This document shows, in pieces, positions 1-64,000 of a DNA stretch of 64,000 nt. Under the pieces are notes generated by a model. The model saw only the letters and a program-made list of their open reading frames with translations. It had not been told where the DNA came from and made no database searches. Source of the DNA: Spartinivicinus ruber (GTDB lineage Bacteria > Pseudomonadota > Gammaproteobacteria > Pseudomonadales > Zooshikellaceae); assembly GCF_011009015.1 (NCBI RefSeq), contig NZ_CP048881.1, positions 1 to 64,000 on the forward strand, given 5' to 3'. The position numbers were made by a program, and so were the translations under genes. Position 1 is the first letter of the stretch, and each line of letters opens with the position of its first letter.

Positions 1-165
1 CTATGTTTTGATATTTACATTTTCTAACTAGTGCTGGAAATGTATAGTTTAGAAAATTATTATCTTGCTGTTATTAAGAAGCGACAAAACCAGAAAAATA
101 TGAATTTGTGTATAAGTTGATCTGAATTTTATACCACACTATTACTATTTCTGCAGACTTTAAAG

Positions 166-222
166 AACCCTTAATCCTCAACCCTATCATCTGGCAAGAT
201 CATAGCCAAACAGAGTAGGGCG
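166..222 (-). pseudogene. Remnant copy of the 3' end of the LuxR-type gene
   Basis: The stretch from agaaccc through catctggcaaga to gagtagggc closely repeats the 3' end of the small LuxR-type gene at 1383-1718 (matching bases around 1400-1471), in the same orientation, with a few substitutions and a short gap. Read leftward it would encode the hydrophobic tail ending near LPDDG. There is no open frame upstream, so it is a leftover fragment. The intact copy is about 1.25 kb away, with the PEP-CTERM-like gene between them. Confidence 0.6.
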
Positions 223-373
223 TTTACCTTCTCCCAGTCAGTGATGATTTTCCATTCAATTCATACAACTTCTGTCGGCAAATGTAAATATATGTAAAGT
301 CTTTTGCTCTTAAATATTATTTCAGGTAGACATATCAAATGCTTTAAGTATTTTTATTAACAAAAGAACAAAT

Positions 374-514
374 ATTAAAATAAAAAATATACTTTTTTCT
401 TCGCTGCTCATGACTTCTAGCTTTGCAGCTAATGTAGTCGATTATATGGGGAAGGTTAAAGATGGGTGTACGCTAAATGGGGAAGATCAAGTGTTCCTGG
501 CTGATCCTTCGTAA
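374..514 (+). other. Possible small secreted peptide without an ATG start, perhaps decayed
   Basis: An open frame ending at TAA 512-514 reads like an export signal (IKIKNILFSSLLMTSSFAA) followed by about 27 residues with one Cys (KDGCTLNG). No ATG, GTG or TTG lies upstream in frame before the sequence loses signal-peptide character. The only plausible start is ATT at 374, and there is no good ribosome binding site. Either it uses a rare start or it has lost its start codon. The rest of 1-593 shows no other gene. Confidence 0.3.
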
Positions 515-593
515 TTACCCTTTAAATTAATTAAACGCATTACCCCACCATCAGGCAGGGTAGGGGGATTTACTGTTTCAAGTGTAGAAGTGT

Positions 594-1187
594 TCAATTA
601 GCTACAAAAGTGCGGCGCAGTAATAATCCAGCCATGCCTACCATCATTAGTGGCCAAAAGGGAGGCTCTGAAATGTGCTTAATCGTAGCTTTGAAAGAGG
701 CTGTTGATGAAGTGACATTTTCAAAGAGTAAAACACCACTATTAGTGATAATATCAACTCCCCATTGTAAGAATCTGGCGCTACCAGAAATTAGGTTAGT
801 AGAGGAAAGCATATCCCAAGTGTTAAATAAGGAATCAGAAGGGCCATTGTATAGGTCGGTACCACTATGACCAAGGTCTACACTTCTTGAAAATCCAACA
901 ATTGCAGAATTGTTATTAACAAAAGTGCGTGTTTTTGAAATAAAGTCAAATATACCCAAACCATCAATTTTTACTTTGGCGGTTAAGTGCTGAATTGCAA
1001 AGCCATGACCGTCAAACTTGATTCTATCTTCAGTATCCCCAAAAGCTGTGAATGTAATATTTTTATTTAAAAAGTTGGTGTTTCCTATTGATCCAGAGCC
1101 TATTCCTGTATGAGTAAATTCTATTGGAATGGCATTTGCTGTACTTGATAAAATTAAATTGATTAATAATAATACAATTGTTTTCAT
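594..1187 (-). CDS. Secreted protein with a PEP-CTERM-like sorting tail
   Basis: About 197 residues. I start at ATG 1187, because an agggaa Shine-Dalgarno lies just upstream and the protein then begins with a clear signal peptide (MKTIVLLLINLILSSTANA). The C-terminus is SEPPFWP, then a hydrophobic stretch LMMVGMAGLLL, then RR. That is the tripartite PEP-CTERM layout (short motif, membrane helix, basic end) recognised by exosortase systems, although the motif is EPP rather than PEP. The beta-rich middle resembles surface or extracellular-matrix proteins of this class. Function unknown. It stands alone, leftward, and may be host chromosome or prophage cargo. Confidence 0.7.
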   Translation of the reverse strand: MKTIVLLLINLILSSTANAIPIEFTHTGIGSGSIGNTNFLNKNITFTAFGDTEDRIKFDGHGFAIQHLTAKVKIDGLGIFDFISKTRTFVNNNSAIVGFSRSVDLGHSGTDLYNGPSDSLFNTWDMLSSTNLISGSARFLQWGVDIITNSGVLLFENVTSSTASFKATIKHISEPPFWPLMMVGMAGLLLRRTFVAN

Positions 1188-1382
1188 ATATTTCCCTATC
1201 ATCAATGATTGCACGAGTTTATTTAATACAACAATAATGACAGGAAAAAATATGTAAAAGTGGTAATGTTTATATGAAGTTTAATAAAGAATTATTAGAA
1301 TAATTTTGATTAATGTAAAATTAACTGACAACTAAATACCCTCGTCTTGTTTACATAGGACGAGAGTATAGTGACATTCAAA

Positions 1383-1718
1383 TCAAACAATCAGCCTACT
1401 ATAAGAACCTCTAATCCTTGTTCTCTCACGCCTAAACCCATCATCTGGCAAGACCATAGCCAAGCAGAGTAGGGCACTTAAAGCCCTTGGTAGCAGCACA
1501 CCCAGCAAGAACGCACGACTCATCATGTGTGTTTTGGTCTTAGCTCCAAGTTTCGCAAATATCGGACGACTGGCGATGGTTATGTCAGTGCTTAACTCCT
1601 TTTCTACCTGGCTGTCTGTTTTGCCATCGGCCAGAGCTACAAGAATTTGCAGCTCAGTTTCAGTCAGTGACTGGCTTTGTATGCCAATCACTTCGTTACC
1701 TAGAATTTCCTTACTCAT
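1383..1718 (-). CDS. Small LuxR/GerE-type helix-turn-helix protein
   Basis: A 111-residue protein. Residues 18-75 match a GerE/LuxR DNA-binding domain (LTETELQILVALADGKTDSQ, then a recognition helix and KLGAKTKTHMMSRA). There is no receiver or ligand-binding domain before it, so it acts, if at all, as a stand-alone DNA-binding module. A hydrophobic segment (residues 76-91) and a basic tail follow. Its start overlaps the end of the upstream 74-residue gene by 8 bp, so both are probably translated from one leftward mRNA. The extreme 3' end is repeated as a fragment near position 190. Target genes unknown. Confidence 0.65.
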   Translation of the reverse strand: MSKEILGNEVIGIQSQSLTETELQILVALADGKTDSQVEKELSTDITIASRPIFAKLGAKTKTHMMSRAFLLGVLLPRALSALLCLAMVLPDDGFRRERTRIRGSYSRLIV

Positions 1719-1935
1719 TAATGATTAATTCCAACTCTTCTTTTAGCTTGTTTGACAGTATGTAAATGTCCTGTAGCCGGTCATGAGGGAGAGAACCACC
1801 CTCATTTTCTAGCAGTGTTTTGCTAATAGTCTCGATGCCGCTAGCCATTGCTCTGTAGTAATTAAAGCAAGCTGTTATTTTGCTCTTGCTCATAGCAATA
1901 GGCTGGCTTTGATTGGTAGCAATTGAATTGTTCAT
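1711..1935 (-). CDS. Small hypothetical protein between replication-type and LuxR-type genes
   Basis: A 74-residue, mostly helical protein with an acidic C-terminal helix (KLKEELELIINE). Not recognised. It overlaps the end of the DnaT-like gene by about 74 bp in another frame and the LuxR-type start by 8 bp. This is the tight packing expected of a phage operon. The overlaps at both ends argue that it is translated, but it could be spurious. Confidence 0.5.
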   Translation of the reverse strand: MNNSIATNQSQPIAMSKSKITACFNYYRAMASGIETISKTLLENEGGSLPHDRLQDIYILSNKLKEELELIINE

Positions 1936-2716
1936 GTTCGCTCTTTTGATTGCAGTTGTTTATTTTAAGGTCATTATCAAAGTTGATACCGTCTGCCCAT
2001 GAGGTGTCTGTAAGGACTTCACGAGTGGTATGTGGTTCTTTGTATAATGAGTTAAGGTGATTCGTGCGGCGCTCTGTCATAAGCTGTCTAGCCTCCAGCA
2101 ACTTCAGTTGTTGCAAGTGGCGGGGCCATTGGCGCTGAAGGTGATTTAAAAATGCAGCGTTCCAACCTGTACGTTTACTACCATTGTCTAGCCAGTACAT
2201 ACGAAACTCGTCTAACTGTTCGGCGGCAAATCCGTGGTTAATGCCTAAGTTTTCTAATGCCTGGTCTAGAGTGTCCCAATTTGGCTCCCAATCCATTGTC
2301 ATTGGTTTTTTATTGTTTATTTTTTTATCTGGTGAATTTTTAGACTCTGCTTGATCAGTAGTAGAATATTTATTTAATTCATTGATAGTTTGGGGTCCAG
2401 GCTGGACCGGGGTAGGGTCAGCTTGAACCGATGCAGAATTCGGGGATTTTGGTATATTCAGGATATAAAGATTAGAGGTATTTTCGCGGCCACTTTTGTT
2501 TTTGCGATTAATATATGAGATTATTTTTTGATCTTTTAATGTTTTGATATGACGCTTAACTGATGAACGAGACGCACCAGAGTCCTCACAAATAGTCTGA
2601 ATAGAAGGCCAGCACTGGTTGAACTCGTTAGCTCTTTCGGCCAATGCTTTTAGAATAGCTTTAGGTGTAACAGCCAGGCTCTGTTGATTAGCCCATTTAA
2701 TAGCCGCAATAGACAT
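1862..2716 (-). CDS. HTH plus DnaT-like primosomal protein
   Basis: A 284-residue protein. The N-terminus (about 1-75) is a winged HTH of the HTH_36 type found in phage replication O-like proteins (PSIQTICEDSGASRSSVKRHIK). A low-complexity linker follows. Residues about 140-195 match a DnaT DNA-binding domain (MDWEPNWDTL, FRMYWLDNG, GWNAAFLNHLQRQWPRH). DnaT helps load the replicative helicase at a primosome, so a helicase-loading role in phage replication is likely. An aaggg Shine-Dalgarno precedes the start. It is first in a leftward operon, opposite the main replication genes. Confidence 0.7.
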   Translation of the reverse strand: MSIAAIKWANQQSLAVTPKAILKALAERANEFNQCWPSIQTICEDSGASRSSVKRHIKTLKDQKIISYINRKNKSGRENTSNLYILNIPKSPNSASVQADPTPVQPGPQTINELNKYSTTDQAESKNSPDKKINNKKPMTMDWEPNWDTLDQALENLGINHGFAAEQLDEFRMYWLDNGSKRTGWNAAFLNHLQRQWPRHLQQLKLLEARQLMTERRTNHLNSLYKEPHTTREVLTDTSWADGINFDNDLKINNCNQKSEHEQFNCYQSKPAYCYEQEQNNSLL

Positions 2717-3259
2717 GCAAACCCTTAATACTTTCCAGGTTAATAAGCGATAACTGTCGTATATTTAAGCGTTTGATGTCAGGTGAAATTCTTCACTAAC
2801 AGTTATTCAGGGCGAGCGAAAACCCTGCGACAGTGTGCGAATAAAATAAAAATTAAATGTGTAGAGGCGACTGATTAGCTGCTAGATATACAGTCTACAG
2901 ACGGACTACGGGTGAGGAATGAAAGTATTTTGGGAATGATGAAATTTTGATGATTATTCATTTTATTACCGAGAGAGATTTATTTAGTTAGTTTCTCCAT
3001 TGTTTAATAAATGGCGGCAGGTGTCAACTATCAGGAACTCTCGGAATCCTGATGAAGCTTATTTCCACAGAGTGGTATTGTATTGAGCTTTCTCCACCCG
3101 CCATAAAAGCATAATATCAGGCGTACACTATCACAAAACCGTGAAAAAAACACAGAGGTGTGTGTTAACCGGCTAAGTAAGATGAGACTTAGGCTTATGA
3201 GCTGCTATGACTCATATTGCGAGAGGTTTTTTATTAAGTCTGGTTGTTTTGTGATCAAA
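2717..3259. other. Non-coding stretch between repressor and left operon
   Basis: About 540 bp without a convincing gene. Only very short frames occur, such as a 26-codon leftward ATG frame near 3115-3035 (MAGGESSIQYHS...) with no strong ribosome site. It probably holds the leader and promoter of the leftward operon. The operator-like site at 3260-3279 borders it on the right. Confidence 0.4.
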
Positions 3260-3279
3260 GTTAAACGATTTTGTTTAAC
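3260..3279. promoter_or_regulatory. Repressor operator-like palindrome downstream of the repressor gene
   Basis: GTTAAACGATTTTGTTTAAC is an almost perfect palindrome. Its inner 16 bp (3262-3277) differ from the operators in the promoter region (4001-4016 and 4019-4034) by only one or two bases. It sits immediately after the repressor stop codon, where it could control a leftward promoter feeding the DnaT-like operon or limit read-through of the repressor transcript. Confidence 0.65.
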
Positions 3280-3282
3280 TAC

Positions 3283-3915
3283 TCATCTCTCTCGAAAAAT
3301 AACTTCAGCACGGCCCAATACTTCAATTTGTGAAAACTTTTCCTTACTAACTTTCTGGTCGGGGAAAAAAACATCTTCATTTAATGATTCAATTATAACA
3401 TCACCATCTTCTGTTTCCTGAAGCCAGCGAAACCAAATCTTTTCATGTACCTTGATAGCAAATAAATCTTTTTTCTCAGAAAGAATAGCTTTCTTGTTGA
3501 TGACTATGTGATCACTCTTGTGTAGCACTGGGTCCATACAATCATCATTTACAGGAACTGTTGAAACATCATCTTTAGTTAAGTTGCGTTGATTTAGCCA
3601 GTCTTTGGTGAGAGCAAAATTATCATCCTCTTTAGTTTGCTCTTGAGATAAGTGAACTAAGTTTGAATGATCTATTTCATACCCTGCGAGCCATGCTGCG
3701 CTAACACCATAGAAGCGTGCAAATTCTTCAAGTTGAAAGTAGTTGGGCTTTCTTGTCCCATATTCAAAATTGGCAAGTCTTCCTAAAGTTATACCAAATT
3801 GTTTAGCTACTTCAGTTTTGTTTAACCCAGTGCGTAATCTTGCTGTTTCTAAGCGTTTACCAACTTCACACCAGTATTTTTCAATTACTTCAGAGTCTAT
3901 ATCTAAGGCGAACAT
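3283..3915 (-). CDS. Prophage repressor, XRE HTH + S24-like domain with a degenerate dyad
   Basis: 210 residues. An XRE helix-turn-helix (about 16-80; TEVAKQFGITLGRLANFEYG) is followed by an S24/LexA-type C-terminal domain (about 118-208). In this family a Ser in the (N)DDSM motif and a later Lys drive RecA-stimulated self-cleavage. Here the motif is VNDDCMDP, with Cys at 126, and the Lys position reads IWFRWL, with Arg at 163. Self-cleavage is therefore doubtful, and the domain probably serves only for dimerisation. It is transcribed leftward from a strong promoter at 3948-3976, with an operator in its leader, so it is probably autoregulated. Confidence 0.85.
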   Translation of the reverse strand: MFALDIDSEVIEKYWCEVGKRLETARLRTGLNKTEVAKQFGITLGRLANFEYGTRKPNYFQLEEFARFYGVSAAWLAGYEIDHSNLVHLSQEQTKEDDNFALTKDWLNQRNLTKDDVSTVPVNDDCMDPVLHKSDHIVINKKAILSEKKDLFAIKVHEKIWFRWLQETEDGDVIIESLNEDVFFPDQKVSKEKFSQIEVLGRAEVIFRER

Positions 3916-3919
3916 AAGT

Positions 3920-3935
3920 TACACAAATTTGTTTA
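3920..3935. promoter_or_regulatory. Third operator-like site in the repressor leader
   Basis: TACACAAATTTGTTTA keeps the half-site spacing and most bases of the TAAAC(A/G)ATATTGTTTA operators. It lies between the predicted repressor start point (about 3941) and its ATG (3915), a position suited to autorepression. Confidence 0.5.
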
Positions 3936-3947
3936 GTTAGTGTTTGG

Positions 3948-3976
3948 ACTATACATTTGGCTGTTTTTTGTGTCAA
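3948..3976 (-). promoter_or_regulatory. Leftward promoter of the repressor gene
   Basis: On the minus strand there is a perfect -35 TTGACA (3976-3971), a 17-bp spacer and a -10 TATAGT (3953-3948). This predicts transcription starting near 3941, about 26 nt before the repressor ATG. It is the only strong leftward promoter between the repressor and the divergent early operon. Confidence 0.75.
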
Positions 3977-3998
3977 AAAAAGTGAATCAAATAAAAAA

Positions 3999-4038
3999 GT
4001 TAAACAATATTGTTTAGTTAAACGATATTGTTTATGAT
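3999..4038 (+). promoter_or_regulatory. Rightward early promoter covered by two operators
   Basis: Two 16-bp palindromes, TAAACAATATTGTTTA (4001-4016, perfect) and TAAACGATATTGTTTA (4019-4034, one mismatch), lie 18 bp apart centre to centre, on the same face of the helix to within a turn. A rightward promoter TTGTTT (4010-4015), 17-bp spacer, TATGAT (4033-4038) is embedded in them. Repressor binding would block it directly. This is the equivalent of lambda pR/OR. Confidence 0.75.
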
Positions 4039-4074
4039 GGCCCTCGATGGAATGAAAAGAATGATGAAAGTGAT

Positions 4075-4506
4075 ATGTACCTAATGAAAAAAACAGAAAT
4101 GGACGATAAACAAACAAAACTGGATTGTGTGGATTTTTTGGCCTCGCTTTTAGAGCAGGCAAAACAAAAAGAACGGGAAGCGAGAGAGCATCGGTTAAGC
4201 ATTGAAGAGCGCCTTATTGATGTGATTGGCCGTGAAGTAGAAGGCAGTAGAAGCCAAAGATCAGATAAGTACCGAGTCAGAACAGTATCAACGCTCAAGC
4301 GAAAAGTTGATCAGGAACGAGTACACGACTTAATCAATTTAATTGGCTCAGATGTGTTTGCTGATGTTTTCCGTGTGAAGTATGAAATTAACAAAGCTGA
4401 GTTTATAAGGTTGAGAGACGCCAGCCCGAATAAATTTATGATGGTAAGCAACATAATTACAACAACACCCACAAAGACGGCTGTTGAAGTGGAGAAGCTG
4501 CACTAA
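4075..4506 (+). CDS. Early phage protein, first gene of the replication operon
   Basis: 143 residues, with a helical N-terminus rich in Lys and Glu (LLEQAKQKEREAREHRLSIEERLIDVIG), then a short beta-rich domain (KYRVRTVSTLKRKVD). The size, layout and position, directly before an AAA_24 ATPase and a DUF669 protein, match the DUF7173-like early proteins of many temperate phages. I could not confirm that family by search. A gaaag Shine-Dalgarno precedes ATG 4075; ATG 4084 is an alternative. Its stop overlaps the next start (TAATG). A role in recombination or host-nuclease control is only a guess. Confidence 0.6.
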   Translation: MYLMKKTEMDDKQTKLDCVDFLASLLEQAKQKEREAREHRLSIEERLIDVIGREVEGSRSQRSDKYRVRTVSTLKRKVDQERVHDLINLIGSDVFADVFRVKYEINKAEFIRLRDASPNKFMMVSNIITTTPTKTAVEVEKLH

Positions 4507-5276
4507 TGGCCATTTCACTAAACAGCATATCGAAAACAAAGGGGAAGCAAGCCCCGCGTATATTGCTCTACGGCACACATGGCATTGGTAAAACGACATT
4601 TGCAGCTAATGCACCTAACCCCATTTTTTTATTTACGGAAGACGGGGCAGGGCAGTTAACCGTTGATTCGTTTCCATTGCTGAAGAGCTATGAGGATGTC
4701 ATCGGCGCACTCAATGCGCTGCTAAACGAAGAGCACGACTATAAAACCGTGGTGCTCGACTCGTTAGACCATTTAGAGCCGTTGGTGTGGGAACACACAG
4801 CCGTTAAAGCAGGCAAGGTCAGTATTGAGGATTTCGGCTTTGGTAAGGGTTATCTAGAAGCACTGAACAACTGGCGGCAAATACTCGATTTACTCGACCG
4901 GCTCAGAAATGAAAAAAACATGGCGTATATCTTAACCGCCCATGCCCACATTAAACGGTTTGATAGTCCTGAGTGTGAACCTTATGACCGCTATCAAATT
5001 AAGCTACATGACAAGGCCAGTGCTTTGGTGCAGGAAAGTTTAGATTGTGTGTTTTTCTGTAATTACCAGACCGTTGTACAAAAGACAGATGTGGGTTTTG
5101 GTAAAGAAAAAACACGCGGCATCGGTACCGGGCAGCGGAATATCTACACAGTAGAGAAGCCTGCGTATATCGCTAAGAACCGCTTTAACTTACCGGAAAA
5201 ACTGCCACTCGATTGGGGGGCATTTGTAACCGCATTACAAAATAATAAAGCAGTAGGAACGAATATTAATGGCTAA
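4506..5276 (+). CDS. AAA_24 / Sak4-like P-loop ATPase
   Basis: 256 residues. Walker A is GTHGIGKTT (residues 23-31) and Walker B is TVVLD (81-85), in the RecA-like fold of phage AAA_24 proteins such as Sak4. These bind single-stranded DNA and promote strand annealing, working with a phage single-strand-binding protein. The next gene encodes a DUF669 protein, the usual partner, followed by an exonuclease. The three look like a phage homologous recombination set. It overlaps its neighbours by 1 and 8 bp. Confidence 0.85.
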   Translation: MAISLNSISKTKGKQAPRILLYGTHGIGKTTFAANAPNPIFLFTEDGAGQLTVDSFPLLKSYEDVIGALNALLNEEHDYKTVVLDSLDHLEPLVWEHTAVKAGKVSIEDFGFGKGYLEALNNWRQILDLLDRLRNEKNMAYILTAHAHIKRFDSPECEPYDRYQIKLHDKASALVQESLDCVFFCNYQTVVQKTDVGFGKEKTRGIGTGQRNIYTVEKPAYIAKNRFNLPEKLPLDWGAFVTALQNNKAVGTNING

Positions 5277-5748
5277 TTTTGGATTTAATTTAAGTGAACA
5301 TCCGCCTGAAGAAGGGTTTAAACCGATTCCGCCGGGGGATTATCCCGCAATCATCACAGAGGCTGAAATTAAGCCTAACAGTGCGAATACTGGCGCTTAT
5401 ATAAAAGTGAAGTTTGTGATTACTGAGGGAGAGTATGTAAATAGAGTGATTTTCAATAATTATAATATTTCTCACCCAAACCCACAGGCGGAGCAAATAG
5501 GCCGTGGTCAGTTATCTGCATTGTGTTTGGCTATTGGTTTACCTAATGCCAGCGACAGTGATCAACTGTTAAACCAGAGTTGTATGATTACCTTGAAGAT
5601 TAAAAATAACCCGCAATATGGGCCGCAGAACGAAATTAAAGGGTATGCACCAATAGCACAACCCATGCAGCCCCAAGCACCACAACAGCAGCCTATCGCC
5701 GCCCATACGCCGCCATTTAATCAGCCAGGGCAGCAATCAGGGTGGTAA
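5269..5748 (+). CDS. DUF669 protein, probable phage single-strand DNA-binding partner
   Basis: 159 residues. An OB-fold-like core (GDYPAIITEAEIKP, YIKVKFVITEGEYVNRVIFNNY) matches DUF669, and a Pro/Gln-rich disordered tail (about 128-159) resembles the tail of SSB proteins. DUF669 genes sit beside Sak4-type ATPases, and an SSB role is the common inference. It overlaps the ATPase gene by 8 bp. Confidence 0.75.
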   Translation: MANFGFNLSEHPPEEGFKPIPPGDYPAIITEAEIKPNSANTGAYIKVKFVITEGEYVNRVIFNNYNISHPNPQAEQIGRGQLSALCLAIGLPNASDSDQLLNQSCMITLKIKNNPQYGPQNEIKGYAPIAQPMQPQAPQQQPIAAHTPPFNQPGQQSGW

Positions 5749-5766
5749 TTAATTATTTAAAAAATA

Positions 5767-6807
5767 ATGGAGCAAAATCTAGCAACTGAAACAATTAATA
5801 CTATTTATCTGCATTATAAAAACAAATCTGACAACGGTTTTCGCGGCCATCTCGGCGCTTCCATCATTGGCAAACCTTGCGAGCGCGCTATCTGGTATGA
5901 CTTCAGGTGGTGTACACCCAGCGACTTAGAAGGGCGTTTGTACCGGCTGTTTGATACAGGTCACTTGGCCGAAGACCGCTTTGCAGCTGACTTACAGGCA
6001 ATTGGGGTTAAACTGAACACAGTTAACCCTCAGACGGGTAAGCAATATCAAATCCAAGCGTGTGATGGTTTTTTTGGGGGCAGCCTTGACGGTATTGCCA
6101 TGGGGTTTCCTGAAAACCCCACTCAAAAACATGTCGTTGAAATGAAAACCCATAGCGATAAAAGCTTTAAACAATTAAAGAAAAAAGGCGTTAAAGAAGC
6201 CAAGCCGCAGCATTACACGCAAATGCAAATGTACATGTCAGCAAGCAAAATACATAACGCGTTTTATATTGCAGTCAATAAAGATACAGACGAATTATAC
6301 GGTGAGTTTGTTGAGTTTGATCAAGACCATGCAGACCGGCATATCGAGAAAGCCGCCCGAATTATTTGCAGTGATAAACCGCTCGATAAAGTCAGTGATA
6401 ACCCTAGTTGGTATGAGTGCAAACTCTGTGATCACCAGGCTATTTGCCATGGAAATAAAGCGCCAGCGGTCAATTGCCGGACCTGCTTACATGTCGGTGT
6501 TGAAACGGAAGGGCGTTGGGAATGTAAGCGTTATGCCGTCACGTTAACAGAAGAACAACAGCAGTGGGGTTGCCAATCACACATGTACAACCCGTATTTG
6601 TTGGTTAATTTTGCTGAGGTGTTAGACGCGGGTGACTATTGGATTAAATACGTTTTGAAAGAAACAGGCGAAATATTTATTAGTGGTGAAGACCCGGAGC
6701 AATTGAGTAGTAGCGAGATTCGGGCAGTAGACGACAAAAGCCTTTTAACTGACAGCAACGTCAGTACGCTACGAGAAGCGTTTAACGCACAACTAACGGA
6801 GGGCTAA
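5767..6807 (+). CDS. PD-(D/E)XK exonuclease with Cas4-like iron-sulfur cysteines
   Basis: 346 residues. Catalytic residues of a RecB/Cas4-type nuclease are visible: D108 (GGSLDGI), E125 and K127 (EMKT), and Q153 (TQMQMYM). Four cysteines are placed like a Cas4/AddB Fe-S cluster: C38 (KPCERAIWYDF) and C218, C221, C227 (ECKLCDHQAIC). A further Cys group (C237, C240, C253) may bind zinc. It probably resects DNA ends for the upstream annealing proteins. The helicase gene starts 3 bp after the stop. Confidence 0.8.
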   Translation: MEQNLATETINTIYLHYKNKSDNGFRGHLGASIIGKPCERAIWYDFRWCTPSDLEGRLYRLFDTGHLAEDRFAADLQAIGVKLNTVNPQTGKQYQIQACDGFFGGSLDGIAMGFPENPTQKHVVEMKTHSDKSFKQLKKKGVKEAKPQHYTQMQMYMSASKIHNAFYIAVNKDTDELYGEFVEFDQDHADRHIEKAARIICSDKPLDKVSDNPSWYECKLCDHQAICHGNKAPAVNCRTCLHVGVETEGRWECKRYAVTLTEEQQQWGCQSHMYNPYLLVNFAEVLDAGDYWIKYVLKETGEIFISGEDPEQLSSSEIRAVDDKSLLTDSNVSTLREAFNAQLTEG

Positions 6808-6809
6808 CC

Positions 6810-8405
6810 ATGCAACTTCGTTGGTATCAGCGAGAATCGATTGACGCGGTTTATAAATATTTAACTGAAGAAACCGGCAACCCGCTTGTATGTGTCTCTA
6901 CTGGCGGGGGCAAGTCGGTCATTATTGCCAAGCTTATTGAGGAATTATTAAGTGAAAACCCAGGCCGACGGTTTTTAGTACTCAGCCATGTGAAAGAGAT
7001 ACTAGAGCAGAATTACGCAAAGCTAAAAACTATTAACCCTTATCTCGATATTGGTATTTATTCAGCGAGCCTAAAGCGCAAAGACACGGATTCACAAATA
7101 TTATTTGCGGGTATCCAATCCGTACATAGCAAGGCATTTGATCTACCACCTTATGATTTTGTGTTAGTGGATGAGTGCCATTTAATTAATGCTGAAAAAG
7201 ACAGCACCCTGTACAGCAAGTTTTTGCAGCACGCTTGCTTAATGAATCCCAAGCTTAGAATGGTGGGCTTTTCAGCTACGCCCTACCGAACTAAATCCGG
7301 GCTGTTAACGGAAGGGGACAACCCATTATTTCATAAAATTGTTTATGAAACCGATATACAGCAACTGATTGATGAAGGGTTTTTAAGCCCATTAGTCACC
7401 AAAGGTGGTCGAGAGAAAATCGATTTAACTGGCGTGCGGACTCAGCAGGGCGACTTTGCTACTAAGGATATGGAAAAGGCTGTCAGCAAAAACGACCTGA
7501 CAGATAAAGCCTTAGATGAGATATGCGAGCTAGGGGCAGACCGGCAAAGCTGGTTGATCTTTGGGGTATCAGTAAACCACTGCTTAGCGATAGAAGACAA
7601 GCTGAAAAAGCGAGGCATCCATTGTGGGCTAATACATGGAAAAACGCCTCTAAGCGCAAGGGTAGACCTCATTCGAAGTTACACAACAGGCAATTTACGT
7701 TGTTTAATTTCACAAGGTGTTCTTACAACCGGCTTTGATGCACCTAGAACCGACTTACTGGTATTGCTTAGGTCCACCAAATCCCCAGGGCTTTACATGC
7801 AGATTATGGGGCGTGGGCTGCGCATATCGCCAGAGACGGGCAAAACCAACTGTCTTGTATTGGATTACGGCGGCAACATCGAGCGCCACGGGCCAATAGA
7901 CCAGGTGACAGTAACCAACGTAGCCAGGAAGAAAAAAGGCCAAGCACCTATTAGAGAATGCCCCGAGTGTCTTCTATTACAGCTGGCAGCTCGGCGTGAG
8001 TGTGAAGAGTGTGGCCATATTTTTGAGATTAAAGAGAAGCCGAAGCACGAAATACAAGCCTCAAAAGATGCCGTTTTAAGCTCACAGGTTGAAGCTGAAT
8101 GGGTGCCAGTGAATGACGTGAATTACTTTGTGCATCAAAAAAAGGGCTCGCCTAACTCCATTCGTGTGGCCTACAGAACCGGCTTTGATTTTATTAATGA
8201 GTGGGTTTGTCCAGAGCATGAAGGGTATGCAAAGACCAAAGCACAAACGTGGTGGGTGCAACGTGTCGGGTATGACAGCCCGTTACCGTGTAACAGCCTT
8301 GAAGCTGTGAAGGTGCTGCAAACCATTCAAGTTAAAACACCCAGGGCCATACAAGTCAAACCTGATGGCAAATTTAAAAAAATAATGAGCTACGAATTTA
8401 ATTAG
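6810..8405 (+). CDS. DEAD/DEAH-type superfamily 2 helicase
   Basis: 531 residues. Walker A is STGGGKS (30-36), motif II is DECH (121-124), motif III is SAT (155-157), and motif VI is QIMGRGLR. Two RecA-like domains are followed by a CPEC...CEEC zinc ribbon and a C-terminal extension of about 120 residues. This is the SSL2/UvsW-like class common in phage replication operons, where it remodels forks or recombination intermediates. A ggaggg ribosome site precedes the ATG. It is co-transcribed with the nuclease and primase genes. Confidence 0.88.
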   Translation: MQLRWYQRESIDAVYKYLTEETGNPLVCVSTGGGKSVIIAKLIEELLSENPGRRFLVLSHVKEILEQNYAKLKTINPYLDIGIYSASLKRKDTDSQILFAGIQSVHSKAFDLPPYDFVLVDECHLINAEKDSTLYSKFLQHACLMNPKLRMVGFSATPYRTKSGLLTEGDNPLFHKIVYETDIQQLIDEGFLSPLVTKGGREKIDLTGVRTQQGDFATKDMEKAVSKNDLTDKALDEICELGADRQSWLIFGVSVNHCLAIEDKLKKRGIHCGLIHGKTPLSARVDLIRSYTTGNLRCLISQGVLTTGFDAPRTDLLVLLRSTKSPGLYMQIMGRGLRISPETGKTNCLVLDYGGNIERHGPIDQVTVTNVARKKKGQAPIRECPECLLLQLAARRECEECGHIFEIKEKPKHEIQASKDAVLSSQVEAEWVPVNDVNYFVHQKKGSPNSIRVAYRTGFDFINEWVCPEHEGYAKTKAQTWWVQRVGYDSPLPCNSLEAVKVLQTIQVKTPRAIQVKPDGKFKKIMSYEFN

Positions 8406-8414
8406 CAGTAAGCA

Positions 8415-10613
8415 ATGACAGACACAAAATTAAAAACAACTGATGAATTAGCGTGGGAGCTGGTCGAGCAGGGTTTTACCATTATCCCACTTGGTTCCCC
8501 TTTTGAAAAAATAACCGAATTCTTTTTACAGGAACGCTGCAAGAGTGATCAAGACAAAGCACAACAACAGTGGCCTAAAAATCCCCTTATCAGCTGGAAG
8601 CAGTACCAGGATAAAGAGCCGACAGACGACGAGATAGCAAGCTGGGTGCAACGCTGGCCCCATGCCAATTATGGAATCATCACAGGTAAAAGCGTGGTGG
8701 TGGTTGATGCCGACTCTAAAGAAGCCGTCGAATTCATGGAGTCGGGGAAAGTAGGGCGCACCCCTTGGAAGGTCAAAACAGCCAAAGGCAAGCACTATTA
8801 CTTCCAGTACGACAAAAGCATTGAGATCCGCAACTCAGCCAATACCACTACAAAAATAGATGTTAGAGGGGAAGGTGGTTATGTCGTAGCGCCAGGTTCT
8901 GTACATTACACAGGTGTTGTGTATGAGTGGGAACTTGACCCAACCTGGCCAATTAATTCAGTGCATGATTTGCCGTACCTTTTACGTGATGACATCACGC
9001 AAATAAAGTCGTTTAACGCTGAAGATAAGACCATTGGTAACTTTGGTTTTAGCATAAATGCTTATTTGCCAACGAAACACGACGGTAGCCCAGTAGAGGA
9101 GGGTGGACGGAACAACGCAGCGGCTAGCCTGGCAGGGCAGTACATTACAGCCGGGTACGACCTAAAAACCGTTACCCAATTGGTTAGCCAATGGAATAAC
9201 AGCAACCCGGCACCACTCGACCAGCAAGAGCTAAACACGACAGTTGCTAGCGTGGCATTAACCCACTTACGCAATAACCCAGGTGCCGCCATTTCATTGG
9301 AGCACGAAAAGCCTGAGCCACAACAGCCGACAGTTGAAGTGCTGGACGAGATGCCTAGCCATCTTTACAAAGTCCCCGGCGCGTTAGGTGAGCTAGTGGA
9401 TTATGCCAATGATACGGCTGTTAAAAAGCAACCGGCATTAGCTGTACAGACTGCTTTAGCGCTGGGGAGTTTAGTGTGTGGTCGGTATTACAAGACAGAT
9501 CAAGACAACTTTTCGTCGTTGTATTTTTTGAATGTGGCTAAATCGGGTGAGGGTAAAGAACACGGTAAAAAAATCATTGAATCAGTGTTAGAAACTGCTG
9601 GTTATGGGGATTTAGTGGCTGGTAGCGGTTATACCTCAACGGGTGCCGTGATGAGCCAAGCATTAGCACATCCTAACCATATAACGATTATTGATGAGTT
9701 TGGTAAATACCTGGAAAGCTCGCACCGAAAAGGCAATTCGCACAGAGAGGAAGCTATCACGCAACTGATAGAGGTCTGGAGCCGCTGTGACGGTGTTTTA
9801 CGACCACAGACGTACTCTACAATGTCTGTGAAGAAGGAAGACCTAGAGCGGCCTCAGAGGGTGTCTAATCCGGCTATTACTTTATTCGGAATGACGACAC
9901 CAGGGACGTTTTACCAATGCCTTACACCTCAGTTAGTGAGGGATGGTTTTTTAGGCCGGTTTTTAATCATGGAAAGCGATCTGCCTATGCAGCTATCAGT
10001 TAAGCCTGAAGCGCGGCCAGTGCCTAAAACCATTATCGAGTGGACACGACAGGTTAGAACAAAGCTAGTGGGTAATTTAATACCGTTTAAGCCTAGCCAT
10101 GAGATGCCTAAACAACATGTGTTGTTCTTTGATGAAAAAAGCCTACAGCTGTTAGATGAATTCGAAGCTGAGTTAAACGACAAGAAACAACAGCTCACTG
10201 ATTCAGAGTTGTATGTGCTGTTAACCCGAACCAGGGAAAAGGCTATGAGATTGGCGCTTATTCTGTCGCTGTCAGTTGACCAGGCTAACCGGGTAATTCA
10301 CCACAGCCTGACACAATGGGCTATCGATTACGTGCGTTATCTCGACTTTAAGCTTGTTGATACGGTTATACGGCGGGTAGGTGGTTCTGAGTTTGAGACA
10401 CAACTTAAGGCGTGTGAGGAGGCTCTAAGGCTGGCTGGTGGTAAAGGGCTGACTGAATATGAGATGGGCAGAAAGCCTGCTTTCTCAAAACTGGACCCGC
10501 GACAGTTTGAGCAGATTAAAAAGGCGTTGATGAATCGTGGTAAAGCTCAGTTTATGGCCAATGTTAATACCTATGGCAGACCGAGAGCTGCTTGGGTGTA
10601 CATAAATCCATAA
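8415..10613 (+). CDS. Primase-polymerase fused to a helicase-like ATPase domain
   Basis: 732 residues. The N-terminal prim-pol domain (about 10-190) has the metal-binding DxD (VVVVDADS, D98/D100), GKHYYF with H127, and IDVRGEGGYVVAPGS (D149). The second half carries a loose P-loop (LNVAKSGEGKEHGKK) and a Walker B-like stretch (HITIIDEFGKYL), as in DUF3987-type replicative ATPases. It probably primes and unwinds at the phage origin. The iteron cluster lies right after its stop, a usual place for the origin relative to the replication gene. Confidence 0.85.
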   Translation: MTDTKLKTTDELAWELVEQGFTIIPLGSPFEKITEFFLQERCKSDQDKAQQQWPKNPLISWKQYQDKEPTDDEIASWVQRWPHANYGIITGKSVVVVDADSKEAVEFMESGKVGRTPWKVKTAKGKHYYFQYDKSIEIRNSANTTTKIDVRGEGGYVVAPGSVHYTGVVYEWELDPTWPINSVHDLPYLLRDDITQIKSFNAEDKTIGNFGFSINAYLPTKHDGSPVEEGGRNNAAASLAGQYITAGYDLKTVTQLVSQWNNSNPAPLDQQELNTTVASVALTHLRNNPGAAISLEHEKPEPQQPTVEVLDEMPSHLYKVPGALGELVDYANDTAVKKQPALAVQTALALGSLVCGRYYKTDQDNFSSLYFLNVAKSGEGKEHGKKIIESVLETAGYGDLVAGSGYTSTGAVMSQALAHPNHITIIDEFGKYLESSHRKGNSHREEAITQLIEVWSRCDGVLRPQTYSTMSVKKEDLERPQRVSNPAITLFGMTTPGTFYQCLTPQLVRDGFLGRFLIMESDLPMQLSVKPEARPVPKTIIEWTRQVRTKLVGNLIPFKPSHEMPKQHVLFFDEKSLQLLDEFEAELNDKKQQLTDSELYVLLTRTREKAMRLALILSLSVDQANRVIHHSLTQWAIDYVRYLDFKLVDTVIRRVGGSEFETQLKACEEALRLAGGKGLTEYEMGRKPAFSKLDPRQFEQIKKALMNRGKAQFMANVNTYGRPRAAWVYINP

Positions 10614-10863
10614 TTCACACATTTTCACATAACTACTCATGTGAAATGTAGACGGCGTGGTTACTGGGCTAGAGCACTTTTCACATTTTCACATGGGTTT
10701 TAAGTAAATAAATTTCCAAAAGTGAAAATAGAAAAGGGTGCTAAAAGTGATGTGATAATGTGATAAATAATAATATATATAAATATATACTATTATATAA
10801 GTATATTTCTTACTTTCCTTTTTCACATCATTCTCACATTTCCCATGTGAAAATATGTGATAA
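10614..10863. repeat. Iteron cluster with AT-rich core, candidate phage replication origin
   Basis: Ten copies of TCACAT or its complement ATGTGA occur in 240 bp. Forward copies end near 10630, 10686, 10694, 10828 and 10839; reverse copies start near 10639, 10750, 10758, 10845 and 10855. Two pairs are tandem with an 8-bp period (TTTTCACA twice at 10678-10694; ATGTGATA twice at 10750-10766). Between the groups, 10763-10815 is almost pure A/T. Repeats flanking an AT-rich melting region, beside a primase-helicase gene, is the standard origin layout. No convincing gene lies in 10614-10905. Confidence 0.65.
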
Positions 10864-10905
10864 ATCAAAAAATGATCAATCCAATAGAATACCAAATAAT
10901 AATCA

Positions 10906-11265
10906 ATGAGAGATTTAGAAGGACAAGAACAAGAGCAGCTTTTTAGTTGGTTACGGGTAGAGCACCCAGACGCATACAGATTAACTTTTCATCCGCCCAA
11001 TGGCGGCAAGCGAAATATTCAAACAGCAAATAAGTTAAAGCGGCAAGGCGTAAAGGCAGGTGTTCCTGACATCTTTGTGATGGTGCCAAAGGGCAGGTAT
11101 CACGGGCTAATGATTGAGTTTAAGGCCAGCCCACCAACAAAGACGGCAGTTTCTGCCAACCAAAAAGAATGGATAAGCAGGCTAGCAGAGCAAGGCTACC
11201 TAGCAACCGTTTGCAGGGGCATCGAAGCTGCACAAACCGAAATTAATAACTATATGAATTTATAA
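10906..11265 (+). CDS. VRR-NUC domain nuclease
   Basis: 119 residues, almost the whole of a VRR-NUC domain, a PD-(D/E)XK fold. Active-site residues are visible: D55 (GVPDIFV), E71 and K73 (MIEFKA), and Q86. An N-terminal Glu helix (EGQEQEQLFSWL) completes the site. Stand-alone phage members can act on branched or flapped DNA. Position after the origin candidate and before the Q-like gene suggests a late-replication or recombination role. Confidence 0.85.
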   Translation: MRDLEGQEQEQLFSWLRVEHPDAYRLTFHPPNGGKRNIQTANKLKRQGVKAGVPDIFVMVPKGRYHGLMIEFKASPPTKTAVSANQKEWISRLAEQGYLATVCRGIEAAQTEINNYMNL

Positions 11266-11280
11266 GAACGAGAAACGAAC

Positions 11281-11787
11281 ATGAGCGCAAATTTAATGGC
11301 CTTAATGGCTGCGAAGGGGATTAATTATAACGCAATGGGTGGAGGTGATAAGGGCATTCCTGAAATTACCTCTAACATGGTGGCGGGGGCCTGTGCTGGC
11401 ATGGAGGATATACCCTACCTGTTGATTAGGGTTAAGTACTCCAACGATCACACAGTTATCAATGAGTTAACCAAGCTGGTAAGTGAGCGGTTTAATTATC
11501 AAAGCGACGAAGGTAAACAGGTGATGAAAGCGGCTATCTATGAGGTGGTATCTGACAATATTTGTAAGTTCTGTAATGGAACTGGGGTTACACGGCGCGG
11601 GAAGTGTAAGAGCTGTGCGGCAACAGGGCATAAGTATCCAACGGTTAAAGAGATTGCAGACTTAACAGGCATTCCACAAACAACTTTTTATCGGAAGTGG
11701 AAAAAGGTTTATCAGGAGGCAGTCGAAGTACTTCATAAAGACGTTGAGTTAGGTATCAAGCATTTATCAGGCAAGCTATTTCACTAA
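11281..11787 (+). CDS. Q-like late antiterminator
   Basis: 168 residues. A zinc-finger-like segment (C95, C98, C109, C112: CKFCNGTG...CKSCAATG) is followed by an HTH-like region (EIADLTGIPQTTFYRKWKKVY). This matches the phage 82-type antitermination proteins (Pfam Antiterm family). These bind DNA near the late promoter and let RNA polymerase read through a promoter-proximal terminator. Exactly such a promoter-terminator pair lies downstream at 12238-12328. The assignment rests on motif and context. Confidence 0.65.
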   Translation: MSANLMALMAAKGINYNAMGGGDKGIPEITSNMVAGACAGMEDIPYLLIRVKYSNDHTVINELTKLVSERFNYQSDEGKQVMKAAIYEVVSDNICKFCNGTGVTRRGKCKSCAATGHKYPTVKEIADLTGIPQTTFYRKWKKVYQEAVEVLHKDVELGIKHLSGKLFH

Positions 11788-11796
11788 GGACTATTG

Positions 11797-12228
11797 ATGC
11801 AAAAACAGTTAGTACCACCAGTTTATAGTTATGCCTTGCCTGCTTTGTGTAGCTCAAAAGGGTGTATTAATGATCCAGCTATTGGCTATGACTGGTGTCA
11901 GTCTTGTTTGGATAAAGCTAGGTCAAAAGTAAAACCAAAATCAGAACGTAGTCTGCCTAAAGGAGTTTCGTATATTTATTTTGTACAAGCTGGCGAAGAT
12001 GGTTTAATCAAAATAGGTAGAACGAAAGATGTACAGGCTAGAATGTGTTCGTTAAATTCTGCCTCCCCTGTAGAGCTAAAACTATTAGGTGTGTTTAAAG
12101 CAAAGGACTACATGGAAAAAATTTTACATGAAGAGTTTGCTAAATATCGGGTAAAAGGCGAATGGTTTAAACCAGTTGAAGAGATAAAAAATTTTATCCT
12201 TGCATACAAGTTTAAAGGAAATAATTAA
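11797..12228 (+). CDS. GIY-YIG-type (T5orf172/MUG113) protein with N-terminal zinc ribbon
   Basis: 143 residues from ATG 11797, chosen over TTG 11794 because of the aagga site 7 nt upstream. Cysteines C18, C23, C34 and C37 form a small zinc ribbon. Residues 58-140 (YIYFVQAGEDGLIKIGRTKDVQARM ... GEWF) match the T5orf172/MUG113 branch of GIY-YIG nucleases. Small phage members are poorly characterised; a homing-type or accessory nuclease is possible. Confidence 0.7.
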   Translation: MQKQLVPPVYSYALPALCSSKGCINDPAIGYDWCQSCLDKARSKVKPKSERSLPKGVSYIYFVQAGEDGLIKIGRTKDVQARMCSLNSASPVELKLLGVFKAKDYMEKILHEEFAKYRVKGEWFKPVEEIKNFILAYKFKGNN

Positions 12229-12237
12229 AATTAATGA

Positions 12238-12266
12238 TTGACTGAGTGAAATGATTCTGGCATAAT
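12238..12266 (+). promoter_or_regulatory. Candidate late promoter (pR'-like)
   Basis: TTGACT (12238-12243), a 17-bp spacer and CATAAT (12261-12266) make a strong sigma70 promoter starting near 12273. Only about 30 nt later comes a terminator. A strong promoter with a promoter-proximal terminator just after a Q-like gene is the lambda pR'-tR' arrangement. Confidence 0.65.
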
Positions 12267-12299
12267 ATTTTCCATACTAAGTAACTTATATCTTCTCGA

Positions 12300-12328
12300 A
12301 AGCCTCGCCAACCTGCGGGGCTTTTTTC
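12300..12328 (+). terminator. Promoter-proximal terminator (tR'-like)
   Basis: The stem AAGCCTCGC / GCGGGGCTT (9 bp, one G-U pair) has a 6-nt loop and is followed by six T residues. It would end the transcript from the promoter at 12238 after about 55 nt unless antiterminated. Confidence 0.8.
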
Positions 12329-12480
12329 GTTCTGCGCTTTAACGGAGTCGCTTTTGAGCAAATAGGCAAACAAGGCCAGTTGTAATATCGAATCACCTCA
12401 TGATGACTCGTCGATAGAGAGTATGTCGCATGGGCCTTTCAGGGACTTAATATAATTTTTATACAGGAGTTATTTAAATA

Positions 12481-12735
12481 ATGAGTATTCACTTGAGAGA
12501 ATATTTTAAAGCGGTTCGTGCTATGCCAAAATGTAGTTGGATAGTACCAGTTAAAAGTCAGAATGTGACATGGCAAGTGTATAGAAGTGGTTTATCAACT
12601 AAAATTAGGGATTTAAGAAGACAAAAACATATGGCAGAGGCTGATGCTGTACTTGAATTACAACAAGCTATAGAGAAAGCTATTAGCTTTCATCTTATAC
12701 GCTCTGAGGATCCAATTCCTGATGAATTTTGCTAA
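12481..12735 (+). CDS. Small hypothetical late-region protein
   Basis: 84 residues, basic middle (KIRDLRRQKHMAEADAVLELQQAIEKAI) predicted helical, no signal peptide. Not recognised. An aggag site lies about 11 nt before the ATG. It is bounded by terminators on both sides (12300 and 12838), as is typical of an independently carried accessory gene. Confidence 0.6.
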   Translation: MSIHLREYFKAVRAMPKCSWIVPVKSQNVTWQVYRSGLSTKIRDLRRQKHMAEADAVLELQQAIEKAISFHLIRSEDPIPDEFC

Positions 12736-12837
12736 TATAAAAATATTTATTTTTTAAGTTCGTAACTCATATTGATATAATGCGCCTGTTGTTTAGATTA
12801 CTTTCCTAAACATAGCAATCATTGTTAATATTGTAAA

Positions 12838-12863
12838 AGCCCCATCCCTATGGGGCTATTTTT
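12838..12863 (+). terminator. Terminator, preceded by an isolated TATAAT
   Basis: AGCCCCA / TGGGGCT with a 6-nt loop is followed by ATTTTT; the flanking TAAA/TTTA makes it usable in both directions. A perfect -10 TATAAT (12776-12781) with a GCGCC discriminator lies 57 bp upstream but has a poor -35 (TTTAAG). If it is active, it would give a transcript of about 75 nt. Confidence 0.7.
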
Positions 12864-12963
12864 ACCAAGAATTTATTGTTTTGGTCTCTTTGTTGTCATC
12901 TTTATCTATACCGCTTAAGTCGTATAATCCGCGATCCTTACGTCAAAAAGAAAATAATTAACC

Positions 12964-13380
12964 ATGAAAAAGATAATAGTTACAGCTTTAGCTGTTGTGG
13001 GTATTAATAGCGCCCATGCAGATTTGGTGACTAAAAATGACGAGTTTAGAGCTATAGACTTACCACCAGAGTTTAGGTTGGCCACGCAAGAAATTGTATG
13101 TAGGTTAAAGGTTTGTCCGCTCCCTTTAAATTTTGCCAATTTTGCACTCGATCATGGTGTTTTTAAACCTGGAGTTGTATCTACATCAATTGAGTTCGCA
13201 CCTGGTGGCCCCCACTGGCCTAAGCCACTTAAAGAAGGTAGTGTAGTTAGTAAGCCTGTTGAGTTTGCAGGTTTAGCAACAAGCCGTGGTGGGATGAGAC
13301 CTAGTGTTGTTCCTACATTTACTGTAAAAGGTGGACCTAGCTGCCCAAGACCACCAAAAGGTAATAGAGTGCTAAGTTAA
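12964..13380 (+). CDS. Small secreted protein with an internal duplication
   Basis: 138 residues with a signal peptide (MKKIIVTALAVVGINSAHA). Two cysteines (EIVCRLKVC) follow, then two similar units of about 37 residues: FALDHGVFKPGVVSTS ... GGPHWPKP and LATSRGGMRPSVVPTF ... GGPSCPRP. It is not a recognised family. It lies between terminators at 12838 and 13451, so it looks like a self-contained accessory gene exported by the lysogen. Confidence 0.65.
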   Translation: MKKIIVTALAVVGINSAHADLVTKNDEFRAIDLPPEFRLATQEIVCRLKVCPLPLNFANFALDHGVFKPGVVSTSIEFAPGGPHWPKPLKEGSVVSKPVEFAGLATSRGGMRPSVVPTFTVKGGPSCPRPPKGNRVLS

Positions 13381-13394
13381 TAATTTATTCATAT

Positions 13395-13420
13395 TGGGTG
13401 GACTATAATCGGTCCACTCA
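13395..13420. other. Hairpin enclosing a TATAAT box
   Basis: TGGGTGGAC (13395-13403) pairs with GTCCACTCA (13412-13420) with one G-T pair; the 8-base loop is TATAATCG. An inverted repeat centred on a -10-like hexamer could be a protein-binding site. No convincing -35 is present. Confidence 0.4.
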
Positions 13421-13450
13421 GTTGTAAAAACAAACAATTAATATCCTTTC

Positions 13451-13477
13451 AAGCCCCACATTGTTGGGGCTTTTTTT
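13451..13477 (+). terminator. Rho-independent terminator
   Basis: AAGCCCCA / TGGGGCTT (8-bp perfect stem), loop CATTGT, then seven T residues. It ends transcription of the secreted-protein gene and, read from the other side, faces the small leftward gene at 13486-13623. Confidence 0.85.
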
Positions 13478-13485
13478 GTTTGTTT

Positions 13486-13623
13486 TCAGAAACATGATAC
13501 AGGACTAAAGTAGCACTTTGTAGGAAGTGTACCACCTTCATAGCTTGCTGAATCAGCAAAAACACCAGATGATGAGCTGATAGCTAAGCACAGCATGGAT
13601 AACTTAAGAATATTTTTTAACAT
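13486..13623 (-). CDS. 45-residue secreted peptide, opposite strand
   Basis: ATG at 13623 follows a strong agg-aaagg ribosome site with good spacing. The product starts with a typical signal peptide (MLKNILKLSMLCLAISSSSG, cleavage likely after VFA) and leaves a mature peptide of about 21 residues containing CYFSPVSCF. The two cysteines could form a loop. Not recognised. It is opposite to the late genes and is followed by the terminator hairpin at 13451-13477. Small, but the signal peptide and ribosome site make it credible. Confidence 0.6.
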   Translation of the reverse strand: MLKNILKLSMLCLAISSSSGVFADSASYEGGTLPTKCYFSPVSCF

Positions 13624-13735
13624 AATCCTTTCCTCGTTAATATAAAATTATACGACACATAAATTATTTTAATTCTCACTAAACAGAACTGATGTAGATC
13701 AATAGTTGTGTCTGATATAAATTGGTTTTTAGAAA

Positions 13736-14119
13736 ATGAAAATAACAAAACTCGTCGTCCATTGCTCAGACACGCCAGACGACCGGGACGTTACCGCCGC
13801 TGATATACACCTATGGCATGTACAACGGAGTTGGTCAGGTATCGGCTATCACAAGGTTATTCGGCGTGATGGGGTAATCGAGAATGGCCGCCCTGAGTTC
13901 TGGCCTGGTGCTCACGTTAAAGGGCATAACCGCAACAGTTTAGGTGTTTGCCTGGTTGGTCGTGATGAGTTTACGCCAGACCAGTTAGACAGCCTAGAGC
14001 GTGTATTGACGCGGTGGAAAGACCAGCACCCGCTAGCCGAGATATGCGGACATACAGACTTAGACCCTAAGAAAACCTGTCCTAATTTTGATGTGGGAGA
14101 GTGGTGGGAAAAACAATGA
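13736..14119 (+). CDS. Endolysin, T7 lysozyme-type N-acetylmuramoyl-L-alanine amidase
   Basis: 127 residues, an Amidase_2 domain and nothing else. Zinc ligands H9 (VVHCSDTP), H106 (GHTDLD) and C115 (KKTCPNFD) and the catalytic pair Y38 and K113 correspond to those of T7 lysozyme. It cuts the amide bond between muramic acid and L-Ala in peptidoglycan. No signal peptide, so release depends on a holin; candidate holins are at 16046 and 17194. It overlaps the next gene by 4 bp (ATGA). Confidence 0.9.
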   Translation: MKITKLVVHCSDTPDDRDVTAADIHLWHVQRSWSGIGYHKVIRRDGVIENGRPEFWPGAHVKGHNRNSLGVCLVGRDEFTPDQLDSLERVLTRWKDQHPLAEICGHTDLDPKKTCPNFDVGEWWEKQ

Positions 14120-14721
14120 CAAATAAATACCAACTCGATTATTTCCAAAAAGCCGTACTACGCAATCAATACAAAATACTCAAGCTGTTGTACCCGTTCT
14201 TAGACAAAGAGCAAGGGCGCTATCAGCAGTATAAATATGAGTATTACATTGACATGCTCAACCTTAACTTAACCACGCTTTACCCTGAATTATTCAATGG
14301 AGGCCCCGAACTGCCTAGAGAAGTACAATTGGAAGTGCTCGAAATAATGGAGCTTTTCGATGTAATGGAAGCCAGCTATTACCAGCTGACTGCTGATGAA
14401 AAAGAGAAAATAGATCAAGCAAAAGTGGTGTTCAATGGCTTCAGTGAGTCTGATAAATATTATGAAGAAATTAAAGGCTTTTTTATGGCCTTGCTTCGTA
14501 GTGAAGATTTTGAAGACATGCCAGGGCTAAGAGTAATTAGCGAAGATATGCTGTGTTACCCGCCAACTGAGCCAATGATGCCAATTTACAAGCAAATGCT
14601 TGGACGTTATGAAGTGCTGAAGGGCAGGCCAGGCTACAACGGGCAAGTACTGTCGTTACATGATCTGTTGTATTTAACAGAAGACTTTGACGAAGCCCCG
14701 CCAGTAAGTAGGTTGCACTAA
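14116..14721 (+). CDS. YfbU family protein
   Basis: 201 residues from ATG 14116, which overlaps the endolysin stop (ATGA); a GTG at 14101 is less likely. The N-terminus (FQKAVLRNQYKILKLLYP) and the segment EIMELFDVMEASY ... VVFNGFSESDKYYEEIKGFFMALL align with E. coli YfbU along its length, and the C-terminus MLGRYEVLKG continues the match. YfbU is a helical cytosolic protein of unclear function. Coupling to an endolysin gene suggests a role during late infection, which is inference. Confidence 0.75.
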   Translation: MTNKYQLDYFQKAVLRNQYKILKLLYPFLDKEQGRYQQYKYEYYIDMLNLNLTTLYPELFNGGPELPREVQLEVLEIMELFDVMEASYYQLTADEKEKIDQAKVVFNGFSESDKYYEEIKGFFMALLRSEDFEDMPGLRVISEDMLCYPPTEPMMPIYKQMLGRYEVLKGRPGYNGQVLSLHDLLYLTEDFDEAPPVSRLH

Positions 14722-14971
14722 CGGCTATACTTATAAAAGGCCGCTGCTGTCTGTTGGTTTTTAGCCACTCGCATTACTCCTTTAGGTTAGTACCTTGGCA
14801 GCAGTTGGCTTTATCCTTACATTGTAAAAACTCTGAAATCCGCTATACATAGAAAGTGCCTGCTGCTTTCATTCTGCCTATGTGAAAAATTAGCTGAATA
14901 CATAATCACATAGTTGTTAGCGGTTGGTATGGTATACGCAAGGACGTCTAGACCTTTGCTTCTCTATGCAT

Positions 14972-14997
14972 ACCACCTCTGTTGGGGTGGTTTTTTT
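14972..14997. terminator. Terminator between late genes and the cold-shock gene
   Basis: ACCACC / GGTGGT stem then seven T residues. The preceding 50 bp (from 14924) contain further nested inverted repeats (GGTATG ... CATACC and GCAAGG ... CCTTTGC), so a longer structured RNA end is possible. The rest of 14722-14923 shows no gene. Confidence 0.65.
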
Positions 14998-15001
14998 GTT
15001 G

Positions 15002-15196
15002 CTACCTTGTAACTCGAACATTAACAGCACATGGGCCTTTCTGACTTTGGCCTATTTCAAACTCTACTTTTTCACCATCTTGCGGTTCATAGCCTTGAAT
15101 CTCTGATTTATGAAAAAATAGGTCTTTACCTTCAGTAGGAGCGATAAAGCCAAAACCTTTGGCTGAATTAAAAAACTTAACTGTGCCTGTGTGCAT
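15002..15196 (-). CDS. Cold-shock domain protein
   Basis: 64 residues, a single CSD OB-fold. RNP1 is KGFGFI (13-18) and RNP2 is LFFHKS (26-31). Members bind single-stranded RNA or DNA and act as RNA chaperones or antiterminators. It is transcribed against the late genes, its stop is only 5 bp from the terminator, and it is probably expressed in the lysogen. An accessory gene, not needed for virion formation. Confidence 0.9.
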
Positions 15197-15272
15197 TCGA
15201 ATACCCTGTATTTTTATATGGGACTAAAGCAAAATTACGAATAGTTTAAGTTATGAACTAAGGTAATAATGA

Positions 15273-16031
15273 CTATAGGCTGAAACCATGTTTAAGCATG
15301 ATTGCCTTATCCAGCCCTTTCTTCTTCATGATAGCAAAACCTGCTTCAAACTCTTGATGAAGTTGCTCATAGTTAGGAATAGCCTTAGATATAACTAGGT
15401 GTAGATTTTTGGCATGAAGAAGAAAAGGGTGTTGCGTATATTTGTTGTTGAGGCTAGGAAAGGCCGTGTTAATGTAGTATTGCATTACTCGGCTATCTGC
15501 GGCTATAAGATCCATTCGACCAATAACCAATAGTGTAATGTTTTCTTTTGCGCCAACACTTTCATACTTTTCTAAGTATATAGCGTTATTGAATTCATCC
15601 GAATAATAAAACCCTCTGACAATACCTATGCGATAACCAGAAAGCTCTCGCAAGTTATTAAAAGTAATGTTTTTTGACTTCTTGCTATACAAATACATCC
15701 GACTATCAAATATTACTGAGGAATATTTAAAATAACTTTCTCTTTCTGGGACATAATAAACCCCAAGAAGGCCTTCATACTTCCCCTGTTTGGTAAGCTC
15801 AAAAGCCCTCTTCCAAGAGGTGTACAAGATATCAACGGTCTTCCCTTGCTGGCGATAGGCTTCTTTAACTATTTCAGAAAAAAATCCTCCGTTTTTTAAC
15901 TTAGGGCCTAAGTAGGGCGGCCAGGAGTCTGTAGCAAATAGGTAGTCTGAGCTCTTGTTGATAGCAAATATAGGGTTAATAAAAAGTGCTGATAAGTAAC
16001 AGAAGCATATGGATGCAAGCTTTAACTTCAT
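15273..16031 (-). CDS. Periplasmic solute-binding protein, family 3 type
   Basis: 252 residues. A signal peptide (MKLKLASICFCYLSALFINPIFA) is followed by an SBP_bac_3 fold: ATDSWPPYLGP near the N-terminus, GGFFSEIVKEAY, and GYRIGIVRGFYYSDEF at the hinge. Such proteins bind amino acids or similar small ligands, but there is no ABC permease or ATPase here. Stand-alone members are common in marine gammaproteobacteria. It runs leftward inside the late region and has a distant paralogue at 17444. Its prophage role is unknown. Confidence 0.75.
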   Translation of the reverse strand: MKLKLASICFCYLSALFINPIFAINKSSDYLFATDSWPPYLGPKLKNGGFFSEIVKEAYRQQGKTVDILYTSWKRAFELTKQGKYEGLLGVYYVPERESYFKYSSVIFDSRMYLYSKKSKNITFNNLRELSGYRIGIVRGFYYSDEFNNAIYLEKYESVGAKENITLLVIGRMDLIAADSRVMQYYINTAFPSLNNKYTQHPFLLHAKNLHLVISKAIPNYEQLHQEFEAGFAIMKKKGLDKAIMLKHGFSL

Positions 16032-16045
16032 AAAATTTTCTAACC

Positions 16046-16450
16046 ATGATCACAACAATTATCAACACACTATCTAGTGTAGTTCAGTCTTACATTGCCG
16101 TTAGACAACGTAAAGCTGAACTCAAGCAAGCCATTCACCAAAAGCAATTAGACGACATCCATCAAGGCAATATCAGCGCCTCAGAGCTTGATTCGCTTAG
16201 CATTCAGTCGCGAGGGTGGAAGGATGATTTCTTACTAGTTGTGACTGTTACGCCGCTTGTGATGTGCTTTGTGCCAGAGATGGGAAGCCACATAAAACAA
16301 GGCTTTGAAGTGCTGAGTGCCAGCGTGCCAGAGTGGTATATGTACGCCTTAGCCCTGGTGTATATCGATACGTTTGGATTTAGGCGGATATTGAGAAACG
16401 TATTAGCCAACCAATCAATTAACTTTTTAAAAAATAAAACAGGAAACTAA
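16046..16450 (+). CDS. Putative holin-type membrane protein
   Basis: 134 residues. A helical charged N-terminus (about 1-55, with RQRKAELKQAIHQKQLDDIHQG) is followed by two membrane segments (DFLLVVTVTPLVMCFV and WYMYALALVYIDTFGF) and a basic tail. This resembles the 3TM-type holins of gene transfer agents and related phages. It lies 2 kb after the endolysin with accessory genes between. The holin role is inferred from topology and location. Confidence 0.5.
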   Translation: MITTIINTLSSVVQSYIAVRQRKAELKQAIHQKQLDDIHQGNISASELDSLSIQSRGWKDDFLLVVTVTPLVMCFVPEMGSHIKQGFEVLSASVPEWYMYALALVYIDTFGFRRILRNVLANQSINFLKNKTGN

Positions 16451-16451
16451 T

Positions 16452-17168
16452 TTGAATATTATTCCTTTTCAGTTCAATAATTCATCTATTCGCGTCATTG
16501 ATAAAGCGGGTGAGCCTTGGTTTGTGGCTAAGGATGTTGCAAAGCTACTAGGTTATGTTCGCCCCTTTGATGCTATAGCAACACACTGCAAAGCCTCGTC
16601 ACGCCTCAAACACGGTGAAATACCGAGTTTGAATATTCCGCCCCGAGGGCTGGCAATTATTCCTGAACGTGATGTCTATCGACTCATCATGCGCTCTAAG
16701 TTACCAGAAGCACAAAAGTTTGAAGAATGGGTTGCAGGTGATGTATTGCCCAGCATCCGCAAAACAGGTGGTTATGGATTAACTCAAATTGATTGGTCAA
16801 ACCCACAACAAATAGCAGGCTTGTTAGCTCAGTCAATCGAAAAGGTACAAGAGCAAAATAAACAAATTGCTGTATTACAGCCTAAAGCTGACTTTCATGA
16901 TGAGGTGACAATTTCAGAAGAGACTATCACTGTCGCAGAGGCGGCCAAGGTTTTAAATACTGGGCGTAATCGTTTAATGGAGTATTTACGGCAAGTTGAG
17001 TGGATTAATCCTGACAATGAGCCATACCAGGCCACCATCAATAGTGGTTATATGGATGTAAAGCTAAGCCAATATATGCATTCTCATTGGGGATTGAAAG
17101 ACAGCATCACACCCTTAATAACAGGCAAGGGTTTAGCAAGACTAAAACGGATGCGCTCAACACATTAA
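16452..17168 (+). CDS. Phage antirepressor, BRO-N plus KilA-C-type
   Basis: 238 residues. Start is TTG 16452, with aggaaac 5-11 nt upstream. Residues 1 to about 115 are a BRO-N/Bro-type domain (EPWFVAKDVAKLLGY, PEAQKFEEWVAGDVLPSIRKTGGYG). The C-terminal half (about 155-238) matches the KilAC/ANT domain (ITVAEAAKVLNTGRNRLMEYLR). Such proteins antagonise prophage repressors or regulate phage development. It sits among lysis genes rather than in the immunity region, so a late role is possible. It matters because the repressor seems unable to self-cleave. Confidence 0.8.
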   Translation: MNIIPFQFNNSSIRVIDKAGEPWFVAKDVAKLLGYVRPFDAIATHCKASSRLKHGEIPSLNIPPRGLAIIPERDVYRLIMRSKLPEAQKFEEWVAGDVLPSIRKTGGYGLTQIDWSNPQQIAGLLAQSIEKVQEQNKQIAVLQPKADFHDEVTISEETITVAEAAKVLNTGRNRLMEYLRQVEWINPDNEPYQATINSGYMDVKLSQYMHSHWGLKDSITPLITGKGLARLKRMRSTH

Positions 17169-17193
17169 TTAAATAAATAAGGAATTAGGAGGA

Positions 17194-17442
17194 ATGACAA
17201 CACAAGAAGACGGGTGGGTTTTCAAGAAAGAGGTAGGCATCACCCACATTATTGCAACTTTTTCATTGATTGTTTCTGGTTTTATCTTTGGCTTCTCAAT
17301 GGATAAGCGTATTGATATTAATGCTACCAGAGCTGATCACCTAGAGCAGAGTTTTAAGGATTTTCGGGCTGAGATGAGGGGAGATATCAAGCTTATTAAT
17401 AGTAAACTTGATAAGGTGCTAGAGAGGCTTTCTCAGCAATAG
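17194..17442 (+). CDS. Small membrane protein, XhlA/holin-accessory-like
   Basis: 82 residues. One membrane segment (THIIATFSLIVSGFIFGF) is followed by a coiled-coil (ATRADHLEQSFKDFRAEMRGDIKLINSKLDKVLERL). The layout resembles XhlA-type or spanin-like lysis accessories, though XhlA usually has the helix at the other end. An aggagg site precedes the ATG. It follows the putative holin and antirepressor genes in the same direction. Confidence 0.5.
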   Translation: MTTQEDGWVFKKEVGITHIIATFSLIVSGFIFGFSMDKRIDINATRADHLEQSFKDFRAEMRGDIKLINSKLDKVLERLSQQ

Positions 17443-17443
17443 G

Positions 17444-18208
17444 TTATGGCTGATCATAATACCCTTCTAATAATAAGTCGTAGTATTTTTCGTAAGTGCC
17501 ATCGTCTCTCATAGATTTTAATCCAGCATTAAATGTTTTGAGTAACTGTTGTGCATCAGCTCTTTTCTTAGGAAAAAGAAGATGATTGGTATAAGTGATG
17601 AGCGGCTTAGAGTTATATGTTAATGTCTGAACTTGTGTATTAGAATACTTTTGTAGTAAAAAACTATACCCAGAAACGCTACCCATCGGGAAAATATCAA
17701 TTCTCTTCTTAAATAACATGTTAAAATTTATCTCATCTGAGTTGTTGACGATAATATTTAACCGACCTGTTTTGTGGGCTTTCCAAAACTCTGCAGAGTA
17801 TGCATAACCTCTAGTTGCGCCAATTCTGTACTGGTTTAGATCGTCTAGTGTTTCCCACTGTACTGGTCTTAATTTGAAGTGAAAAAACACATAATCTTCT
17901 TCATAGATAGGTTCGCTGCAGTGAAAAATTTTTGCTCTTTTAGGAGTGCATGTCCAATGAGCTGCGGCATGGTACTTGCCTGACGCTCCCTCTTTATAGC
18001 TTCTAGCCCAAGGATGGAAAAGAAAAATTGAACTATACCCATTACGCTTAAATGCCTCTCTAATGATATGGTGAGCAAAGCCCTCATGTTTAGCTGTTTC
18101 TGAGGACCAAGGCATGTATTCGCCAGATGTGATTTGTACAGTTTTTTTGTCTTCAGCAAAAGAGTAAAGACTGACCACTAGAAGTGAGAAGCTAATGTAT
18201 AGGCGCAT
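17444..18208 (-). CDS. Second periplasmic solute-binding protein, family 3 type
   Basis: 254 residues when started at ATG 18208, which gives a clean signal peptide (MRLYISFSLLVVSLYSFA); the open frame continues upstream to 18280. Core features include ITSGEYMPWSS, GFAHHIIREAF and YRIGATRGYAYSAEF. These align with the protein at 15273-16031, so the two are paralogues within 2 kb. There are no transport partners. The stop lies 1 bp from the end of the convergent small membrane gene. Confidence 0.72.
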   Translation of the reverse strand: MRLYISFSLLVVSLYSFAEDKKTVQITSGEYMPWSSETAKHEGFAHHIIREAFKRNGYSSIFLFHPWARSYKEGASGKYHAAAHWTCTPKRAKIFHCSEPIYEEDYVFFHFKLRPVQWETLDDLNQYRIGATRGYAYSAEFWKAHKTGRLNIIVNNSDEINFNMLFKKRIDIFPMGSVSGYSFLLQKYSNTQVQTLTYNSKPLITYTNHLLFPKKRADAQQLLKTFNAGLKSMRDDGTYEKYYDLLLEGYYDQP

Positions 18209-18286
18209 GAGAATAAACTTTAGACAAAACTTTAAGTAAGAATAGCAGATCTCATACCACACCCTTTGAATTAATAACAAGCTCGA

Positions 18287-18682
18287 CAGGCTGCTTGAGA
18301 GCCGTTCCAGTGGGCTTTAAGGTAAGTTAATGCCATTGTTCAGGCTTTTGATCACCAACATGAGCAGCAACCTCATAGTTAATAATATTGGCATAATTAG
18401 CTGCCTTTTCTACATCAATTTTAGTCCCTTGAAGAGCATCTTTTACTGATACACCATGCTTAAAACGAGCTATCCAAGTGGTACTTAGACTTAACTTGGT
18501 CCACTGGTTTTCTTTAAGGTAATTATTAAACTTATCCCTAGCAGTAGATGAAACATGACTGAGGTCGACTGATAACATTACATACATGACCATATACCTA
18601 CCTCCTGTAGACAATTTACAGGTTTAGTATAGATGGCTTGTGTTGTTTTAGTTAAACCAATCAGGCTGCCTGAGAGCCGTTC
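18287..18682 (+). repeat. Pair of 21-bp direct repeats flanking a small gene
   Basis: The motif from CAGGCTGC to GAGAGCCGTTC occurs at 18287-18307 and again at 18662-18682, with one mismatch, 375 bp apart. The small gene at 18327-18593 lies exactly between. Direct repeats around a single accessory gene suggest insertion or excision as a unit. Confidence 0.6.
18327..18593 (-). CDS. Small protein between 21-bp repeats, function unknown
   Basis: 88 residues from ATG 18593, preceded by a very good aggagg site 7 nt upstream; the open frame runs further to 18614, but that would bury the site. It begins MVMYVMLSVDLSHVSSTARDKF, followed by NYLKENQWTKLSLSTTWIARF and VSVKDALQG. The beta-alpha-beta start and size recall ferredoxin-fold proteins such as Cas2/VapD, but key residues cannot be confirmed and there is no CRISPR context. 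Function unknown. Confidence 0.6.
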   Translation of the reverse strand: MVMYVMLSVDLSHVSSTARDKFNNYLKENQWTKLSLSTTWIARFKHGVSVKDALQGTKIDVEKAANYANIINYEVAAHVGDQKPEQWH

Positions 18683-18689
18683 TAAGCGA

Positions 18690-18810
18690 CAGTAGTTGTT
18701 AGTGATGCCGGGGGAGGGTGTCGGGGACCCTGAGCTGCTGAGAGGCGCTTACGCAGCGCAAGTGCGCAGTTTGCGGCTAAATTTCGGTCCTCTATGGGAC
18801 AGCAGCGCTT
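18690..18810. other. GC-rich non-coding island before terminase, possible cos/packaging site
   Basis: Unlike the AT-rich surroundings, this 120-bp stretch is GC-rich and structured. It includes GGGT ... ACCC (18716-18730), GCGCTTACGCAGCGC, and TGCGCAG. Lambda-type phages carry cos just upstream of the Nu1 gene, and a Nu1-like gene starts at 18832. No cleavage consensus can be recognised by eye, so this is positional evidence only. Confidence 0.35.
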
Positions 18811-18831
18811 AAATAAATAATAGAAAAATAA

Positions 18832-19338
18832 ATGAAAGAACAAAATTTACTCAATATTACTCAAATCGCAGAATTCTATGGTATTCATAGAAATACTGTT
18901 ATGAAAAGAATACGGCAAGAAGGTATAGAGCCTACTGATAAGGTAGGTAATGCAAATCGTTATGATATTGCTGAGGTTGAACATTTGTTTTATGAATCAG
19001 AAACACGAAACCTTCAACCAGGCTATAGCCCTGAAGACTTGCCGCCTAAAGACCGCAAGGACTGGTATCAATCCGAGAACGAACGCCTTAAGTTTGAATT
19101 AGCTTGTAGTGAATTAATTCCAGCTAAAGAAGTACGGCAAGAGTCGATTAAATTAATGAAAACCCTGGTTGCTTTTTTCGAGTCATTACCCGACAAGATG
19201 GAGCGCACCAGATTATTTACCTCTGATCAATTGGACCTACTCGAAAATCAGTGCGACCAGTTCCGTAATCAATTACACATGACTTTACAACAGCAGTTAA
19301 CAGGAACATGTACGCCTCAACGACTGACCAATTCATAG
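18832..19338 (+). CDS. Terminase small subunit, Nu1-like
   Basis: 168 residues. The N-terminal winged HTH (LNITQIAEFYGIHRNTVMKRIRQEGI, about 6-32) and the helical middle match lambda Nu1/DUF1441-type small terminases. These bind the packaging site and hand DNA to the large subunit. The gene overlaps the large-subunit start by 31 bp. The ATG has no strong Shine-Dalgarno, so translation may be weak. Confidence 0.85.
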   Translation: MKEQNLLNITQIAEFYGIHRNTVMKRIRQEGIEPTDKVGNANRYDIAEVEHLFYESETRNLQPGYSPEDLPPKDRKDWYQSENERLKFELACSELIPAKEVRQESIKLMKTLVAFFESLPDKMERTRLFTSDQLDLLENQCDQFRNQLHMTLQQQLTGTCTPQRLTNS

Positions 19339-21305
19339 AAAATAGCAATTTAATCCAAGCCCCCAAGCGCGAAAACCTATCAAAAACAGCCCGAGATATT
19401 TTGTATGTCAACCAGGGCGGCACCTTTGGAAAATGGGACGGTGATATTGTGCCGTATATGTGGGAACCCATGAATTGCCTACAGCTTCGGGCGTATAGCG
19501 CGGTTATTTTTGTAGGTCCGGCGCGGACTTCTAAAACGGTTTCATTAGTCGATGGCTGGGCCATGCATACCATTGCTAATGACCCGGCTGACATGTTGAT
19601 CGTGCAAATTAGCCAAGAAAAAGCCAGTGAATTTAGTAAAAAGCGGCTGACACCGGCTATTCACGCTTGCCCTGAAACGTCCGCCGCGTTATCGCATCGA
19701 TCATACGACAACAATGTTCACGATAAAATATTAAAGGCGGGTAACTATTTAAAAATTGGTTGGCCCTCTAAAAACGTATTTGCGTCCTCTGATTGGAAGC
19801 GGGTGCTATTAACCGACTACGACCGTATGCCACAGAATGTGGGCGGGGAAGGCTCGCCCTTTATGTTAGCTGGTAAACGAACGCAGACCTTTATGTCATC
19901 GGGCATGGTGCTAGCGGAAAGCTCACCTGGCTTTGAAATTACTGACCCCAATTTCAGGCTTGAGCATAACCATGAAGCCCCTCCCACTGAGGGTATTCTG
20001 CACCTCTATAATTTGGGTGATCGACGCTTGTTTTATTGGCAGTGCACCGACTGTCGAGAATGGTTTGAACCGGATTTTGATTTACTGGTATGGGATAAGG
20101 AAGAGCCCGACCCATCAAAAGCCAGTGAAAAAGTCACCTTAGCCTGTCCCCATTGCGGTGTAGAGCATGAGGAAAAGAAAAAACTACAGTTTAATTTAAA
20201 AGGGCGCTGGTTAAGACAAGGTGAATACCTTGACAAAAATGGCCAGGTACACGGCGAACCCCGTATAACTCGTTATGCGTCATTCTGGCAAAAAGGGCCA
20301 ACCGCCACATTCCAGACTTGGAATGAACTGGTTTATAAATACAAAGCGGCATTAATTGAGTATGAACGCACCGGCTCAATCCAGTCATTAAAAACAACCA
20401 TTAACACCGACCAGGGCAAACCCTTTACCCCGCCGCGTACTATGAGTTGTACGGCAGGTGATTTAGCTGACCGGGCATCTAATTATGGCTTAAAAGTAGT
20501 GCCTGAATGGGTGCGTTTCTTAACTGCGGCTATTGATATTCAAGCCGGTAAAAGGTCCGGGTTTGAAGTACAAGTCATCGGCTGGGGTGTGGATTTAGAA
20601 CATATTGTGCTGGATCGATTTGCGATTAATAAATCTAACCGTTTAGACGATGATGGCAAACGACTACAAGTAGCGCCGGGTTCTTATGTTGAGGATTGGG
20701 AATTAATCACTGAAAAAGTAATTAAACGCACCTATCTGCTTGAGGATGATTCAGGCCGACACATGGCCATACTCAAAGTGGCGTGTGACAGTGGCGGGGA
20801 AGCAGGTGTCACCACCAAAGCTTATGAATATTACCGCAATCTCAGACAACAAAAATTGCACCGGCGCTTTATGCTGGTGAAGGGAGCCAGCCAGTTCAAT
20901 GCAACCTTAATACGGCTAACGTATCCCAGCCCCAGCAAACAAAAGATTAAACGTGGTAAAAAAATCAATATGCGTGGTGATATACCGCTGTATATGTTGA
21001 ATACCCACCAAATCAAAGATGGGGTGATTAATGATTTGCTTCGGGAATTTCCGGGGCCTCGCTTTGTACACTTCCCAGACTGGCTACCAGAGTCGTTTTA
21101 CGATGAATTAACGTATGAAGTACGTGATAGTGCGGGACGCTGGGAAAAGCCCGGTAATGGGGCTAACGAAGCCTTTGATTTAATGGTTTATAACTGGGCG
21201 ATTATTTACAGCCGAAAACTAGAAAATATGAACTGGGAAAAACCCCTACCGTTTGCCTTACCTTGGGAGCAAAACCCCTTGGTATTTAATCCGAATGAAT
21301 TATGA
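19308..21305 (+). CDS. Terminase large subunit, GpA family
   Basis: 665 residues, the usual size of lambda gpA. Walker A is VGPARTSKT (69-77), Walker B is RVLLTDYD, and a CTDC...CPHC zinc site lies in the middle. The nuclease domain is C-terminal, with acidic motifs around AIDIQAG and KVACDSGG. This is the packaging ATPase and cos-cutting nuclease. ATG 19308 follows aggaac. Only one terminase is present for the two head-tail modules of the window. Confidence 0.92.
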   Translation: MYASTTDQFIENSNLIQAPKRENLSKTARDILYVNQGGTFGKWDGDIVPYMWEPMNCLQLRAYSAVIFVGPARTSKTVSLVDGWAMHTIANDPADMLIVQISQEKASEFSKKRLTPAIHACPETSAALSHRSYDNNVHDKILKAGNYLKIGWPSKNVFASSDWKRVLLTDYDRMPQNVGGEGSPFMLAGKRTQTFMSSGMVLAESSPGFEITDPNFRLEHNHEAPPTEGILHLYNLGDRRLFYWQCTDCREWFEPDFDLLVWDKEEPDPSKASEKVTLACPHCGVEHEEKKKLQFNLKGRWLRQGEYLDKNGQVHGEPRITRYASFWQKGPTATFQTWNELVYKYKAALIEYERTGSIQSLKTTINTDQGKPFTPPRTMSCTAGDLADRASNYGLKVVPEWVRFLTAAIDIQAGKRSGFEVQVIGWGVDLEHIVLDRFAINKSNRLDDDGKRLQVAPGSYVEDWELITEKVIKRTYLLEDDSGRHMAILKVACDSGGEAGVTTKAYEYYRNLRQQKLHRRFMLVKGASQFNATLIRLTYPSPSKQKIKRGKKINMRGDIPLYMLNTHQIKDGVINDLLREFPGPRFVHFPDWLPESFYDELTYEVRDSAGRWEKPGNGANEAFDLMVYNWAIIYSRKLENMNWEKPLPFALPWEQNPLVFNPNEL

Positions 21306-21508
21306 GTTTTACAACAGACGATTTACACAATATCAACAGTGCGATTGCCTGCGGAGAATTGCGCGTCAAAATTAATGGACGCGAAATAGAATACCGCTCA
21401 ATTAACGAATTAAAAACCGCACGTAAATTAATCCTTAACGAACTGGGAGGAAAGAAAAGGGCGGACCCCCTAAAGGGAGTCCAGACAGTCTTGAGTCGTG
21501 GGGTTTAA
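21302..21508 (+). CDS. Head-tail joining protein gpW-like
   Basis: 68 residues, the size of lambda gpW. The match runs through INGREIEYRSINELKTARKLILNELGG, corresponding to the gpW segment before its second helix. gpW sits at the portal vertex and completes the connector after packaging. It overlaps the terminase stop by 4 bp (ATGA). Confidence 0.85.
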   Translation: MSFTTDDLHNINSAIACGELRVKINGREIEYRSINELKTARKLILNELGGKKRADPLKGVQTVLSRGV

Positions 21509-21509
21509 T

Positions 21510-22976
21510 ATGAAAGCCACTAAAATAGTAGACGCTTACGGTCATCCTTTCCAATTAAGAACACCTTACGAATCGGCTACACAAAGTTTTCGGTCGATTG
21601 GCTGGCACAGCCCCAGCTTAGGGCCTAACGCCACAATCAGCAGCTCATTATACACCTTACGTAACCGTACCCGTGCAGCCTACCGCAACAGTAACCTGAT
21701 GCGAGGGGCGATTAACAAGAATACGGCTAACGAAGTCGGCACCGGCTTTACCTTACGTAGTTTGTGTGAAGACGAAAACTTTAGGCAGGAAGCTAACAAG
21801 CTTTGGAAGCAAAGCGCTGACGAAATGGACCCAAGCTACACACTTAACTTTGCCGGGCTGCAAGCCTTGATGGTGCGCAATCGTCGGCTATCAGGTGAAG
21901 TATTTATCCGACTTAGACGACGTAAGACCACTAGCGGCTTAGCCGTATCCATGCAAATTGATGTGCTAGAGGCGGATTGCATACCGATTGAAAAGCATGA
22001 AGATCTGAAGAACGGTAACAAGATTAGAAATGGTATCGAGTTTCGAGGGCCGCACCGGGTAGCGTATTGGGTTTATAAAGAACACCCCGAAGACGGCGAG
22101 TGTCGTCAAGATGAGCTGGTGAGAATCCCGGCTAGAGACATGATTCACCATTACCTACCGATTCGACCGGGGCAAATCAGAGGGGAGCCAGAGGCGGCCA
22201 CAGCGCTATTAAAAGACCACACTTTCAAAGAATACGACGATTCAGAACTGGTCAGGAAAAAAGAACGTTCAGCCTATACGGGCTTTTTGTATCGAGAAAG
22301 CCACGATGATGAAGACTATGCATTACCAGGGAATTATGTCGAAGAAGAGCAGCTAGACCCTGTTATAAAAGTAAAATCAGGCTACATGCTACGCGGCTCA
22401 CTCAACGAAAAGCTAGAACTGTTTGACGGTGACAACACTGGCCAGGGCTATGCGGATTTTATGCGCTGGCAATCATTGCAACTGTCGTCTGGTTTATCCA
22501 TTCCTTACCCACTGTTAACAGGTGATTGGTCCGGGTTAAATGACCGGCTGGTGAGAGCCATGCTCAATGAATACCGGCGCGAAATTGAAATGTGCCAGGA
22601 TCACCTAATGGTTTATCAAGTATGCCGCAAAGTGTGGCAATGGTGGATGGATACGGCGGTATTAACGGGGCAATTAAACGCCTCAGATTACAGCCAAGAC
22701 AAAGCCTTTTATCAAGCACTTGATGTGTGTCCAGATGCCTGGAAATACCTACACCCAGTACAAGACGTACAAGCACGACAACAGGCCATTAGTAGCAACC
22801 TGTCGAATATTGATAGCGAAGCCAGTGAGCTGGGCTATGACGTGGACGACAACATGAGGAGAAACGCAAAAGCAACCAAGAAATTTATGGAAATCTGCAA
22901 AAAAGAGGGGGTAGACCCACAATTAGTCACGGGCTTGTTTGCTGCCTCGGCTTCTTCAGGAGGTAACAGCGAATGA
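21510..22976 (+). CDS. Portal protein, lambda gpB family
   Basis: 488 residues from ATG 21510, directly after the gpW stop; the open frame extends back to 21498. Typical features include the N-terminal YRNSNLMRGAINKNTANEVGTGF, the central MIHHYLPIRPGQIRGEP and SGLSIPYPLLTGDWSGLNDRLVRAMLNEYRREIE. It forms the dodecameric ring through which DNA enters and leaves the head. It overlaps the protease gene by 4 bp. Confidence 0.92.
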   Translation: MKATKIVDAYGHPFQLRTPYESATQSFRSIGWHSPSLGPNATISSSLYTLRNRTRAAYRNSNLMRGAINKNTANEVGTGFTLRSLCEDENFRQEANKLWKQSADEMDPSYTLNFAGLQALMVRNRRLSGEVFIRLRRRKTTSGLAVSMQIDVLEADCIPIEKHEDLKNGNKIRNGIEFRGPHRVAYWVYKEHPEDGECRQDELVRIPARDMIHHYLPIRPGQIRGEPEAATALLKDHTFKEYDDSELVRKKERSAYTGFLYRESHDDEDYALPGNYVEEEQLDPVIKVKSGYMLRGSLNEKLELFDGDNTGQGYADFMRWQSLQLSSGLSIPYPLLTGDWSGLNDRLVRAMLNEYRREIEMCQDHLMVYQVCRKVWQWWMDTAVLTGQLNASDYSQDKAFYQALDVCPDAWKYLHPVQDVQARQQAISSNLSNIDSEASELGYDVDDNMRRNAKATKKFMEICKKEGVDPQLVTGLFAASASSGGNSE

Positions 22977-24253
22977 CGCCACAAGCCTTACAATATTTAG
23001 CAAGTCAGCCTTGGGCCTTAGAAACTAAAACCCTAGCAGTAATGAAAGATATAGCCGCCAGGGAATGGCAAATAACGGAAGCCGTCGCTAAGCAATTGGG
23101 TGAGCGAACTGGACCCAATTCAACTAAGCGCGATGACGTTACATTAATCAATATCAATGGTGTGATTAGTCGTTATGCCAGTTTATTTCATGCTGCGTGT
23201 GGTGGGGCATCCGTTGAAACCCTGGCTAAGGAATTTAACCAGGCATTAAACGACCCTGATACTCAATCAATCATCCTAAATATTGATTCACCCGGCGGCC
23301 AGGTTAACGGCATTAACGAGCTGGGCGAGATGATCCACGCCGCGCGTGGTAAGAAACCTATTGTCGCCTATGTGGGCGGGCTGGGCTGTTCAGCGGCCTA
23401 CTGGCTCGCTACGGCAGCCGATGAAATAGTGCTAGATCATACGGCAAGCGTTGGCTCTATCGGCGTTGTAGCCACCTACGTTAAACAAAAACACGATGAT
23501 AAAGACGTGTTCGAAATGGTATCGAGCCAATCACCCAATAAACGGCTAGAGCCGGATAGCAAAGATGGCAAATCAACATACCAAGCCGAGCTAGATCAAT
23601 TAGCAGATATTTTTATCGACCGGGTGGCGCGTAATTTAAGCGTGAGCCGCGAGGATGTATTAGCCAAATTCTGTCAGGGCGGTACAGCCATAGGACAAAG
23701 CGCCGTTGATAAAGGCATGGCGCACCGACTTGGCAGTTTAGAAAATTTAATTACTGAATTACAAAAAAGGAAAACAACCAAAAACATGAGTGAACATTTT
23801 TCAATTAATGTCACTGGCGAAGCAAACACAACCGAAATAGCCGCGACATTAAAGCAACAATTTCCTGAAGCGGTTAGCGCATTGATAGCAGAAGCCAATC
23901 AGCCAGAGCCCAACGCCCTAAGCGCCGCCGCGGAGATAGCACAAGCTTGCATCGAGGCTGATGTGTCATCAATGGCAGCAATACTATTAAACTCAAACAC
24001 GACAAAAGCTGAAGCGTTTAAACAAATTGAAGACGCCAAAGCCATCAAAAATGCTTGTGCAGCGGCGGGTATTGAAGCCAGTTTCGATAAAATCATGGCG
24101 GATAGAAACGACTTAGGACAATTGATTGGCACGGCGATACATGAGGCAAAAGCCAGTGTAGAACCTGAAGCAACCAGCCATATTACGAGTTCTGGTGGTG
24201 GCGTAAAAATAGATACTGATGAAATTTACGCCGCCAGACAACAAGGACAATAA
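22973..24253 (+). CDS. S49-family head protease with scaffold-like C-terminus, gpC/Nu3-type
   Basis: 426 residues. The SppA/ClpP-type protease domain covers about 55-265, with SPGG (106-109), nucleophile S140 (GLGCSAAYW) and ASVGSIGVV. The C-terminal 155 residues are helical and Ala/Glu-rich, like the lambda Nu3 scaffold, which is made from an in-frame internal start within C. A matching in-frame ATG exists at 23786 (MSEHFSINVTGE) with aagg about 15 nt upstream. It processes the portal and scaffold during prohead maturation. Confidence 0.88.
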   Translation: MTPQALQYLASQPWALETKTLAVMKDIAAREWQITEAVAKQLGERTGPNSTKRDDVTLININGVISRYASLFHAACGGASVETLAKEFNQALNDPDTQSIILNIDSPGGQVNGINELGEMIHAARGKKPIVAYVGGLGCSAAYWLATAADEIVLDHTASVGSIGVVATYVKQKHDDKDVFEMVSSQSPNKRLEPDSKDGKSTYQAELDQLADIFIDRVARNLSVSREDVLAKFCQGGTAIGQSAVDKGMAHRLGSLENLITELQKRKTTKNMSEHFSINVTGEANTTEIAATLKQQFPEAVSALIAEANQPEPNALSAAAEIAQACIEADVSSMAAILLNSNTTKAEAFKQIEDAKAIKNACAAAGIEASFDKIMADRNDLGQLIGTAIHEAKASVEPEATSHITSSGGGVKIDTDEIYAARQQGQ

Positions 24254-24256
24254 TAA

Positions 24257-24610
24257 ATGATTACTGAACCGCGCCATTTTGGCGAATTTATATTAAAAGA
24301 AATAGATGGATTTAGCCGCGCTGATCGGCTGGTGACAGGTGGCCTATATCCCGTCGGGACTGTACTAGGGGAAGTGACCGAAACTAAGGAGTTAATCGCG
24401 CTGAACCCCACGGCTGAGGACGGCTCACAAAAAGCGACGGCTATCCTAATGGGTATGGTGGATGCCAGAACAGACCCACAAAAAACCGTGGTACTTGAGC
24501 AATTAACTGTTGTTAGAAAAGTCGCCCTGGAATGGCCAGACGACATAACCGATGAACAAAAACAAACGGCATTAGCGGAATTAAAAGAAAAATTTATTAT
24601 TGCCCGTTAA
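24257..24610 (+). CDS. Head decoration protein, gpD-like
   Basis: 117 residues, matching phage head decoration protein D (PF02924 type): FGEFILKEIDG at the start, GGLYPVGTVLGEV, and the C-terminal VRKVALEWPDDITDEQKQTA. It trims the expanded lambda-type capsid and stabilises it against DNA pressure. It is the counterpart of the truncated gene at 44424-44618. Confidence 0.85.
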   Translation: MITEPRHFGEFILKEIDGFSRADRLVTGGLYPVGTVLGEVTETKELIALNPTAEDGSQKATAILMGMVDARTDPQKTVVLEQLTVVRKVALEWPDDITDEQKQTALAELKEKFIIAR

Positions 24611-24975
24611 ATACCACCTTCAGCAAACCTAGCTAAAAACTGTTGGTCCGCAGGTCTGATTTGCTTAAATAGTAAGCCTAATTCAAAGGAGTCTTTTTTT
24701 ATCACAACATGGCGGACTTCAGCCATCACATAGATAACTAGGCTTTTGTCTTGAACACGGGCTTTAATCATCAGAGGAATAAGCAGACTTTTTTTAAACG
24801 GTTCATAAGTGGCAATCAAAGCACCTTGTTCCGAGACGTTGAGAGTTATTGCATCAACAATCAAATTTCTTTTTTTGTCTTTGATCGCTGCTTGCCATTT
24901 AACATCCCGTCTGGCGAATTGGCGTTGCTCTTGTTGTGGAGGCTCACTTATAAGGCTTTCGATATCATCAGGCAT
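24607..24975 (-). CDS. PilZ-domain protein encoded against the head genes
   Basis: 122 residues. The PilZ signature is partial: R22-R23 (FARRDVKW) and N46-x-S48-x-x-G51 (NVSEQGALI), then a beta-barrel (VYVMAEVRHVVIKKDSFELGLLF). PilZ domains bind cyclic di-GMP and tune motility or biofilm. The RxxxR element is weak, so binding is uncertain. It lies leftward between decoration and capsid genes, overlapping the former by 4 bp, so it was inserted into the head operon as an accessory gene and is probably expressed in the lysogen. Confidence 0.75.
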   Translation of the reverse strand: MPDDIESLISEPPQQEQRQFARRDVKWQAAIKDKKRNLIVDAITLNVSEQGALIATYEPFKKSLLIPLMIKARVQDKSLVIYVMAEVRHVVIKKDSFELGLLFKQIRPADQQFLARFAEGGI

Positions 24976-25060
24976 ACTACTTCATACAGTTATTTAGCTA
25001 GTTATTTAATTATAGAACTAAACCTAAGCTTAGTTTTTCTTTTCTTTATTTAAGGAATTC

Positions 25061-26062
25061 ATGAACAATTTAGATTTAATTGCACAGCATGAAGCGTTTA
25101 CTGTGCAAGGCTTAACTTTGGCCATTAATAAGGCCGTCTCCACCCCTGGCCGTATTCGCGAACTGGGGTGGTTCAAAGAGGATGGGATTAATACCACCTC
25201 TATCAATATCGAGTTTCGAAACCAATCATTAATGCTAGTGCCGACCCAGGTACGTGGTGCGCCAGGGTCATCACTGGATCGTGAAAAGCGTGCTCGCTTG
25301 CCATTTAACATTGTGCATTTACCCATGGAAGGCGCGGTGTTAGCTGATGAGGTGCTAGGTGTTCGGGCGTTTGGCTCTGAAAACACATTAGATCAAGTAC
25401 AACGTTTGGTTGCCCGTGAGCTAGAAAGAATGCGCCAGTCGTTTGAAGTTACCCATGAGTTTCAACGGTTAGGGGCAATCAAAGGTAAAATTCTGGATGC
25501 CGATGGAAAAACGGTTTTAGAAGACTTATTCGACCGCTTTAAAATTCAACCGAATAAAATGACGTTGGATTTTACTAAAGACCTTCGCACCCAATGCATG
25601 GATATTAAGCGGGCTTCAGAGAAAGAGCAGGGTGCTATTAAAGCTTCACGCTACCGGGTATTAATTGGTTCCAATGTCACCAACGAATTGCTGAAAAATG
25701 ATGACTTCAAAAAGGCTTATGAACGTTATCAAGATGGTTTGTACTTAAGAAATGACATGCGAATGAACATCAACTTTGGTGGACTAATTTGGGAAGAATG
25801 CGAAAGTGAATTTAACAGTCAGGTGTTTATTGGCCCTGATGATGCCATTGTGGTGCCTGAAGGGTTGCCAGGTTTATTCCGCTCATACTATGGACCCGCC
25901 AACTACATGGAAACCGTCAATACACGGGGCTTGCCGTATTACGCTAAGCGCAAAGCCATGGACTACGACAAGGGGGTTATGTTTGAAGCCCAATCTAACC
26001 CACTGCACTTGTGTACTAACCCGAGAGTTATCATACATTTGAAGATTAAAACGGCGTCTTAA
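25061..26062 (+). CDS. Major capsid protein, lambda gpE family (module 1)
   Basis: 333 residues, near the family length of about 340. Recognisable stretches are TPGRIRELGWF, RGAPGSSLDREKR and FGSENTLDQVQRLVARELE at the N-terminal half, and NTRGLPYYAKRKAMDYDKGVMFEAQSNPLHLC at the end. It forms the HK97-fold icosahedral shell. An aaggaatt site precedes the ATG. It pairs with the decoration protein at 24257 and is only distantly similar to the second capsid gene at 44682. Confidence 0.92.
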   Translation: MNNLDLIAQHEAFTVQGLTLAINKAVSTPGRIRELGWFKEDGINTTSINIEFRNQSLMLVPTQVRGAPGSSLDREKRARLPFNIVHLPMEGAVLADEVLGVRAFGSENTLDQVQRLVARELERMRQSFEVTHEFQRLGAIKGKILDADGKTVLEDLFDRFKIQPNKMTLDFTKDLRTQCMDIKRASEKEQGAIKASRYRVLIGSNVTNELLKNDDFKKAYERYQDGLYLRNDMRMNINFGGLIWEECESEFNSQVFIGPDDAIVVPEGLPGLFRSYYGPANYMETVNTRGLPYYAKRKAMDYDKGVMFEAQSNPLHLCTNPRVIIHLKIKTAS

Positions 26063-26412
26063 TGAACGCCTTTGACCGCGCCACCCGCCGTATCATGCGG
26101 CGGTTAGGTACTTTTATTACTGTTGAAGATGAGGCAGGCAACACCCAACAAATAAAAGCTGAAGTTATTCAAGCAGAGGAATTTATTGCTAAAACCAAAG
26201 GCAGCACACTAAGCCTAAAGCTTGATAATCCTGTGCTGCAACTTGCTACAGTTGATTGCCCAAACCTCACAAAACAATGGTTAATCGAATTTAATGGCCA
26301 GCGCTATGAAGTGGCTGATAACCCATTAATTGAACACGGACAAATACAAATATCCTTAATACCCGTCCAAGAAAAAACAGACCTCAGTTGGTTAAATGAA
26401 CCTGGAAATTAG
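26062..26412 (+). CDS. Head-tail connector-type protein, FII-like position (module 1)
   Basis: 116 residues, start codon overlapping the capsid stop (TAATG). A basic helix (FDRATRRIMRRLG) precedes a small beta-barrel (KAEVIQAEEF, QWLIEFNGQRYEVADNPLIEHGQIQISLIP). Location after the major capsid and fold pattern match lambda gpFII-type stoppers that seal the portal and meet the tail. Assigned mainly from gene order. Confidence 0.6.
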   Translation: MNAFDRATRRIMRRLGTFITVEDEAGNTQQIKAEVIQAEEFIAKTKGSTLSLKLDNPVLQLATVDCPNLTKQWLIEFNGQRYEVADNPLIEHGQIQISLIPVQEKTDLSWLNEPGN

Positions 26413-26995
26413 AACGGCTAACCACCTGCAACACATTATTGATCAGGTAGAGAGTCAACCAAAACAAGTCAATAAAGCGATGCGGCGCGCCATGCGTAAA
26501 ACGGCTCGCTGGCTAAAAACTCGAATGGCGAGAGAATTAGCGAGCCAGATGGGTGTTGCTCAAAAAGCCTTAAAAAGTCGATTTATTCTTTCAACCATTG
26601 GCAAAGGCAAAAACCAAAAGTTTGTCTTCTGGTTGGGCACTTATCCATTAGCTGCAGAAGAAGCAGGCAAACCCCGGAACTTAAAAAAGAAAGGGGTTGC
26701 GGTTAAAAAATACCGCTTTGCGGGTGCTTTTTATAAAAACGTTTACGGTTCCAAAAAGCATGTATGGATTAGAACGGCCAGAAATCGCACAGCTGGTTAT
26801 TCGGGTGTAAGCCCAATGTCACAAACCCCTGGTAATGTGCCGAGCCATTTAAAAGGCCGCTTTCCAGTTGAACGGATAGGGATCGACATTGATCCAATAG
26901 CCGCCGAATTATTTCGGCGCTATAAAAGCCGTGTGAACGTGAATTTTAATCGTATCCTTGAGCAAGAATTAAACTATGCCCTTAACATTGAATAA
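26396..26995 (+). CDS. Minor tail protein Z-like (module 1)
   Basis: 199 residues. The basic helix AMRRAMRKTARWLKTRMARELASQMGVAQKALKSRF and the region FRRYKSRVNVNFNRILEQELNYAL match prophage tail protein GpZ family members. These act at head-tail completion. It overlaps both neighbours (17 and 20 bp). Its counterpart in the second module is at 46028. Confidence 0.75.
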   Translation: MNLEIRTANHLQHIIDQVESQPKQVNKAMRRAMRKTARWLKTRMARELASQMGVAQKALKSRFILSTIGKGKNQKFVFWLGTYPLAAEEAGKPRNLKKKGVAVKKYRFAGAFYKNVYGSKKHVWIRTARNRTAGYSGVSPMSQTPGNVPSHLKGRFPVERIGIDIDPIAAELFRRYKSRVNVNFNRILEQELNYALNIE

Positions 26996-27467
26996 TCTTA
27001 CTGAATACCATCAGGCTGTTGTTGAAGGGATAAAAACAGCATTACCTAACCTGGCAACCGTCGCCGCCTACAACCCAGCGGAAGAGCAAAAGCTAAATAC
27101 ACCAGCAGTCTTACTTGAGCTTACCCAAATGGAGCCCGCCGAGACCATTAGCGGGGGCCGTATAGCGGTTAATCTAGCCATGGTGGCGCATGTGTTTTTA
27201 GCCAAAAATGATGTTGAAGACATTCAATTGAGTATCCGTAATTTAGCCGCTTGGGTGTTACAAGCCGTACATCGAAATAACTGGGGGCTAGGGGGAGCCG
27301 TCGGCAACCCTAAGACAGTCGAAGCCTTTCCGGGGAGTTTTAATCCTGAAGTTGATGGTTATGAATCGTGGCTAGTGTCATGGGAGCAAGCTATTTACTT
27401 AGGGGCTGAAGACCAACCACCCGAATGGTTGCCTGGTGAAATTAGGCTAGGGGTTGGCTATGGATAG
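26976..27467 (+). CDS. Tail terminator/completion protein, Mu gp37-like (module 1)
   Basis: 163 residues beginning LTEYHQAVVEGIKTALP, then PAVLLELTQMEPAE, DIQLSIRNLAAWVLQAVHR and SWEQAIYLGA. Size, order and alpha/beta pattern match DUF1834 (Mu gp37)-type tail completion proteins, which cap the tail tube. The paralogue at 46617 has the same layout. Family assignment by eye only. Confidence 0.6.
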   Translation: MPLTLNNLTEYHQAVVEGIKTALPNLATVAAYNPAEEQKLNTPAVLLELTQMEPAETISGGRIAVNLAMVAHVFLAKNDVEDIQLSIRNLAAWVLQAVHRNNWGLGGAVGNPKTVEAFPGSFNPEVDGYESWLVSWEQAIYLGAEDQPPEWLPGEIRLGVGYG

Positions 27468-28053
27468 TACGACAGATGACATTCTACAGCGTTTAGAAGC
27501 CCTGGAGCGGCGATTAGCCCAGGTAGTTGTCAGAGGCCGTATACATGCCGTGGACCCCACTAGAGGGCTAGCAAAAGTGGAATACGGCGCAGAAGGCCAA
27601 CAACAAACGACAGGTTGGTTACCCTGGAAACCAACAAGAACAGGCAAAACTGTTACCTGGTCACAGCCTGACATAGGCGAAGGAGCAACGGTTATTTCAG
27701 AGGGCGATTTAACGCTAGGGGAGATATTACCAGGCTCTTACTATGATCGATTCCCGGCACCTTCAGCTAATCCTGATGTACACCTAACACGGTATGCTGA
27801 TGGGGCTATTAAGCAATATGATCAGTCAGGCCAGGCTTATCAATTAACGCTACCCGCTAGCGGCACAGTGAATATTGTGGCCAAAGGTGGCGTAACAATA
27901 ACAGGTGATTTAACGGTTAACGGCAATATTACAGCAACGGGTGATATTACAGATCACACGCGAAGTATGCAGGCTGATAGAGATATTTATAACAGTCATA
28001 CGCATGATGTGTCGGGCCACAGTAAAGCTGTACCGACAGACAAACAACAATAG
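27460..28053 (+). CDS. Baseplate spike protein V (module 1)
   Basis: 197 residues from ATG 27460. An OB-fold domain (VRGRIHAVDPTRGLAKVEYGAEG) is followed by a beta-helix rich in repeats (GGVTITGDLTVNGNITATGDI). It ends with NSHTHDVSGHSKAVPT. The H-x-H near the tip is how P2 gpV and related spikes bind iron at the apex. It is the membrane-piercing tip of a contractile tail. The last 35 residues are nearly identical to those of the second module's protein (47098). Confidence 0.88.
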   Translation: MDSTTDDILQRLEALERRLAQVVVRGRIHAVDPTRGLAKVEYGAEGQQQTTGWLPWKPTRTGKTVTWSQPDIGEGATVISEGDLTLGEILPGSYYDRFPAPSANPDVHLTRYADGAIKQYDQSGQAYQLTLPASGTVNIVAKGGVTITGDLTVNGNITATGDITDHTRSMQADRDIYNSHTHDVSGHSKAVPTDKQQ

Positions 28054-28065
28054 TTATTTTAAATA

Positions 28066-28419
28066 ATGAAAACCGGCACCCAGGCAAACACAGGTAAAAC
28101 GGTTTCTGGCATCCCTTATTTACAACAACGCATCCAAGACGCGCTAAACACCCCATTAGGTTCACTGGTGGGGCATCGTGATTATGGTTCAAGGGTCTAT
28201 GAAATCATTGACCGCAATATCAACCCAGGCTTTTACATGCAAGTGTATATCCGTTTAGCAGAAGCCTTAAATAATCCGGTTAATGGCTTGGATGATGTGA
28301 AGTTAAAAGAGATGCAATTAACTTGTGTTGAAAACCATCAAATAGAAATTACTTGTCGTTTTATTTTATTAGAAAACGGCGAGCCGATAACAATGGAGGG
28401 TATTATTATTGAGCAGTAG
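28066..28419 (+). CDS. Baseplate wedge protein W, gp25-like (module 1)
   Basis: 117 residues of the GPW/gp25 family: IPYLQQRIQDALNTPLGSLVGHRDYGSRVYEIID, with the typical Leu-Gly-Ser/Arg-x-Phe-Gly-like signature as HRDYGS. It helps trigger sheath contraction at the baseplate-sheath junction. It overlaps the J gene by 11 bp. Confidence 0.85.
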   Translation: MKTGTQANTGKTVSGIPYLQQRIQDALNTPLGSLVGHRDYGSRVYEIIDRNINPGFYMQVYIRLAEALNNPVNGLDDVKLKEMQLTCVENHQIEITCRFILLENGEPITMEGIIIEQ

Positions 28420-29254
28420 AAATGCGATTGACCTTTCTAAGCTGCCACCCCTGACGATTATTGATGAAACCAGCTACCAAGATGAGCTAGCCACAGTTAC
28501 CACTAACGCCAATTTACCGAACCCTAGCCCAGCCGATCCCGCGTATCGTATTGCATCGGCCCTATGCTACCGCCATCGGTTATTTAGACAAAAAATCAAT
28601 GAACAGATTTACGGGCTAACCTTAGCCGGGGCGAGGGAAGCACAGCTAGACCATATCGGCATAACCTACTACCAGACCCCGCGCCATGCGGGAGAAATAG
28701 ACGACGATTATCGTAATCGGTTGCAGTTGGAGCCTGAAGGTAAATCAGTAGCCGGACCTGAAGGGGCTTATATTTTTCATGCATTATCAGCAGATGCCCT
28801 GGTTAAAGACGTGGTTGTGCATTCGCCTGAACCGGTTGAAGTGGATTTATATATTCTCACCCATGAAGGTAATGGTGAGCCGACAGAAGCCTTACTAAAC
28901 AAGGTCAAGGCTTATCTGGAGCCTTATAGACCGTTAACTGACAAGCTCAATGTCAAAGTGCCACAAGCGTTGTATGAATACACGGTAGACGCTGAATTGC
29001 ATTTAAAAGGTGGTCCAGAGGCTTCAATCATTGAAGCATTAACTAAAAAACGCCTTCAAGCGTATGTTAGCAGCCATCATTATTTTGGGGCTCAAATTAC
29101 AGAGAGTGGTATACATGCTGCGCTGACCGTGGAAGGGGTAGAAAAGGTTGAGTTAAAAAACTGGCAAGACTATCAATGCAAACCGGCGGAAGCTGCCTAT
29201 TGCACTCACATAACAATAAACACCAAACAATTAACCCATCATGAATGGTCATGA
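28409..29254 (+). CDS. Baseplate wedge protein J (module 1)
   Basis: 281 residues. The start is TTG 28409: no in-frame ATG is near, and ggaggg lies 8 nt upstream. Features of the P2 J/Mu gp47 family include GAREAQLDHIGITYYQTPR, DDDYRNRLQLEPEGKSVAGPEGAYIFHALSAD and the repeated alpha/beta units of the C-terminal half. It builds the baseplate wedge with W and I. Confidence 0.88.
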   Translation: MSSRNAIDLSKLPPLTIIDETSYQDELATVTTNANLPNPSPADPAYRIASALCYRHRLFRQKINEQIYGLTLAGAREAQLDHIGITYYQTPRHAGEIDDDYRNRLQLEPEGKSVAGPEGAYIFHALSADALVKDVVVHSPEPVEVDLYILTHEGNGEPTEALLNKVKAYLEPYRPLTDKLNVKVPQALYEYTVDAELHLKGGPEASIIEALTKKRLQAYVSSHHYFGAQITESGIHAALTVEGVEKVELKNWQDYQCKPAEAAYCTHITINTKQLTHHEWS

Positions 29255-29873
29255 CTCTATTTTACCGGGTAATTTATCGGCATTAGAACGCGATTTAGAG
29301 GCGTCACTAGCAGAAGCCAAAGCCTTAATTCCTGTACCCATTGAGACCATATGGAATCCCTATCAATGTCCTGTACCCCTGTTGCCATACCTGGCGTGGG
29401 CGGTATCCGTGGACCATTGGCAAGCCAGCTGGCCAGAACACATCAAGCGCAGTGTGATTGCTAAAAGTTTGGAAGTACACGAAATTAAAGGCACACGGCA
29501 GGCATTAGAAAAAGCGTTATCAGCCATCGATATTGATATTAATGTCACTGAATGGTTTGAAATGGAACCACCCGGCAAGCGGGGTACATTCCAGATTACC
29601 GCGAATTTGAGTGATCGTGGCATTACGGAAGGTGAATACCAAAACGTTAAAAATGTCATTGATACCGCTAAAAACGTGCGTAGCCATTATGATTTAAAAC
29701 TGGCGCTTAGCAATAAATCGACTGTGCCGCTGTTTGCCATGGCCATTCGGCAGGGAAACCAAGAAATTCTTTACCCATTATTAACTAAAAAAATTACTGC
29801 AATTAATGGTTGTTATTTTACAACAGCAACCCGTTCATTAATTCAAACAACCTTATTTCCAATCGAACAATAA
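29241..29873 (+). CDS. Tail protein I (module 1)
   Basis: 210 residues. The P2 gpI signature is clear: LPGNLSALERDLEASLAEA at the N-terminus, LLPYLAWAVSVDHWQ, and HEIKGTRQALEKALSAI. It connects baseplate wedges to the fibres. It overlaps J by 14 bp and precedes the fibre gene by 6 bp. Confidence 0.88.
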   Translation: MNGHDSILPGNLSALERDLEASLAEAKALIPVPIETIWNPYQCPVPLLPYLAWAVSVDHWQASWPEHIKRSVIAKSLEVHEIKGTRQALEKALSAIDIDINVTEWFEMEPPGKRGTFQITANLSDRGITEGEYQNVKNVIDTAKNVRSHYDLKLALSNKSTVPLFAMAIRQGNQEILYPLLTKKITAINGCYFTTATRSLIQTTLFPIEQ

Positions 29874-29879
29874 AATACG

Positions 29880-30815
29880 ATGTCACAACATTATTTTGTG
29901 TTGCTAACGAAAGTTGGTCAAGCACAGCTATCCAATGCGCTTGCCATGGGGCGCAAACTCAATGTGTCCAAACTGCAAATAGGGGACGGTGGAGCCGATG
30001 AAGGCAAAGAAACTAACCCCACTGAAAACGATACACAATTAAAGCGCGTGCGTGGTGAGGTGCCGGTTAATGCCGTATTTCAACATGAGAGCAACCCCCA
30101 TTGGGTTGTATTTCAGGTGGTGATTCCTGATGATGTAGGCGGCTTTTACATCACCGAGTTAGGGTTATTTGATGAAGGCGACAACTTAATTGCGATCGGT
30201 AAATACCCCAAAACTTACAAAGCTACTTTACCTGATGGCATATCCACTAGCATGGATTTAGAAGTCATTTGTCAGGTAGGCAATGTTGATCAGGTTAATT
30301 TGCAGATTGACCCGTCTAAAGTGTTAGCCACCATTGATTACACTGAAAAACGTTTTCAAGATCACCTGGCCGCAGCAGACCCACACCCGCAGTATATGCC
30401 TAAAGCTGGTGGTAATTTTACGGGTGAAATTAGTGTATTAGAGAATGCCGTTTATCATGAAGGGCATCAACCCAGCTGGGAAGAAGTAACCAACAAACCC
30501 GATTTATCCCTCGCTAGCCATAACCATGATGAGGTGTATTTTAAACTGGATCACCGGACTAAATCGGTGTGGGTGGATGTCACATCGATTGGACAAACCG
30601 GGGATATTTATAAAGCGTTGGAGTGGGCTAAAACCATTCACCCCGACGAAACTTTTCAAGATAACGACCACATGATTGTGCTGTATTCCAATCAACACGC
30701 CAGAGGTACGGGGAACGGTACTCATTACTGGAGTACCCGTCACATGGTGACATTCTTACGTAGTCGCAGCGGCTGGCATTTATTAGCGAATCAACCGGGT
30801 AGGGAGCCTGCCTAA
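29880..30815 (+). CDS. Tail fibre protein, short form (module 1)
   Basis: 311 residues. The N-terminal part (about 1-150: VGQAQLSNALAMGRKLNVSKLQIGDG, VGGFYITELGLFDEGDNLIAIGKYPKTYK) is the P2 gpH-type baseplate-attachment domain. Then come AADPHPQYMPKAGGNFTG and a distal domain ending NQPGREPA. The last 90 or so residues are almost the same as in the fibre at 49695, although the N-terminal parts are diverged. It lacks the knob-like domain of the second fibre. Confidence 0.82.
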   Translation: MSQHYFVLLTKVGQAQLSNALAMGRKLNVSKLQIGDGGADEGKETNPTENDTQLKRVRGEVPVNAVFQHESNPHWVVFQVVIPDDVGGFYITELGLFDEGDNLIAIGKYPKTYKATLPDGISTSMDLEVICQVGNVDQVNLQIDPSKVLATIDYTEKRFQDHLAAADPHPQYMPKAGGNFTGEISVLENAVYHEGHQPSWEEVTNKPDLSLASHNHDEVYFKLDHRTKSVWVDVTSIGQTGDIYKALEWAKTIHPDETFQDNDHMIVLYSNQHARGTGNGTHYWSTRHMVTFLRSRSGWHLLANQPGREPA

Positions 30816-31348
30816 TGAACGTGATTTTAATTTTTAATAAGTTTACGGATGCCTATTTAGGCTTAACCTACGCCGGGGATGGCATGAGTGTTACCCCTGA
30901 AACCTGTAACCAAGAACACTTTAAATATAAGGTGGTGGATTTAGACCCAGACACTGAGGTATGGGAGGGCGATTATCACACGGGTAAAGTGGTTAAAAGG
31001 GCAAATCGAAAGATTATTATTACTGAGGATGAGCTAAATATTGATTGCCAGACCAAAGTCTTTCGAAAATATCGTTATTACCAGCAATTTAATATTTTAT
31101 ATGACGTGATTGACGCATTAATTGCAGCGAGCAATGTGGATGAAAGTAAGCTGACCCAATATCGAGAAATGCGCGAGTATTTAACCCGGATTCGAGACAA
31201 TAACGACCGTTACAAAGCCGCTTATCAGGCTGTTGATGGGTATGAGTATTGGGATAAAGCTAAGGAAAGAGAAGCGTTAAATAAACAGCTTGAGGGCGGC
31301 CTACATGAAATAATTGGCCGTGACAGTACCACCCATGGCATCATCTAA
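30815..31348 (+). CDS. Fibre-associated protein, probable fibre assembly or chaperone (copy 1)
   Basis: 177 residues beginning MNVILIFNKFTDAYLGLTYAGDGMSV, with an acidic central part and a helical C-terminus (YREMREYLTRIRDNNDRYKAAYQAVDGYEYWDKAK). The start overlaps the fibre stop (TAATG), so the two are translationally coupled, as tail fibre assembly chaperones usually are. It differs from the copy at 51002 at only a few positions. No firm family match by eye. Confidence 0.55.
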   Translation: MNVILIFNKFTDAYLGLTYAGDGMSVTPETCNQEHFKYKVVDLDPDTEVWEGDYHTGKVVKRANRKIIITEDELNIDCQTKVFRKYRYYQQFNILYDVIDALIAASNVDESKLTQYREMREYLTRIRDNNDRYKAAYQAVDGYEYWDKAKEREALNKQLEGGLHEIIGRDSTTHGII

Positions 31349-31820
31349 ACCCTATTTGGCTATAGACGACGTTAATAATATACGTGATGCCGTCACTCAA
31401 ATAGATCAAGCCTACTGGCGAGACCGCTCAACCCATAAACCCAACCTTGGGATAGACGGCAGTATAGGCCGTTATTACTCCTGTGGTCGTATTTCATGCC
31501 CGGAGCCGTTGAGAAGCCAAATTGATGCCATTGCACCCGCGTTAGCCCCCTATGAACTGGAAGACTGGACAATCAACTGGATGCCAAAGGGCGGCTTTAT
31601 TCCGCCCCATATTGATAATGAAGGCTATCTGGCCTTTGCTGTCTTATCACTACAGTCTGAAAGTGGCGCGTTTATTTGGTATAGAGACAACCAATTAACC
31701 CAGCCAGTTGAGATTCCAGACCAGGCAGGGCAGTTAATAACCCTTGATAACATCACAACGATTCATTCTGTCGCTACCGCATTAACAGACCGTTATACCC
31801 TGATTTTTTTATACAAATAA
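31335..31820 (+). CDS. 2OG-Fe(II) oxygenase-like protein in the fibre cassette (copy 1)
   Basis: 161 residues from ATG 31335, overlapping the previous gene by 14 bp. The C-terminal half reads as a double-stranded beta-helix with the metal triad H92-x-D94 (IPPHIDNEG) and H144 (TIHSVA), then R153 for 2-oxoglutarate (DRYTLIFLY). All four residues are kept in the second copy (51522). Known relatives hydroxylate Pro, Lys or Asp of proteins. A fibre or receptor-binding substrate is my inference from location. Confidence 0.65.
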   Translation: MASSKPYLAIDDVNNIRDAVTQIDQAYWRDRSTHKPNLGIDGSIGRYYSCGRISCPEPLRSQIDAIAPALAPYELEDWTINWMPKGGFIPPHIDNEGYLAFAVLSLQSESGAFIWYRDNQLTQPVEIPDQAGQLITLDNITTIHSVATALTDRYTLIFLYK

Positions 31821-31826
31821 TTATTC

Positions 31827-32312
31827 ATGACAACCATTATTCCTAATTTACTGACAAAGGCGCAGTGTGCTGCCCTGTTGCTTGCCGCTAAAAAAGAACT
31901 CGCCCACTTTACTAAAAGTGAAGGGGTTTACCGACGCATAGGCCAAAACGGTACAAAAGCGCTATCAACTTACCGCACCTTAAAATATTGGCAGTTTTCG
32001 CCAGAACTAAAGCAGTTATTTAATGAGTCATTACCCGACACTATCACCTCGCAGTTTAATGAAGCGTGGTTTTTATATTTTCCCAAGCAAGGGTTTTTAG
32101 ACAAATACCAGTCAGGCAAGCGGCTATTCAATTGCTTATCCATCCCGTTAAACAGTGGTGGCACGTTTGTGATTGATGCCGTTGAACAGTCCAATAACGC
32201 GGGAGATGGCTATTTATTTTCATTAGCCGATAAGCATCAAGTGCCTAAAACGACTAAAGCCGATATGTACCTTTGCTTTTTATTTTCCAATCATATCCAG
32301 GTAACTAATTAA
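31827..32312 (+). CDS. Degenerate relative of the 2OG oxygenase, fibre cassette (copy 1)
   Basis: 161 residues. The second half (KQGFLDKYQSGKRLFNCLSIPLNSGG ... FSLADKHQVPKTTKADMYLCFLFS) follows the same strand order as the neighbouring oxygenase-like protein. H137 matches the distal His, but the HxD is replaced (FLDKYQ) and the Arg is a Met. It is probably not an enzyme and could be a structural or chaperone partner. The gene lies 6 bp after the oxygenase gene and 1 bp before the sheath gene. Confidence 0.5.
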   Translation: MTTIIPNLLTKAQCAALLLAAKKELAHFTKSEGVYRRIGQNGTKALSTYRTLKYWQFSPELKQLFNESLPDTITSQFNEAWFLYFPKQGFLDKYQSGKRLFNCLSIPLNSGGTFVIDAVEQSNNAGDGYLFSLADKHQVPKTTKADMYLCFLFSNHIQVTN

Positions 32313-33470
32313 ATGACCACACAATACTTACATGGGGTTGAACAATATTTTTTAGAAGACCCGATTAAACCCATTAAAATATTATCCGCCAGTACCATTG
32401 GCTTAATTGCTACCGCTGATGATGCGGATAATGAAGTATTTCCACTCAATACCCCGACGTTAATTGCCAGCGATAAGCTCATCGCCAAAGCGGGTAAAAC
32501 AGGCACCTTACGGGCTGCACTACAAGACATTTACCGTCAATCAGGGGCGATTGTGGTGGTGGTGAGAGTGCCAGAACCCGAGAACCCAGCAGAGCCAACC
32601 GAGGCCGATTTAGCCAACCTAATTGGCACCGTTGATTTTGAAACGGGTGGTTATACCGGCTTAAAAGCCTTGCGCATTGCGGAAGCGGCTGTAGGTGTGA
32701 GACCGCGTTTAATCATTGCCCCAGAGTTTTCGCATTTTGTTGATGTGGCGGCAGCGATGGAAAACGAAGCCAAAAAACTAAATGCCATTGCGATTGTTGA
32801 TGGAGACGAAACGGGCTTTACCCATGTGATTAAGGCTGCTGAAGCCTTTAAAGAAGTGTTTTTTGTGAATGGCGGTATTGAAGTGTTAGATACTGCACTG
32901 AAGAAAAAAGTAAAACGCAAGGCGTCAGCCACCATTGCCGGGCATATTGTCCGCGTCGACTTTGAAGAAGGCTATTGGCATTCCCCATCAAACCGCAAAC
33001 TATACGGCATTACCGGCACGTCAGAGCCTGTAGACCATGCAATTGGTTCCTTAACCAGTAAAGCCAACCGCTACAACGAAAAGAACGTAGCCACCATTGT
33101 TAACCAGCAAGGGGGTTGGTACTTATACGGCAACCGTCTTTGCAATGGCACCATGCTACCGCACCAACGTGTTCGCTATATCGTGGGTGATTCCATTCTG
33201 TACGCTCATCAGGAGCTTGTTGACCGTAATATCACCCGCGACTATGTGGAATCAGTTAAGGCTCGGGTAAACAACCTCTTACGGCGTCTTAAAGCACGAC
33301 AGGTGATAGCAGGCGGTGAGTGTTGGGTTGATGAAGAATTGAATATGGCTGACATTGGCACCGGCCAAGTGACATGGGATTATGATTTAGGCTTATACGA
33401 CGTAGCCGAGCGCTTAACCTTCCGCCAGCACATCAACAAACGCTACAACGAACAACTATTTACTAGCTAA
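32313..33470 (+). CDS. Contractile tail sheath protein FI (module 1)
   Basis: 385 residues, typical of the P2 FI family: YLHGVEQYFLEDPIKPIKILSASTIGLIATADDAD at the N-terminus, LIIAPEFSHFVD, and the C-terminal ERLTFRQHINKRYNEQLF. It forms the sheath that contracts to drive the tube. Presence of a sheath shows this lambda-type head is joined to a myovirus tail. Confidence 0.92.
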   Translation: MTTQYLHGVEQYFLEDPIKPIKILSASTIGLIATADDADNEVFPLNTPTLIASDKLIAKAGKTGTLRAALQDIYRQSGAIVVVVRVPEPENPAEPTEADLANLIGTVDFETGGYTGLKALRIAEAAVGVRPRLIIAPEFSHFVDVAAAMENEAKKLNAIAIVDGDETGFTHVIKAAEAFKEVFFVNGGIEVLDTALKKKVKRKASATIAGHIVRVDFEEGYWHSPSNRKLYGITGTSEPVDHAIGSLTSKANRYNEKNVATIVNQQGGWYLYGNRLCNGTMLPHQRVRYIVGDSILYAHQELVDRNITRDYVESVKARVNNLLRRLKARQVIAGGECWVDEELNMADIGTGQVTWDYDLGLYDVAERLTFRQHINKRYNEQLFTS

Positions 33471-33484
33471 GGAAAACAAAAAAC

Positions 33485-33994
33485 ATGGCAAGCGTTCCCA
33501 GCATTCTGACCGATATGAATGCATTTTTTAAAGACGAGTCATTTGCAGGTATTTGCAACACCATCACCTTACCGAAAATAGCCTTTAAAACCAGCGATTT
33601 TACCGCCGCTGGTATTGCTGGCGACATCGAGCGGAGTTTACACCGACTCGAAAAATTAGAGGCAGAAGTCACTATTTCGAGTTACAGCAACAAAGTGTTA
33701 GAGCTGTTAGGCCAGCCAGAAAGCACACAAGAAGAGTTCCGTATTCGTGGCTCGCTTGATGTCAATGGCGATATAAAAGCCATCATGATCAAGCTTAGAG
33801 GGCTATGGAAAAGCATGGAATTAAACGAGTTTAAGCCCGAATCTGAGGCCACCATGAAGTTTGCTATTGTGCCTGACCTGTATCAGTTCGAGTTAGAGGG
33901 TAGTGAACTGTTTTATATCGATAAGAAAAACTATGAGGTGCGAATTAATGGCGAAGACCGCACCAAAAAAATTAGAGAAGCATTAGGAATTTAA
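33485..33994 (+). CDS. Tail tube protein FII (module 1)
   Basis: 169 residues, the P2 FII family size. Matches include FAGICNTITLPKIAFKTSDFTAAGIAGDIE and KAIMIKLRGLWKSMELNEFKPE, and the C-terminal IDKKNYEVRINGEDR. It stacks as hexameric rings to form the inner tube, directly after the sheath gene as in P2. Confidence 0.92.
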   Translation: MASVPSILTDMNAFFKDESFAGICNTITLPKIAFKTSDFTAAGIAGDIERSLHRLEKLEAEVTISSYSNKVLELLGQPESTQEEFRIRGSLDVNGDIKAIMIKLRGLWKSMELNEFKPESEATMKFAIVPDLYQFELEGSELFYIDKKNYEVRINGEDRTKKIREALGI

Positions 33995-33996
33995 TC

Positions 33997-34254
33997 ATGA
34001 CCACACTAAATACAGTTGAATTAAAAGAGCCGATTACACGCGGCAAGAAAACCCTTGATAAAATTAGTTTACGAGAACCACGAGCCGGGGAACTGAGAGG
34101 GCTAGAGCTAATGTCCATTGTTCGCATGGATGTAAACAGCTTGCGTATTCTATTACCCCGTATCAGTGAATTAAATGCTAATGAAGTGGATCAATTACAC
34201 CCGGCGGACCTTACTAAATTAGCCTCAGAGATTACGGTTTTTTTGGCAGGCTAA
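33997..34254 (+). CDS. Tail assembly chaperone E (module 1), donor of a -1 frameshift
   Basis: 85 residues: KEPITRGKKTLDKISLREPRAGELRGLELMSIVRMD, a P2 gpE/Mu gp41-type tail assembly protein. Near its end the reading frame crosses T TTT TTG (34239-34245) and stops at 34254 when translated normally. A share of ribosomes should slip back one base and continue into the E' frame, giving the longer E+E' protein. Confidence 0.88.
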   Translation: MTTLNTVELKEPITRGKKTLDKISLREPRAGELRGLELMSIVRMDVNSLRILLPRISELNANEVDQLHPADLTKLASEITVFLAG

Positions 34255-34418
34255 CGGCAGTGCCTAATGATGTAATGGATATCGAGGCTGACTTGTTTAT
34301 GGTATTTCAAGGCTGGAATGCAACGACTACCGAAAAAATGACCCTTTCTGAACTGATGTTGTGGCATCAAAAAGCCACCCAACGACAAGAAAAAATCAAC
34401 GCACAATTACACTCATAG
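34239..34418 (+). CDS. Frameshift extension E' (module 1) and its slippery site
   Basis: After a -1 slip at T TTT TTG (34239-34245, zero frame TTT TTG), the frame reads without a stop to TAG at 34416-34418. Its sequence DIEADLFMVFQGW ... MTLSELMLWHQKATQR matches the P2 GpE' family (E-L-x-x-W-x-x-x-A-x-R). P2 uses this same heptamer for E+E'. Both products probably chaperone the tape measure before tube assembly. The extension needs no start codon of its own. Confidence 0.82.
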   Translation, partial: FFGRLTAVPNDVMDIEADLFMVFQGWNATTTEKMTLSELMLWHQKATQRQEKINAQLHS

Positions 34419-34428
34419 GAATTAATCA

Positions 34429-36909
34429 TTGACCAGTACCACCATGCGCTTACAAATGGTGATGGAACTGGCGGACCGGCTCAGTGCGCCTATGAATCAG
34501 GTAACACAACGCACTGAGCGTTTTAACCGTGAAGTTTCAGAAAGCCATCAAAGACTAGATGAACTAGGCAATACCCGTCGTGTGTTGGAGCAATTTAGAC
34601 GACTACGACAGCGAACAGAGCAAACGGGAGAAGCATTTGAAGAGGCCAGGCGAGAGTCTACCCGAATAGCACGCGAATTTAACCGCACCACCAGCCCCAC
34701 AGCAGCCCTTACGCGCCGACTGCAAGAAGCGACGGCACAGACCAGGGCATTAAGGCAGCAACACTTAGAAGAGCGCCAGGAGCTGCAACAGCTGCGGCTA
34801 CAGCTACAGCAAGCCGATTTATCCACGACGAACTTAGATCATGCGACACTCAGCTTACAACGGCGTACAGACCGCTATAACCGTGAATTGGAGGAGCAGC
34901 AGCGACAGCTTGAGCGTACTCAAGCCAGGCAAGAACGACTCAACCAACTGCAAGCGCGTAGCAGCGACCTTAAATCAAAACTGGTGGGTGATGCGGCCAA
35001 ATTAACAGGTGCTGTCTTTGCCGTAAAACAACTGTCGGATGCCTATGCTGATGTGGTATCAGCTAAGGGTGAAATAGGCTCTTTAGGGATTACCGAAGCA
35101 GGGCAAAACATCATTGCAGAAAAAGCCCGTGAATATTCCAATCAATTTGCAGGCACGACAACTGAAGCGTTTATCCTGGCGTCTTACGATATTAAGTCGG
35201 GTATATCCTCGCTTGGTGACTCAGCAGTGGGTGAGTTTACTAAAATAGCCGCCTTAACAGCCGGTGCCACCAAATCCAGCACAGCCGAAATGACCAGCTT
35301 ATTCGCGTCAGGTTATGCGATTTATCGTGATCAATTTAGTGACTTTGCAAAAGGCTATATCAAGGATTGGGAACAATTAAGCGCTGAAGAAAAGGATATT
35401 CAATTCGGTCAGACGCTCAGTGCGGGTATTTCGTCGTCTGTGCAAATGTTTAAAACCGATGGGCCTAAAGTGGGACAAGCCCTTAGTACACTAGGTGCAA
35501 CCGCTACCAGTGCTGGGGCTGCAATGGAAGAGCAGTTCAGTGTATTAGGGATGCTATCAGCGTCAATGCAAGGCGGCGAAGCGGCTACAAAATACAAGCG
35601 ATTTATATTAAGTGCCGGTAAAGCCGGTGAAAAACTTGGCTTACAGTTTTTGGATGCTAACAATAAATTATTACCAACCGTCGATATTTTACGGCGTTTG
35701 AAAGAGCAATACGGCGACACCCTGGATGATGTAGAAAAGCAAGAATTAAGCAAAGCTTTTGGTACATCGGAAGCCGTAGACCTGATTGACATGTTATTCC
35801 CCAAAATTAATGAGCTAGACAGTACTGTTGGTAAAATGCGGGATAACTTGCAAAAAGGCATGAAAACGACCAATGCAATGGCTGACAATATTTTGTCGGG
35901 TGGTACCAATGAAGCCTATGAGTTATTAGGCCAACGCTTTAATAACCTGGCTGTTACTGTCGGTGAAATATTCGCACCTGCTTTAATTGCTGTATCCAAT
36001 TTATTGGGTGAGGCGGCTATTGTTGTGCAGGATTTAATTAAGGATTTTCCGTTTGTTTCTAAAGCGATTTTATGGGGGGCGGGGGCCTTCGTTGCCTTAA
36101 AAGTAGCGATGATAGCAGGGCGAACCGCGATGTTAGCCTGGAATGCTGCCACCTTGTTTGGCCTCACGACAGCCAGTAGTTTAAATCTGGCAATGATCCG
36201 AATGGGGGCAATTCATACGGCACTAGCAGTAAAAACAGCAGCCATTACCGCCGCCCAATGGTTATGGAATACTGCATTAATGGCTAACCCCATTGGCTTA
36301 GTCATCACAGCAGTAGGCGCATTAATTGGGTTAGCGGCTTATCTGGTGGATGACTGGGGCGCGGTAGGGCAGTGGTTTTTGAGCTTATGGGATGACATAA
36401 CCGCGCTGTTTTGGAATGGCTGGGAAGTGATTAAAACGGTATTTTCTTATTCGCCACTGGCGCTACTCATACAACACTGGCAACCCATTACAGGCTATTT
36501 TGATAGCTTATGTGAAGCCGTAAAAAATATATTCTCAATTGCCTGGCAGTGGATACAAGACACGGTTATTGGACCGATCATGGCGATTAAGGAAACGCTA
36601 GGAGCCGCATGGAATAGCCTGTTTGGTGATGATGATCAGTCGGTAGAGGTGACTCAGAAAGTTAAACAAATCTCTGACCAGGCTGTAAAAATCTCGAATG
36701 AAAACCCCGATATTACTAGCCAGATTAAACAACCAGAGCCATTAACAGGCAGCACCAGGGGTATGAATCAAACCAATAACTACCAAATAGCGGTTAATGT
36801 TGACCAACCCAACGCGACACCCGATGAAATCAATAAAGCCGTTGCTAAGGCTATGGATGAACACCAGCGAAAAAATGCCCGCTCAATAAGAGGCAATTTA
36901 CATGATTAA
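34429..36909 (+). CDS. Tail tape measure protein (module 1)
   Basis: 826 residues. I start at TTG 34429 because agga lies 8 nt upstream; ATG 34444 is an alternative. The N-terminal 180 residues form a long Arg/Gln-rich coiled coil (QQLERTQARQERLNQLQARSSDL). Membrane-like helices lie at about 520-640 (FPFVSKAILWGAGAFVALKVAMIAG, NPIGLVITAVGALIGLAAYLV). It sets tail length and probably helps DNA entry. It follows E' at once, as expected. Confidence 0.88.
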   Translation: MTSTTMRLQMVMELADRLSAPMNQVTQRTERFNREVSESHQRLDELGNTRRVLEQFRRLRQRTEQTGEAFEEARRESTRIAREFNRTTSPTAALTRRLQEATAQTRALRQQHLEERQELQQLRLQLQQADLSTTNLDHATLSLQRRTDRYNRELEEQQRQLERTQARQERLNQLQARSSDLKSKLVGDAAKLTGAVFAVKQLSDAYADVVSAKGEIGSLGITEAGQNIIAEKAREYSNQFAGTTTEAFILASYDIKSGISSLGDSAVGEFTKIAALTAGATKSSTAEMTSLFASGYAIYRDQFSDFAKGYIKDWEQLSAEEKDIQFGQTLSAGISSSVQMFKTDGPKVGQALSTLGATATSAGAAMEEQFSVLGMLSASMQGGEAATKYKRFILSAGKAGEKLGLQFLDANNKLLPTVDILRRLKEQYGDTLDDVEKQELSKAFGTSEAVDLIDMLFPKINELDSTVGKMRDNLQKGMKTTNAMADNILSGGTNEAYELLGQRFNNLAVTVGEIFAPALIAVSNLLGEAAIVVQDLIKDFPFVSKAILWGAGAFVALKVAMIAGRTAMLAWNAATLFGLTTASSLNLAMIRMGAIHTALAVKTAAITAAQWLWNTALMANPIGLVITAVGALIGLAAYLVDDWGAVGQWFLSLWDDITALFWNGWEVIKTVFSYSPLALLIQHWQPITGYFDSLCEAVKNIFSIAWQWIQDTVIGPIMAIKETLGAAWNSLFGDDDQSVEVTQKVKQISDQAVKISNENPDITSQIKQPEPLTGSTRGMNQTNNYQIAVNVDQPNATPDEINKAVAKAMDEHQRKNARSIRGNLHD

Positions 36910-37324
36910 TGACATACCCAATCAAACCATGATGGCAATAGGCGACTTTATTTTTAGTGTGAATACTCTGGAATATCAGTCACTCAAAACAAGCCAAAGC
37001 TGGCGCTGGGCTAATAAAGATCGCTACGGGCGCAAACCTGCTAAGCAATATCATGGACCAGGGGCAACGAAAAAAACCTTAGATATTGCCGTCTATCCAG
37101 AAAAAAAACAGGATTTTTATTGGTTTGATCAACTGCAACAACTGGCGGATAAAGGCGAGCCTTACCGCTTAATTGGTGGCTCACCGGCTGGCGGTGTGGA
37201 TTTAGGATTATGGGTAATTGACCAAATAGACCGAAGTGACGCATATTTTTATGAAGATGGTACACCAATGGAAATGAAAGGTAGCTTAACAATCTCAGAA
37301 TACGGTGAGGATGAAACCGGGTGA
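36902..37324 (+). CDS. Tail protein U (module 1)
   Basis: 140 residues, P2 gpU family: MAIGDFIFSVNTLEYQSLKTSQSWRWANKDRYGRKPAKQYHGPG at the start and a C-terminal EMKGSLTISEYGED. It overlaps the tape measure by 8 bp and the X gene by 4 bp (GTGA). Probably a tail tip hub or terminator component. Confidence 0.85.
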   Translation: MINDIPNQTMMAIGDFIFSVNTLEYQSLKTSQSWRWANKDRYGRKPAKQYHGPGATKKTLDIAVYPEKKQDFYWFDQLQQLADKGEPYRLIGGSPAGGVDLGLWVIDQIDRSDAYFYEDGTPMEMKGSLTISEYGEDETG

Positions 37325-37524
37325 AATATCGAACACAACAGAATGATATGCTCGATGCTATTTGCCATAAATATTATCAAGGTAATATCGCTGCCCTCGA
37401 TGCTGTACTAGCCGCAAACCCAGGAATAGCAAAGCATGGCGCTTTGCTTCCTGCAGGTTTGACGTTGAAGCTACCTGAAATAGCAACCGAACAAAAAGAC
37501 CAGCGAATAACGTTGTGGGATTAA
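37321..37524 (+). CDS. Tail protein X, LysM-like (module 1)
   Basis: 67 residues starting with GTG 37321. The P2 gpX family is a small LysM-like fold: YRTQQNDMLDAICHKYYQGNIAALDAVLAANPGIA, ALLPAGLTLKLPEI. It locks the tube tip. It ends 3 bp from the leftward membrane gene, which separates it from D. Confidence 0.85.
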   Translation: MKYRTQQNDMLDAICHKYYQGNIAALDAVLAANPGIAKHGALLPAGLTLKLPEIATEQKDQRITLWD

Positions 37525-37829
37525 TGAAAACTTTTAAGCAAGATATAAAATAGGACTAATAGACATATCAAACAGGTACCTGCTATTAGCTCAAGAATAA
37601 ATACCACTTTGTACTGACCTAACTCAGGTTTATTCAAAAGCCAAATGGTTAAGCCATACCAAATGACTAGGAGCACAACTAATAGGATTAGCGCTGGCGT
37701 GTAGGTTATGGCAGGAATAATTAACAGAAATAGAGTAACTGGCAACCACAGGATAGACACATAAACCAGCTTTTTGTTTATAGGGGGCTGTTTGCCATTA
37801 GAGCTATTATAGAAATCATCATCACTCAT
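37521..37829 (-). CDS. Small membrane protein inserted between X and D
   Basis: 102 residues from ATG 37829 (MSDDDFYNSSNGKQPPINKK). Three membrane segments follow: VYVSILWLPVTLFLLIIPAI, ALILLVVLLVIWYGLTIWLL and VVFILELIAGTCLICLLVLFYILL. It lies against the tail operon, filling about 300 bp that are absent between X and D in the second module. An accessory gene, perhaps affecting the lysogen envelope or superinfection. Family unknown. Confidence 0.65.
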   Translation of the reverse strand: MSDDDFYNSSNGKQPPINKKLVYVSILWLPVTLFLLIIPAITYTPALILLVVLLVIWYGLTIWLLNKPELGQYKVVFILELIAGTCLICLLVLFYILLKSFH

Positions 37830-37830
37830 T

Positions 37831-38805
37831 TTGTCACGTCGTAAAATAGTGAAAACCGTATTTAAAATATTAGCCAACCAACAAAATATCACTCAATTAA
37901 TTGCTGACCGATTAATTAAACTGACCATTCAAGATGAAGCTGGTACAAAATCGGATGCTGTAACCATCGACTTAGATAACCGCGACCAGGCTATTCATTT
38001 TCCGAAAACTGGGGCAGAGCTAGAAGTGTGGTTAAACGGCATCTACAAGGGGCTGTATGTGGTGGATGAGCTAGAAGAGTCACTAGACGACGATAGCCTG
38101 ACTATCCACGGCAAAGCGGCCAACATGAAGGGGAGTATAAAAGCTACTCATGATGCGTCGTATGACAATATCACGCTAAAAGAGCTAGCCAGCACAGTTG
38201 CTAATAAGCATGGTTATCAGCTGGCCATTAACCCTGAATTAACTGGAATACAGTTTGAGCATATCGACCAGCGAGGTGAGAGTGATTTAAACCTATTAAC
38301 CCGGCTAGCCAATCAACATAATGCAATAGCCAAAGCGATGGCGAATAAGCTGTATATTGTGCCAAAAGGTGAAAGCCGAAATATTCGAAATCAAAAATTA
38401 CCTATCCTCACAATTAGCGACCCATACAACAGCAGTGGCCGCGTTGTTATTAATGAGCGTAACGATTACCAGGCCGTTCAAGCCTATTGGTTTTCGGAAG
38501 AGAAGCAACAAAAAATAGCTGTGATAGCCGGACAGGGTGAACCTAAATATGTTTTACGGGAAACCTACAAAACGGCAGATGACGCTAAAAGTGCAGCTAA
38601 CGCAAAGCTGAATATGCTAAAGCGAGGTAAAAAATCACTGTCACTTACACGGCCATTGTCTCCAGAGATAGCGCCAGAACAGCGAATAATGATAGTGAAC
38701 CATAAGACAAGTGCGAATGGTGAATGGGTGGTTAAATCAGTGGGGCATAGTTTAGGCAGTGGCTTTGCTGAGACTAGTTTGGAGTTGGTGCTACCTAAAA
38801 AGTAA
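37831..38805 (+). CDS. Tail late-control protein D (module 1)
   Basis: 324 residues of the P2 gpD family: ILANQQNITQLIADRLIKLTIQDEAGTKSD, ESDLNLLTRLANQHNAIAKAMANKLYIVPKG and the C-terminal GEWVVKSVGHSLGSGF. It is the hub on which spike V sits, comparable with the T4 gp27 fold. The start is unclear: TTG 37831 or GTG 37849, neither with a clear ribosome site, perhaps because the membrane gene insertion disrupted the leader. Confidence 0.82.
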   Translation: MSRRKIVKTVFKILANQQNITQLIADRLIKLTIQDEAGTKSDAVTIDLDNRDQAIHFPKTGAELEVWLNGIYKGLYVVDELEESLDDDSLTIHGKAANMKGSIKATHDASYDNITLKELASTVANKHGYQLAINPELTGIQFEHIDQRGESDLNLLTRLANQHNAIAKAMANKLYIVPKGESRNIRNQKLPILTISDPYNSSGRVVINERNDYQAVQAYWFSEEKQQKIAVIAGQGEPKYVLRETYKTADDAKSAANAKLNMLKRGKKSLSLTRPLSPEIAPEQRIMIVNHKTSANGEWVVKSVGHSLGSGFAETSLELVLPKK

Positions 38806-38903
38806 TTAAACCAAAAGTAAGACACCTGATTTTTGTATTGTGCAATACAATTAAAAGGCTCTAGAACAAGGGTTACAGAATTAAATATTTTTTATAAAAA
38901 GGT

Positions 38904-38931
38904 TTGACAGCTTTATTTATAATATTAGAAT
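38904..38931 (+). promoter_or_regulatory. Promoter for the MFS transporter gene
   Basis: TTGACA (38904-38909), 16-bp spacer and TAGAAT (38926-38931). It is the only strong promoter in the 232-bp gap between D and the transporter. The same hexamers and spacer occur at 59269-59296, after the second module's D gene. Confidence 0.7.
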
Positions 38932-39037
38932 GTGAACTTGATCTAGATTTGTATAGACAGGATTTCCGTTGGCTACAGAACCTTGTTAATGAATAGATCA
39001 AAAATAGTTTTTTAGGATTCTGGAGTAAAATAACGAA

Positions 39038-40279
39038 ATGGTTTCGTGGTCTAAACGGATTGGTATAGTTACTGGCAATACATTTGAATACTATGATATA
39101 GCTGTATTCGCCGCAATTTCCACTTACATAGCAGCTAACTTTTTCCCTGGTGATACAAAAAACTCATTGTTATTTGTATGGGGAATATTTGCGTTGCGGT
39201 TCCTTATGAGGCCAGTTGGCGGCTTAGTCATGGGGAGGTATGCAGATAAATACGGCAGAAAACCAGCCCTGATTTTAACTAGTGCAATCATTGGAACAGC
39301 GACAATAACACTTGCTTTATTGCCCACATACAACGAAATAGGGCTGTTAGCGCCATGTATATTACTGCTATTACAAATGATGCAATCTTTTTGTTTTGGT
39401 GGAGAATACCCGGTTGTTATTAGTTACTTAATTGATAACGCAGAAGAAAAAGAACGGTCTAAAGTATCGGCACTTATCGTTGCTAGTAGCATGATGGGTG
39501 TGATTTTATCGCTTATAATAACATTCATTCTAGAATATTCGTTAACAAATGAGCAGATGACAGCTTGGGGCTGGCGAATTCCGTTAATGCTAGGTGTATT
39601 CAATATTATTTTTAGTTTTTATTTTAAATTAAAATTGACTGATAAATTGCCTGCAACTACAAGCCAGCAACAGCATAGATTTGATATTAGCTCTATTACT
39701 AAAGTATTTCTCGTTGCCATTCCTGCAGGGATTACGTTTTATGTAAATGCTGTTTCGTCAAATACCGTTATCAATGCCTTTACAGATGATAGTGCAGTAA
39801 AAACGCTGTTTTCATTGCTCAGCAATACAATGTTAGTAGTACTGTTTTTATTAGCTGGCTGGCTAATTGATCGGTACTCAACAGCAGAGAAAGCGATGAC
39901 AGCAGGCATTTACAGTCTGATACTGTTTTCAGCCCCCTTATACATGCTATTAGACAGCACAAATTTGGTTATTTTGGTCATGGCAAAACTGTGTATTTTG
40001 GGTATTTCTGCAATCATTTTAGCACCAACATGTGCGGTAATTTTTGAGCAAACAACCGCTGCTAATAGAACAACCTCAATAGCGCTTGGCTACAATGTAG
40101 CTCTGTCTATATTTGGTGGTTTGACACCATTAGCTATTACTGCACTTTCAAGCTACGACGCTATTTATACAGGTCTGGTATTAGGTGCGACTGGTCTAAC
40201 GTATGTAATAGCTATCAAGGGAATGAGTGCTAACTTTGACGAAAAAATCAAAAGTAGCGAGAATATGGCTCTTAACTAA
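39038..40279 (+). CDS. MFS transporter, metabolite:H+ symporter (MHS)-like
   Basis: 413 residues, about 12 membrane helices. The MFS loop 2-3 motif is GRYADKYGRK (66-75) and the MHS-type FGGEYP follows in helix 4 (about 126). These import small organic acids or compatible solutes using the proton gradient. It has its own promoter and a terminator (40290), so it is a complete cargo unit between two phage modules, directly left of the transposon. Substrate not predictable. Confidence 0.82.
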   Translation: MVSWSKRIGIVTGNTFEYYDIAVFAAISTYIAANFFPGDTKNSLLFVWGIFALRFLMRPVGGLVMGRYADKYGRKPALILTSAIIGTATITLALLPTYNEIGLLAPCILLLLQMMQSFCFGGEYPVVISYLIDNAEEKERSKVSALIVASSMMGVILSLIITFILEYSLTNEQMTAWGWRIPLMLGVFNIIFSFYFKLKLTDKLPATTSQQQHRFDISSITKVFLVAIPAGITFYVNAVSSNTVINAFTDDSAVKTLFSLLSNTMLVVLFLLAGWLIDRYSTAEKAMTAGIYSLILFSAPLYMLLDSTNLVILVMAKLCILGISAIILAPTCAVIFEQTTAANRTTSIALGYNVALSIFGGLTPLAITALSSYDAIYTGLVLGATGLTYVIAIKGMSANFDEKIKSSENMALN

Positions 40280-40289
40280 AAACACTAGT

Positions 40290-40316
40290 AAGCCTACCTG
40301 TTTAACAAGTAGGCTT
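40290..40316 (+). terminator. Terminator after the MFS gene
   Basis: AAGCCTAC (40290-40297) pairs with GTAGGCTT (40309-40316), 8-bp perfect stem and 11-nt loop; a weak T tract follows. It lies 14 bp before the transposon end. Confidence 0.65.
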
Positions 40317-40330
40317 TAGGTCTTGTTATA

Positions 40331-40365
40331 GGGGTCCTGTGGAAGAACCCTCGAAAATGACGAGT
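40331..40365 (+). repeat. Left terminal inverted repeat of the Tn3 element
   Basis: It starts GGGGTCCTGTGG and ends GAAAATGACGAGT, the reverse complement of the right end with mismatches at positions 5 and 8 only. Confidence 0.9.
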
Positions 40366-40380
40366 GCATGGGATAATTGA

Positions 40381-43300
40381 TTAAAGTTCGAGTAATAACT
40401 GAGCTTCTTTACTGTCTTCTGATATATTCAAGTCTGATTGACTGTCTCTCCAAAAGAGCTGTTTTACATGCTTCTCCAGAATCTGCGCCATAGCCTCCAC
40501 GTCAATTTTTCCGTTACTTTTCTTAAAGCTATAACGGCCTGTAAATAGCATGTGCGTCCAAGCAATGGGCGATACTCGGATAAATTCATCAATAGCCTTT
40601 TGAGACGCACCATTGGCTAACATTTTCTCATGCACTGAGTTCAGGATCATGCTGTTATATGCAATGATGCAATTGGCAACTAGCCTAGCAGCATGGGCAC
40701 TGATGCGATTTTCGACAATTTTTTTGCCTTGGAATACGCCTTTGTAGGTTTTTCTGATGTTGTTTTGTAGCTGATGATAAGCTTCAGTTCGGTTTCTTGC
40801 GGTTCGAATTGCTTTTCGGAGTTGCATGTCATCAATCAGGTTAAGCACATGGATACTCTTAAAAATAGTGTTATATTCAAACAGTGCGGCTTTTAACCTG
40901 GCGTAGCGTGAATGGGAGTTGAGCTTTCGAATGATATTGCTTTGGGTGTTTTCTTGCATTATCAGGGACAATAATACCCGCATCACACCCCGCCGTTGAG
41001 AACGAATGCGTTCAACGTTAATAACTCCTTTAGGCTTGATAACGCTAGTATCGTAATCTAAGGGTTGAGCAGCATATAAATTGTCAGCAGCTTCCCGTAC
41101 ATTTTTAATACTAGGGACATAATCTACATCAATAGAGTCCAGCGCTACAAAGTTCAGCTTGTTTAGTGAGTGGTTGTCACCAGTCACCATGTGAATATCA
41201 ATATCAGTTTTATTGTTGTATATCATGTCGTAAAGTGAGTGGCCTTCATACTCATTCAAACCGATGTTTTTTGCATTCACAGCAACGTAATTAGCGATCA
41301 GTGTATAGAGGGATATACCTCGACCTTTACCTAGGTATTTTCTGGAATAGCGTGATTGAATAGTGCTATCAGTAGTCATAAATTTTTGCCCATCAGCGTC
41401 AGCCAGCACCTTTTCATCCATTAAATTCCACTGTTTAAAAATCGGCAGCAAATGAATGTAGTTACTGACAATATCATTAGCTGCACACAGTGTATCGATA
41501 CGAATAAAATCCTCCCGAGTTGATCGCAACTGATTAAGCTCTAAGTCTGACATGTCCGCCATTTTTAAAGCACCAAACCCAAAGGCTTCCGATAATAAGC
41601 AAGCGTTTATTGCCTGAGGCAGTGGTTTTTTCCGCTTGGCATAGCGGTCTTTCATGTGGGTAAATCCGTTCCACATACCAATTCGATCGCCAATGAACAT
41701 CACGATATTGGCTATTTCAGCTTTGGGAAGGTTTTTGAAGAATGCATCGTCCAGCTTCTCAGTGCTGTCATGTAGTAGGCTCCAGTGTTGCAACCCAGTT
41801 TTGGTTTCCCTAATGCTAAATCCAGGATTATTATTTTCTTGGATATTGCAGGTAGTTCGCTCCCAAGCATCATTGAGTTCTTGAAGTACATCATCAAGTC
41901 GTTGATCGCAATAAATTGGTATTTTGAGATAGCCAAAATCTGCAGCGATCTTTTCTACGTTGTCTACCAGCTTGTCATCAATTAAGTCATTATCGATATC
42001 GCAATAGGAAATACTGTCATTGCAGTATAATCTGCCCCGATCAATTTCATGATAAATTTTCTGGTAAATAAAAAATTCGAAGAGGTATGGATCAATATGG
42101 GTATCGGTTGGCTTTCGCTTCAAGTATTTAACCATGCTCTTCGGCACAGTAAATCCAAGATCATCGTAAATCTTCAAGTCTGATGGGCTTTTCCCTCTGG
42201 CGTAATGTGATTTCAACACGTCAATCAACCCGCCAATATAGCTGTTGTCTTTGTAGTATTCGAACGTCACTGTCGTGAAAATAGGGCGAAGGTACAGTGA
42301 AAAAAGCCGAGATGATTTAGCGTAGTATTCCCATAAAGCAGCTTTTTTATCGAAGGATTTGCCATCCAGAAATTCGGCCAAAGCCGAAAATTGCTCTTTG
42401 GGTAAGATACTGTAGGCCACCTCATTTAACTCTTCTTGAGTCATACTCGAACTTCGAGCTGGAAACCACTTCAGGAATTTAGCCAGTTTTGGAAAATTAG
42501 TGACGATACTAGAGCTGTGTTCCATTTGAGCTATCGAAGCGTAGGCTTTACCTGCATCCATGATCGCTCGGGTATGATAGTTAAAACTAACTATCAGGTT
42601 GTCTATTATTTGCTGATAACGGTGAAAAGCAAAACAGAGGGTGTGCAACCACTGCTGAGGTTGACTCAGCCTTCTTAATCGAGACGCTGTGTATTGCTCA
42701 GCAATATCAGCATAATAACGAACCGCATTTTTTGATAGATTTAGTAAAGGAATAAATCTTTTGGCAAAGGTATACAGTTTCTCGATGCGCAAGGCTTTGT
42801 CCACTTCTGTTTTGACTGCTGTGTATTGAAAGTCCTTTTGATCAGCGCGGATAATGTTAAGTGTAGTAATACCATCATCCCGATAAATCAGGTCAGCAAG
42901 CTGATTACTCATTGACGTAGGTATTGATGCAATGATGGTATTTAATCGATTTTCCTCATCAGAAAATGCTCGACTGAAAATATCCTGAAGTGTCGTATAG
43001 GAAGGTATAATAATTTTTTGGTGATCAAAGTAGGCTAATAGCTGGCGGAAGGCACTATGCCCTTTAGGATAGTAATGCAGTAAATCACCAACATGAGCTT
43101 GTATTTCAGGTGTAAAATCCGATGTCCAATTGCGATAGCTGAATAAATAAAGAATCGCCTGGCGTTGAATTCGAACATAGTCACGAGAAATACGCCCAGT
43201 GAACATTTTCGAGACTGGTCTACTGTAATAGGTGTTTACGATAAACTGGACATCGTTTTTGACTTCATCAAAGGTGAAATTGAAGAATTGCTGTTTAGCT

Positions 43301-43488
43301 TTGAAATACCCTAGTTGAAGTATAAAATATACACATGTTTTTGTGTTGGCATACTGGGCCAACACTTGTTTCTCTGACTCACTTAGTGAAAAATATAACT
43401 TTTGTTCATGCGTATTAAATATTGGCCGTACATAAAGCTCTTCGACTTCCGAGCGGGATAACAGGTGGATGCGTTTAGTGTCTTCCAT
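40381..43488 (-). CDS. tnpA: Tn3-family transposase TnpA
   Basis: 1035 residues from the second of two Met codons. The N-terminus (LLSRSEVEELYVRPIFNTHEQKLYFSLSESE) is the DUF4158 domain of Tn3-family transposases. The catalytic C-terminal half includes ADADGQKFMTTDSTIQSRYSRKYLGKGRG (first Asp), MVTGDNHSLNKL (second Asp region) and VENRISAHAARLVANCIIAYNS (Glu). It looks intact and full length, so the element may still be mobile. It drives replicative transposition. Confidence 0.92.
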   Translation of the reverse strand: MEDTKRIHLLSRSEVEELYVRPIFNTHEQKLYFSLSESEKQVLAQYANTKTCVYFILQLGYFKAKQQFFNFTFDEVKNDVQFIVNTYYSRPVSKMFTGRISRDYVRIQRQAILYLFSYRNWTSDFTPEIQAHVGDLLHYYPKGHSAFRQLLAYFDHQKIIIPSYTTLQDIFSRAFSDEENRLNTIIASIPTSMSNQLADLIYRDDGITTLNIIRADQKDFQYTAVKTEVDKALRIEKLYTFAKRFIPLLNLSKNAVRYYADIAEQYTASRLRRLSQPQQWLHTLCFAFHRYQQIIDNLIVSFNYHTRAIMDAGKAYASIAQMEHSSSIVTNFPKLAKFLKWFPARSSSMTQEELNEVAYSILPKEQFSALAEFLDGKSFDKKAALWEYYAKSSRLFSLYLRPIFTTVTFEYYKDNSYIGGLIDVLKSHYARGKSPSDLKIYDDLGFTVPKSMVKYLKRKPTDTHIDPYLFEFFIYQKIYHEIDRGRLYCNDSISYCDIDNDLIDDKLVDNVEKIAADFGYLKIPIYCDQRLDDVLQELNDAWERTTCNIQENNNPGFSIRETKTGLQHWSLLHDSTEKLDDAFFKNLPKAEIANIVMFIGDRIGMWNGFTHMKDRYAKRKKPLPQAINACLLSEAFGFGALKMADMSDLELNQLRSTREDFIRIDTLCAANDIVSNYIHLLPIFKQWNLMDEKVLADADGQKFMTTDSTIQSRYSRKYLGKGRGISLYTLIANYVAVNAKNIGLNEYEGHSLYDMIYNNKTDIDIHMVTGDNHSLNKLNFVALDSIDVDYVPSIKNVREAADNLYAAQPLDYDTSVIKPKGVINVERIRSQRRGVMRVLLSLIMQENTQSNIIRKLNSHSRYARLKAALFEYNTIFKSIHVLNLIDDMQLRKAIRTARNRTEAYHQLQNNIRKTYKGVFQGKKIVENRISAHAARLVANCIIAYNSMILNSVHEKMLANGASQKAIDEFIRVSPIAWTHMLFTGRYSFKKSNGKIDVEAMAQILEKHVKQLFWRDSQSDLNISEDSKEAQLLLEL

Positions 43489-43678
43489 CACAAGTAACTA
43501 TTTTACTCCTACCCACAAGGGCCACTGGTACTTTAGCTGAAGCTGTCGGGAAACAGTTGTTTTCCGGTCGGCACAACATTTAGAAAAAAATTACTCTTTT
43601 TGTATGCTAAGAAATGTACGGAAAACCCTGTCGATATCATATACTATACGGAAATCATAAACTATGGGTTTTCCGCAT
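43489..43678. promoter_or_regulatory. Probable res site and divergent promoters of the transposon
   Basis: The gap between the divergent tnpA and tnpR genes contains inverted GGAAAACCC ... GGGTTTTCC (43620-43672) and an internal ACGGAAA repeat, as expected for resolvase-binding subsites. Both genes must be started from here, so the resolvase probably also represses them. Confidence 0.6.
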
Positions 43679-44269
43679 ATGCTTGTAGGCTACATGCGCG
43701 TATCATCTGACTCTGATCGCCAAAACACTGATCTACAACGCGATGCGTTGCTGGCGGCTGGCGTAGATGAGCGGTTTCTGTTCGAAGACCATGCTTCTGG
43801 TGTTAAAGATGATCGACCTGGGTTATCAAAAGCCCTGGCATTTGTAAATCCTGGCGATGTACTGATCGTTTGGAAGCTTGACCGGCTTGGTCGATCGTTG
43901 TCGCACCTCTTGACTATCATTAACACGTTACAAGAGCGAAAGGTCTCCTTTCGTTCTTTGACTGAGGGAATGGATACCACCACGGCATCTGGTGAGTTGC
44001 TATTCCAAGTGTTTGGCGCACTGGCACAGTACGAGCGCAGCTTGATACGCGAGCGTGTCATTGCTGGTTTGGCGGCAGCTAAGCGGCGTGGACGTGTCGG
44101 CGGGCGACCACTGGCTATCACAGGAGAAAAACTAGAGGCCATTATTACTGCTCTAGATAGTGGTATGTCCAAGGCAGCTGTCTGTAGAAACTTCGGCGTT
44201 AAGCGGACTACGCTCATCGATACGCTTGCCCGTGTCGGTTGGCCAGACAACAATGGTTCAAAAAAGTGA
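43679..44269 (+). CDS. tnpR: Serine resolvase TnpR
   Basis: 196 residues from ATG 43679. Catalytic Ser lies in YMRVSSDSDRQNTDLQ, and Arg residues in WKLDRLGRS and YERSLIRERVIAGLAAAKRRGRVGGRP. The C-terminal HTH is MSKAAVCRNFGVKRTTLIDTL. It resolves cointegrates made by TnpA at res. Confidence 0.92.
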   Translation: MLVGYMRVSSDSDRQNTDLQRDALLAAGVDERFLFEDHASGVKDDRPGLSKALAFVNPGDVLIVWKLDRLGRSLSHLLTIINTLQERKVSFRSLTEGMDTTTASGELLFQVFGALAQYERSLIRERVIAGLAAAKRRGRVGGRPLAITGEKLEAIITALDSGMSKAAVCRNFGVKRTTLIDTLARVGWPDNNGSKK

Positions 44270-44386
44270 ATACCAAACCCTTTTGTCTGACTTAGGCTAC
44301 AGGAAATAATTCGAGGGTTTACTGCCGAGCTGTCATTACCAGTCTGTACGCTAAATTTTACTGCATCCTAAGATTATTATTTACTA

Positions 44387-44421
44387 ACTCGTCATTTTCG
44401 AGGGTTCTTCCACTGGCCCCC
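44387..44421 (-). repeat. Right terminal inverted repeat of the Tn3 element
   Basis: Complement of the left end; the last bases GGCCCCC abut the truncated decoration gene. The 117 bp between tnpR and this repeat show no gene. Confidence 0.9.
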
Positions 44422-44423
44422 TA

Positions 44424-44618
44424 GTGAATGCACAAGGCGCGTTTGTGAAGGTCGATGGTTCGGAAGACCCCATCGGCGTAGTCGTAGGGCCGCGTACTAT
44501 TTTAGATACCTATGCCATTGTGATTAAAAAAGGGCTGGCGTTTCCCAAAGGGATGAGTGCAGCCAATCAGGAAAAAATGATTGAAAAACTCTACAAGCAG
44601 GGGATTAAAACCATTTAA
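44424..44618 (+). pseudogene. Truncated head decoration protein (module 2), 5' end lost at the transposon
   Basis: 64 residues open from just outside the transposon end. DGSEDPIGVVVG, AIVIKKGLAFPKGMSAANQEKMIEKLYKQGI follows the pattern of the C-terminal half of the decoration protein at 24257. It directly precedes a capsid gene, as D does in module 1. The missing N-terminal half, and all of terminase, portal and protease expected further left, are absent. A GTG at 44424 exists but no ribosome site. Confidence 0.65.
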
Positions 44619-44681
44619 TTATTTTCCTGCCTTTTCCCCTTCAATCATTACATTATTTTTTACTATTGGATTTATTATTTT

Positions 44682-45698
44682 ATGTTTCAAATGAATAACC
44701 CATTTGACGACCCGTCGTTTAGTATGGCATCAATGACGGCGGCGATTAACTTATTGCCGTCAATGCCTTCCCGCGCCGGAGCATTTTTTACCAAAACCAA
44801 GCCAGTAAGCACCCGCACTATTTTGGTAGAAGAAAGAAGCGGTGTATTAGAGTTGCTACAAACGCAAGAACTAGGCTCAACCAGCCAAACCCGGCGCCCT
44901 GGCAAGCGCAAAATCAGGAGCTTTGTGATTCCGCATATTCCGTTGGATACCAGCATTACCGCCGCTGATTATCAAGGGCTGCGCGGATTTGGTACGAATC
45001 GACTGCAAGCCTTATCGCAATTAGTCACCGAAAACCTGCAAGGCCACCGTGATAGCCATGAAATTACAAAACAGTATTTGTGTATGGGGGCGCTTAAAGG
45101 ACAAATTCTAGATGGTGATGGTACCTTGCTGTATGACTTATTCCGCGAGTTTGGTATTCAAAAGAAAATCATTCACTTTGCATTAGACAACAAAGACACC
45201 AGCGTACCCGCTAAGTGTCGTGAGCTAAAGCGGTATTTAGAGCAAACGCTAATGGGTGAAAGCATGTCTAAGGTACAGGTGGAGATTAGCCCTGAATTTT
45301 TTGAAAAACTGATTGCCCATGCGTCAGTAAAAGAAATTTACTTAAACCATGCGGCGGCTGTCACTAAATTAGGGGGCGATCCTCGCGATAACTTCCCTAT
45401 TGGTGGTGTCACTTTCCGAGAAAATACCGAGCAGGCGTTACGTAAAGATGGTTCCGTGTATCGGTTTATTGATGAGGAAAAAGGGCTAGCTATTCCAGTT
45501 GGCACCCGAAATACGTTTTTCATGGCCTATGCGCCCGCTGACTTTAATGAAACTGCTAATACATTAGGCAAGCCTTACTATGCCAAAATGGCGCCCCGTA
45601 AATACAACCGAGGCATGGACTTACACTCACAATGTAACCCGCTGCCTATGTGTGCACGCCCTGGCATTTTGGTAGAAGTCGATGCAGGAGCAGGCTAA
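44682..45698 (+). CDS. Major capsid protein, lambda gpE family (module 2)
   Basis: 338 residues. Matches to the family include TRTILVEERSGVLELL, RRPGKRKIRSFVIPHIPLDT, FGTNRLQALSQLVTENLQGHRDSHEITKQY and the C-terminal TLGKPYYAKMAPRKYNRGMDLHSQCNPLPMC. It is clearly related to the gene at 25061 but diverged, so the two come from different phages rather than a recent duplication. Intact. Confidence 0.9.
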   Translation: MFQMNNPFDDPSFSMASMTAAINLLPSMPSRAGAFFTKTKPVSTRTILVEERSGVLELLQTQELGSTSQTRRPGKRKIRSFVIPHIPLDTSITAADYQGLRGFGTNRLQALSQLVTENLQGHRDSHEITKQYLCMGALKGQILDGDGTLLYDLFREFGIQKKIIHFALDNKDTSVPAKCRELKRYLEQTLMGESMSKVQVEISPEFFEKLIAHASVKEIYLNHAAAVTKLGGDPRDNFPIGGVTFRENTEQALRKDGSVYRFIDEEKGLAIPVGTRNTFFMAYAPADFNETANTLGKPYYAKMAPRKYNRGMDLHSQCNPLPMCARPGILVEVDAGAG

Positions 45699-46053
45699 CG
45701 CTTTTAAGGTGTTGCTAGAAATGTGGGGGGTAACAGCCCATTACACAACACCTGACAACCAGCACGGCACTATACGGGTGTTTTGGCATGAGGCAGACAT
45801 CACCCAAACCCCAACCCGAAAAAATGCCAATGCTCAATTGATTAACCAACAAAGCTGTATTTATGCAGCAGTCGATGCATTAGCCCCATTGCCCGCTGGC
45901 ACTCTGATTACCCTCAAAAACACCACCTATCGAATGCAGCAACCGATTAAAACCCGATGCATTGCCATGGCACCGATTGTTTTTAATAGCAAGGAGGCGC
46001 CAGCGAATGATTTTGGTAATTTTTTAAATGAGCGGATTTACTCTACAAATTGA
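45682..46053 (+). CDS. Head-tail connector-type protein (module 2)
   Basis: 123 residues, overlapping the capsid end by 17 bp. Beta-rich (GTIRVFWHEADI, GTLITLKNTTYRMQQPI). It holds the same place as the gene at 26062 but with little sequence likeness. FII/stopper role inferred from order. Confidence 0.5.
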   Translation: MQEQANAFKVLLEMWGVTAHYTTPDNQHGTIRVFWHEADITQTPTRKNANAQLINQQSCIYAAVDALAPLPAGTLITLKNTTYRMQQPIKTRCIAMAPIVFNSKEAPANDFGNFLNERIYSTN

Positions 46054-46624
46054 TTTAAGAGAATCAACAGGCCAATTAATTAACAACCTGGCATTCACTG
46101 AAGACATGATCAACCAAGCGGTTAGGCGAGCGCTTAAACGCACAGGCGTGTGGTTTCGGACTCACACCAAACGAGCCATAGGCCGCGAGTTGGGTATTGC
46201 ACAGAAGGCGTTAAACCGCCGTTACCGTGTCACCGTTAGCCGAAATAAACCCACTTTATCCATTTGGGTCGGGGTATTGGCCATTGCCGCCCATAAGACA
46301 GGTGACCCACGACAGAACGCGGCAGGGGTACAGGTGCAAGAACAATACGATGGGGCCTTTGCGGCCAATATGTTTGGTAATGGCGAGCGGGTTTATATCC
46401 GCACCGCTGTTAATGCCGAGCAAGGCCACGTCACCGTCGCTAAAACCGGCCAAAAACTGGTTAATCAAAACCGCGTCCACCGCCACCGCTTCCCGGTTGA
46501 AGTGGTAGGAATGGAAATTAGTGATAGTAGTCTGGCTATTTTGGAGCGTTACGAAAAGCTGGTAAACAAACGTTATAAACGTTTTTTGCAGCACGAAATT
46601 AATTACATTATTAATTATGCCTAA
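46028..46624 (+). CDS. Minor tail protein Z-like (module 2)
   Basis: 198 residues. MINQAVRRALKRTGVWFRTHTKRAIGRELGIAQKALNRRYRV and LAILERYEKLVNKRYKRFLQHEINYI align with the protein at 26396. Overlaps both neighbours, as in module 1. Confidence 0.75.
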   Translation: MSGFTLQIDLRESTGQLINNLAFTEDMINQAVRRALKRTGVWFRTHTKRAIGRELGIAQKALNRRYRVTVSRNKPTLSIWVGVLAIAAHKTGDPRQNAAGVQVQEQYDGAFAANMFGNGERVYIRTAVNAEQGHVTVAKTGQKLVNQNRVHRHRFPVEVVGMEISDSSLAILERYEKLVNKRYKRFLQHEINYIINYA

Positions 46625-47114
46625 AACAATTAATCAAATTTCTGATTTTTATTATGCTGTCGTGGAGGGATTAAAACCGCATTTACATGAAGCCATAAAA
46701 ATCGAAAACTTTTTTGAATTTGGTGAGGCGGCTATTCATACGCATCAATTAATGGTGTTTGTGGAATTAGCCGAAATTAACCCAGCCCCACCTTCACCCG
46801 ATGGCCGACATGGGCAGCAAGTCGGTGTCATACTCCATTGTTTTGCTAGCCAGGCATTACCCCATGCCAATGTCAAAGCGATGGATTTAGCCTCAGCCAT
46901 TGAGCGTGTCTTATCTAATCCTAATCCCTGGCACTTAACACCTGTCGTATTGCCACCTGAGCAAGTCGTGTGTGAGCCGGGCTTTTTTAAGCCCGGTAGT
47001 CAAGGGTTTGAGTCTTGGCAAATTGCTTTTACACAGACGGTGTATTTAGGTGAACCGGACCCGGTGTTTTTCGATCATCACTACCCGGAGGCGACTAATG
47101 TTCGGATTCAATAG
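46617..47114 (+). CDS. Tail terminator/completion protein, Mu gp37-like (module 2)
   Basis: 165 residues, same outline as the protein at 26976: ISDFYYAVVEGLKPHLHE, LMVFVELAEINPAP, FFKPGSQGFESWQIAFTQTVYLG. Overlaps the spike gene by 17 bp. Confidence 0.6.
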   Translation: MPKTINQISDFYYAVVEGLKPHLHEAIKIENFFEFGEAAIHTHQLMVFVELAEINPAPPSPDGRHGQQVGVILHCFASQALPHANVKAMDLASAIERVLSNPNPWHLTPVVLPPEQVVCEPGFFKPGSQGFESWQIAFTQTVYLGEPDPVFFDHHYPEATNVRIQ

Positions 47115-47706
47115 CCAGCATGACGCGATTAACGGGCTGTTAGATGAAGCAGAAGACATCAAGCGCCGTTTAAATGGCGTGGTGCAAATCGGTGTGGTTG
47201 AAGTGGTGGAACCGGCGAAAGCACAAGTCAAAGTGCGCCATGGTGACAACCTGACACCCCTTGTGCCGTGGATAACCCTGGCAGCCGGTGGGGTAAAAGT
47301 CTATCGCTGCCCCAGCGTGGGCGAGCAATGCTTGTTGTTGAATTTTGGTGGTGGTGACAATGGCTCGATGACAGTGGCGCTGCCAGGTGTCTTTAGCCAG
47401 GCCAACCCACAACCGACAACGGACCCAGACGCCCACACAGTCCTGTATCCCAACGGTAGCCGCATTACTTACCATCATGGCCAAGACCGGCTCAGCATCG
47501 AGCAGACGGCGGGAGAGGTCTATATAAAATCACCCACCAAAATCACCTTAGATACCCCCTTACTGCATTGTACTGGCGATATTAAAGCCGATGGCGACAT
47601 TATGGACCACACCAACAGTATGCAGGGGGATCGGGATATTTATAACAGCCATACACACGATGTGTCGGGCCACAGTAAAGCCGTACCGACGGGAGAAACC
47701 CAGTGA
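47098..47706 (+). CDS. Baseplate spike protein V (module 2)
   Basis: 202 residues from ATG 47098, with a gagg site upstream; the open frame extends back inside the preceding gene. OB-fold (GVVEVVEPAKAQVKVRHGD), a short beta-helix and an apex nearly identical to that of module 1 (NSHTHDVSGHSKAVPT). The H-x-H is the probable iron site. Confidence 0.88.
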   Translation: MFGFNSQHDAINGLLDEAEDIKRRLNGVVQIGVVEVVEPAKAQVKVRHGDNLTPLVPWITLAAGGVKVYRCPSVGEQCLLLNFGGGDNGSMTVALPGVFSQANPQPTTDPDAHTVLYPNGSRITYHHGQDRLSIEQTAGEVYIKSPTKITLDTPLLHCTGDIKADGDIMDHTNSMQGDRDIYNSHTHDVSGHSKAVPTGETQ

Positions 47707-48038
47707 TAGGCATTGATCGAGTCACAGGCAAGACAATTACAGGTGAAACCCAACTCATTAGTCGTATTCAACAAGTGATTACCACACCGATTGGTGGGCG
47801 ATTAAAACGCCGTGCGTTTGGTTCCCGAGTGCCGGAATTAATGGGGCAATTACAAACCCCGCAAAATGCCATGCTGGCACAAATGTATATTCTGGAAGCC
47901 CTCAAAAATCCGGCGAATGATGTACAAGACTTTACGCCTAAGCGTTGCCAGGTGATGGCGGGTGAACAGGGGTTTATTGCCGTATTAACCGGACAATGGG
48001 AGGAAAAAAATACAACGTTAGAAGTAGTAATTGAATGA
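47703..48038 (+). CDS. Baseplate wedge protein W, gp25-like (module 2)
   Basis: 111 residues with a GTG start overlapping the V stop (GTGA). ETQLISRIQQVITTPIGGRLKRRAFGSRVPELM is the gp25 signature, more canonical than in module 1. Overlaps J by 4 bp. Confidence 0.87.
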   Translation: MIGIDRVTGKTITGETQLISRIQQVITTPIGGRLKRRAFGSRVPELMGQLQTPQNAMLAQMYILEALKNPANDVQDFTPKRCQVMAGEQGFIAVLTGQWEEKNTTLEVVIE

Positions 48039-49069
48039 TTATTCCTGGTCAAAATCAGCTGTCATTACCTGAAGCACTGCAAGTGCCGGACTATGAACAG
48101 CTGCTAACGCAATTAAAACAAACAACTATTCGCGAAGTGGCTAAACAAGATAAAACCCAGGCGGATGCTTTAGCCGTCACCTTTGAAAATAACGCTGAAA
48201 TTCTCACCAAAATGCTACAAAGTCAGGTGTATGTGTTACAGCAACACATTCGCCATATAAACGCCCAAGCCATCCAAATGTTTGCTATGTATGCGACAGG
48301 GGATAATTTGGATTTGGTGGCCAGTCAATTGGGATTAGAACGCCAGGTCATTGAGCCAGGTGATTCTGAAGCCTTTCCGCCCAAGCCCCCCGTCATGGAA
48401 AATGACGAATCATTAAGGCTACGCTATTTTTTAGCCCCTTATGCGTTCTCAACCGCTGGGCCACAAAAGGCGTATGTTTATCACGGCTTAACGCTGGGCG
48501 AGCAACCGGAAATCAGTGTTAAAAAACGTTCGGATACCGAATTAATTTTACATTATCAATTTCCACGCAATGGTTTGTCTGCCCAGGTGAAAGATGCCAC
48601 GGCGATTAATCCCGAGCCGGGCAAAGTGACCGTCACGCTGTTAGCTTATGACCAAGCCAAATTAGAAAACACCACCGCCGCCGATAAGCGGGAAGCGTTG
48701 CAAACTCAACTGGATGAACTCAAGACAGCCGCTGTTCATTATTTTAATCGTGAGGACATCACGCCAACGACGGATCATGTGACCGTACAGCTGGCGGAGC
48801 TAGTGCCGTATGACATTGAGGCGGTTTGTTATATCTACAAAGGGCCAGACGCCAAAATTACCCAGCAACAAGCCGAAGCCGCTTTACAAGATTATGCAGA
48901 AACGCAATTGCGGTTAGCGGCGATTATCGATATAGGCCAGATATACCACGCCTTACACGAAGTCGGCGCCAGCCGTGTGGATCTCAATCAACCCATTGAA
49001 CGGCTCATCACCGCCCCACATCAAGCGCCGGTGTGCCGTTCGATCAATGTACAAGTTAAAACCATGTGA
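48035..49069 (+). CDS. Baseplate wedge protein J (module 2)
   Basis: 344 residues, about 60 longer than its module 1 counterpart. GDNLDLVASQLGLERQVIEPGD, DDESLRLRYFLAPYAFSTAGPQKAYVYHGL and the C-terminal half match the family. The extra length is mainly in the N-terminal third and an acidic insert near ENTTAADKREALQTQLDELK. It overlaps I by 4 bp. Confidence 0.87.
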   Translation: MIIPGQNQLSLPEALQVPDYEQLLTQLKQTTIREVAKQDKTQADALAVTFENNAEILTKMLQSQVYVLQQHIRHINAQAIQMFAMYATGDNLDLVASQLGLERQVIEPGDSEAFPPKPPVMENDESLRLRYFLAPYAFSTAGPQKAYVYHGLTLGEQPEISVKKRSDTELILHYQFPRNGLSAQVKDATAINPEPGKVTVTLLAYDQAKLENTTAADKREALQTQLDELKTAAVHYFNREDITPTTDHVTVQLAELVPYDIEAVCYIYKGPDAKITQQQAEAALQDYAETQLRLAAIIDIGQIYHALHEVGASRVDLNQPIERLITAPHQAPVCRSINVQVKTM

Positions 49070-49698
49070 GCATTAAACACTACAGTACCTTACCTGATAA
49101 TCAATCAGCCTTAGAACGTGCTTTAGAATTAGGCTTTCAGCAACTGCTAGACGACATTACCAGCCCTTATCCCAACCTAAAAAATCCAGTTAATACCCCC
49201 GAGCATTTGTTGCCACACTTAGCCCAAGAGCGGGGCGTATCTGAATGGAAAACCACCGCCCCAGTGGCTGAGAAGCGGCGAACCGTGGCGGATATGTGGC
49301 CGATACGACGCCAGGCGGGTACTACCCAGGCGATTAAACAAGCCGTCAGTAGCTTAGGTTATGAGTGTAGTGTGTTGCCCTGGTATCAAAGCGACAGTGA
49401 ACCATACACCTTTGATTTACTGGTATCGCTGGAAAAAAAAGGGTTGTCGCAAGATGTTGAGCAGCGGATAACTGACCGGCTGATTGATGCGGCCAGTCTT
49501 CGCGATAATTATCAAATTAATTACTCGCAACCTGTCGAAATTGGCATGAAAAAAGGGGGCGCACTGGAAACATGGGAAGCCATTAAAGTGCAGCCGTATC
49601 AGCCTAATCAATTAAGCACGATCCATAAAACCTGTTATGCCGTTGGGTTTGCCCAACTGGAAAAAATTACTTTATTTATTAGACACCCTGAAGAATGA
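49066..49698 (+). CDS. Tail protein I (module 2)
   Basis: 210 residues starting with GTG 49066. STLPDNQSALERALELGFQQL, LLPHLAQERGVSEWKTTAPVAEKRRTV and RRQAGTTQAIKQAVSSLGYE match P2 gpI. Same length as in module 1 but diverged. Overlaps the fibre gene by 4 bp. Confidence 0.87.
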   Translation: MSIKHYSTLPDNQSALERALELGFQQLLDDITSPYPNLKNPVNTPEHLLPHLAQERGVSEWKTTAPVAEKRRTVADMWPIRRQAGTTQAIKQAVSSLGYECSVLPWYQSDSEPYTFDLLVSLEKKGLSQDVEQRITDRLIDAASLRDNYQINYSQPVEIGMKKGGALETWEAIKVQPYQPNQLSTIHKTCYAVGFAQLEKITLFIRHPEE

Positions 49699-51002
49699 GC
49701 GAATATTTAACAGCCATTACTAAAACGGGCTTAGCCAAAGAAGCAAAAGCCCGACGAGATAATACCAAAATTAAATTAGTCGATTTTGCCATCGGTGATG
49801 GTGAATTACCGACGGATATTGCCGCACTGGAACAGCGAACGGAGTTAGTGAATCAGCAATATCGCGCCAAAATTAATGGCGTCCATATTGACCCGGAAGC
49901 GCCTGAAACCATCCGAATTAATGCATTAATTCCCCATGAGGTGGGCGGCTGGTTTATTCGGGAGTGTGGCATTTATGATTCCGACGGGGATTTATACGCC
50001 ATCGCCAATGTACCACCGACCTATAAAAATGGGCCTGATTCGGGCGCTAAAAAAGAAATTGGCTTAAACGTGTATATTGCGACGGCCAACACCCAGCAAA
50101 TTGATTTAACCATTGATCCCGATTCAGTCATTGCCACCCGTGAAATGCTGGTGGTGAGCCTGAAACAACATAAAGCCGAAGATGACCCACACCCGCAGTA
50201 TGTGCAGCAAAGCCAGTTAGGCAAAGCGCCGGGTGACGTGTCGGTGGTGGGGGATTTTGGATTAGGCCAGCTGGAAAATAAAACGGCGGCTAACGTAGAT
50301 GAGTTAATCACCTTTGGCTTTTATCGTATCGATCAGGCAGCAGGCACATTGCCTACCGGGATTGGCGTGGGCTCAGAAATGGCCACGTTTTATGTGGAGG
50401 TACTGCCCCAGGGCGACCAGCATGTTATGCAACGGTTGCAGCATACTAGCACGACAAGAACCTTTGAGCGGCGCCGTGTGAATGGTGAGTGGTTAGCCTG
50501 GCGGGAAGTGGTGTTTGTTGACGCCATGCAAAAAGCTTTTTCCAACCACGAAGCCGAGCCAGACCCGCACCCGCAGTATATTCAAAAAACCGGCGGTAAT
50601 TTTACCGGCGAAATTAATGTGTTAGATAATGCGGTTTATCACGAAGGCCACAAACCCAGTTGGGAAGAAGTGACCGATAAACCGGCTGATTACCCACCCG
50701 CTACACATAACCATGATGATGTGTATTTTAAGCTGGATCACCGCACGAAATCGGTGTGGGTCGATGTGACTTCAATTGGTCAAACCGGGGATATTTACAC
50801 GGCCTTGAACTGGGCTAAAACCATTCACCCAGACGATACCTTTCAAGATAACGACCACATGATTGTGTTGTATTCCAATCAACACGCCAGGGGTACAGGT
50901 AATGGTACGCATTACTGGAATACCCGTCATATGGTGACCTTTTTACGCAGTCGTAGCGGCTGGCATTTATTAGCGAATCAACCAGGACGGGAGCCTGCCT
51001 AA
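49695..51002 (+). CDS. Tail fibre protein, long form with knob-like domain (module 2)
   Basis: 435 residues. The N-terminal attachment domain (VDFAIGDGELPTD, GGWFIRECGIYDSDGDLYAIANVPPTYK) matches module 1 in type. Between two copies of DPHPQY (about residues 164 and 289) lies an insert of about 120 residues including FGFYRIDQAAGTLPTGIG ... RRRVNGEWLAWREVV, a pattern of pyocin-knob domains. The distal part is almost identical to the module 1 fibre. The insert probably gives this tail a different receptor contact. Confidence 0.82.
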   Translation: MSEYLTAITKTGLAKEAKARRDNTKIKLVDFAIGDGELPTDIAALEQRTELVNQQYRAKINGVHIDPEAPETIRINALIPHEVGGWFIRECGIYDSDGDLYAIANVPPTYKNGPDSGAKKEIGLNVYIATANTQQIDLTIDPDSVIATREMLVVSLKQHKAEDDPHPQYVQQSQLGKAPGDVSVVGDFGLGQLENKTAANVDELITFGFYRIDQAAGTLPTGIGVGSEMATFYVEVLPQGDQHVMQRLQHTSTTRTFERRRVNGEWLAWREVVFVDAMQKAFSNHEAEPDPHPQYIQKTGGNFTGEINVLDNAVYHEGHKPSWEEVTDKPADYPPATHNHDDVYFKLDHRTKSVWVDVTSIGQTGDIYTALNWAKTIHPDDTFQDNDHMIVLYSNQHARGTGNGTHYWNTRHMVTFLRSRSGWHLLANQPGREPA

Positions 51003-51535
51003 TGAACGTGATTTTAATTTTTAATAAGTTTACTGATGCCTATTTAGGTTTAACCTACGCCGGGGATGGCATGAGTGTTACCCCTGAAACCTGTAACCAA
51101 GAACATTTTAAATATAAGGTGGTAGATTTAGACCCAGACACTGAAGTATGGGAGGGTAACTATCACACGGGTAAAGTGGTTAAAAGAGCAAATCGAAAGA
51201 TTATTATTACCGAAGATGAATTAAATATTGATTGCCAGACTAAAGTCTTTCGAAAATATCGATATTACCAGCAATTTAATATTTTATATGACGTGATCGA
51301 CGCATTAATTGCAGCGAGTAATGTTGATGAAAGTCAGCTGACAAAGTACCGGGAAATGCGCGAGTATTTAACCCGGATTCGAGACAATAACGACCGTTAC
51401 AAAGCCGCTTATCAGGCCGTTGATGGGTATGAGTATTGGGATAAAGCCAGGGAAAGAGAAGAGTTAAATAAACAGCTTGAGGGCGGCCTACATGAAATGA
51501 TTGGCCGTGACAATAACACCCATGGTCTCATCTAA
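51002..51535 (+). CDS. Fibre-associated protein, probable fibre assembly or chaperone (copy 2)
   Basis: 177 residues, differing from the copy at 30815 at few sites (for example EGNYHTG for EGDYHTG, and the C-terminal NNTHGLI). Coupled to the fibre stop by TAATG. Confidence 0.55.
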   Translation: MNVILIFNKFTDAYLGLTYAGDGMSVTPETCNQEHFKYKVVDLDPDTEVWEGNYHTGKVVKRANRKIIITEDELNIDCQTKVFRKYRYYQQFNILYDVIDALIAASNVDESQLTKYREMREYLTRIRDNNDRYKAAYQAVDGYEYWDKAREREELNKQLEGGLHEMIGRDNNTHGLI

Positions 51536-52007
51536 AACTTATCTTCCAGCAGATAAAGTCAATAGTTTGCGTGACTTGATCACGCAAATAGATCAAGCCT
51601 ACTGGCGGGATCGCTCAACCCATAAGCCGAACCTTGGGATAGACGGCAGTATAGGCCGTTATTACTCCTGTGGTCATATTTCATGCCCTGAACCCATTCG
51701 AAAAAAAATTGATGCCATTGCACCCGCGTTAGCGCCCTATGAACTGGAAGACTGGGCAATCAACTGGATGCCAAAAGGCGGTTTTATTCCGCCGCATATC
51801 GACAATGAGGGCTACCTGGCTTTTGCTGTTTTGTCACTACAGTCTGACAGTGGCGCGTTTATTTGGTATCGAGACAACCAATTAACCCAGCCAGTTGAGA
51901 TTCCAGACCAAGCCGGGCAGTTAATAACCCTTGATAACATCACAACGATTCATTCTGTCGCTACCGCATTAACAGACCGTTATACCCTGATTTTTTTATA
52001 CAAATAA
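51522..52007 (+). CDS. 2OG-Fe(II) oxygenase-like protein in the fibre cassette (copy 2)
   Basis: 161 residues from ATG 51522. The N-terminal 20 residues differ most from copy 1 (SSKTYLPADKVNSLRDLI), but HID, the distal His and the Arg are all kept. Conservation of the metal site in both copies argues for a working enzyme. Confidence 0.65.
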   Translation: MVSSKTYLPADKVNSLRDLITQIDQAYWRDRSTHKPNLGIDGSIGRYYSCGHISCPEPIRKKIDAIAPALAPYELEDWAINWMPKGGFIPPHIDNEGYLAFAVLSLQSDSGAFIWYRDNQLTQPVEIPDQAGQLITLDNITTIHSVATALTDRYTLIFLYK

Positions 52008-52013
52008 TTATTC

Positions 52014-52505
52014 ATGACAACCATTATTCCTAATTTACTGACAAAGGCGCAGTGTTCTGCCCTGTTGCTTGCCGCTAAAAAAGAACTCGCCCGATTTACT
52101 AAAAGCGAAGGGGTTTATCGGCGCATAGGCCAAAACGGTACAAAAGCGTTATCAACTTACCGCACCTTAAAATATTGGCAGTTTTCGCCAGAACTAAAGC
52201 AGCTATTTAATGAGTCATTACCCGACACTGTCACCTCGCAGTTTAATGAGGCGTGGTTTTTATATTTTCCCAAGCAAGGGTTTTTAGACGAATACCAGTC
52301 AGGTAAGCGGCTATTTAATTGCTTATCCATCCCATTAAACAGTGGTGGCACATTTGTGATTGATGCCGTTGAGCACACCAATAACACAGGTGATGGCTAT
52401 TTATTTTCGTTAGCCGATCAACATCAGGTGCCAGAGACGACACAAGCCGACCTCTACCTTTGCTTTTTATTTTCCAACCATATTCAGGTGGCTAATTCAT
52501 GTTGA
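52014..52505 (+). CDS. Degenerate relative of the 2OG oxygenase, fibre cassette (copy 2)
   Basis: 163 residues. Same HxD loss (FLDEYQ) as copy 1 and the same kept His, so the loss predates the copying of the cassette. It ends two residues later (ANSC) and overlaps the next small gene by 7 bp. Confidence 0.5.
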   Translation: MTTIIPNLLTKAQCSALLLAAKKELARFTKSEGVYRRIGQNGTKALSTYRTLKYWQFSPELKQLFNESLPDTVTSQFNEAWFLYFPKQGFLDEYQSGKRLFNCLSIPLNSGGTFVIDAVEHTNNTGDGYLFSLADQHQVPETTQADLYLCFLFSNHIQVANSC

Positions 52506-52669
52506 AAAAATACCGCGTCAATGCGCCATTCCCCTGGCGTAAAGGGTGGACCATGGCGAATGAAACCCTGGATTTATCCGACTGTGAAGCACAACAGTTG
52601 TTAAGAACCGGGCGCATTGAGCCAGCTAATCAGAAAAAAAAGTCACGAAAAACTGAGGATAATCATTAA
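52499..52669 (+). CDS. Small Mu gp38-like protein before the sheath gene
   Basis: 56 residues from ATG 52499: MLKKYRVNAPFPWRKGWTM, ETLDLSDCEAQQLLRTGRIEPA, and a Lys-rich end. The pattern (a short beta hairpin, then DLSD-x-EA-x-x-L-x-x-G-x-I) is seen in many small proteins placed before myovirus sheath genes. Overlaps both neighbours (7 bp and TAATG). No equivalent exists in module 1, where the sheath gene follows the cassette at once. Confidence 0.65.
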   Translation: MLKKYRVNAPFPWRKGWTMANETLDLSDCEAQQLLRTGRIEPANQKKKSRKTEDNH

Positions 52670-53838
52670 TGCCAAAAATAAATCAATTTGAACATAATGG
52701 CATTTCCATTGTAGTGAATGAGCCACCACCACCCATGGGCTTGCCCAGTAAGCAGGTGGTAGGGTGGGTTGTCACAGCACCCGACAAACACGCGGATGTG
52801 CCATTTAATACGCCGATCCGCATTGCCAGCCATAAAGATGCCCGGCTGTTAGATACGACAGGCGATGAACGGGGGACCGGCTTTCATGCGGTCTCTGAAA
52901 CCCTTAAACGTACCCAAGTAGTGCAGTATGTTGTGGTGGTGCCAGAAGTGGAAGAAGACGCCACCGCCACCATGAATAATATTATTGGGGGGATTCACCC
53001 CGATACTGGACAGGCGACGGGTATTGCCGCCCTGGCGCTTTGCCCGGAAACTCCAACCCTGATTGCGGCACCCGGTTACAGCCAAAACAAGCCGGTAATT
53101 GATGCGTTGGTGTCACTGGCCGTGCAATCGTGGGCCATTGTGGTGGCTGACTGTACCAGCACCACCCGCCCCGAGGCGTTAACGCTTTCGGAGTCATTAG
53201 GTGGCGAGGGTAATGGTTATGAGCGGGTTTATCTGGTTGAACCTTCCGCCAAAATCTACAGTAAAAAAGCCAAAGGGTATATTTATGTACCGGCCAGCAC
53301 CATGGCGATGGGGGCTATTGCTGCCGTTAATCAATGGGAATCCCCCGATAATCAGGGCGTGCGTATCAGTGATGTGATGCGACCGATTAGCTACAACATT
53401 TTAGATAAAACCTCAGAAGGGGATTTACTCAACGCCTACGGTATATCGTACTTTGCGCGTACCTCACTGGGCGGCTTTTCAGTCAAGGGCAACCGGGCGG
53501 TAACGGGTAAATTTATCAGTCATGTGGGATTAGAAAACGTCATTGCACGCAAAATTATTGCGGCCAGTGAGCGGGCCATGGGGAAAAACTTAACCCGTGA
53601 ATTTATGGAAGCGGAACTGGAAAAACTCAATGATTTTTTAAGTAACCTGGCGGCGAGTAATATTATTCCTGGCGGCAACGCTTACCTGCATCCTGAATTA
53701 AATAACGTGGAAAATTACCGCAATGGTTCCTGGTTTATTGTGCTGGAATATGGGCGTTTCTCACCAAACGAGCACATGACCTTTCACTTCAACCCATCGA
53801 AAAAAATATTAGAAGAGTTTTTAGGTGACATTGTATGA
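52669..53838 (+). CDS. Contractile tail sheath protein FI (module 2)
   Basis: 389 residues. LIAAPGYSQNKPVIDALVSLA, PASTMAMGAIAAVNQWESPDNQGVRISDV and the C-terminal NEHMTFHFNPSKKILEEFL are typical sheath features. Diverged from the module 1 sheath. Overlaps the tube gene by 4 bp. Confidence 0.92.
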   Translation: MPKINQFEHNGISIVVNEPPPPMGLPSKQVVGWVVTAPDKHADVPFNTPIRIASHKDARLLDTTGDERGTGFHAVSETLKRTQVVQYVVVVPEVEEDATATMNNIIGGIHPDTGQATGIAALALCPETPTLIAAPGYSQNKPVIDALVSLAVQSWAIVVADCTSTTRPEALTLSESLGGEGNGYERVYLVEPSAKIYSKKAKGYIYVPASTMAMGAIAAVNQWESPDNQGVRISDVMRPISYNILDKTSEGDLLNAYGISYFARTSLGGFSVKGNRAVTGKFISHVGLENVIARKIIAASERAMGKNLTREFMEAELEKLNDFLSNLAASNIIPGGNAYLHPELNNVENYRNGSWFIVLEYGRFSPNEHMTFHFNPSKKILEEFLGDIV

Positions 53839-54344
53839 AGCAATACCAACGCGCATTAAGAAGCCGAAACGCGCAATTTAATGGCGTACCGATCTTTTTT
53901 AAATTAGAAGAATTTAGCCCGCCTGCGATCAAGAAAACCACCGAAGAGGTACGGGGTGGGCGACTGATGGCGGATAAAATCATGACTGGCTTTGAGGCCA
54001 TGGAATGGACCGTCAAGCTTGCTGGGGCAGGCATTGAGGAGCTGAACGCCTACGGGGTGCATAATGATGAACCCTTTACATTAAGCGTGTGGGAGTCCTA
54101 CAGCGACGAGCACAACAACGCCTTTAAAATAGAATACATCATCCGTGGCCAAATCTTAGAGGTTGAGCAGGAAGGTGTCACCATGGGCAGTAAACCCAGC
54201 CATACCGTAAAAGGCTCAGCCCGGTATTTTAAACAAACCGAAAATAATCAAACCATTTACGAAATTGATATTAATCGCGGTATTTACGATTTAGGCAAAG
54301 GCAATATCAACGCGATTCATAACCAACACGTTAACCTGAATTAA
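53835..54344 (+). CDS. Tail tube protein FII (module 2)
   Basis: 169 residues, same length as in module 1. RSRNAQFNGVPIFFKLEEFSPPAIKKTTEEVRGGRLMADKIMTGFEAMEWTVKLAGAG follows the FII pattern. One base overlaps the next start. Confidence 0.9.
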   Translation: MKQYQRALRSRNAQFNGVPIFFKLEEFSPPAIKKTTEEVRGGRLMADKIMTGFEAMEWTVKLAGAGIEELNAYGVHNDEPFTLSVWESYSDEHNNAFKIEYIIRGQILEVEQEGVTMGSKPSHTVKGSARYFKQTENNQTIYEIDINRGIYDLGKGNINAIHNQHVNLN

Positions 54345-54931
54345 TGAATAAAAAACAGATGACCACTCACACGTTTACACCCAACACAATTAAAATCCAT
54401 TGGCCTTTAGCAAGAGAAGGGCAAGCCCCCCTTGCTGAAATATCCCTAAAATTGCCGGTTTATCATGACTTTTTAACCCTGGAACAAACCCAAAAACTCG
54501 AAGGGATCGACCTGGAAATTGCTTATTTGGAGCGACTCACCGGGCTGAAGGAAGCGGAAATACTTGAATTAAAAGCCCCGGATTACCGGGTATTAAGCGA
54601 ACGGCTTGCGGATTATTTGCAAAAGAAAAGTGATTTTTTTATTTCCATTGATCCAGATAGCTACGAGAATATTCCACTATTAAAGCCGCTGGGACCGATG
54701 ACCCATGTATCGGCTACGATCCCCACCGCCAGGGCCTGGAAGCTGATCATGCAACACCAGGCGGATACGGATAAAGCTAATAAATTAGCGGTAGGTGCCT
54801 GTTTTGCCTTATCCAATGAGCAAATGGAACAACTTTCCTTACCTGATTGGTTTTTACTGTTAGAGCGGGCCACGGATTTTTTTACCAAAACCAGCGATTA
54901 TTTTTCAGCAAAAAAGATTTTCGCAAATTAA
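54344..54931 (+). CDS. Tail assembly chaperone (module 2), donor of a -1 frameshift
   Basis: 195 residues, more than twice the E protein of module 1. A beta-rich start (IKIHWPLAREGQAPLAEISLKLPVYHDFLTLEQTQKL) is followed by helices. The frame reaches A AAA AAG (54910-54916) five codons before its stop at 54931, the same logic as E of module 1 with another slippery heptamer. Confidence 0.78.
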   Translation: MNKKQMTTHTFTPNTIKIHWPLAREGQAPLAEISLKLPVYHDFLTLEQTQKLEGIDLEIAYLERLTGLKEAEILELKAPDYRVLSERLADYLQKKSDFFISIDPDSYENIPLLKPLGPMTHVSATIPTARAWKLIMQHQADTDKANKLAVGACFALSNEQMEQLSLPDWFLLLERATDFFTKTSDYFSAKKIFAN

Positions 54932-55041
54932 GAACCGTTATCCCACCGATTTACCATATATCACCCAATGAGTTAGATGATTACGGCCTTGATGAGCTGC
55001 ACACGTTCTATCAAGTCGCCTACCGTCGTCTGTATCACTAG
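54910..55041 (+). CDS. Frameshift extension of the tail chaperone (module 2) and its slippery site
   Basis: After a -1 slip at A AAA AAG (zero frame AAA AAG), the frame reads DFRKLRTVIPPIYHISPNELDDYGLDELHTFYQVAYRRLYH and stops at 55041, 2 bp before the tape measure start. The ELDDYGLDELHTFYQ stretch occupies the place of the EL-x-x-W motif of E'. A AAA AAG is the classic bacterial -1 heptamer, as in dnaX. No start codon with a ribosome site exists for a separate gene. Confidence 0.78.
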   Translation, partial: KKDFRKLRTVIPPIYHISPNELDDYGLDELHTFYQVAYRRLYH

Positions 55042-55043
55042 TT

Positions 55044-57620
55044 ATGTCTCAATCCAGTTATTCCATTGCTATCGAAGCGGTAGACCGCTTCAGTGGTCCA
55101 GTTCGCTCGTTTAACCGGGTAAATCATGCGCTAACGCAAGGGCTAACCGATCAACGTCAGGCACTTGGTAGACTGCAACTGTTGCAGCGAGACATCGGCA
55201 GTTTGCAGCGACAGCAAACCGCCTTACAAGGCGTCAGGCGTCGTCTACAAGATGCGCGTGAACAGCAGGATTTACTGAGGGCTGCCATGGATCGGGCGGC
55301 TCAACCCACGGCCCAGCTCACACGACAGTTTGATCGAGCACAACGCGCGGTTAGGGATTTAGAAGCCGCTGAGCGACAGCAACACCATCGGTTACGCACC
55401 CTAACCAGTCAATTAAGTACGGCAGGTGTCGAAACCAACGATTTAACCCGTGCACAAGCACGCCTACAAAGCGTAACAGAACAAGCTAACCGAGCGTTAG
55501 CGCAACAACGAGAAAGCTTACAGCGGCTCTCAGAAGCCGAAAGGAGGGTAGAACAAAATAGAGCGCGTGGCGCTGAATTACGCGGACAATTATTAACCGC
55601 TGGGCTAGCGGCTGCCCCGTTAGCTGTCCCTATAAAGCAGGCGGTGTCTTTTGAAAGCTCGATGGCGGATGTGTTTAAAGTGGTTGATTTTAAAGGCTCT
55701 GAAGCGGAGCAAAATCAACAACGGGAGAAAATGCAGCAGGACATACTGAAAATGTCCACCAATATGCCCATTGCGGCATCGGGTATTGCGGAAATTGTCG
55801 CAGCGGCGGGGCAATCCGGGGTTGCCAAGGATGAACTACTAGGCTTTGCCGAAAGTGCCGCCAAAATGTCCGTGGCGTTTGATATTTCAGCCGATGAAGC
55901 CGGTAAAACCATGGCGGCCTGGCGGGCAGGGATGAACTTAAGCCAACAAGAAGCGGTTGCCCTGGCCAACACCACCAATTTTTTAAGTAATAATATGAAC
56001 GCCACTGCCGCCGATATTTCGGAAGTATTAAGGCGTAGCGGGGGGATTGCCAAAGGCTCTGGATTTAATGAAACCCAGGCAGCGAGTTTTACCGCCGCGT
56101 TATTATCAGCGGGTGATGCCCCAGACGTGGCGGCGACGGCTTTTAAAAATATTGCAGGTGCCATGACCAAAGGAAATGCGGCTACTGGCGGGCAAAAAGA
56201 AGCCTGGCAACAGCTGGGCTTTAATCCCGAACAAGTTGCATTGGAAATGCAGCAAAATGCACCTGAAATGTTGCTTAAGGTGTTTGAGCGGTTTAAAGAA
56301 GTTCCCAAAGAACAGCAAAGCGCCTTAATCAGTAAATTATTTGGGGAAGAAGCCAAAGGCCCTGTTTCTGCCTTAATTGGCAACATGGACAACCTGAAAA
56401 AATCGTTTTTATTAACTAATCAAAGCGCGAAAAGCTTAGGCAGTTCCGCCGAGCGATTGCGGATTTTAGGCGATGCCGCTAATAAATTGGATGAGCGCGG
56501 CGACTCAATGCAGTTAGAGTATGAGTCCAGAAAAGCGACCACCGAAAATAATTTTATTGAGTTAGGCAATAGTTTTAACCGACTGCAAATTATTTTAGGG
56601 CAGGAATTATTGCCCGTCGTTAACCGCATCATTGAGCCATTAAAAAGCGGTTTAAACTGGCTGTCAGATTGGTTATCTGCCAGTAAAGAAGCCGGTTCAG
56701 CCATGCCAACCATTATAGCGTTTGGTGCGGCCATTGCAGCCATTGCCCCGGCTTTACTGGTCGGTGGTCGGTTAATACGACATTTCTTTCGTAGTATTTC
56801 CGATCAAAACCGATTATCTCGCGCCCGACTTGATGCCAACACCCGTAATACAGCCCTGGCTGCAACCCGAGCGGCGACAGCGGTGCAGGGTTTAAATACG
56901 CAACTCAATAGTTTGGCAGGCGGCAGAGGGGGCGGGCGCAACGGAACCCGTCGTACGACGGGTGCTGAATCTAGTCGTTTAGGTCGGCGTGGTGGCCGAT
57001 TGGGTGGGCTATTAGCGGGTGGTGCCATGCTGTTGGGTACTGCGGGTGCCAGTGAAATGACAACAGAGGCTGTCATGAATCAGGGGCAACCAGAAGCGTC
57101 TGAAACAAGTGCAACTGAGTTGACGACCAGTGTTGGTGAAGTTCTTGGCGGCATGGGTGGTGCTTGGGCAGGTGCAGCAGCCGGCGCGGCTATTGGTTCG
57201 GTAATACCTGTCGTGGGTACCGCTATTGGTGGTGCGATCGGGGGTATTTTAGGCAGCATGGCCGGTACCGAATTAGGTGGTGATGTTGGCGAGTGGGTAG
57301 GGGGTTTAATTGATGGTGATGAAGAAGAAGCCATCGAGGGCGAAGAGGAAAAAGGCTGGTTTAGTCGTCTTTTTAGTGATGATGAAAAACTGGAAGACCC
57401 GCCGAAGCTTGAACAAATCGCTAATAATCAACAAACCCAGCAAACCATTCATTTTGCGCCCACACTGCAACTGCCGCAATCCTCGGGCAGCCCACAAGCC
57501 GATAAAAATTATTTGGATATGATTTGGCAAGAATTAAAAGCCAAATTTGAAGCAGAAATGCCAGCTATGGCAAGCGAATTAAATACACATCACTCACTCA
57601 GGGATAGGGCGGATATATGA
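55044..57620 (+). CDS. Tail tape measure protein (module 2)
   Basis: 858 residues. N-terminal coiled coil (about 30-190, Gln/Arg rich), then a conserved TMP region (SFESSMADVFKVVDF ... AASGIAEIVAAAGQSG). A membrane-like helix (TIIAFGAAIAAIAPALLVGG) follows near 570, and a glycine-zipper stretch (GAWAGAAAGAAIGSVIPVVGTAIGG ...) near 710-755. Longer than module 1, so its tail would be slightly longer. Overlaps U by 4 bp. Confidence 0.88.
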   Translation: MSQSSYSIAIEAVDRFSGPVRSFNRVNHALTQGLTDQRQALGRLQLLQRDIGSLQRQQTALQGVRRRLQDAREQQDLLRAAMDRAAQPTAQLTRQFDRAQRAVRDLEAAERQQHHRLRTLTSQLSTAGVETNDLTRAQARLQSVTEQANRALAQQRESLQRLSEAERRVEQNRARGAELRGQLLTAGLAAAPLAVPIKQAVSFESSMADVFKVVDFKGSEAEQNQQREKMQQDILKMSTNMPIAASGIAEIVAAAGQSGVAKDELLGFAESAAKMSVAFDISADEAGKTMAAWRAGMNLSQQEAVALANTTNFLSNNMNATAADISEVLRRSGGIAKGSGFNETQAASFTAALLSAGDAPDVAATAFKNIAGAMTKGNAATGGQKEAWQQLGFNPEQVALEMQQNAPEMLLKVFERFKEVPKEQQSALISKLFGEEAKGPVSALIGNMDNLKKSFLLTNQSAKSLGSSAERLRILGDAANKLDERGDSMQLEYESRKATTENNFIELGNSFNRLQIILGQELLPVVNRIIEPLKSGLNWLSDWLSASKEAGSAMPTIIAFGAAIAAIAPALLVGGRLIRHFFRSISDQNRLSRARLDANTRNTALAATRAATAVQGLNTQLNSLAGGRGGGRNGTRRTTGAESSRLGRRGGRLGGLLAGGAMLLGTAGASEMTTEAVMNQGQPEASETSATELTTSVGEVLGGMGGAWAGAAAGAAIGSVIPVVGTAIGGAIGGILGSMAGTELGGDVGEWVGGLIDGDEEEAIEGEEEKGWFSRLFSDDEKLEDPPKLEQIANNQQTQQTIHFAPTLQLPQSSGSPQADKNYLDMIWQELKAKFEAEMPAMASELNTHHSLRDRADI

Positions 57621-57997
57621 GACAACAATTAGCCCTATCCGATTTTATTTTTTCGGTTGCCAATGACAATGCCTACCAGCAGCTAACCCGCGAGTCGGGT
57701 GGGGGCTGGACCAATGTCGAGCGGTTTGGGCAAAAGCCTTTAAGTCAGTTTACAGGCTTGCCTTTGCAGACGATTAGCTTAAATGGTCAGGTGTTTGGTT
57801 CTGATGGTGTACAGCAAATGCATTATTTAAGAGCCATGCAAGCCGAAGGCAAGCCTTATCAGTTAATGGATTTTAACGGTAATGATTTAGGCCAATGGAA
57901 AATAATGAATATTCAAGAACAGCAAAAATATGTGATTGATGACGGTAAACCGATGGTTATTGAATTTACGCTAGCACTGGAGGAATTTGCAAACTAA
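57617..57997 (+). CDS. Tail protein U (module 2)
   Basis: 126 residues: LALSDFIFSVANDNAYQQLTRESGGGWTNVERFGQKPLSQFTG and the C-terminal PMVIEFTLALEEF match gpU. Overlaps X by one base (TAATG). Confidence 0.85.
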   Translation: MRQQLALSDFIFSVANDNAYQQLTRESGGGWTNVERFGQKPLSQFTGLPLQTISLNGQVFGSDGVQQMHYLRAMQAEGKPYQLMDFNGNDLGQWKIMNIQEQQKYVIDDGKPMVIEFTLALEEFAN

Positions 57998-58212
57998 TGG
58001 AAGTAAGAAGCATTGCTGGGGATACCGCCCTGGATGTGCTCTACAGGTACAGGCAAAGCGATGATGATCCGTTAGAAAAACAGCTTTATCAGCTTAATCC
58101 ACACCTGGTGTATCTCGGCCCCATTTTACCCGCTGGCACCGTTATTCAATTGCCACCAATTAAACTTAATAAAGTTAATAAACTTAACAACGTGATTAAA
58201 GTATGGGACTAG
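57997..58212 (+). CDS. Tail protein X, LysM-like (module 2)
   Basis: 71 residues: AGDTALDVLYRYRQSDDDPLEKQLYQLNPHLVYLGPILPAGTVIQLPP. It overlaps D by 10 bp, showing the compact arrangement that module 1 has lost through insertion of the membrane gene. Confidence 0.85.
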   Translation: MEVRSIAGDTALDVLYRYRQSDDDPLEKQLYQLNPHLVYLGPILPAGTVIQLPPIKLNKVNKLNNVIKVWD

Positions 58213-59204
58213 GATATAAACCACAAGTCGTATTTAACGGAAGCCATTCAGGTTTAATTAATGAAAGGCTGGTTAAATGGGAATATGTTGATTTTTCTGG
58301 CAATGAAACGGACAGACTAACAGCGGTGCTTGATGTGACTGGCATTGAGGGCATACCCAAAGAAGGCAGTAAAATTAGCCTACAGCTGGGGTATAGCGAT
58401 ACTGGTCTGGTTAGTAAGGGTGAGTTTACGATTACCGGCATTAAGCCCCAGTTGCAGCCCAGGCAGATTACAATTACAGGCAGTGCGGCGCCGTTTCAAG
58501 TTGACGATAAAAGCGCGTTTCGATTACGTAAAAGTAGGAGTTTTGAAAATGTTGGATTAGGGGAATTATTTAAAGCGGTTGTTGCACCCCATGGCTTTAG
58601 CCCACGAATAGACCCAGAATTAGAGTGCTTAATAGTTTCGCATGTTGATCAAAAACAGGAAACAGATAGCTCATTTTTAACAAGATTGGCAAATCAATAT
58701 GATGCGGTTTGTAAGCCGGTAGATGACTTATATGTATTGGCCAGACGGGGCAGAGTGAAAGCTATTTCAGGGCAGGCATTGCCGCCGGTAGCCGTGGATT
58801 TACCCGCCAATAATACAGGTGCAGCCATGGTCAATGGCTCTGTAAACCTACCAAGCCGAACCACATTTAAAGGCGTTCGGGCGTATTATTGGGATAAGGA
58901 AAAAGCCAAGCAAATTGAAATTAAAGTGGGTACGGATTCGTTTAGGCGGCTACCCAATCCTTACAATACAGCGGCTGAAGCACAAGCTGCATGTGAACAT
59001 GAGTTAAGACGGTTAGCCCGCGTTGGCTCAACCATTAATTTAACGTTGCCCGGTGATCCGAATTTAGTGGCAGAAGGATTATTAACATTATCTGATAGTT
59101 TTCCGGCAGTCATGATAGGCACCTGGTCAATCGATCGAGTACGACATTACGGGGATAAACAAGGGGGGTATCGGTGTGATTTACAGGCAACGAAACCGCT
59201 GTAA
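58203..59204 (+). CDS. Tail late-control protein D (module 2)
   Basis: 333 residues: MGLGYKPQVVFNGSHSGLINERLVKWEYVDFSGNETDRL, QETDSSFLTRLANQYDAVCKPVDDLYVLARRG, and PAVMIGTWSIDRVRHYGDKQGGYRCDL. P2 gpD family hub protein. Last structural gene of the window. Confidence 0.87.
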   Translation: MGLGYKPQVVFNGSHSGLINERLVKWEYVDFSGNETDRLTAVLDVTGIEGIPKEGSKISLQLGYSDTGLVSKGEFTITGIKPQLQPRQITITGSAAPFQVDDKSAFRLRKSRSFENVGLGELFKAVVAPHGFSPRIDPELECLIVSHVDQKQETDSSFLTRLANQYDAVCKPVDDLYVLARRGRVKAISGQALPPVAVDLPANNTGAAMVNGSVNLPSRTTFKGVRAYYWDKEKAKQIEIKVGTDSFRRLPNPYNTAAEAQAACEHELRRLARVGSTINLTLPGDPNLVAEGLLTLSDSFPAVMIGTWSIDRVRHYGDKQGGYRCDLQATKPL

Positions 59205-59268
59205 ATTGAAAACAAAATACGATAACTGTGTTATTTTTATTTAAATTCAAATTAATTGATATAAAATA

Positions 59269-59580
59269 TTGACACGTGTCTCAAAATAATTAGAATCGCC
59301 CTGCACATTCGTACCACTGTGCAGGTATGAATGTAGGTAGGCTATGGATAGACTAAAACAAAAAAGAATCTCACGCTTCTTTGTTCCAGCTAGTCAAATT
59401 TATTTCACCCACCTATTAATTGAACCATGTGCAACGCTTGATAGGAGCACACATGCAAAACCTACTATAACTTGGGTTTTAATCCTGCATTCTTGCGTGA
59501 TTAAGCCCGATTAATCACGGTCATTAATTGATCATTACCAGTGACTGATCGAACAGTCTTTGTTCGTAGGATCAGTGCGT
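59269..59580 (+). ncRNA. Candidate structured transcript after D of module 2
   Basis: A strong promoter, TTGACA (59269-59274), 16-bp spacer, TAGAAT (59291-59296), has a perfect palindrome GACACGTGTC over its -35 edge. Downstream come three hairpins: CCTGCAC/GTGCAGG (59300-59325), CGTGATTAA/TTAATCACG (59496-59519) and ACTGATCGAACA/TGTTCG...ATCAGT (59544-59576). A 56-codon frame at 59344-59514 (MDRLKQKRISRFFVPASQ...) is possible but unlike any protein I know. Either a small RNA or a short gene with structured ends. Confidence 0.35.
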
Positions 59581-59619
59581 TTAAAAAATGTTCAAGGCAA
59601 GGGATTTACAGTAAAAAAG

Positions 59620-59650
59620 CTGTATGCATATACAGTGTTTTTGTTATAAT
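59620..59650 (+). promoter_or_regulatory. LexA (SOS) box and promoter of the 63-residue gene
   Basis: CTGTATGCATATACAG (59620-59635) is a perfect CTGT-N8-ACAG LexA box. A perfect -10 TATAAT (59645-59650) follows, so bound LexA would cover the -35 region and block transcription until DNA damage. The only gene it can serve is at 59697. Confidence 0.8.
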
Positions 59651-59696
59651 GCCTGACCAATTTTGAGGCCGCTAATGCGGATTTGAATGATAGAGA

Positions 59697-59888
59697 ATGA
59701 GAGAAACAACTGTTGTTAAAGACAAAACACTAAAAACTACCCTTTACAAAGCCAATATTTTGCTTGGAAGGTATGCAGACTTTTTATTGGCTTGTGATGC
59801 CAAGAGTAATGAAGAAATTATCTGCGTACTACAGATGAGGGATAATATTGACTTGCTGTATAAACAATATACAGCAACTGCCGGTTGA
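59697..59888 (+). CDS. SOS-controlled small protein, possible Tum-type antirepressor
   Basis: 63 residues: MRETTVVKDKTLKTTLYKANILLGRYADFL ... NEEIICVLQMRDNIDLLYKQY. Helical, charged, no recognised family. It is alone behind a perfect LexA box about 60 bp upstream. In phage 186 the LexA-controlled tum gene lies at the same relative place, beyond the late tail gene D, and inactivates the repressor. The product here is smaller than Tum and not evidently homologous, so the parallel is positional and regulatory. Confidence 0.55.
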   Translation: MRETTVVKDKTLKTTLYKANILLGRYADFLLACDAKSNEEIICVLQMRDNIDLLYKQYTATAG

Positions 59889-60368
59889 AACAAAAGCTTT
59901 TATCTCTGCTTGATTGCCTGCTAACATTACCTGGATAACCCGCAATAGCATTAGTTTTTTATAGATCAATGGGTTATAGTAAGACACTTTTTGTGTATAG
60001 AATGAACAAAAGTGGCGACAGTTGCAGTTTGGTTGTCACAAAAGAGTAAACAATTTAAGGGTTAATTTATAGGCAGAAGCAAAACCTAAACCCCTAAAAC
60101 CAGAAAACCCCAGTGCGTAGGAACACTAGGGTTTAATGGCTGAAGTGGTCATGCTCACGCATTTACACAACGAATCTGGTAAATTCAAGTGTAATACGTG
60201 ACCTGGCCTTTAGGCAAGCTTTGCTCGAAAAAAATGGCTAGGTTATGATGAATTTTATATTTTCCCCTCCAATACATAAGTACACGTATACCCCATACTC
60301 TGCGGCTCATAGGCGATTTATGTCTATTGGTCTGCGCTCAGTCACTTTATAAATTTTTTTTGTAAAGC
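59889..60368. other. Non-coding stretch with a strong hairpin
   Basis: 480 bp without a credible gene. AAACCC-c-AGTG (60105-60115) pairs with CACT-a-GGGTTT (60124-60134) around an 8-nt loop; without a T tract in the + direction it is at best a leftward terminator. The right part, before the primase-like gene, is AT-rich and shows no clear promoter. Confidence 0.5.
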
Positions 60369-61763
60369 ATGGCTATGAGCGCGGCTTTAAGCTGCGAATA
60401 CCACAGGACCGCCTACCCAGCAGACTTTTCACGGCTGTTAGGGATCGGGGAAGAGTCCTACTGTCGTTATCTATGGTCGCCACGCATTAAAGAAAAGGCA
60501 TGGCAAGCTACAGGTACACGACAGTCAGGTAAGTCTGTTGTCTCGATTAAAGACTTTAAGCTAAAAGCGGAAGCGTATGTACCTGCTTTAGATAGCAAGC
60601 GTTGCTCGGTTGATTTGTTTATTTCCCCTAATCAGTTCTTTGATTGGCGGAATACTAAGCAGCTAGCCAGCTTACACGCTAATTGGCTCGAAATTGATAC
60701 AAAAGGCCATGCAGTTCTTTCGGAAGCGGAAGAGCAAACCATCATTGCAGAAGTCTTTGCTCAGATCGCACAAGCAGGTTTACCAGAACCAACAGGTTAC
60801 ATTTTATCCGGCACAGGCGGTATACACCTGTATTGGATTTATGCGGGTGTAGAAGCCTACAAGTGGCGTGTAGATATCTGGCGCAACATCACTACCAAGC
60901 TTGGTAAAGCTTTAACAGGTGGTGACTTGTGGCATGTTGATTGGGGGGCTAGCCGTGATCCAGCCCGTGTAATGCGGATGATAGGCACTTATCACGGCAA
61001 GACAGGCCGTCTTACTCAAGGCTATGTAGGTGGGCCTTTTTACTCATTTGCAAACTTAGCCCAGTTACTCAATGTGCCTTATAAGCAACCTGTTCAGGCA
61101 GCTGCAAGCAGTACAGTTGCTGTATTACCTAAGAAAAAGCCCTTAGTTGTAGTAAACCCTGGCGATCAAAATAAAGTCTCTGGACGTCATACCATTGGCC
61201 AGTGGTGGGCAAAAATCTATTTTCATACGCTGAATCATTTGCGCAAGACGGGTGTTCCTGAAGGCAAGCGGGATAGTGCCGCCTTTATTTTGTATGTGGC
61301 TCTACGACACATGAAGCCAAGTGAAGAGGATGCTTTTAAAGCCATTCTAACGCTAAATGACGAGCTGATTAAATTACCCCAAGACCAGCTTATCAAGTAC
61401 CTCAGTACTGCCCGTAAAACACACTACAAGTACCGTAAAGATAGCGTTGCTGATTATTTAGAGCGCTTATTAGGTATTGATAGCCGCTTTTTGTTTGAAA
61501 ATGATAAAGCCCCACTAACACCTGAAGAAGTTAAACAAAGCCAATCTGTAGCAGCCCAAACAACCGCGCAAACACGACGTACACAAACGCTATCGCAGCT
61601 AATGCAAGCAGCTAAGCAACTTGTGGAGGCAGGCTTAAATGCCACACAAACAGCCGTTGCAGGATTAGCAGGCAAGTCAGTTCGTACCGTTAAGCGCTAC
61701 TGGAGTGAAATTACACAAGAAAAAGGGGTCATTAGGTCTGCTTCTATATATTCCCCCCCTTAG
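60369..61763 (+). CDS. Archaeo-eukaryotic primase-type replication protein
   Basis: 464 residues. The primase core is visible: WLEIDTK (E108, D110), SGTGGIHLYW (S147-H153) and DWGASRDPARVMRMIGTYHGK (D191, R197, R200), the order of motifs I-III in AEP/RepB-type primases. The C-terminus has an HTH (NATQTAVAGLAGKSVRTVKRYW). Such proteins prime plasmid or satellite replication. It has no obvious link to the phage replication operon at 4-11 kb and may mark an integrated plasmid, satellite or second prophage. The ATG lacks a good ribosome site. Confidence 0.65.
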   Translation: MAMSAALSCEYHRTAYPADFSRLLGIGEESYCRYLWSPRIKEKAWQATGTRQSGKSVVSIKDFKLKAEAYVPALDSKRCSVDLFISPNQFFDWRNTKQLASLHANWLEIDTKGHAVLSEAEEQTIIAEVFAQIAQAGLPEPTGYILSGTGGIHLYWIYAGVEAYKWRVDIWRNITTKLGKALTGGDLWHVDWGASRDPARVMRMIGTYHGKTGRLTQGYVGGPFYSFANLAQLLNVPYKQPVQAAASSTVAVLPKKKPLVVVNPGDQNKVSGRHTIGQWWAKIYFHTLNHLRKTGVPEGKRDSAAFILYVALRHMKPSEEDAFKAILTLNDELIKLPQDQLIKYLSTARKTHYKYRKDSVADYLERLLGIDSRFLFENDKAPLTPEEVKQSQSVAAQTTAQTRRTQTLSQLMQAAKQLVEAGLNATQTAVAGLAGKSVRTVKRYWSEITQEKGVIRSASIYSPP

Positions 61764-62183
61764 AAATATGGCCCCTTCTTGTTATTTCCTTGATAAACAT
61801 AGGTGCTTTCTTTTGTTGTGTCGGGATTTGTTATTAAGGATTGTTGGAGTTAGGTGGGCAGAGTGAGTGAAAGTTGTGGGTAAGCTTTGGGCAGTCTTTA
61901 GCTGTCCTAGCTTATCCATCAGCTTTTACCACGGCTTGCTGTCCACCGTAAGTGAGGCACTTTGTTTGTCTGAACATTGGTGTAGTTGATGCGGGGAGCA
62001 AATTTCAGAGAAAGAGGGATGCAGTTATACATAAACCTAAATCATCATTGATATAAACCAACAGATTAGCTTTTATCCACAAAAACAGGGGATAAGGCTG
62101 TTGATACTGGTTTCACAACTAGCTAAACGTGAAAAGAATTGAGCTTTAGCAATATGCTAATATAAGCGTCTATTTAATGTTCA
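61764..62183. other. Non-coding region with a DnaA box and a promoter
   Basis: 420 bp. A perfect DnaA box TTATCCACA lies at 62073-62081, with a near match TTATCCATC near 61913. A promoter TTGAGC (62139-62144), 16-bp spacer, TATAAG (62161-62166) leads into the secreted-protein gene. Together with the primase-like gene upstream this could be a replication origin, but one good DnaA box is thin evidence. Confidence 0.4.
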
Positions 62184-62201
62184 ATGGATGGAGTTTACTT
62201 G

Positions 62202-62816
62202 ATGTTAAAGCAATGTTTGATTGGAATAACATTGTATTCTTTCTCTGCTTTTAGCTGTTCTGCTGATTCAGTAAAAGAAGAAGTAAGGCCAGAGGCTTTT
62301 TGCTATAAACCAATTTGTGAAAAAGTCGCAAAAGTCGCAGAGTGGCCTGATAAGGGGAAAATTGATGGGGTTACACTGGGTTCTTATCATTTTACATTCA
62401 TTGTTCCTGCTCCAGACAACGCTATTAGGGCAGTAGGTACAGAAGGAGCTGGAATCGTTTATAAAGACGGAAAACGACTTAGCTTTAATGTTTCTGAAGG
62501 TCCAGATAATTTAACAAGTGCTTTAGACTATACATTCTCAACATCTGTTAAAGACCTGCCAAAACAGCTACCAGTCAACATATCCGCTGCTAGTATTTTA
62601 TACAACATAAAAAGTATGTTTGCTGCTGACTCACAGCTAAAAAAATATCAAAAAGAGAACTGGATAGTATACGCTGGGCTTAGCTCTGAAGTGACTTCAT
62701 TGGTGATTGCCAATAAAAAATATAGTCACCAGGTTTTATTTTTAAGGCTAAAAAATGGCGCAGAAAATTACTTAAATCAGATATTAAATTCTCTTGAATT
62801 AGACAAGGTGCACTAA
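62202..62816 (+). CDS. Secreted protein of unknown function
   Basis: 204 residues from ATG 62202, which gives a signal peptide (MLKQCLIGITLYSFSAFSCSA); ATG 62184 is an alternative. The mature part starts with a Cys pair (EAFCYKPICEKVAKV), then a beta-rich domain (GVTLGSYHFTFIVPAPDNA). SFSAFSCSA could also be read as a lipoprotein signal, but the lipobox is poor. The next gene follows after 1 bp, so they are an operon. Not recognised. Confidence 0.6.
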   Translation: MLKQCLIGITLYSFSAFSCSADSVKEEVRPEAFCYKPICEKVAKVAEWPDKGKIDGVTLGSYHFTFIVPAPDNAIRAVGTEGAGIVYKDGKRLSFNVSEGPDNLTSALDYTFSTSVKDLPKQLPVNISAASILYNIKSMFAADSQLKKYQKENWIVYAGLSSEVTSLVIANKKYSHQVLFLRLKNGAENYLNQILNSLELDKVH

Positions 62817-62817
62817 C

Positions 62818-63168
62818 ATGCCTGCATTGCTTCAAACGGATAAAGAAAATATATCAAGAATTTTGAAGGTTATTCTTGATGTTAATGTTCCTCCAGCGAA
62901 TGTGAATGAGCAGGTAGTAAAGTTAACAGAAGATGCCTTAATTAAATTGCAGAGCTGTTCTGCCAAAACTCATGCATTGGGTACAGTATTACAATGCATA
63001 CCTAAAAGCCCTAATGTTTATGGGTGGCTAGCATCTTGCGGTACAGCAGCAGCTACAAGACATGCTCTAGAAAGTAATCCATCAGAATTTAAGGCCAGCA
63101 TGGCATGTATGAATGGCATGTCTCAACTAAAACGGGCTATAGAACTAGCAGGTATTGGAATTTTCTAG
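62818..63168 (+). CDS. Small helical protein, operon partner of the secreted protein
   Basis: 116 residues, helical, five cysteines (LQSCSAKTH, LQCIPK, ASCGTAA, MACMNGM). No signal peptide, so it probably stays in the cytoplasm. Unknown family. Close spacing with the exported protein suggests a shared task, such as effector plus chaperone or toxin plus immunity, but nothing in the sequence proves it. Confidence 0.5.
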   Translation: MPALLQTDKENISRILKVILDVNVPPANVNEQVVKLTEDALIKLQSCSAKTHALGTVLQCIPKSPNVYGWLASCGTAAATRHALESNPSEFKASMACMNGMSQLKRAIELAGIGIF

Positions 63169-63296
63169 TCTATTTGATAAGGGTTCGGCTGGAGTGATCT
63201 AGCCGTTCTACTCTCCCATATCACCTACTGGCTAATCCTGTTGTGTAGCAAAATCTTAAGTGACTTATTTTGCGTACAAATTCGATAATATTTTAT

Positions 63297-64000
63297 TTAA
63301 AGATTATTATTCATTGCTTTTGCTACATCTACTTCAAATCTTTCTTTTATTTCATTTATAGTGCTCTTAGCATAAACTTCAATAGATTGCACTCGATCTT
63401 GCTCGATGTATTTTAAGATATACTTGCGTTTTTTATTTGAAACTGTTCCACCACCCTGCATAATAATTGAAACTATAGTATCTAGAGTATTATTCGGTAT
63501 ATCGCAACAATCATTTATGTAGCTTTTAACTAAATCAAAAGCCAACAACAAACATATTTCTTCAAATAAATCTTTAGTTATAGCTGTATTCATCATTTCA
63601 TAGATGAATTTTACATGTTCTGTATAGTCTGGATATCGATACATGTAATCAATATCATTGTTAATTATGACTTTATGTTCATTATCCAGCTCCCAATCTA
63701 GCATTGCCATAATCGGACGTGATATTAACTCCAGCACATTATCATATTTGGCTTGGTTTTTAAGAATAGCTGAGGAAATTGGAATAATAAATTTATGTTC
63801 GGATTCACGTTGTTTCATTACATCATGAATTAGATATCTATGTGTTCGTCCATTACCATCTATTAGAGGGTGTATGTACACTTCTCCAAATGAAATTAAT
63901 GTAGCATGCATCAGTGGTGGAACACTTGCATCTATCATTAATTTGTCATGTGTATCGAGCAAGCCTTGCATCATACTTGGAACATGCTTAGCTAATGGGC
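63297..64000 (-). CDS. Fic-family protein, N-terminus beyond the window
   Basis: At least 234 residues; the frame stays open to the window edge, so the start lies outside. The Fic core is IHPLIDGNGRTHR, close to HPFxxGNGRxxR with Leu for Phe. It is followed by an unusually long C-terminal helical region of about 185 residues. Fic enzymes transfer AMP or related groups to proteins. The inhibitory helix motif, if present, would be in the missing part. Probably host chromosome or another island. Confidence 0.8.
   Translation of the reverse strand, partial: PLAKHVPSMMQGLLDTHDKLMIDASVPPLMHATLISFGEVYIHPLIDGNGRTHRYLIHDVMKQRESEHKFIIPISSAILKNQAKYDNVLELISRPIMAMLDWELDNEHKVIINNDIDYMYRYPDYTEHVKFIYEMMNTAITKDLFEEICLLLAFDLVKSYINDCCDIPNNTLDTIVSIIMQGGGTVSNKKRKYILKYIEQDRVQSIEVYAKSTINEIKERFEVDVAKAMNNNL

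Follow-up and report, generated by a model that had tools for sequence, protein, structure and literature searches.

A predicted 2-oxoglutarate oxygenase and its metal-less twin tied to a phage fibre tip: a candidate fibre-maturation cassette of P2-like prophages and phiKZ-type phages

The proteins gpG of phage P2, Tfa of lambda and gp38 of T4 are fibre-assembly proteins, and each is encoded directly behind the fibre gene. Mimivirus L230 is a viral collagen hydroxylase with a collagen-like viral substrate. The prolyl hydroxylase of P. putida modifies EF-Tu, and in PHD2 nine residues separate the distal histidine from the arginine. The AlkB nucleic-acid dioxygenases possess a nucleotide-recognition lid and a C-terminal motif of the RxNxTFR type. 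We know of no earlier example of the enzymatic maturation of a phage fibre tip, and of no pseudo-oxygenase partner or fibre-tip linkage for L230 or for vCPH of PBCV-1.

The locus described here encodes three proteins, denoted X, P1 and P2, behind a tail fibre. The cassette resembles the genes for gpG, Tfa and gp38 in that it is found directly behind the fibre gene and moves with the C-terminal part of the fibre. It differs from them in that a Caudo_TAP match is absent and one of the three proteins contains an intact oxygenase site. P1 is similar to PHD2 (EGLN1), the P. putida prolyl hydroxylase and PiuC in its predicted fold and its HxD...H...R arrangement, and the spacing of nine residues from the distal His to the Arg is that of PHD2. 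Unlike these enzymes, P1 is a protein of 161 aa with 10-18% identity in the listed matches, the window protein scores below the Pfam cut-off, and the gene is accompanied by those of a pseudoenzyme and a fibre. As with PBCV-1 vCPH and mimivirus L230, the predicted hydroxylase is encoded by a virus; vCPH and L230, in contrast, are from viruses of eukaryotes and have a collagen-type substrate. The genes for gp136-137-138 of phiKZ, gp155-156-157 of PhiPA3 and gp221-222-223 of 201phi2-1 constitute the same cassette, homologous gene by gene.

The window, which is the whole 64-kb stretch of Spartinivicinus ruber NZ_CP048881.1 that was analyzed, contains two P2-like prophages, A and B. The genes of prophage A appear in the order Phage_base_V, sheath initiator (assigned with a score under the Pfam cut-off), Baseplate_J, Tail_P2_I, fibre, X, P1, P2, tail sheath and tube FII. 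The series fibre, X, P1 and P2 is repeated in prophage B at 49695-52505. The coordinates are presented in Table 1. P1 starts with the ATG at 31335 and overlaps the 3' end of X. The slot behind the fibre in prophage A is the place of the fibre-assembly gene G in phage P2. A search of the S. ruber genome for PF02413 (Tfa, Caudo_TAP) provided 0 matches, with a positive E. coli control. The sheath gene follows directly after P2 in prophage A, whereas P2 of prophage B is followed by a small frame at 52501-52668 (+) before the next tail gene. A 1036-aa frame between the two prophages, at 40381-43491 (-), looks by sight like a Tn3-type transposase.

Table 1. Fibre genes and X-P1-P2 cassettes of prophages A and B in the 64-kb window
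Feature	Position	Strand	Basis or remark
Tail fibre A, 311 aa	29880..30815	+	PF12571 N-terminal domain, Pfam E 1.5e-42; between Tail_P2_I and sheath genes
Fibre A C-terminal tip domain (unnamed)	30552..30812	+	Alignments; no Pfam/PDB family
Fibre A GNG Asn279	codon 30714-30716	+	Read from sequence
X, 177 aa, phrog_13209 relative, phiKZ gp136 homologue	30815..31348	+	Held-out profile E 7e-33
P1, 161 aa, predicted 2OG-Fe(II) oxygenase, phiKZ gp137 homologue	31335..31820	+	Held-out profile E 1e-18
P2, 161 aa, predicted pseudo-oxygenase paralogue of P1, phiKZ gp138 homologue	31827..32312	+	Held-out profile E 4e-23
Unit common to A and B: fibre C-terminal part, X, P1 and P2	30346..32310	+	blastn, 90.1% to 50531-52497
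Tail fibre B, 435 aa	49695..51002	+	Pfam search, alignments
Fibre B tip	50739-50999	+	GNG Asn403, codon 50901-50903
X, copy B	51002..51535	+	
P1, copy B	51522..52007	+	Protein 91% identical to copy A
P2, copy B	52014..52505	+	Protein 93% identical to copy A

All of the 24 viral loci identified by a P1 pattern scan (23 distinct P1 proteins, since L021 repeats L020) contain the genes X, P1 and P2 in this sequence. The order is the same in phiKZ, 201phi2-1, PhiPA3 and an Otagovirus (Astolliot), and in all four of the named genomes (Marinobacterium litorale, a Bathymodiolus symbiont, Aliikangiella marina and Aestuariicella albida). These sets overlap: judged by size and name, the contigs L014, L022, L024 and L026 resemble Noxifer, Phabio, PhiPA3 and Psa21, respectively, as deposited, and L037 resembles L009. 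When the SL2 proteins were used as queries against 50,697 phage records, matches were obtained in 71 records for X, 72 for P1 and 72 for P2, with 60 of each listed. All 72 records matched by P1 and by P2 are named as Pseudomonas phages; the matched records include the three gene sets of phiKZ, PhiPA3 and 201phi2-1 given above, as well as Viktualia and Astolliot. The oxygenase-like gene and its relative had been noticed inside the fibre cassette in the first-pass annotation, and the pairing of P1 with P2 holds; the third gene, X, and the deposited phiKZ-type copies had been overlooked.

Profiles constructed without the P2-like group detect X, P1 and P2 of the window with the E values listed in Table 1, and the reverse held-out profiles also match (X 4e-13 to 2e-28, best P1 1e-18, best P2 3e-18). 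Because both held-out directions match, the gene-by-gene identity with the window trio is independent of mixed profiles. A scan of viral contigs using the window P2 alone confirmed no relative. The pairwise identities of X, P1 and P2 covary over 28 loci with r values of 0.87-0.95, down to identities of 15-19%. In a class sample of 369 genomes, with scoring of the 9 to 14 top candidates per genome, P1 was detected in S. ruber alone, and the cassette is therefore rare. Frame breaks appear in some copies: both X and P2 are interrupted in L007, where part of X is found on the opposite strand, X is split in L009/L037, and P2 is split in L012.

The P1 protein of the window contains H-I-D, the distal His and the Arg, as had been read from the sequence in the first-pass annotation. 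In an alignment of 34 P1 sequences, which includes close relatives, the first His, the Asp and the Arg are invariant, and 33 sequences have the distal His; the viral loci were collected by two patterns, one of them containing HID, and the HxD count is favored to that extent. All four catalytic residues are found in 33 of the 34 proteins. The sole exception is the P1 of L012, which has Arg in place of the distal His and adjoins a broken P2. The identity within the P1 family is as low as 18%, and the C-terminus is mostly RYxxIxLY.

The AlphaFold2 model of P1, obtained from an alignment of 24 proteins, has a pLDDT of 95.3 and a pTM of 0.90. The model was compared with the PDB using Foldseek, and the matches include 3dkq, PHD2, the P. 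putida prolyl hydroxylase, PBCV-1 vCPH and PiuC, with E values of 8.5e-9 to 1.5e-7 and a probability of 1.00. The best 50 matches listed are all oxygenases at the identities of 10-18% noted above, with ALKBH2 at rank 28, and the fold neighbors among the matches listed are mostly prolyl hydroxylases. The predicted structure thus has the double-stranded beta-helix fold of the 2OG-Fe(II) oxygenase superfamily, and P1 is classed as a 2OG oxygenase by its predicted fold together with its residues. The window P1 scores 13.7 bits against a Pfam gathering cut-off of 27, while PF13640 (2OG-FeII_Oxy_3) is matched by 11 of the 24 proteins of the family at E up to 0.01; the missed cut-off is a matter of the profile threshold and not a biochemical feature. 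PADLOC provided a weak generic 2OG match for the window and nothing else. In a sequence search of the PDB, the P1 profile matched ALKBH8 weakly (E 8.6e-5) over 40 residues, and the searches with P2, X, the tip and an SL2 fibre gave no useful match.

P2 is a paralogue of P1 (profile-profile probability 96.9, E 1.4e-10) in which the catalytic positions are largely replaced. In an alignment of 32 sequences, including close relatives, the distal His is retained in 32 and the Arg and the first His in 0, and hence the residue set of an active oxygenase is absent. This alignment was not pattern-selected, and the P2 pieces of L007 and L012 were excluded from it. The column of the first His is occupied by W (20), Y (8), F (3) or C (1), and that of the Asp by G (11), A (8), D (5), S (4), N (2), P (1) or T (1). 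The earlier statement that P2 keeps only the His is correct for the catalytic positions; P2 has conserved residues of its own, namely R37, G39, S47, Y49, G89 and the D of GFLD, each in 32 of 32, and N41 in 26 of 32. The Asp of GFLD was considered as the Asp of HxD and rejected, as the combined alignment places W, Y, F or C on the first-His column. The residue states of P1 and P2 were confirmed to be the same in both cassette copies, as had been proposed.

The dN/dS values between copies A and B are 0.17 for P1, 0.13 for P2 and 0.08 for X. The value for P2 means that this gene is under selection and is not decaying; a chance frame or a decaying pseudogene is ruled out by this value and by the conserved residues. 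The AlphaFold2 model of P2 (alignment of 23 proteins) has a pLDDT of 91.6 and a pTM of 0.87. Its top Foldseek match in the PDB is the P. putida prolyl hydroxylase in complex with EF-Tu, and vCPH and ALKBH5 are also matched. Both models therefore fold like 2OG oxygenases, as the fold check suggested with the initial annotation required, and P2 is described as a predicted pseudo-oxygenase, with the 2OG oxygenase fold but neither the metal triad nor the Arg. Among viral models, that of PhiPA3 gp157 was found (TM 0.86), followed by a Psa21 protein named for an 'Fe2OG dioxygenase domain'. Another viral model in the same search is named 'DNA endonuclease V'.

The third protein, X, has the C-terminal motif GG[LIV]HE, in which H164 and E165 are invariant. 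No Caudo_TAP domain was detected in X by a Pfam-type search, and it is thus not assigned to the Tfa/gp38 family; X may still act in the manner of a fibre-assembly protein of that type.

The deposited labels of the phiKZ-type cassette are mostly 'hypothetical protein' or 'DNA endonuclease' among the matches listed, and '2OG-Fe II oxygenase' appears on 1 of the 60 records listed. P1 is assigned to PHROG 2297, which is labeled 'DNA endonuclease'. An endonuclease identity for P1 and the phiKZ gp137 family was rejected on the basis of the 50 listed fold matches to oxygenases and the presence of the oxygenase residues. The oxygenase identity of P1 is already given in single database entries; the cassette and its link to a fibre are undescribed in the literature found. 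Neither hydroxylation of a phage fibre, nor this cassette, nor a function for phiKZ gp136-138 is described in the accessible text of the literature searched, including PMC13282480 and PMC3368898. The accessible portions of PMC2984593 and PMC12774648 consider a possible repair role for phage 2OG proteins or treat them as marine-phage genes. Burkholderia jumbo phage S13 is described, in the portion of PMC11898562 available, with gp80 and gp82 of the 2OG-Fe(II) oxygenase family and a cupin_2 protein, gp70.

Prophage A (18001-39000) was compared with prophage B (43501-60000) using blastn at E up to 1e-5. One long match, the common unit of Table 1, was obtained together with a 116-bp piece of 80% identity. 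The long match begins past the N-terminal domain of the fibre and stops at P2. The DNA identity between the prophages is almost confined to the C-terminal part of the fibre and X-P1-P2, and thus the block moves as one unit.

The co-occurrence of the tip domain and P1 was determined in several samples. Scoring of the 9 to 14 top candidates per genome in 390 genomes of the order detected the tip at E up to 1e-3 in 4 of them. P1 was detected at E up to 1e-15 in these same 4 genomes, adjacent to the tip. The chance of this coincidence is about 1e-9 if the genomes are independent, which they are not quite. In 56 relatives, which overlap with the 390 genomes, tip and P1 appear together in 3, a count that leaves out three weak matches to P1 (L033-L035, E 4e-6 to 7e-4, frames of 219-232 aa without X or P2); with these included, P1 matches are found in 6 of the 56. 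The three proteins were taken for cellular oxygenases. Among seven phage records, the tip is present in 4 of 4 with P1 and in 0 of 3 without P1 (EL, SPN3US and Goslar). The tip was also found in 10 viral contigs, of which 7 contain the cassette, two end inside X (L044 and L047) and one ends inside the tip (L049).

The fibre of L008 matches 79 phage records, and none of the 30 listed extends beyond residue 336 of 416; the L008 tip itself gave no match to the phage records at E up to 1. The gp134-type tip of SL2 matches 48 phage records, all from close relatives of phiKZ as judged by size and name. The co-occurrence of tip and P1, with fibre matches that stop before the tip, ties the enzyme to the tip and not to fibres generally. 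Two weak tip matches were obtained in the 369 genomes of the class sample, again from the best 9 to 14 candidates of each, and neither has X or P1 adjoining. One (G189, E 0.0013) is in a long frame that is not fibre-like, and the other (G351, E 0.0095, or 1.4e-6 when that locus alone is searched) is in a 50-residue frame overlapping another gene. Both were taken for chance matches, although they could be tips without a cassette. The link of the enzyme to the fibre gene, proposed from the window, is stronger than could be seen at that stage, given the 24 of 24 loci, the same 4 of 390 genomes and the shared block.

The gene upstream of X encodes a fibre or short tail protein in the loci with an assignable upstream frame. 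The tip domain corresponds to the last 80-90 residues of the fibre, and searches of Pfam and the PDB found no family for it. The tip profile was derived from the P2-like group, Astolliot with L017 and L018, and L015/L016, and was run over 1025 frames. Its next matches are the tandem sibling fibres of the jumbo phages, with a best E of 3e-6 and most from 1e-4 to 0.03, and the pairwise profile probability for the jumbo and P2-like tips is 30.6; these weak sequence matches hint at a kinship of the two kinds of tip.

In 25 tip representatives of less than 70% identity, an Asn, the following Gly and one Trp are the sole invariant columns (25 of 25), and a Gly precedes the Asn in 23, in a set gathered partly by a GNG-containing profile that favors GNG. 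The motif was therefore recounted on sibling fibres picked by length and position only, two fibres per locus from 15 loci, with the larger gp131/gp216-type fibre outside the reach of the rule. The sequence [GS]NG appears in the last 70 residues of 28 of 30 siblings, 4 of 56 other long frames and 3.5 of 30 shuffled sequences. The corresponding values for [GS]N[GA] are 30 of 30, 5 of 56 and 6.5 of 30. The background of 56 was reached by removal of two of 58 frames, which contain GTGNG, as cassette fibres, and two of the five background matches are large gp216-type fibres that are not siblings under the position rule. Because the siblings are related, no probability is claimed for these counts.

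GNG is present in 15 of 15 non-jumbo cassette fibres, a set in which close relatives were retained and from which L007, a rearranged contig with a wrong upstream-frame assignment, was excluded. A simple account is contradicted by the last jumbo fibre before X, which, though related, has no GNG in its last 60 residues in 14 of 15 loci, and by eye the GNG of the last fibre of L023 is located elsewhere. The looser [GS]N[GA] appears in the last 70 residues of this fibre in 3 of 15 loci, by eye elsewhere in all three. The absence of the motif from its place in the last fibre, while the tandem siblings keep it, suggests a division of tasks among paralogous fibres.

On balance, the tip, X, P1 and P2 appear to form a fibre-maturing unit in which P1 would hydroxylate the tip, perhaps at the Asn, and X and P2 would be non-catalytic. 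Over deep divergence P1 retains its site, P2 lacks it in every copy seen, and both stay beside one fibre domain; most simply, the fibre would be what the three proteins act on. The linkage speaks for a joint function and not for catalysis on the tip. P1 would be an active Fe(II)/2-oxoglutarate protein hydroxylase with the C-terminal tip of the adjoining fibre as its substrate, and the fibre tip is favored over a receptor because the tip domain travels with the enzyme. The likeliest single site would be the conserved Asn in the (G/S)-N-(G/A) turn, modified by beta-hydroxylation, although the Asn-Gly and the Trp could be structural. X and P2 may hold or present the tip, or P2 may form a tip-binding complex with P1, and the trio would act on the fibre before assembly. 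Asn-Gly is prone to deamidation; the modified turn may be stabilized by the prevention of this reaction or be shaped for contact with the receptor. The cassette would then be a fibre-maturation module whose factor is an oxygenase with a pseudoenzyme twin. That at least three kinds of phage (P2-like prophages, Otagoviruses and phiKZ-type giants) hydroxylate a conserved fibre-tip Asn using a dedicated hydroxylase and its pseudoenzyme twin is a tentative proposal, possible rather than probable.

Handling of the tip could fall to X or P2 instead. Hydroxylation by P1 of another fibre residue (Pro, Lys, Arg or His), or of X, is somewhat unlikely; the first half of this alternative overlaps with the preferred reading, as does the likelihood assigned to it. 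The prolyl hydroxylases that predominate among the listed structural neighbors of P1 point to another fibre residue, and the invariant H164 and E165 point to X, whereas only the Asn-Gly and one Trp are invariant in the 25 tips of the GNG-favoring set. It is improbable that the trio are non-catalytic fibre-assembly chaperones, with a 2OG fold that merely binds the tip and a structural or vestigial metal site in P1. The slot of the P2 fibre-assembly gene, the genome without Tfa, the retention by P2 of the fold without the metal site and the divergence of X, P1 and P2 in step are all consistent with chaperones. A vestigial site should decay, however, and the four catalytic residues are retained in 33 of 34 P1 proteins while three are lost in P2.

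A host target for P1, such as the receptor or a factor like EF-Tu, is brought to mind by the top PDB match of P2. This is quite improbable, since in different phage types and hosts the enzyme accompanies a single kind of fibre tip domain, and its gene is among structural genes, phiKZ included. Action of P1 on nucleic acid, as an AlkB-like repair enzyme or as the 'DNA endonuclease' of PHROG 2297, is hardly credible: the PHROG label, the single ALKBH8 profile match and ALKBH2 at fold rank 28 are set against an endonuclease label without fold support and the location of P1 beside a fibre in 24 of 24 viral loci.

Hydroxylation of the fibre tip would provide a joint function for three uncharacterized genes of phiKZ, a model giant phage, and account for their movement together with one fibre tip. 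Were the tip hydroxylated, the phages would rely for receptor binding on an oxygen-using step that annotation and structure prediction of fibres ignore, expression without the cassette would yield wrongly finished fibres, and fibre function would depend on the oxygen, iron and 2-oxoglutarate of the host cell. The 'DNA endonuclease' label on many records is put in question.

The virion annotations of the jumbo phages were also compared. The record of 201phi2-1 names the fibres gp216-220 as virion proteins on the basis of mass spectrometry and has no such note for gp221-223. The phiKZ record describes gp131-135 as tail tip or structural proteins and gives no such description for gp136-138. This is as expected of maturation factors, although the missing mass spectrometry notes for gp221-223 are not proof of their absence from virions. 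The phiKZ gp135 (L055 6491-7882) is the last fibre-like gene before X and a paralogue without the Asn-Gly motif. In the accessible part of PMC10914614, gp135 is reported in 30S ribosomal fractions, which does not fit a pure fibre role.
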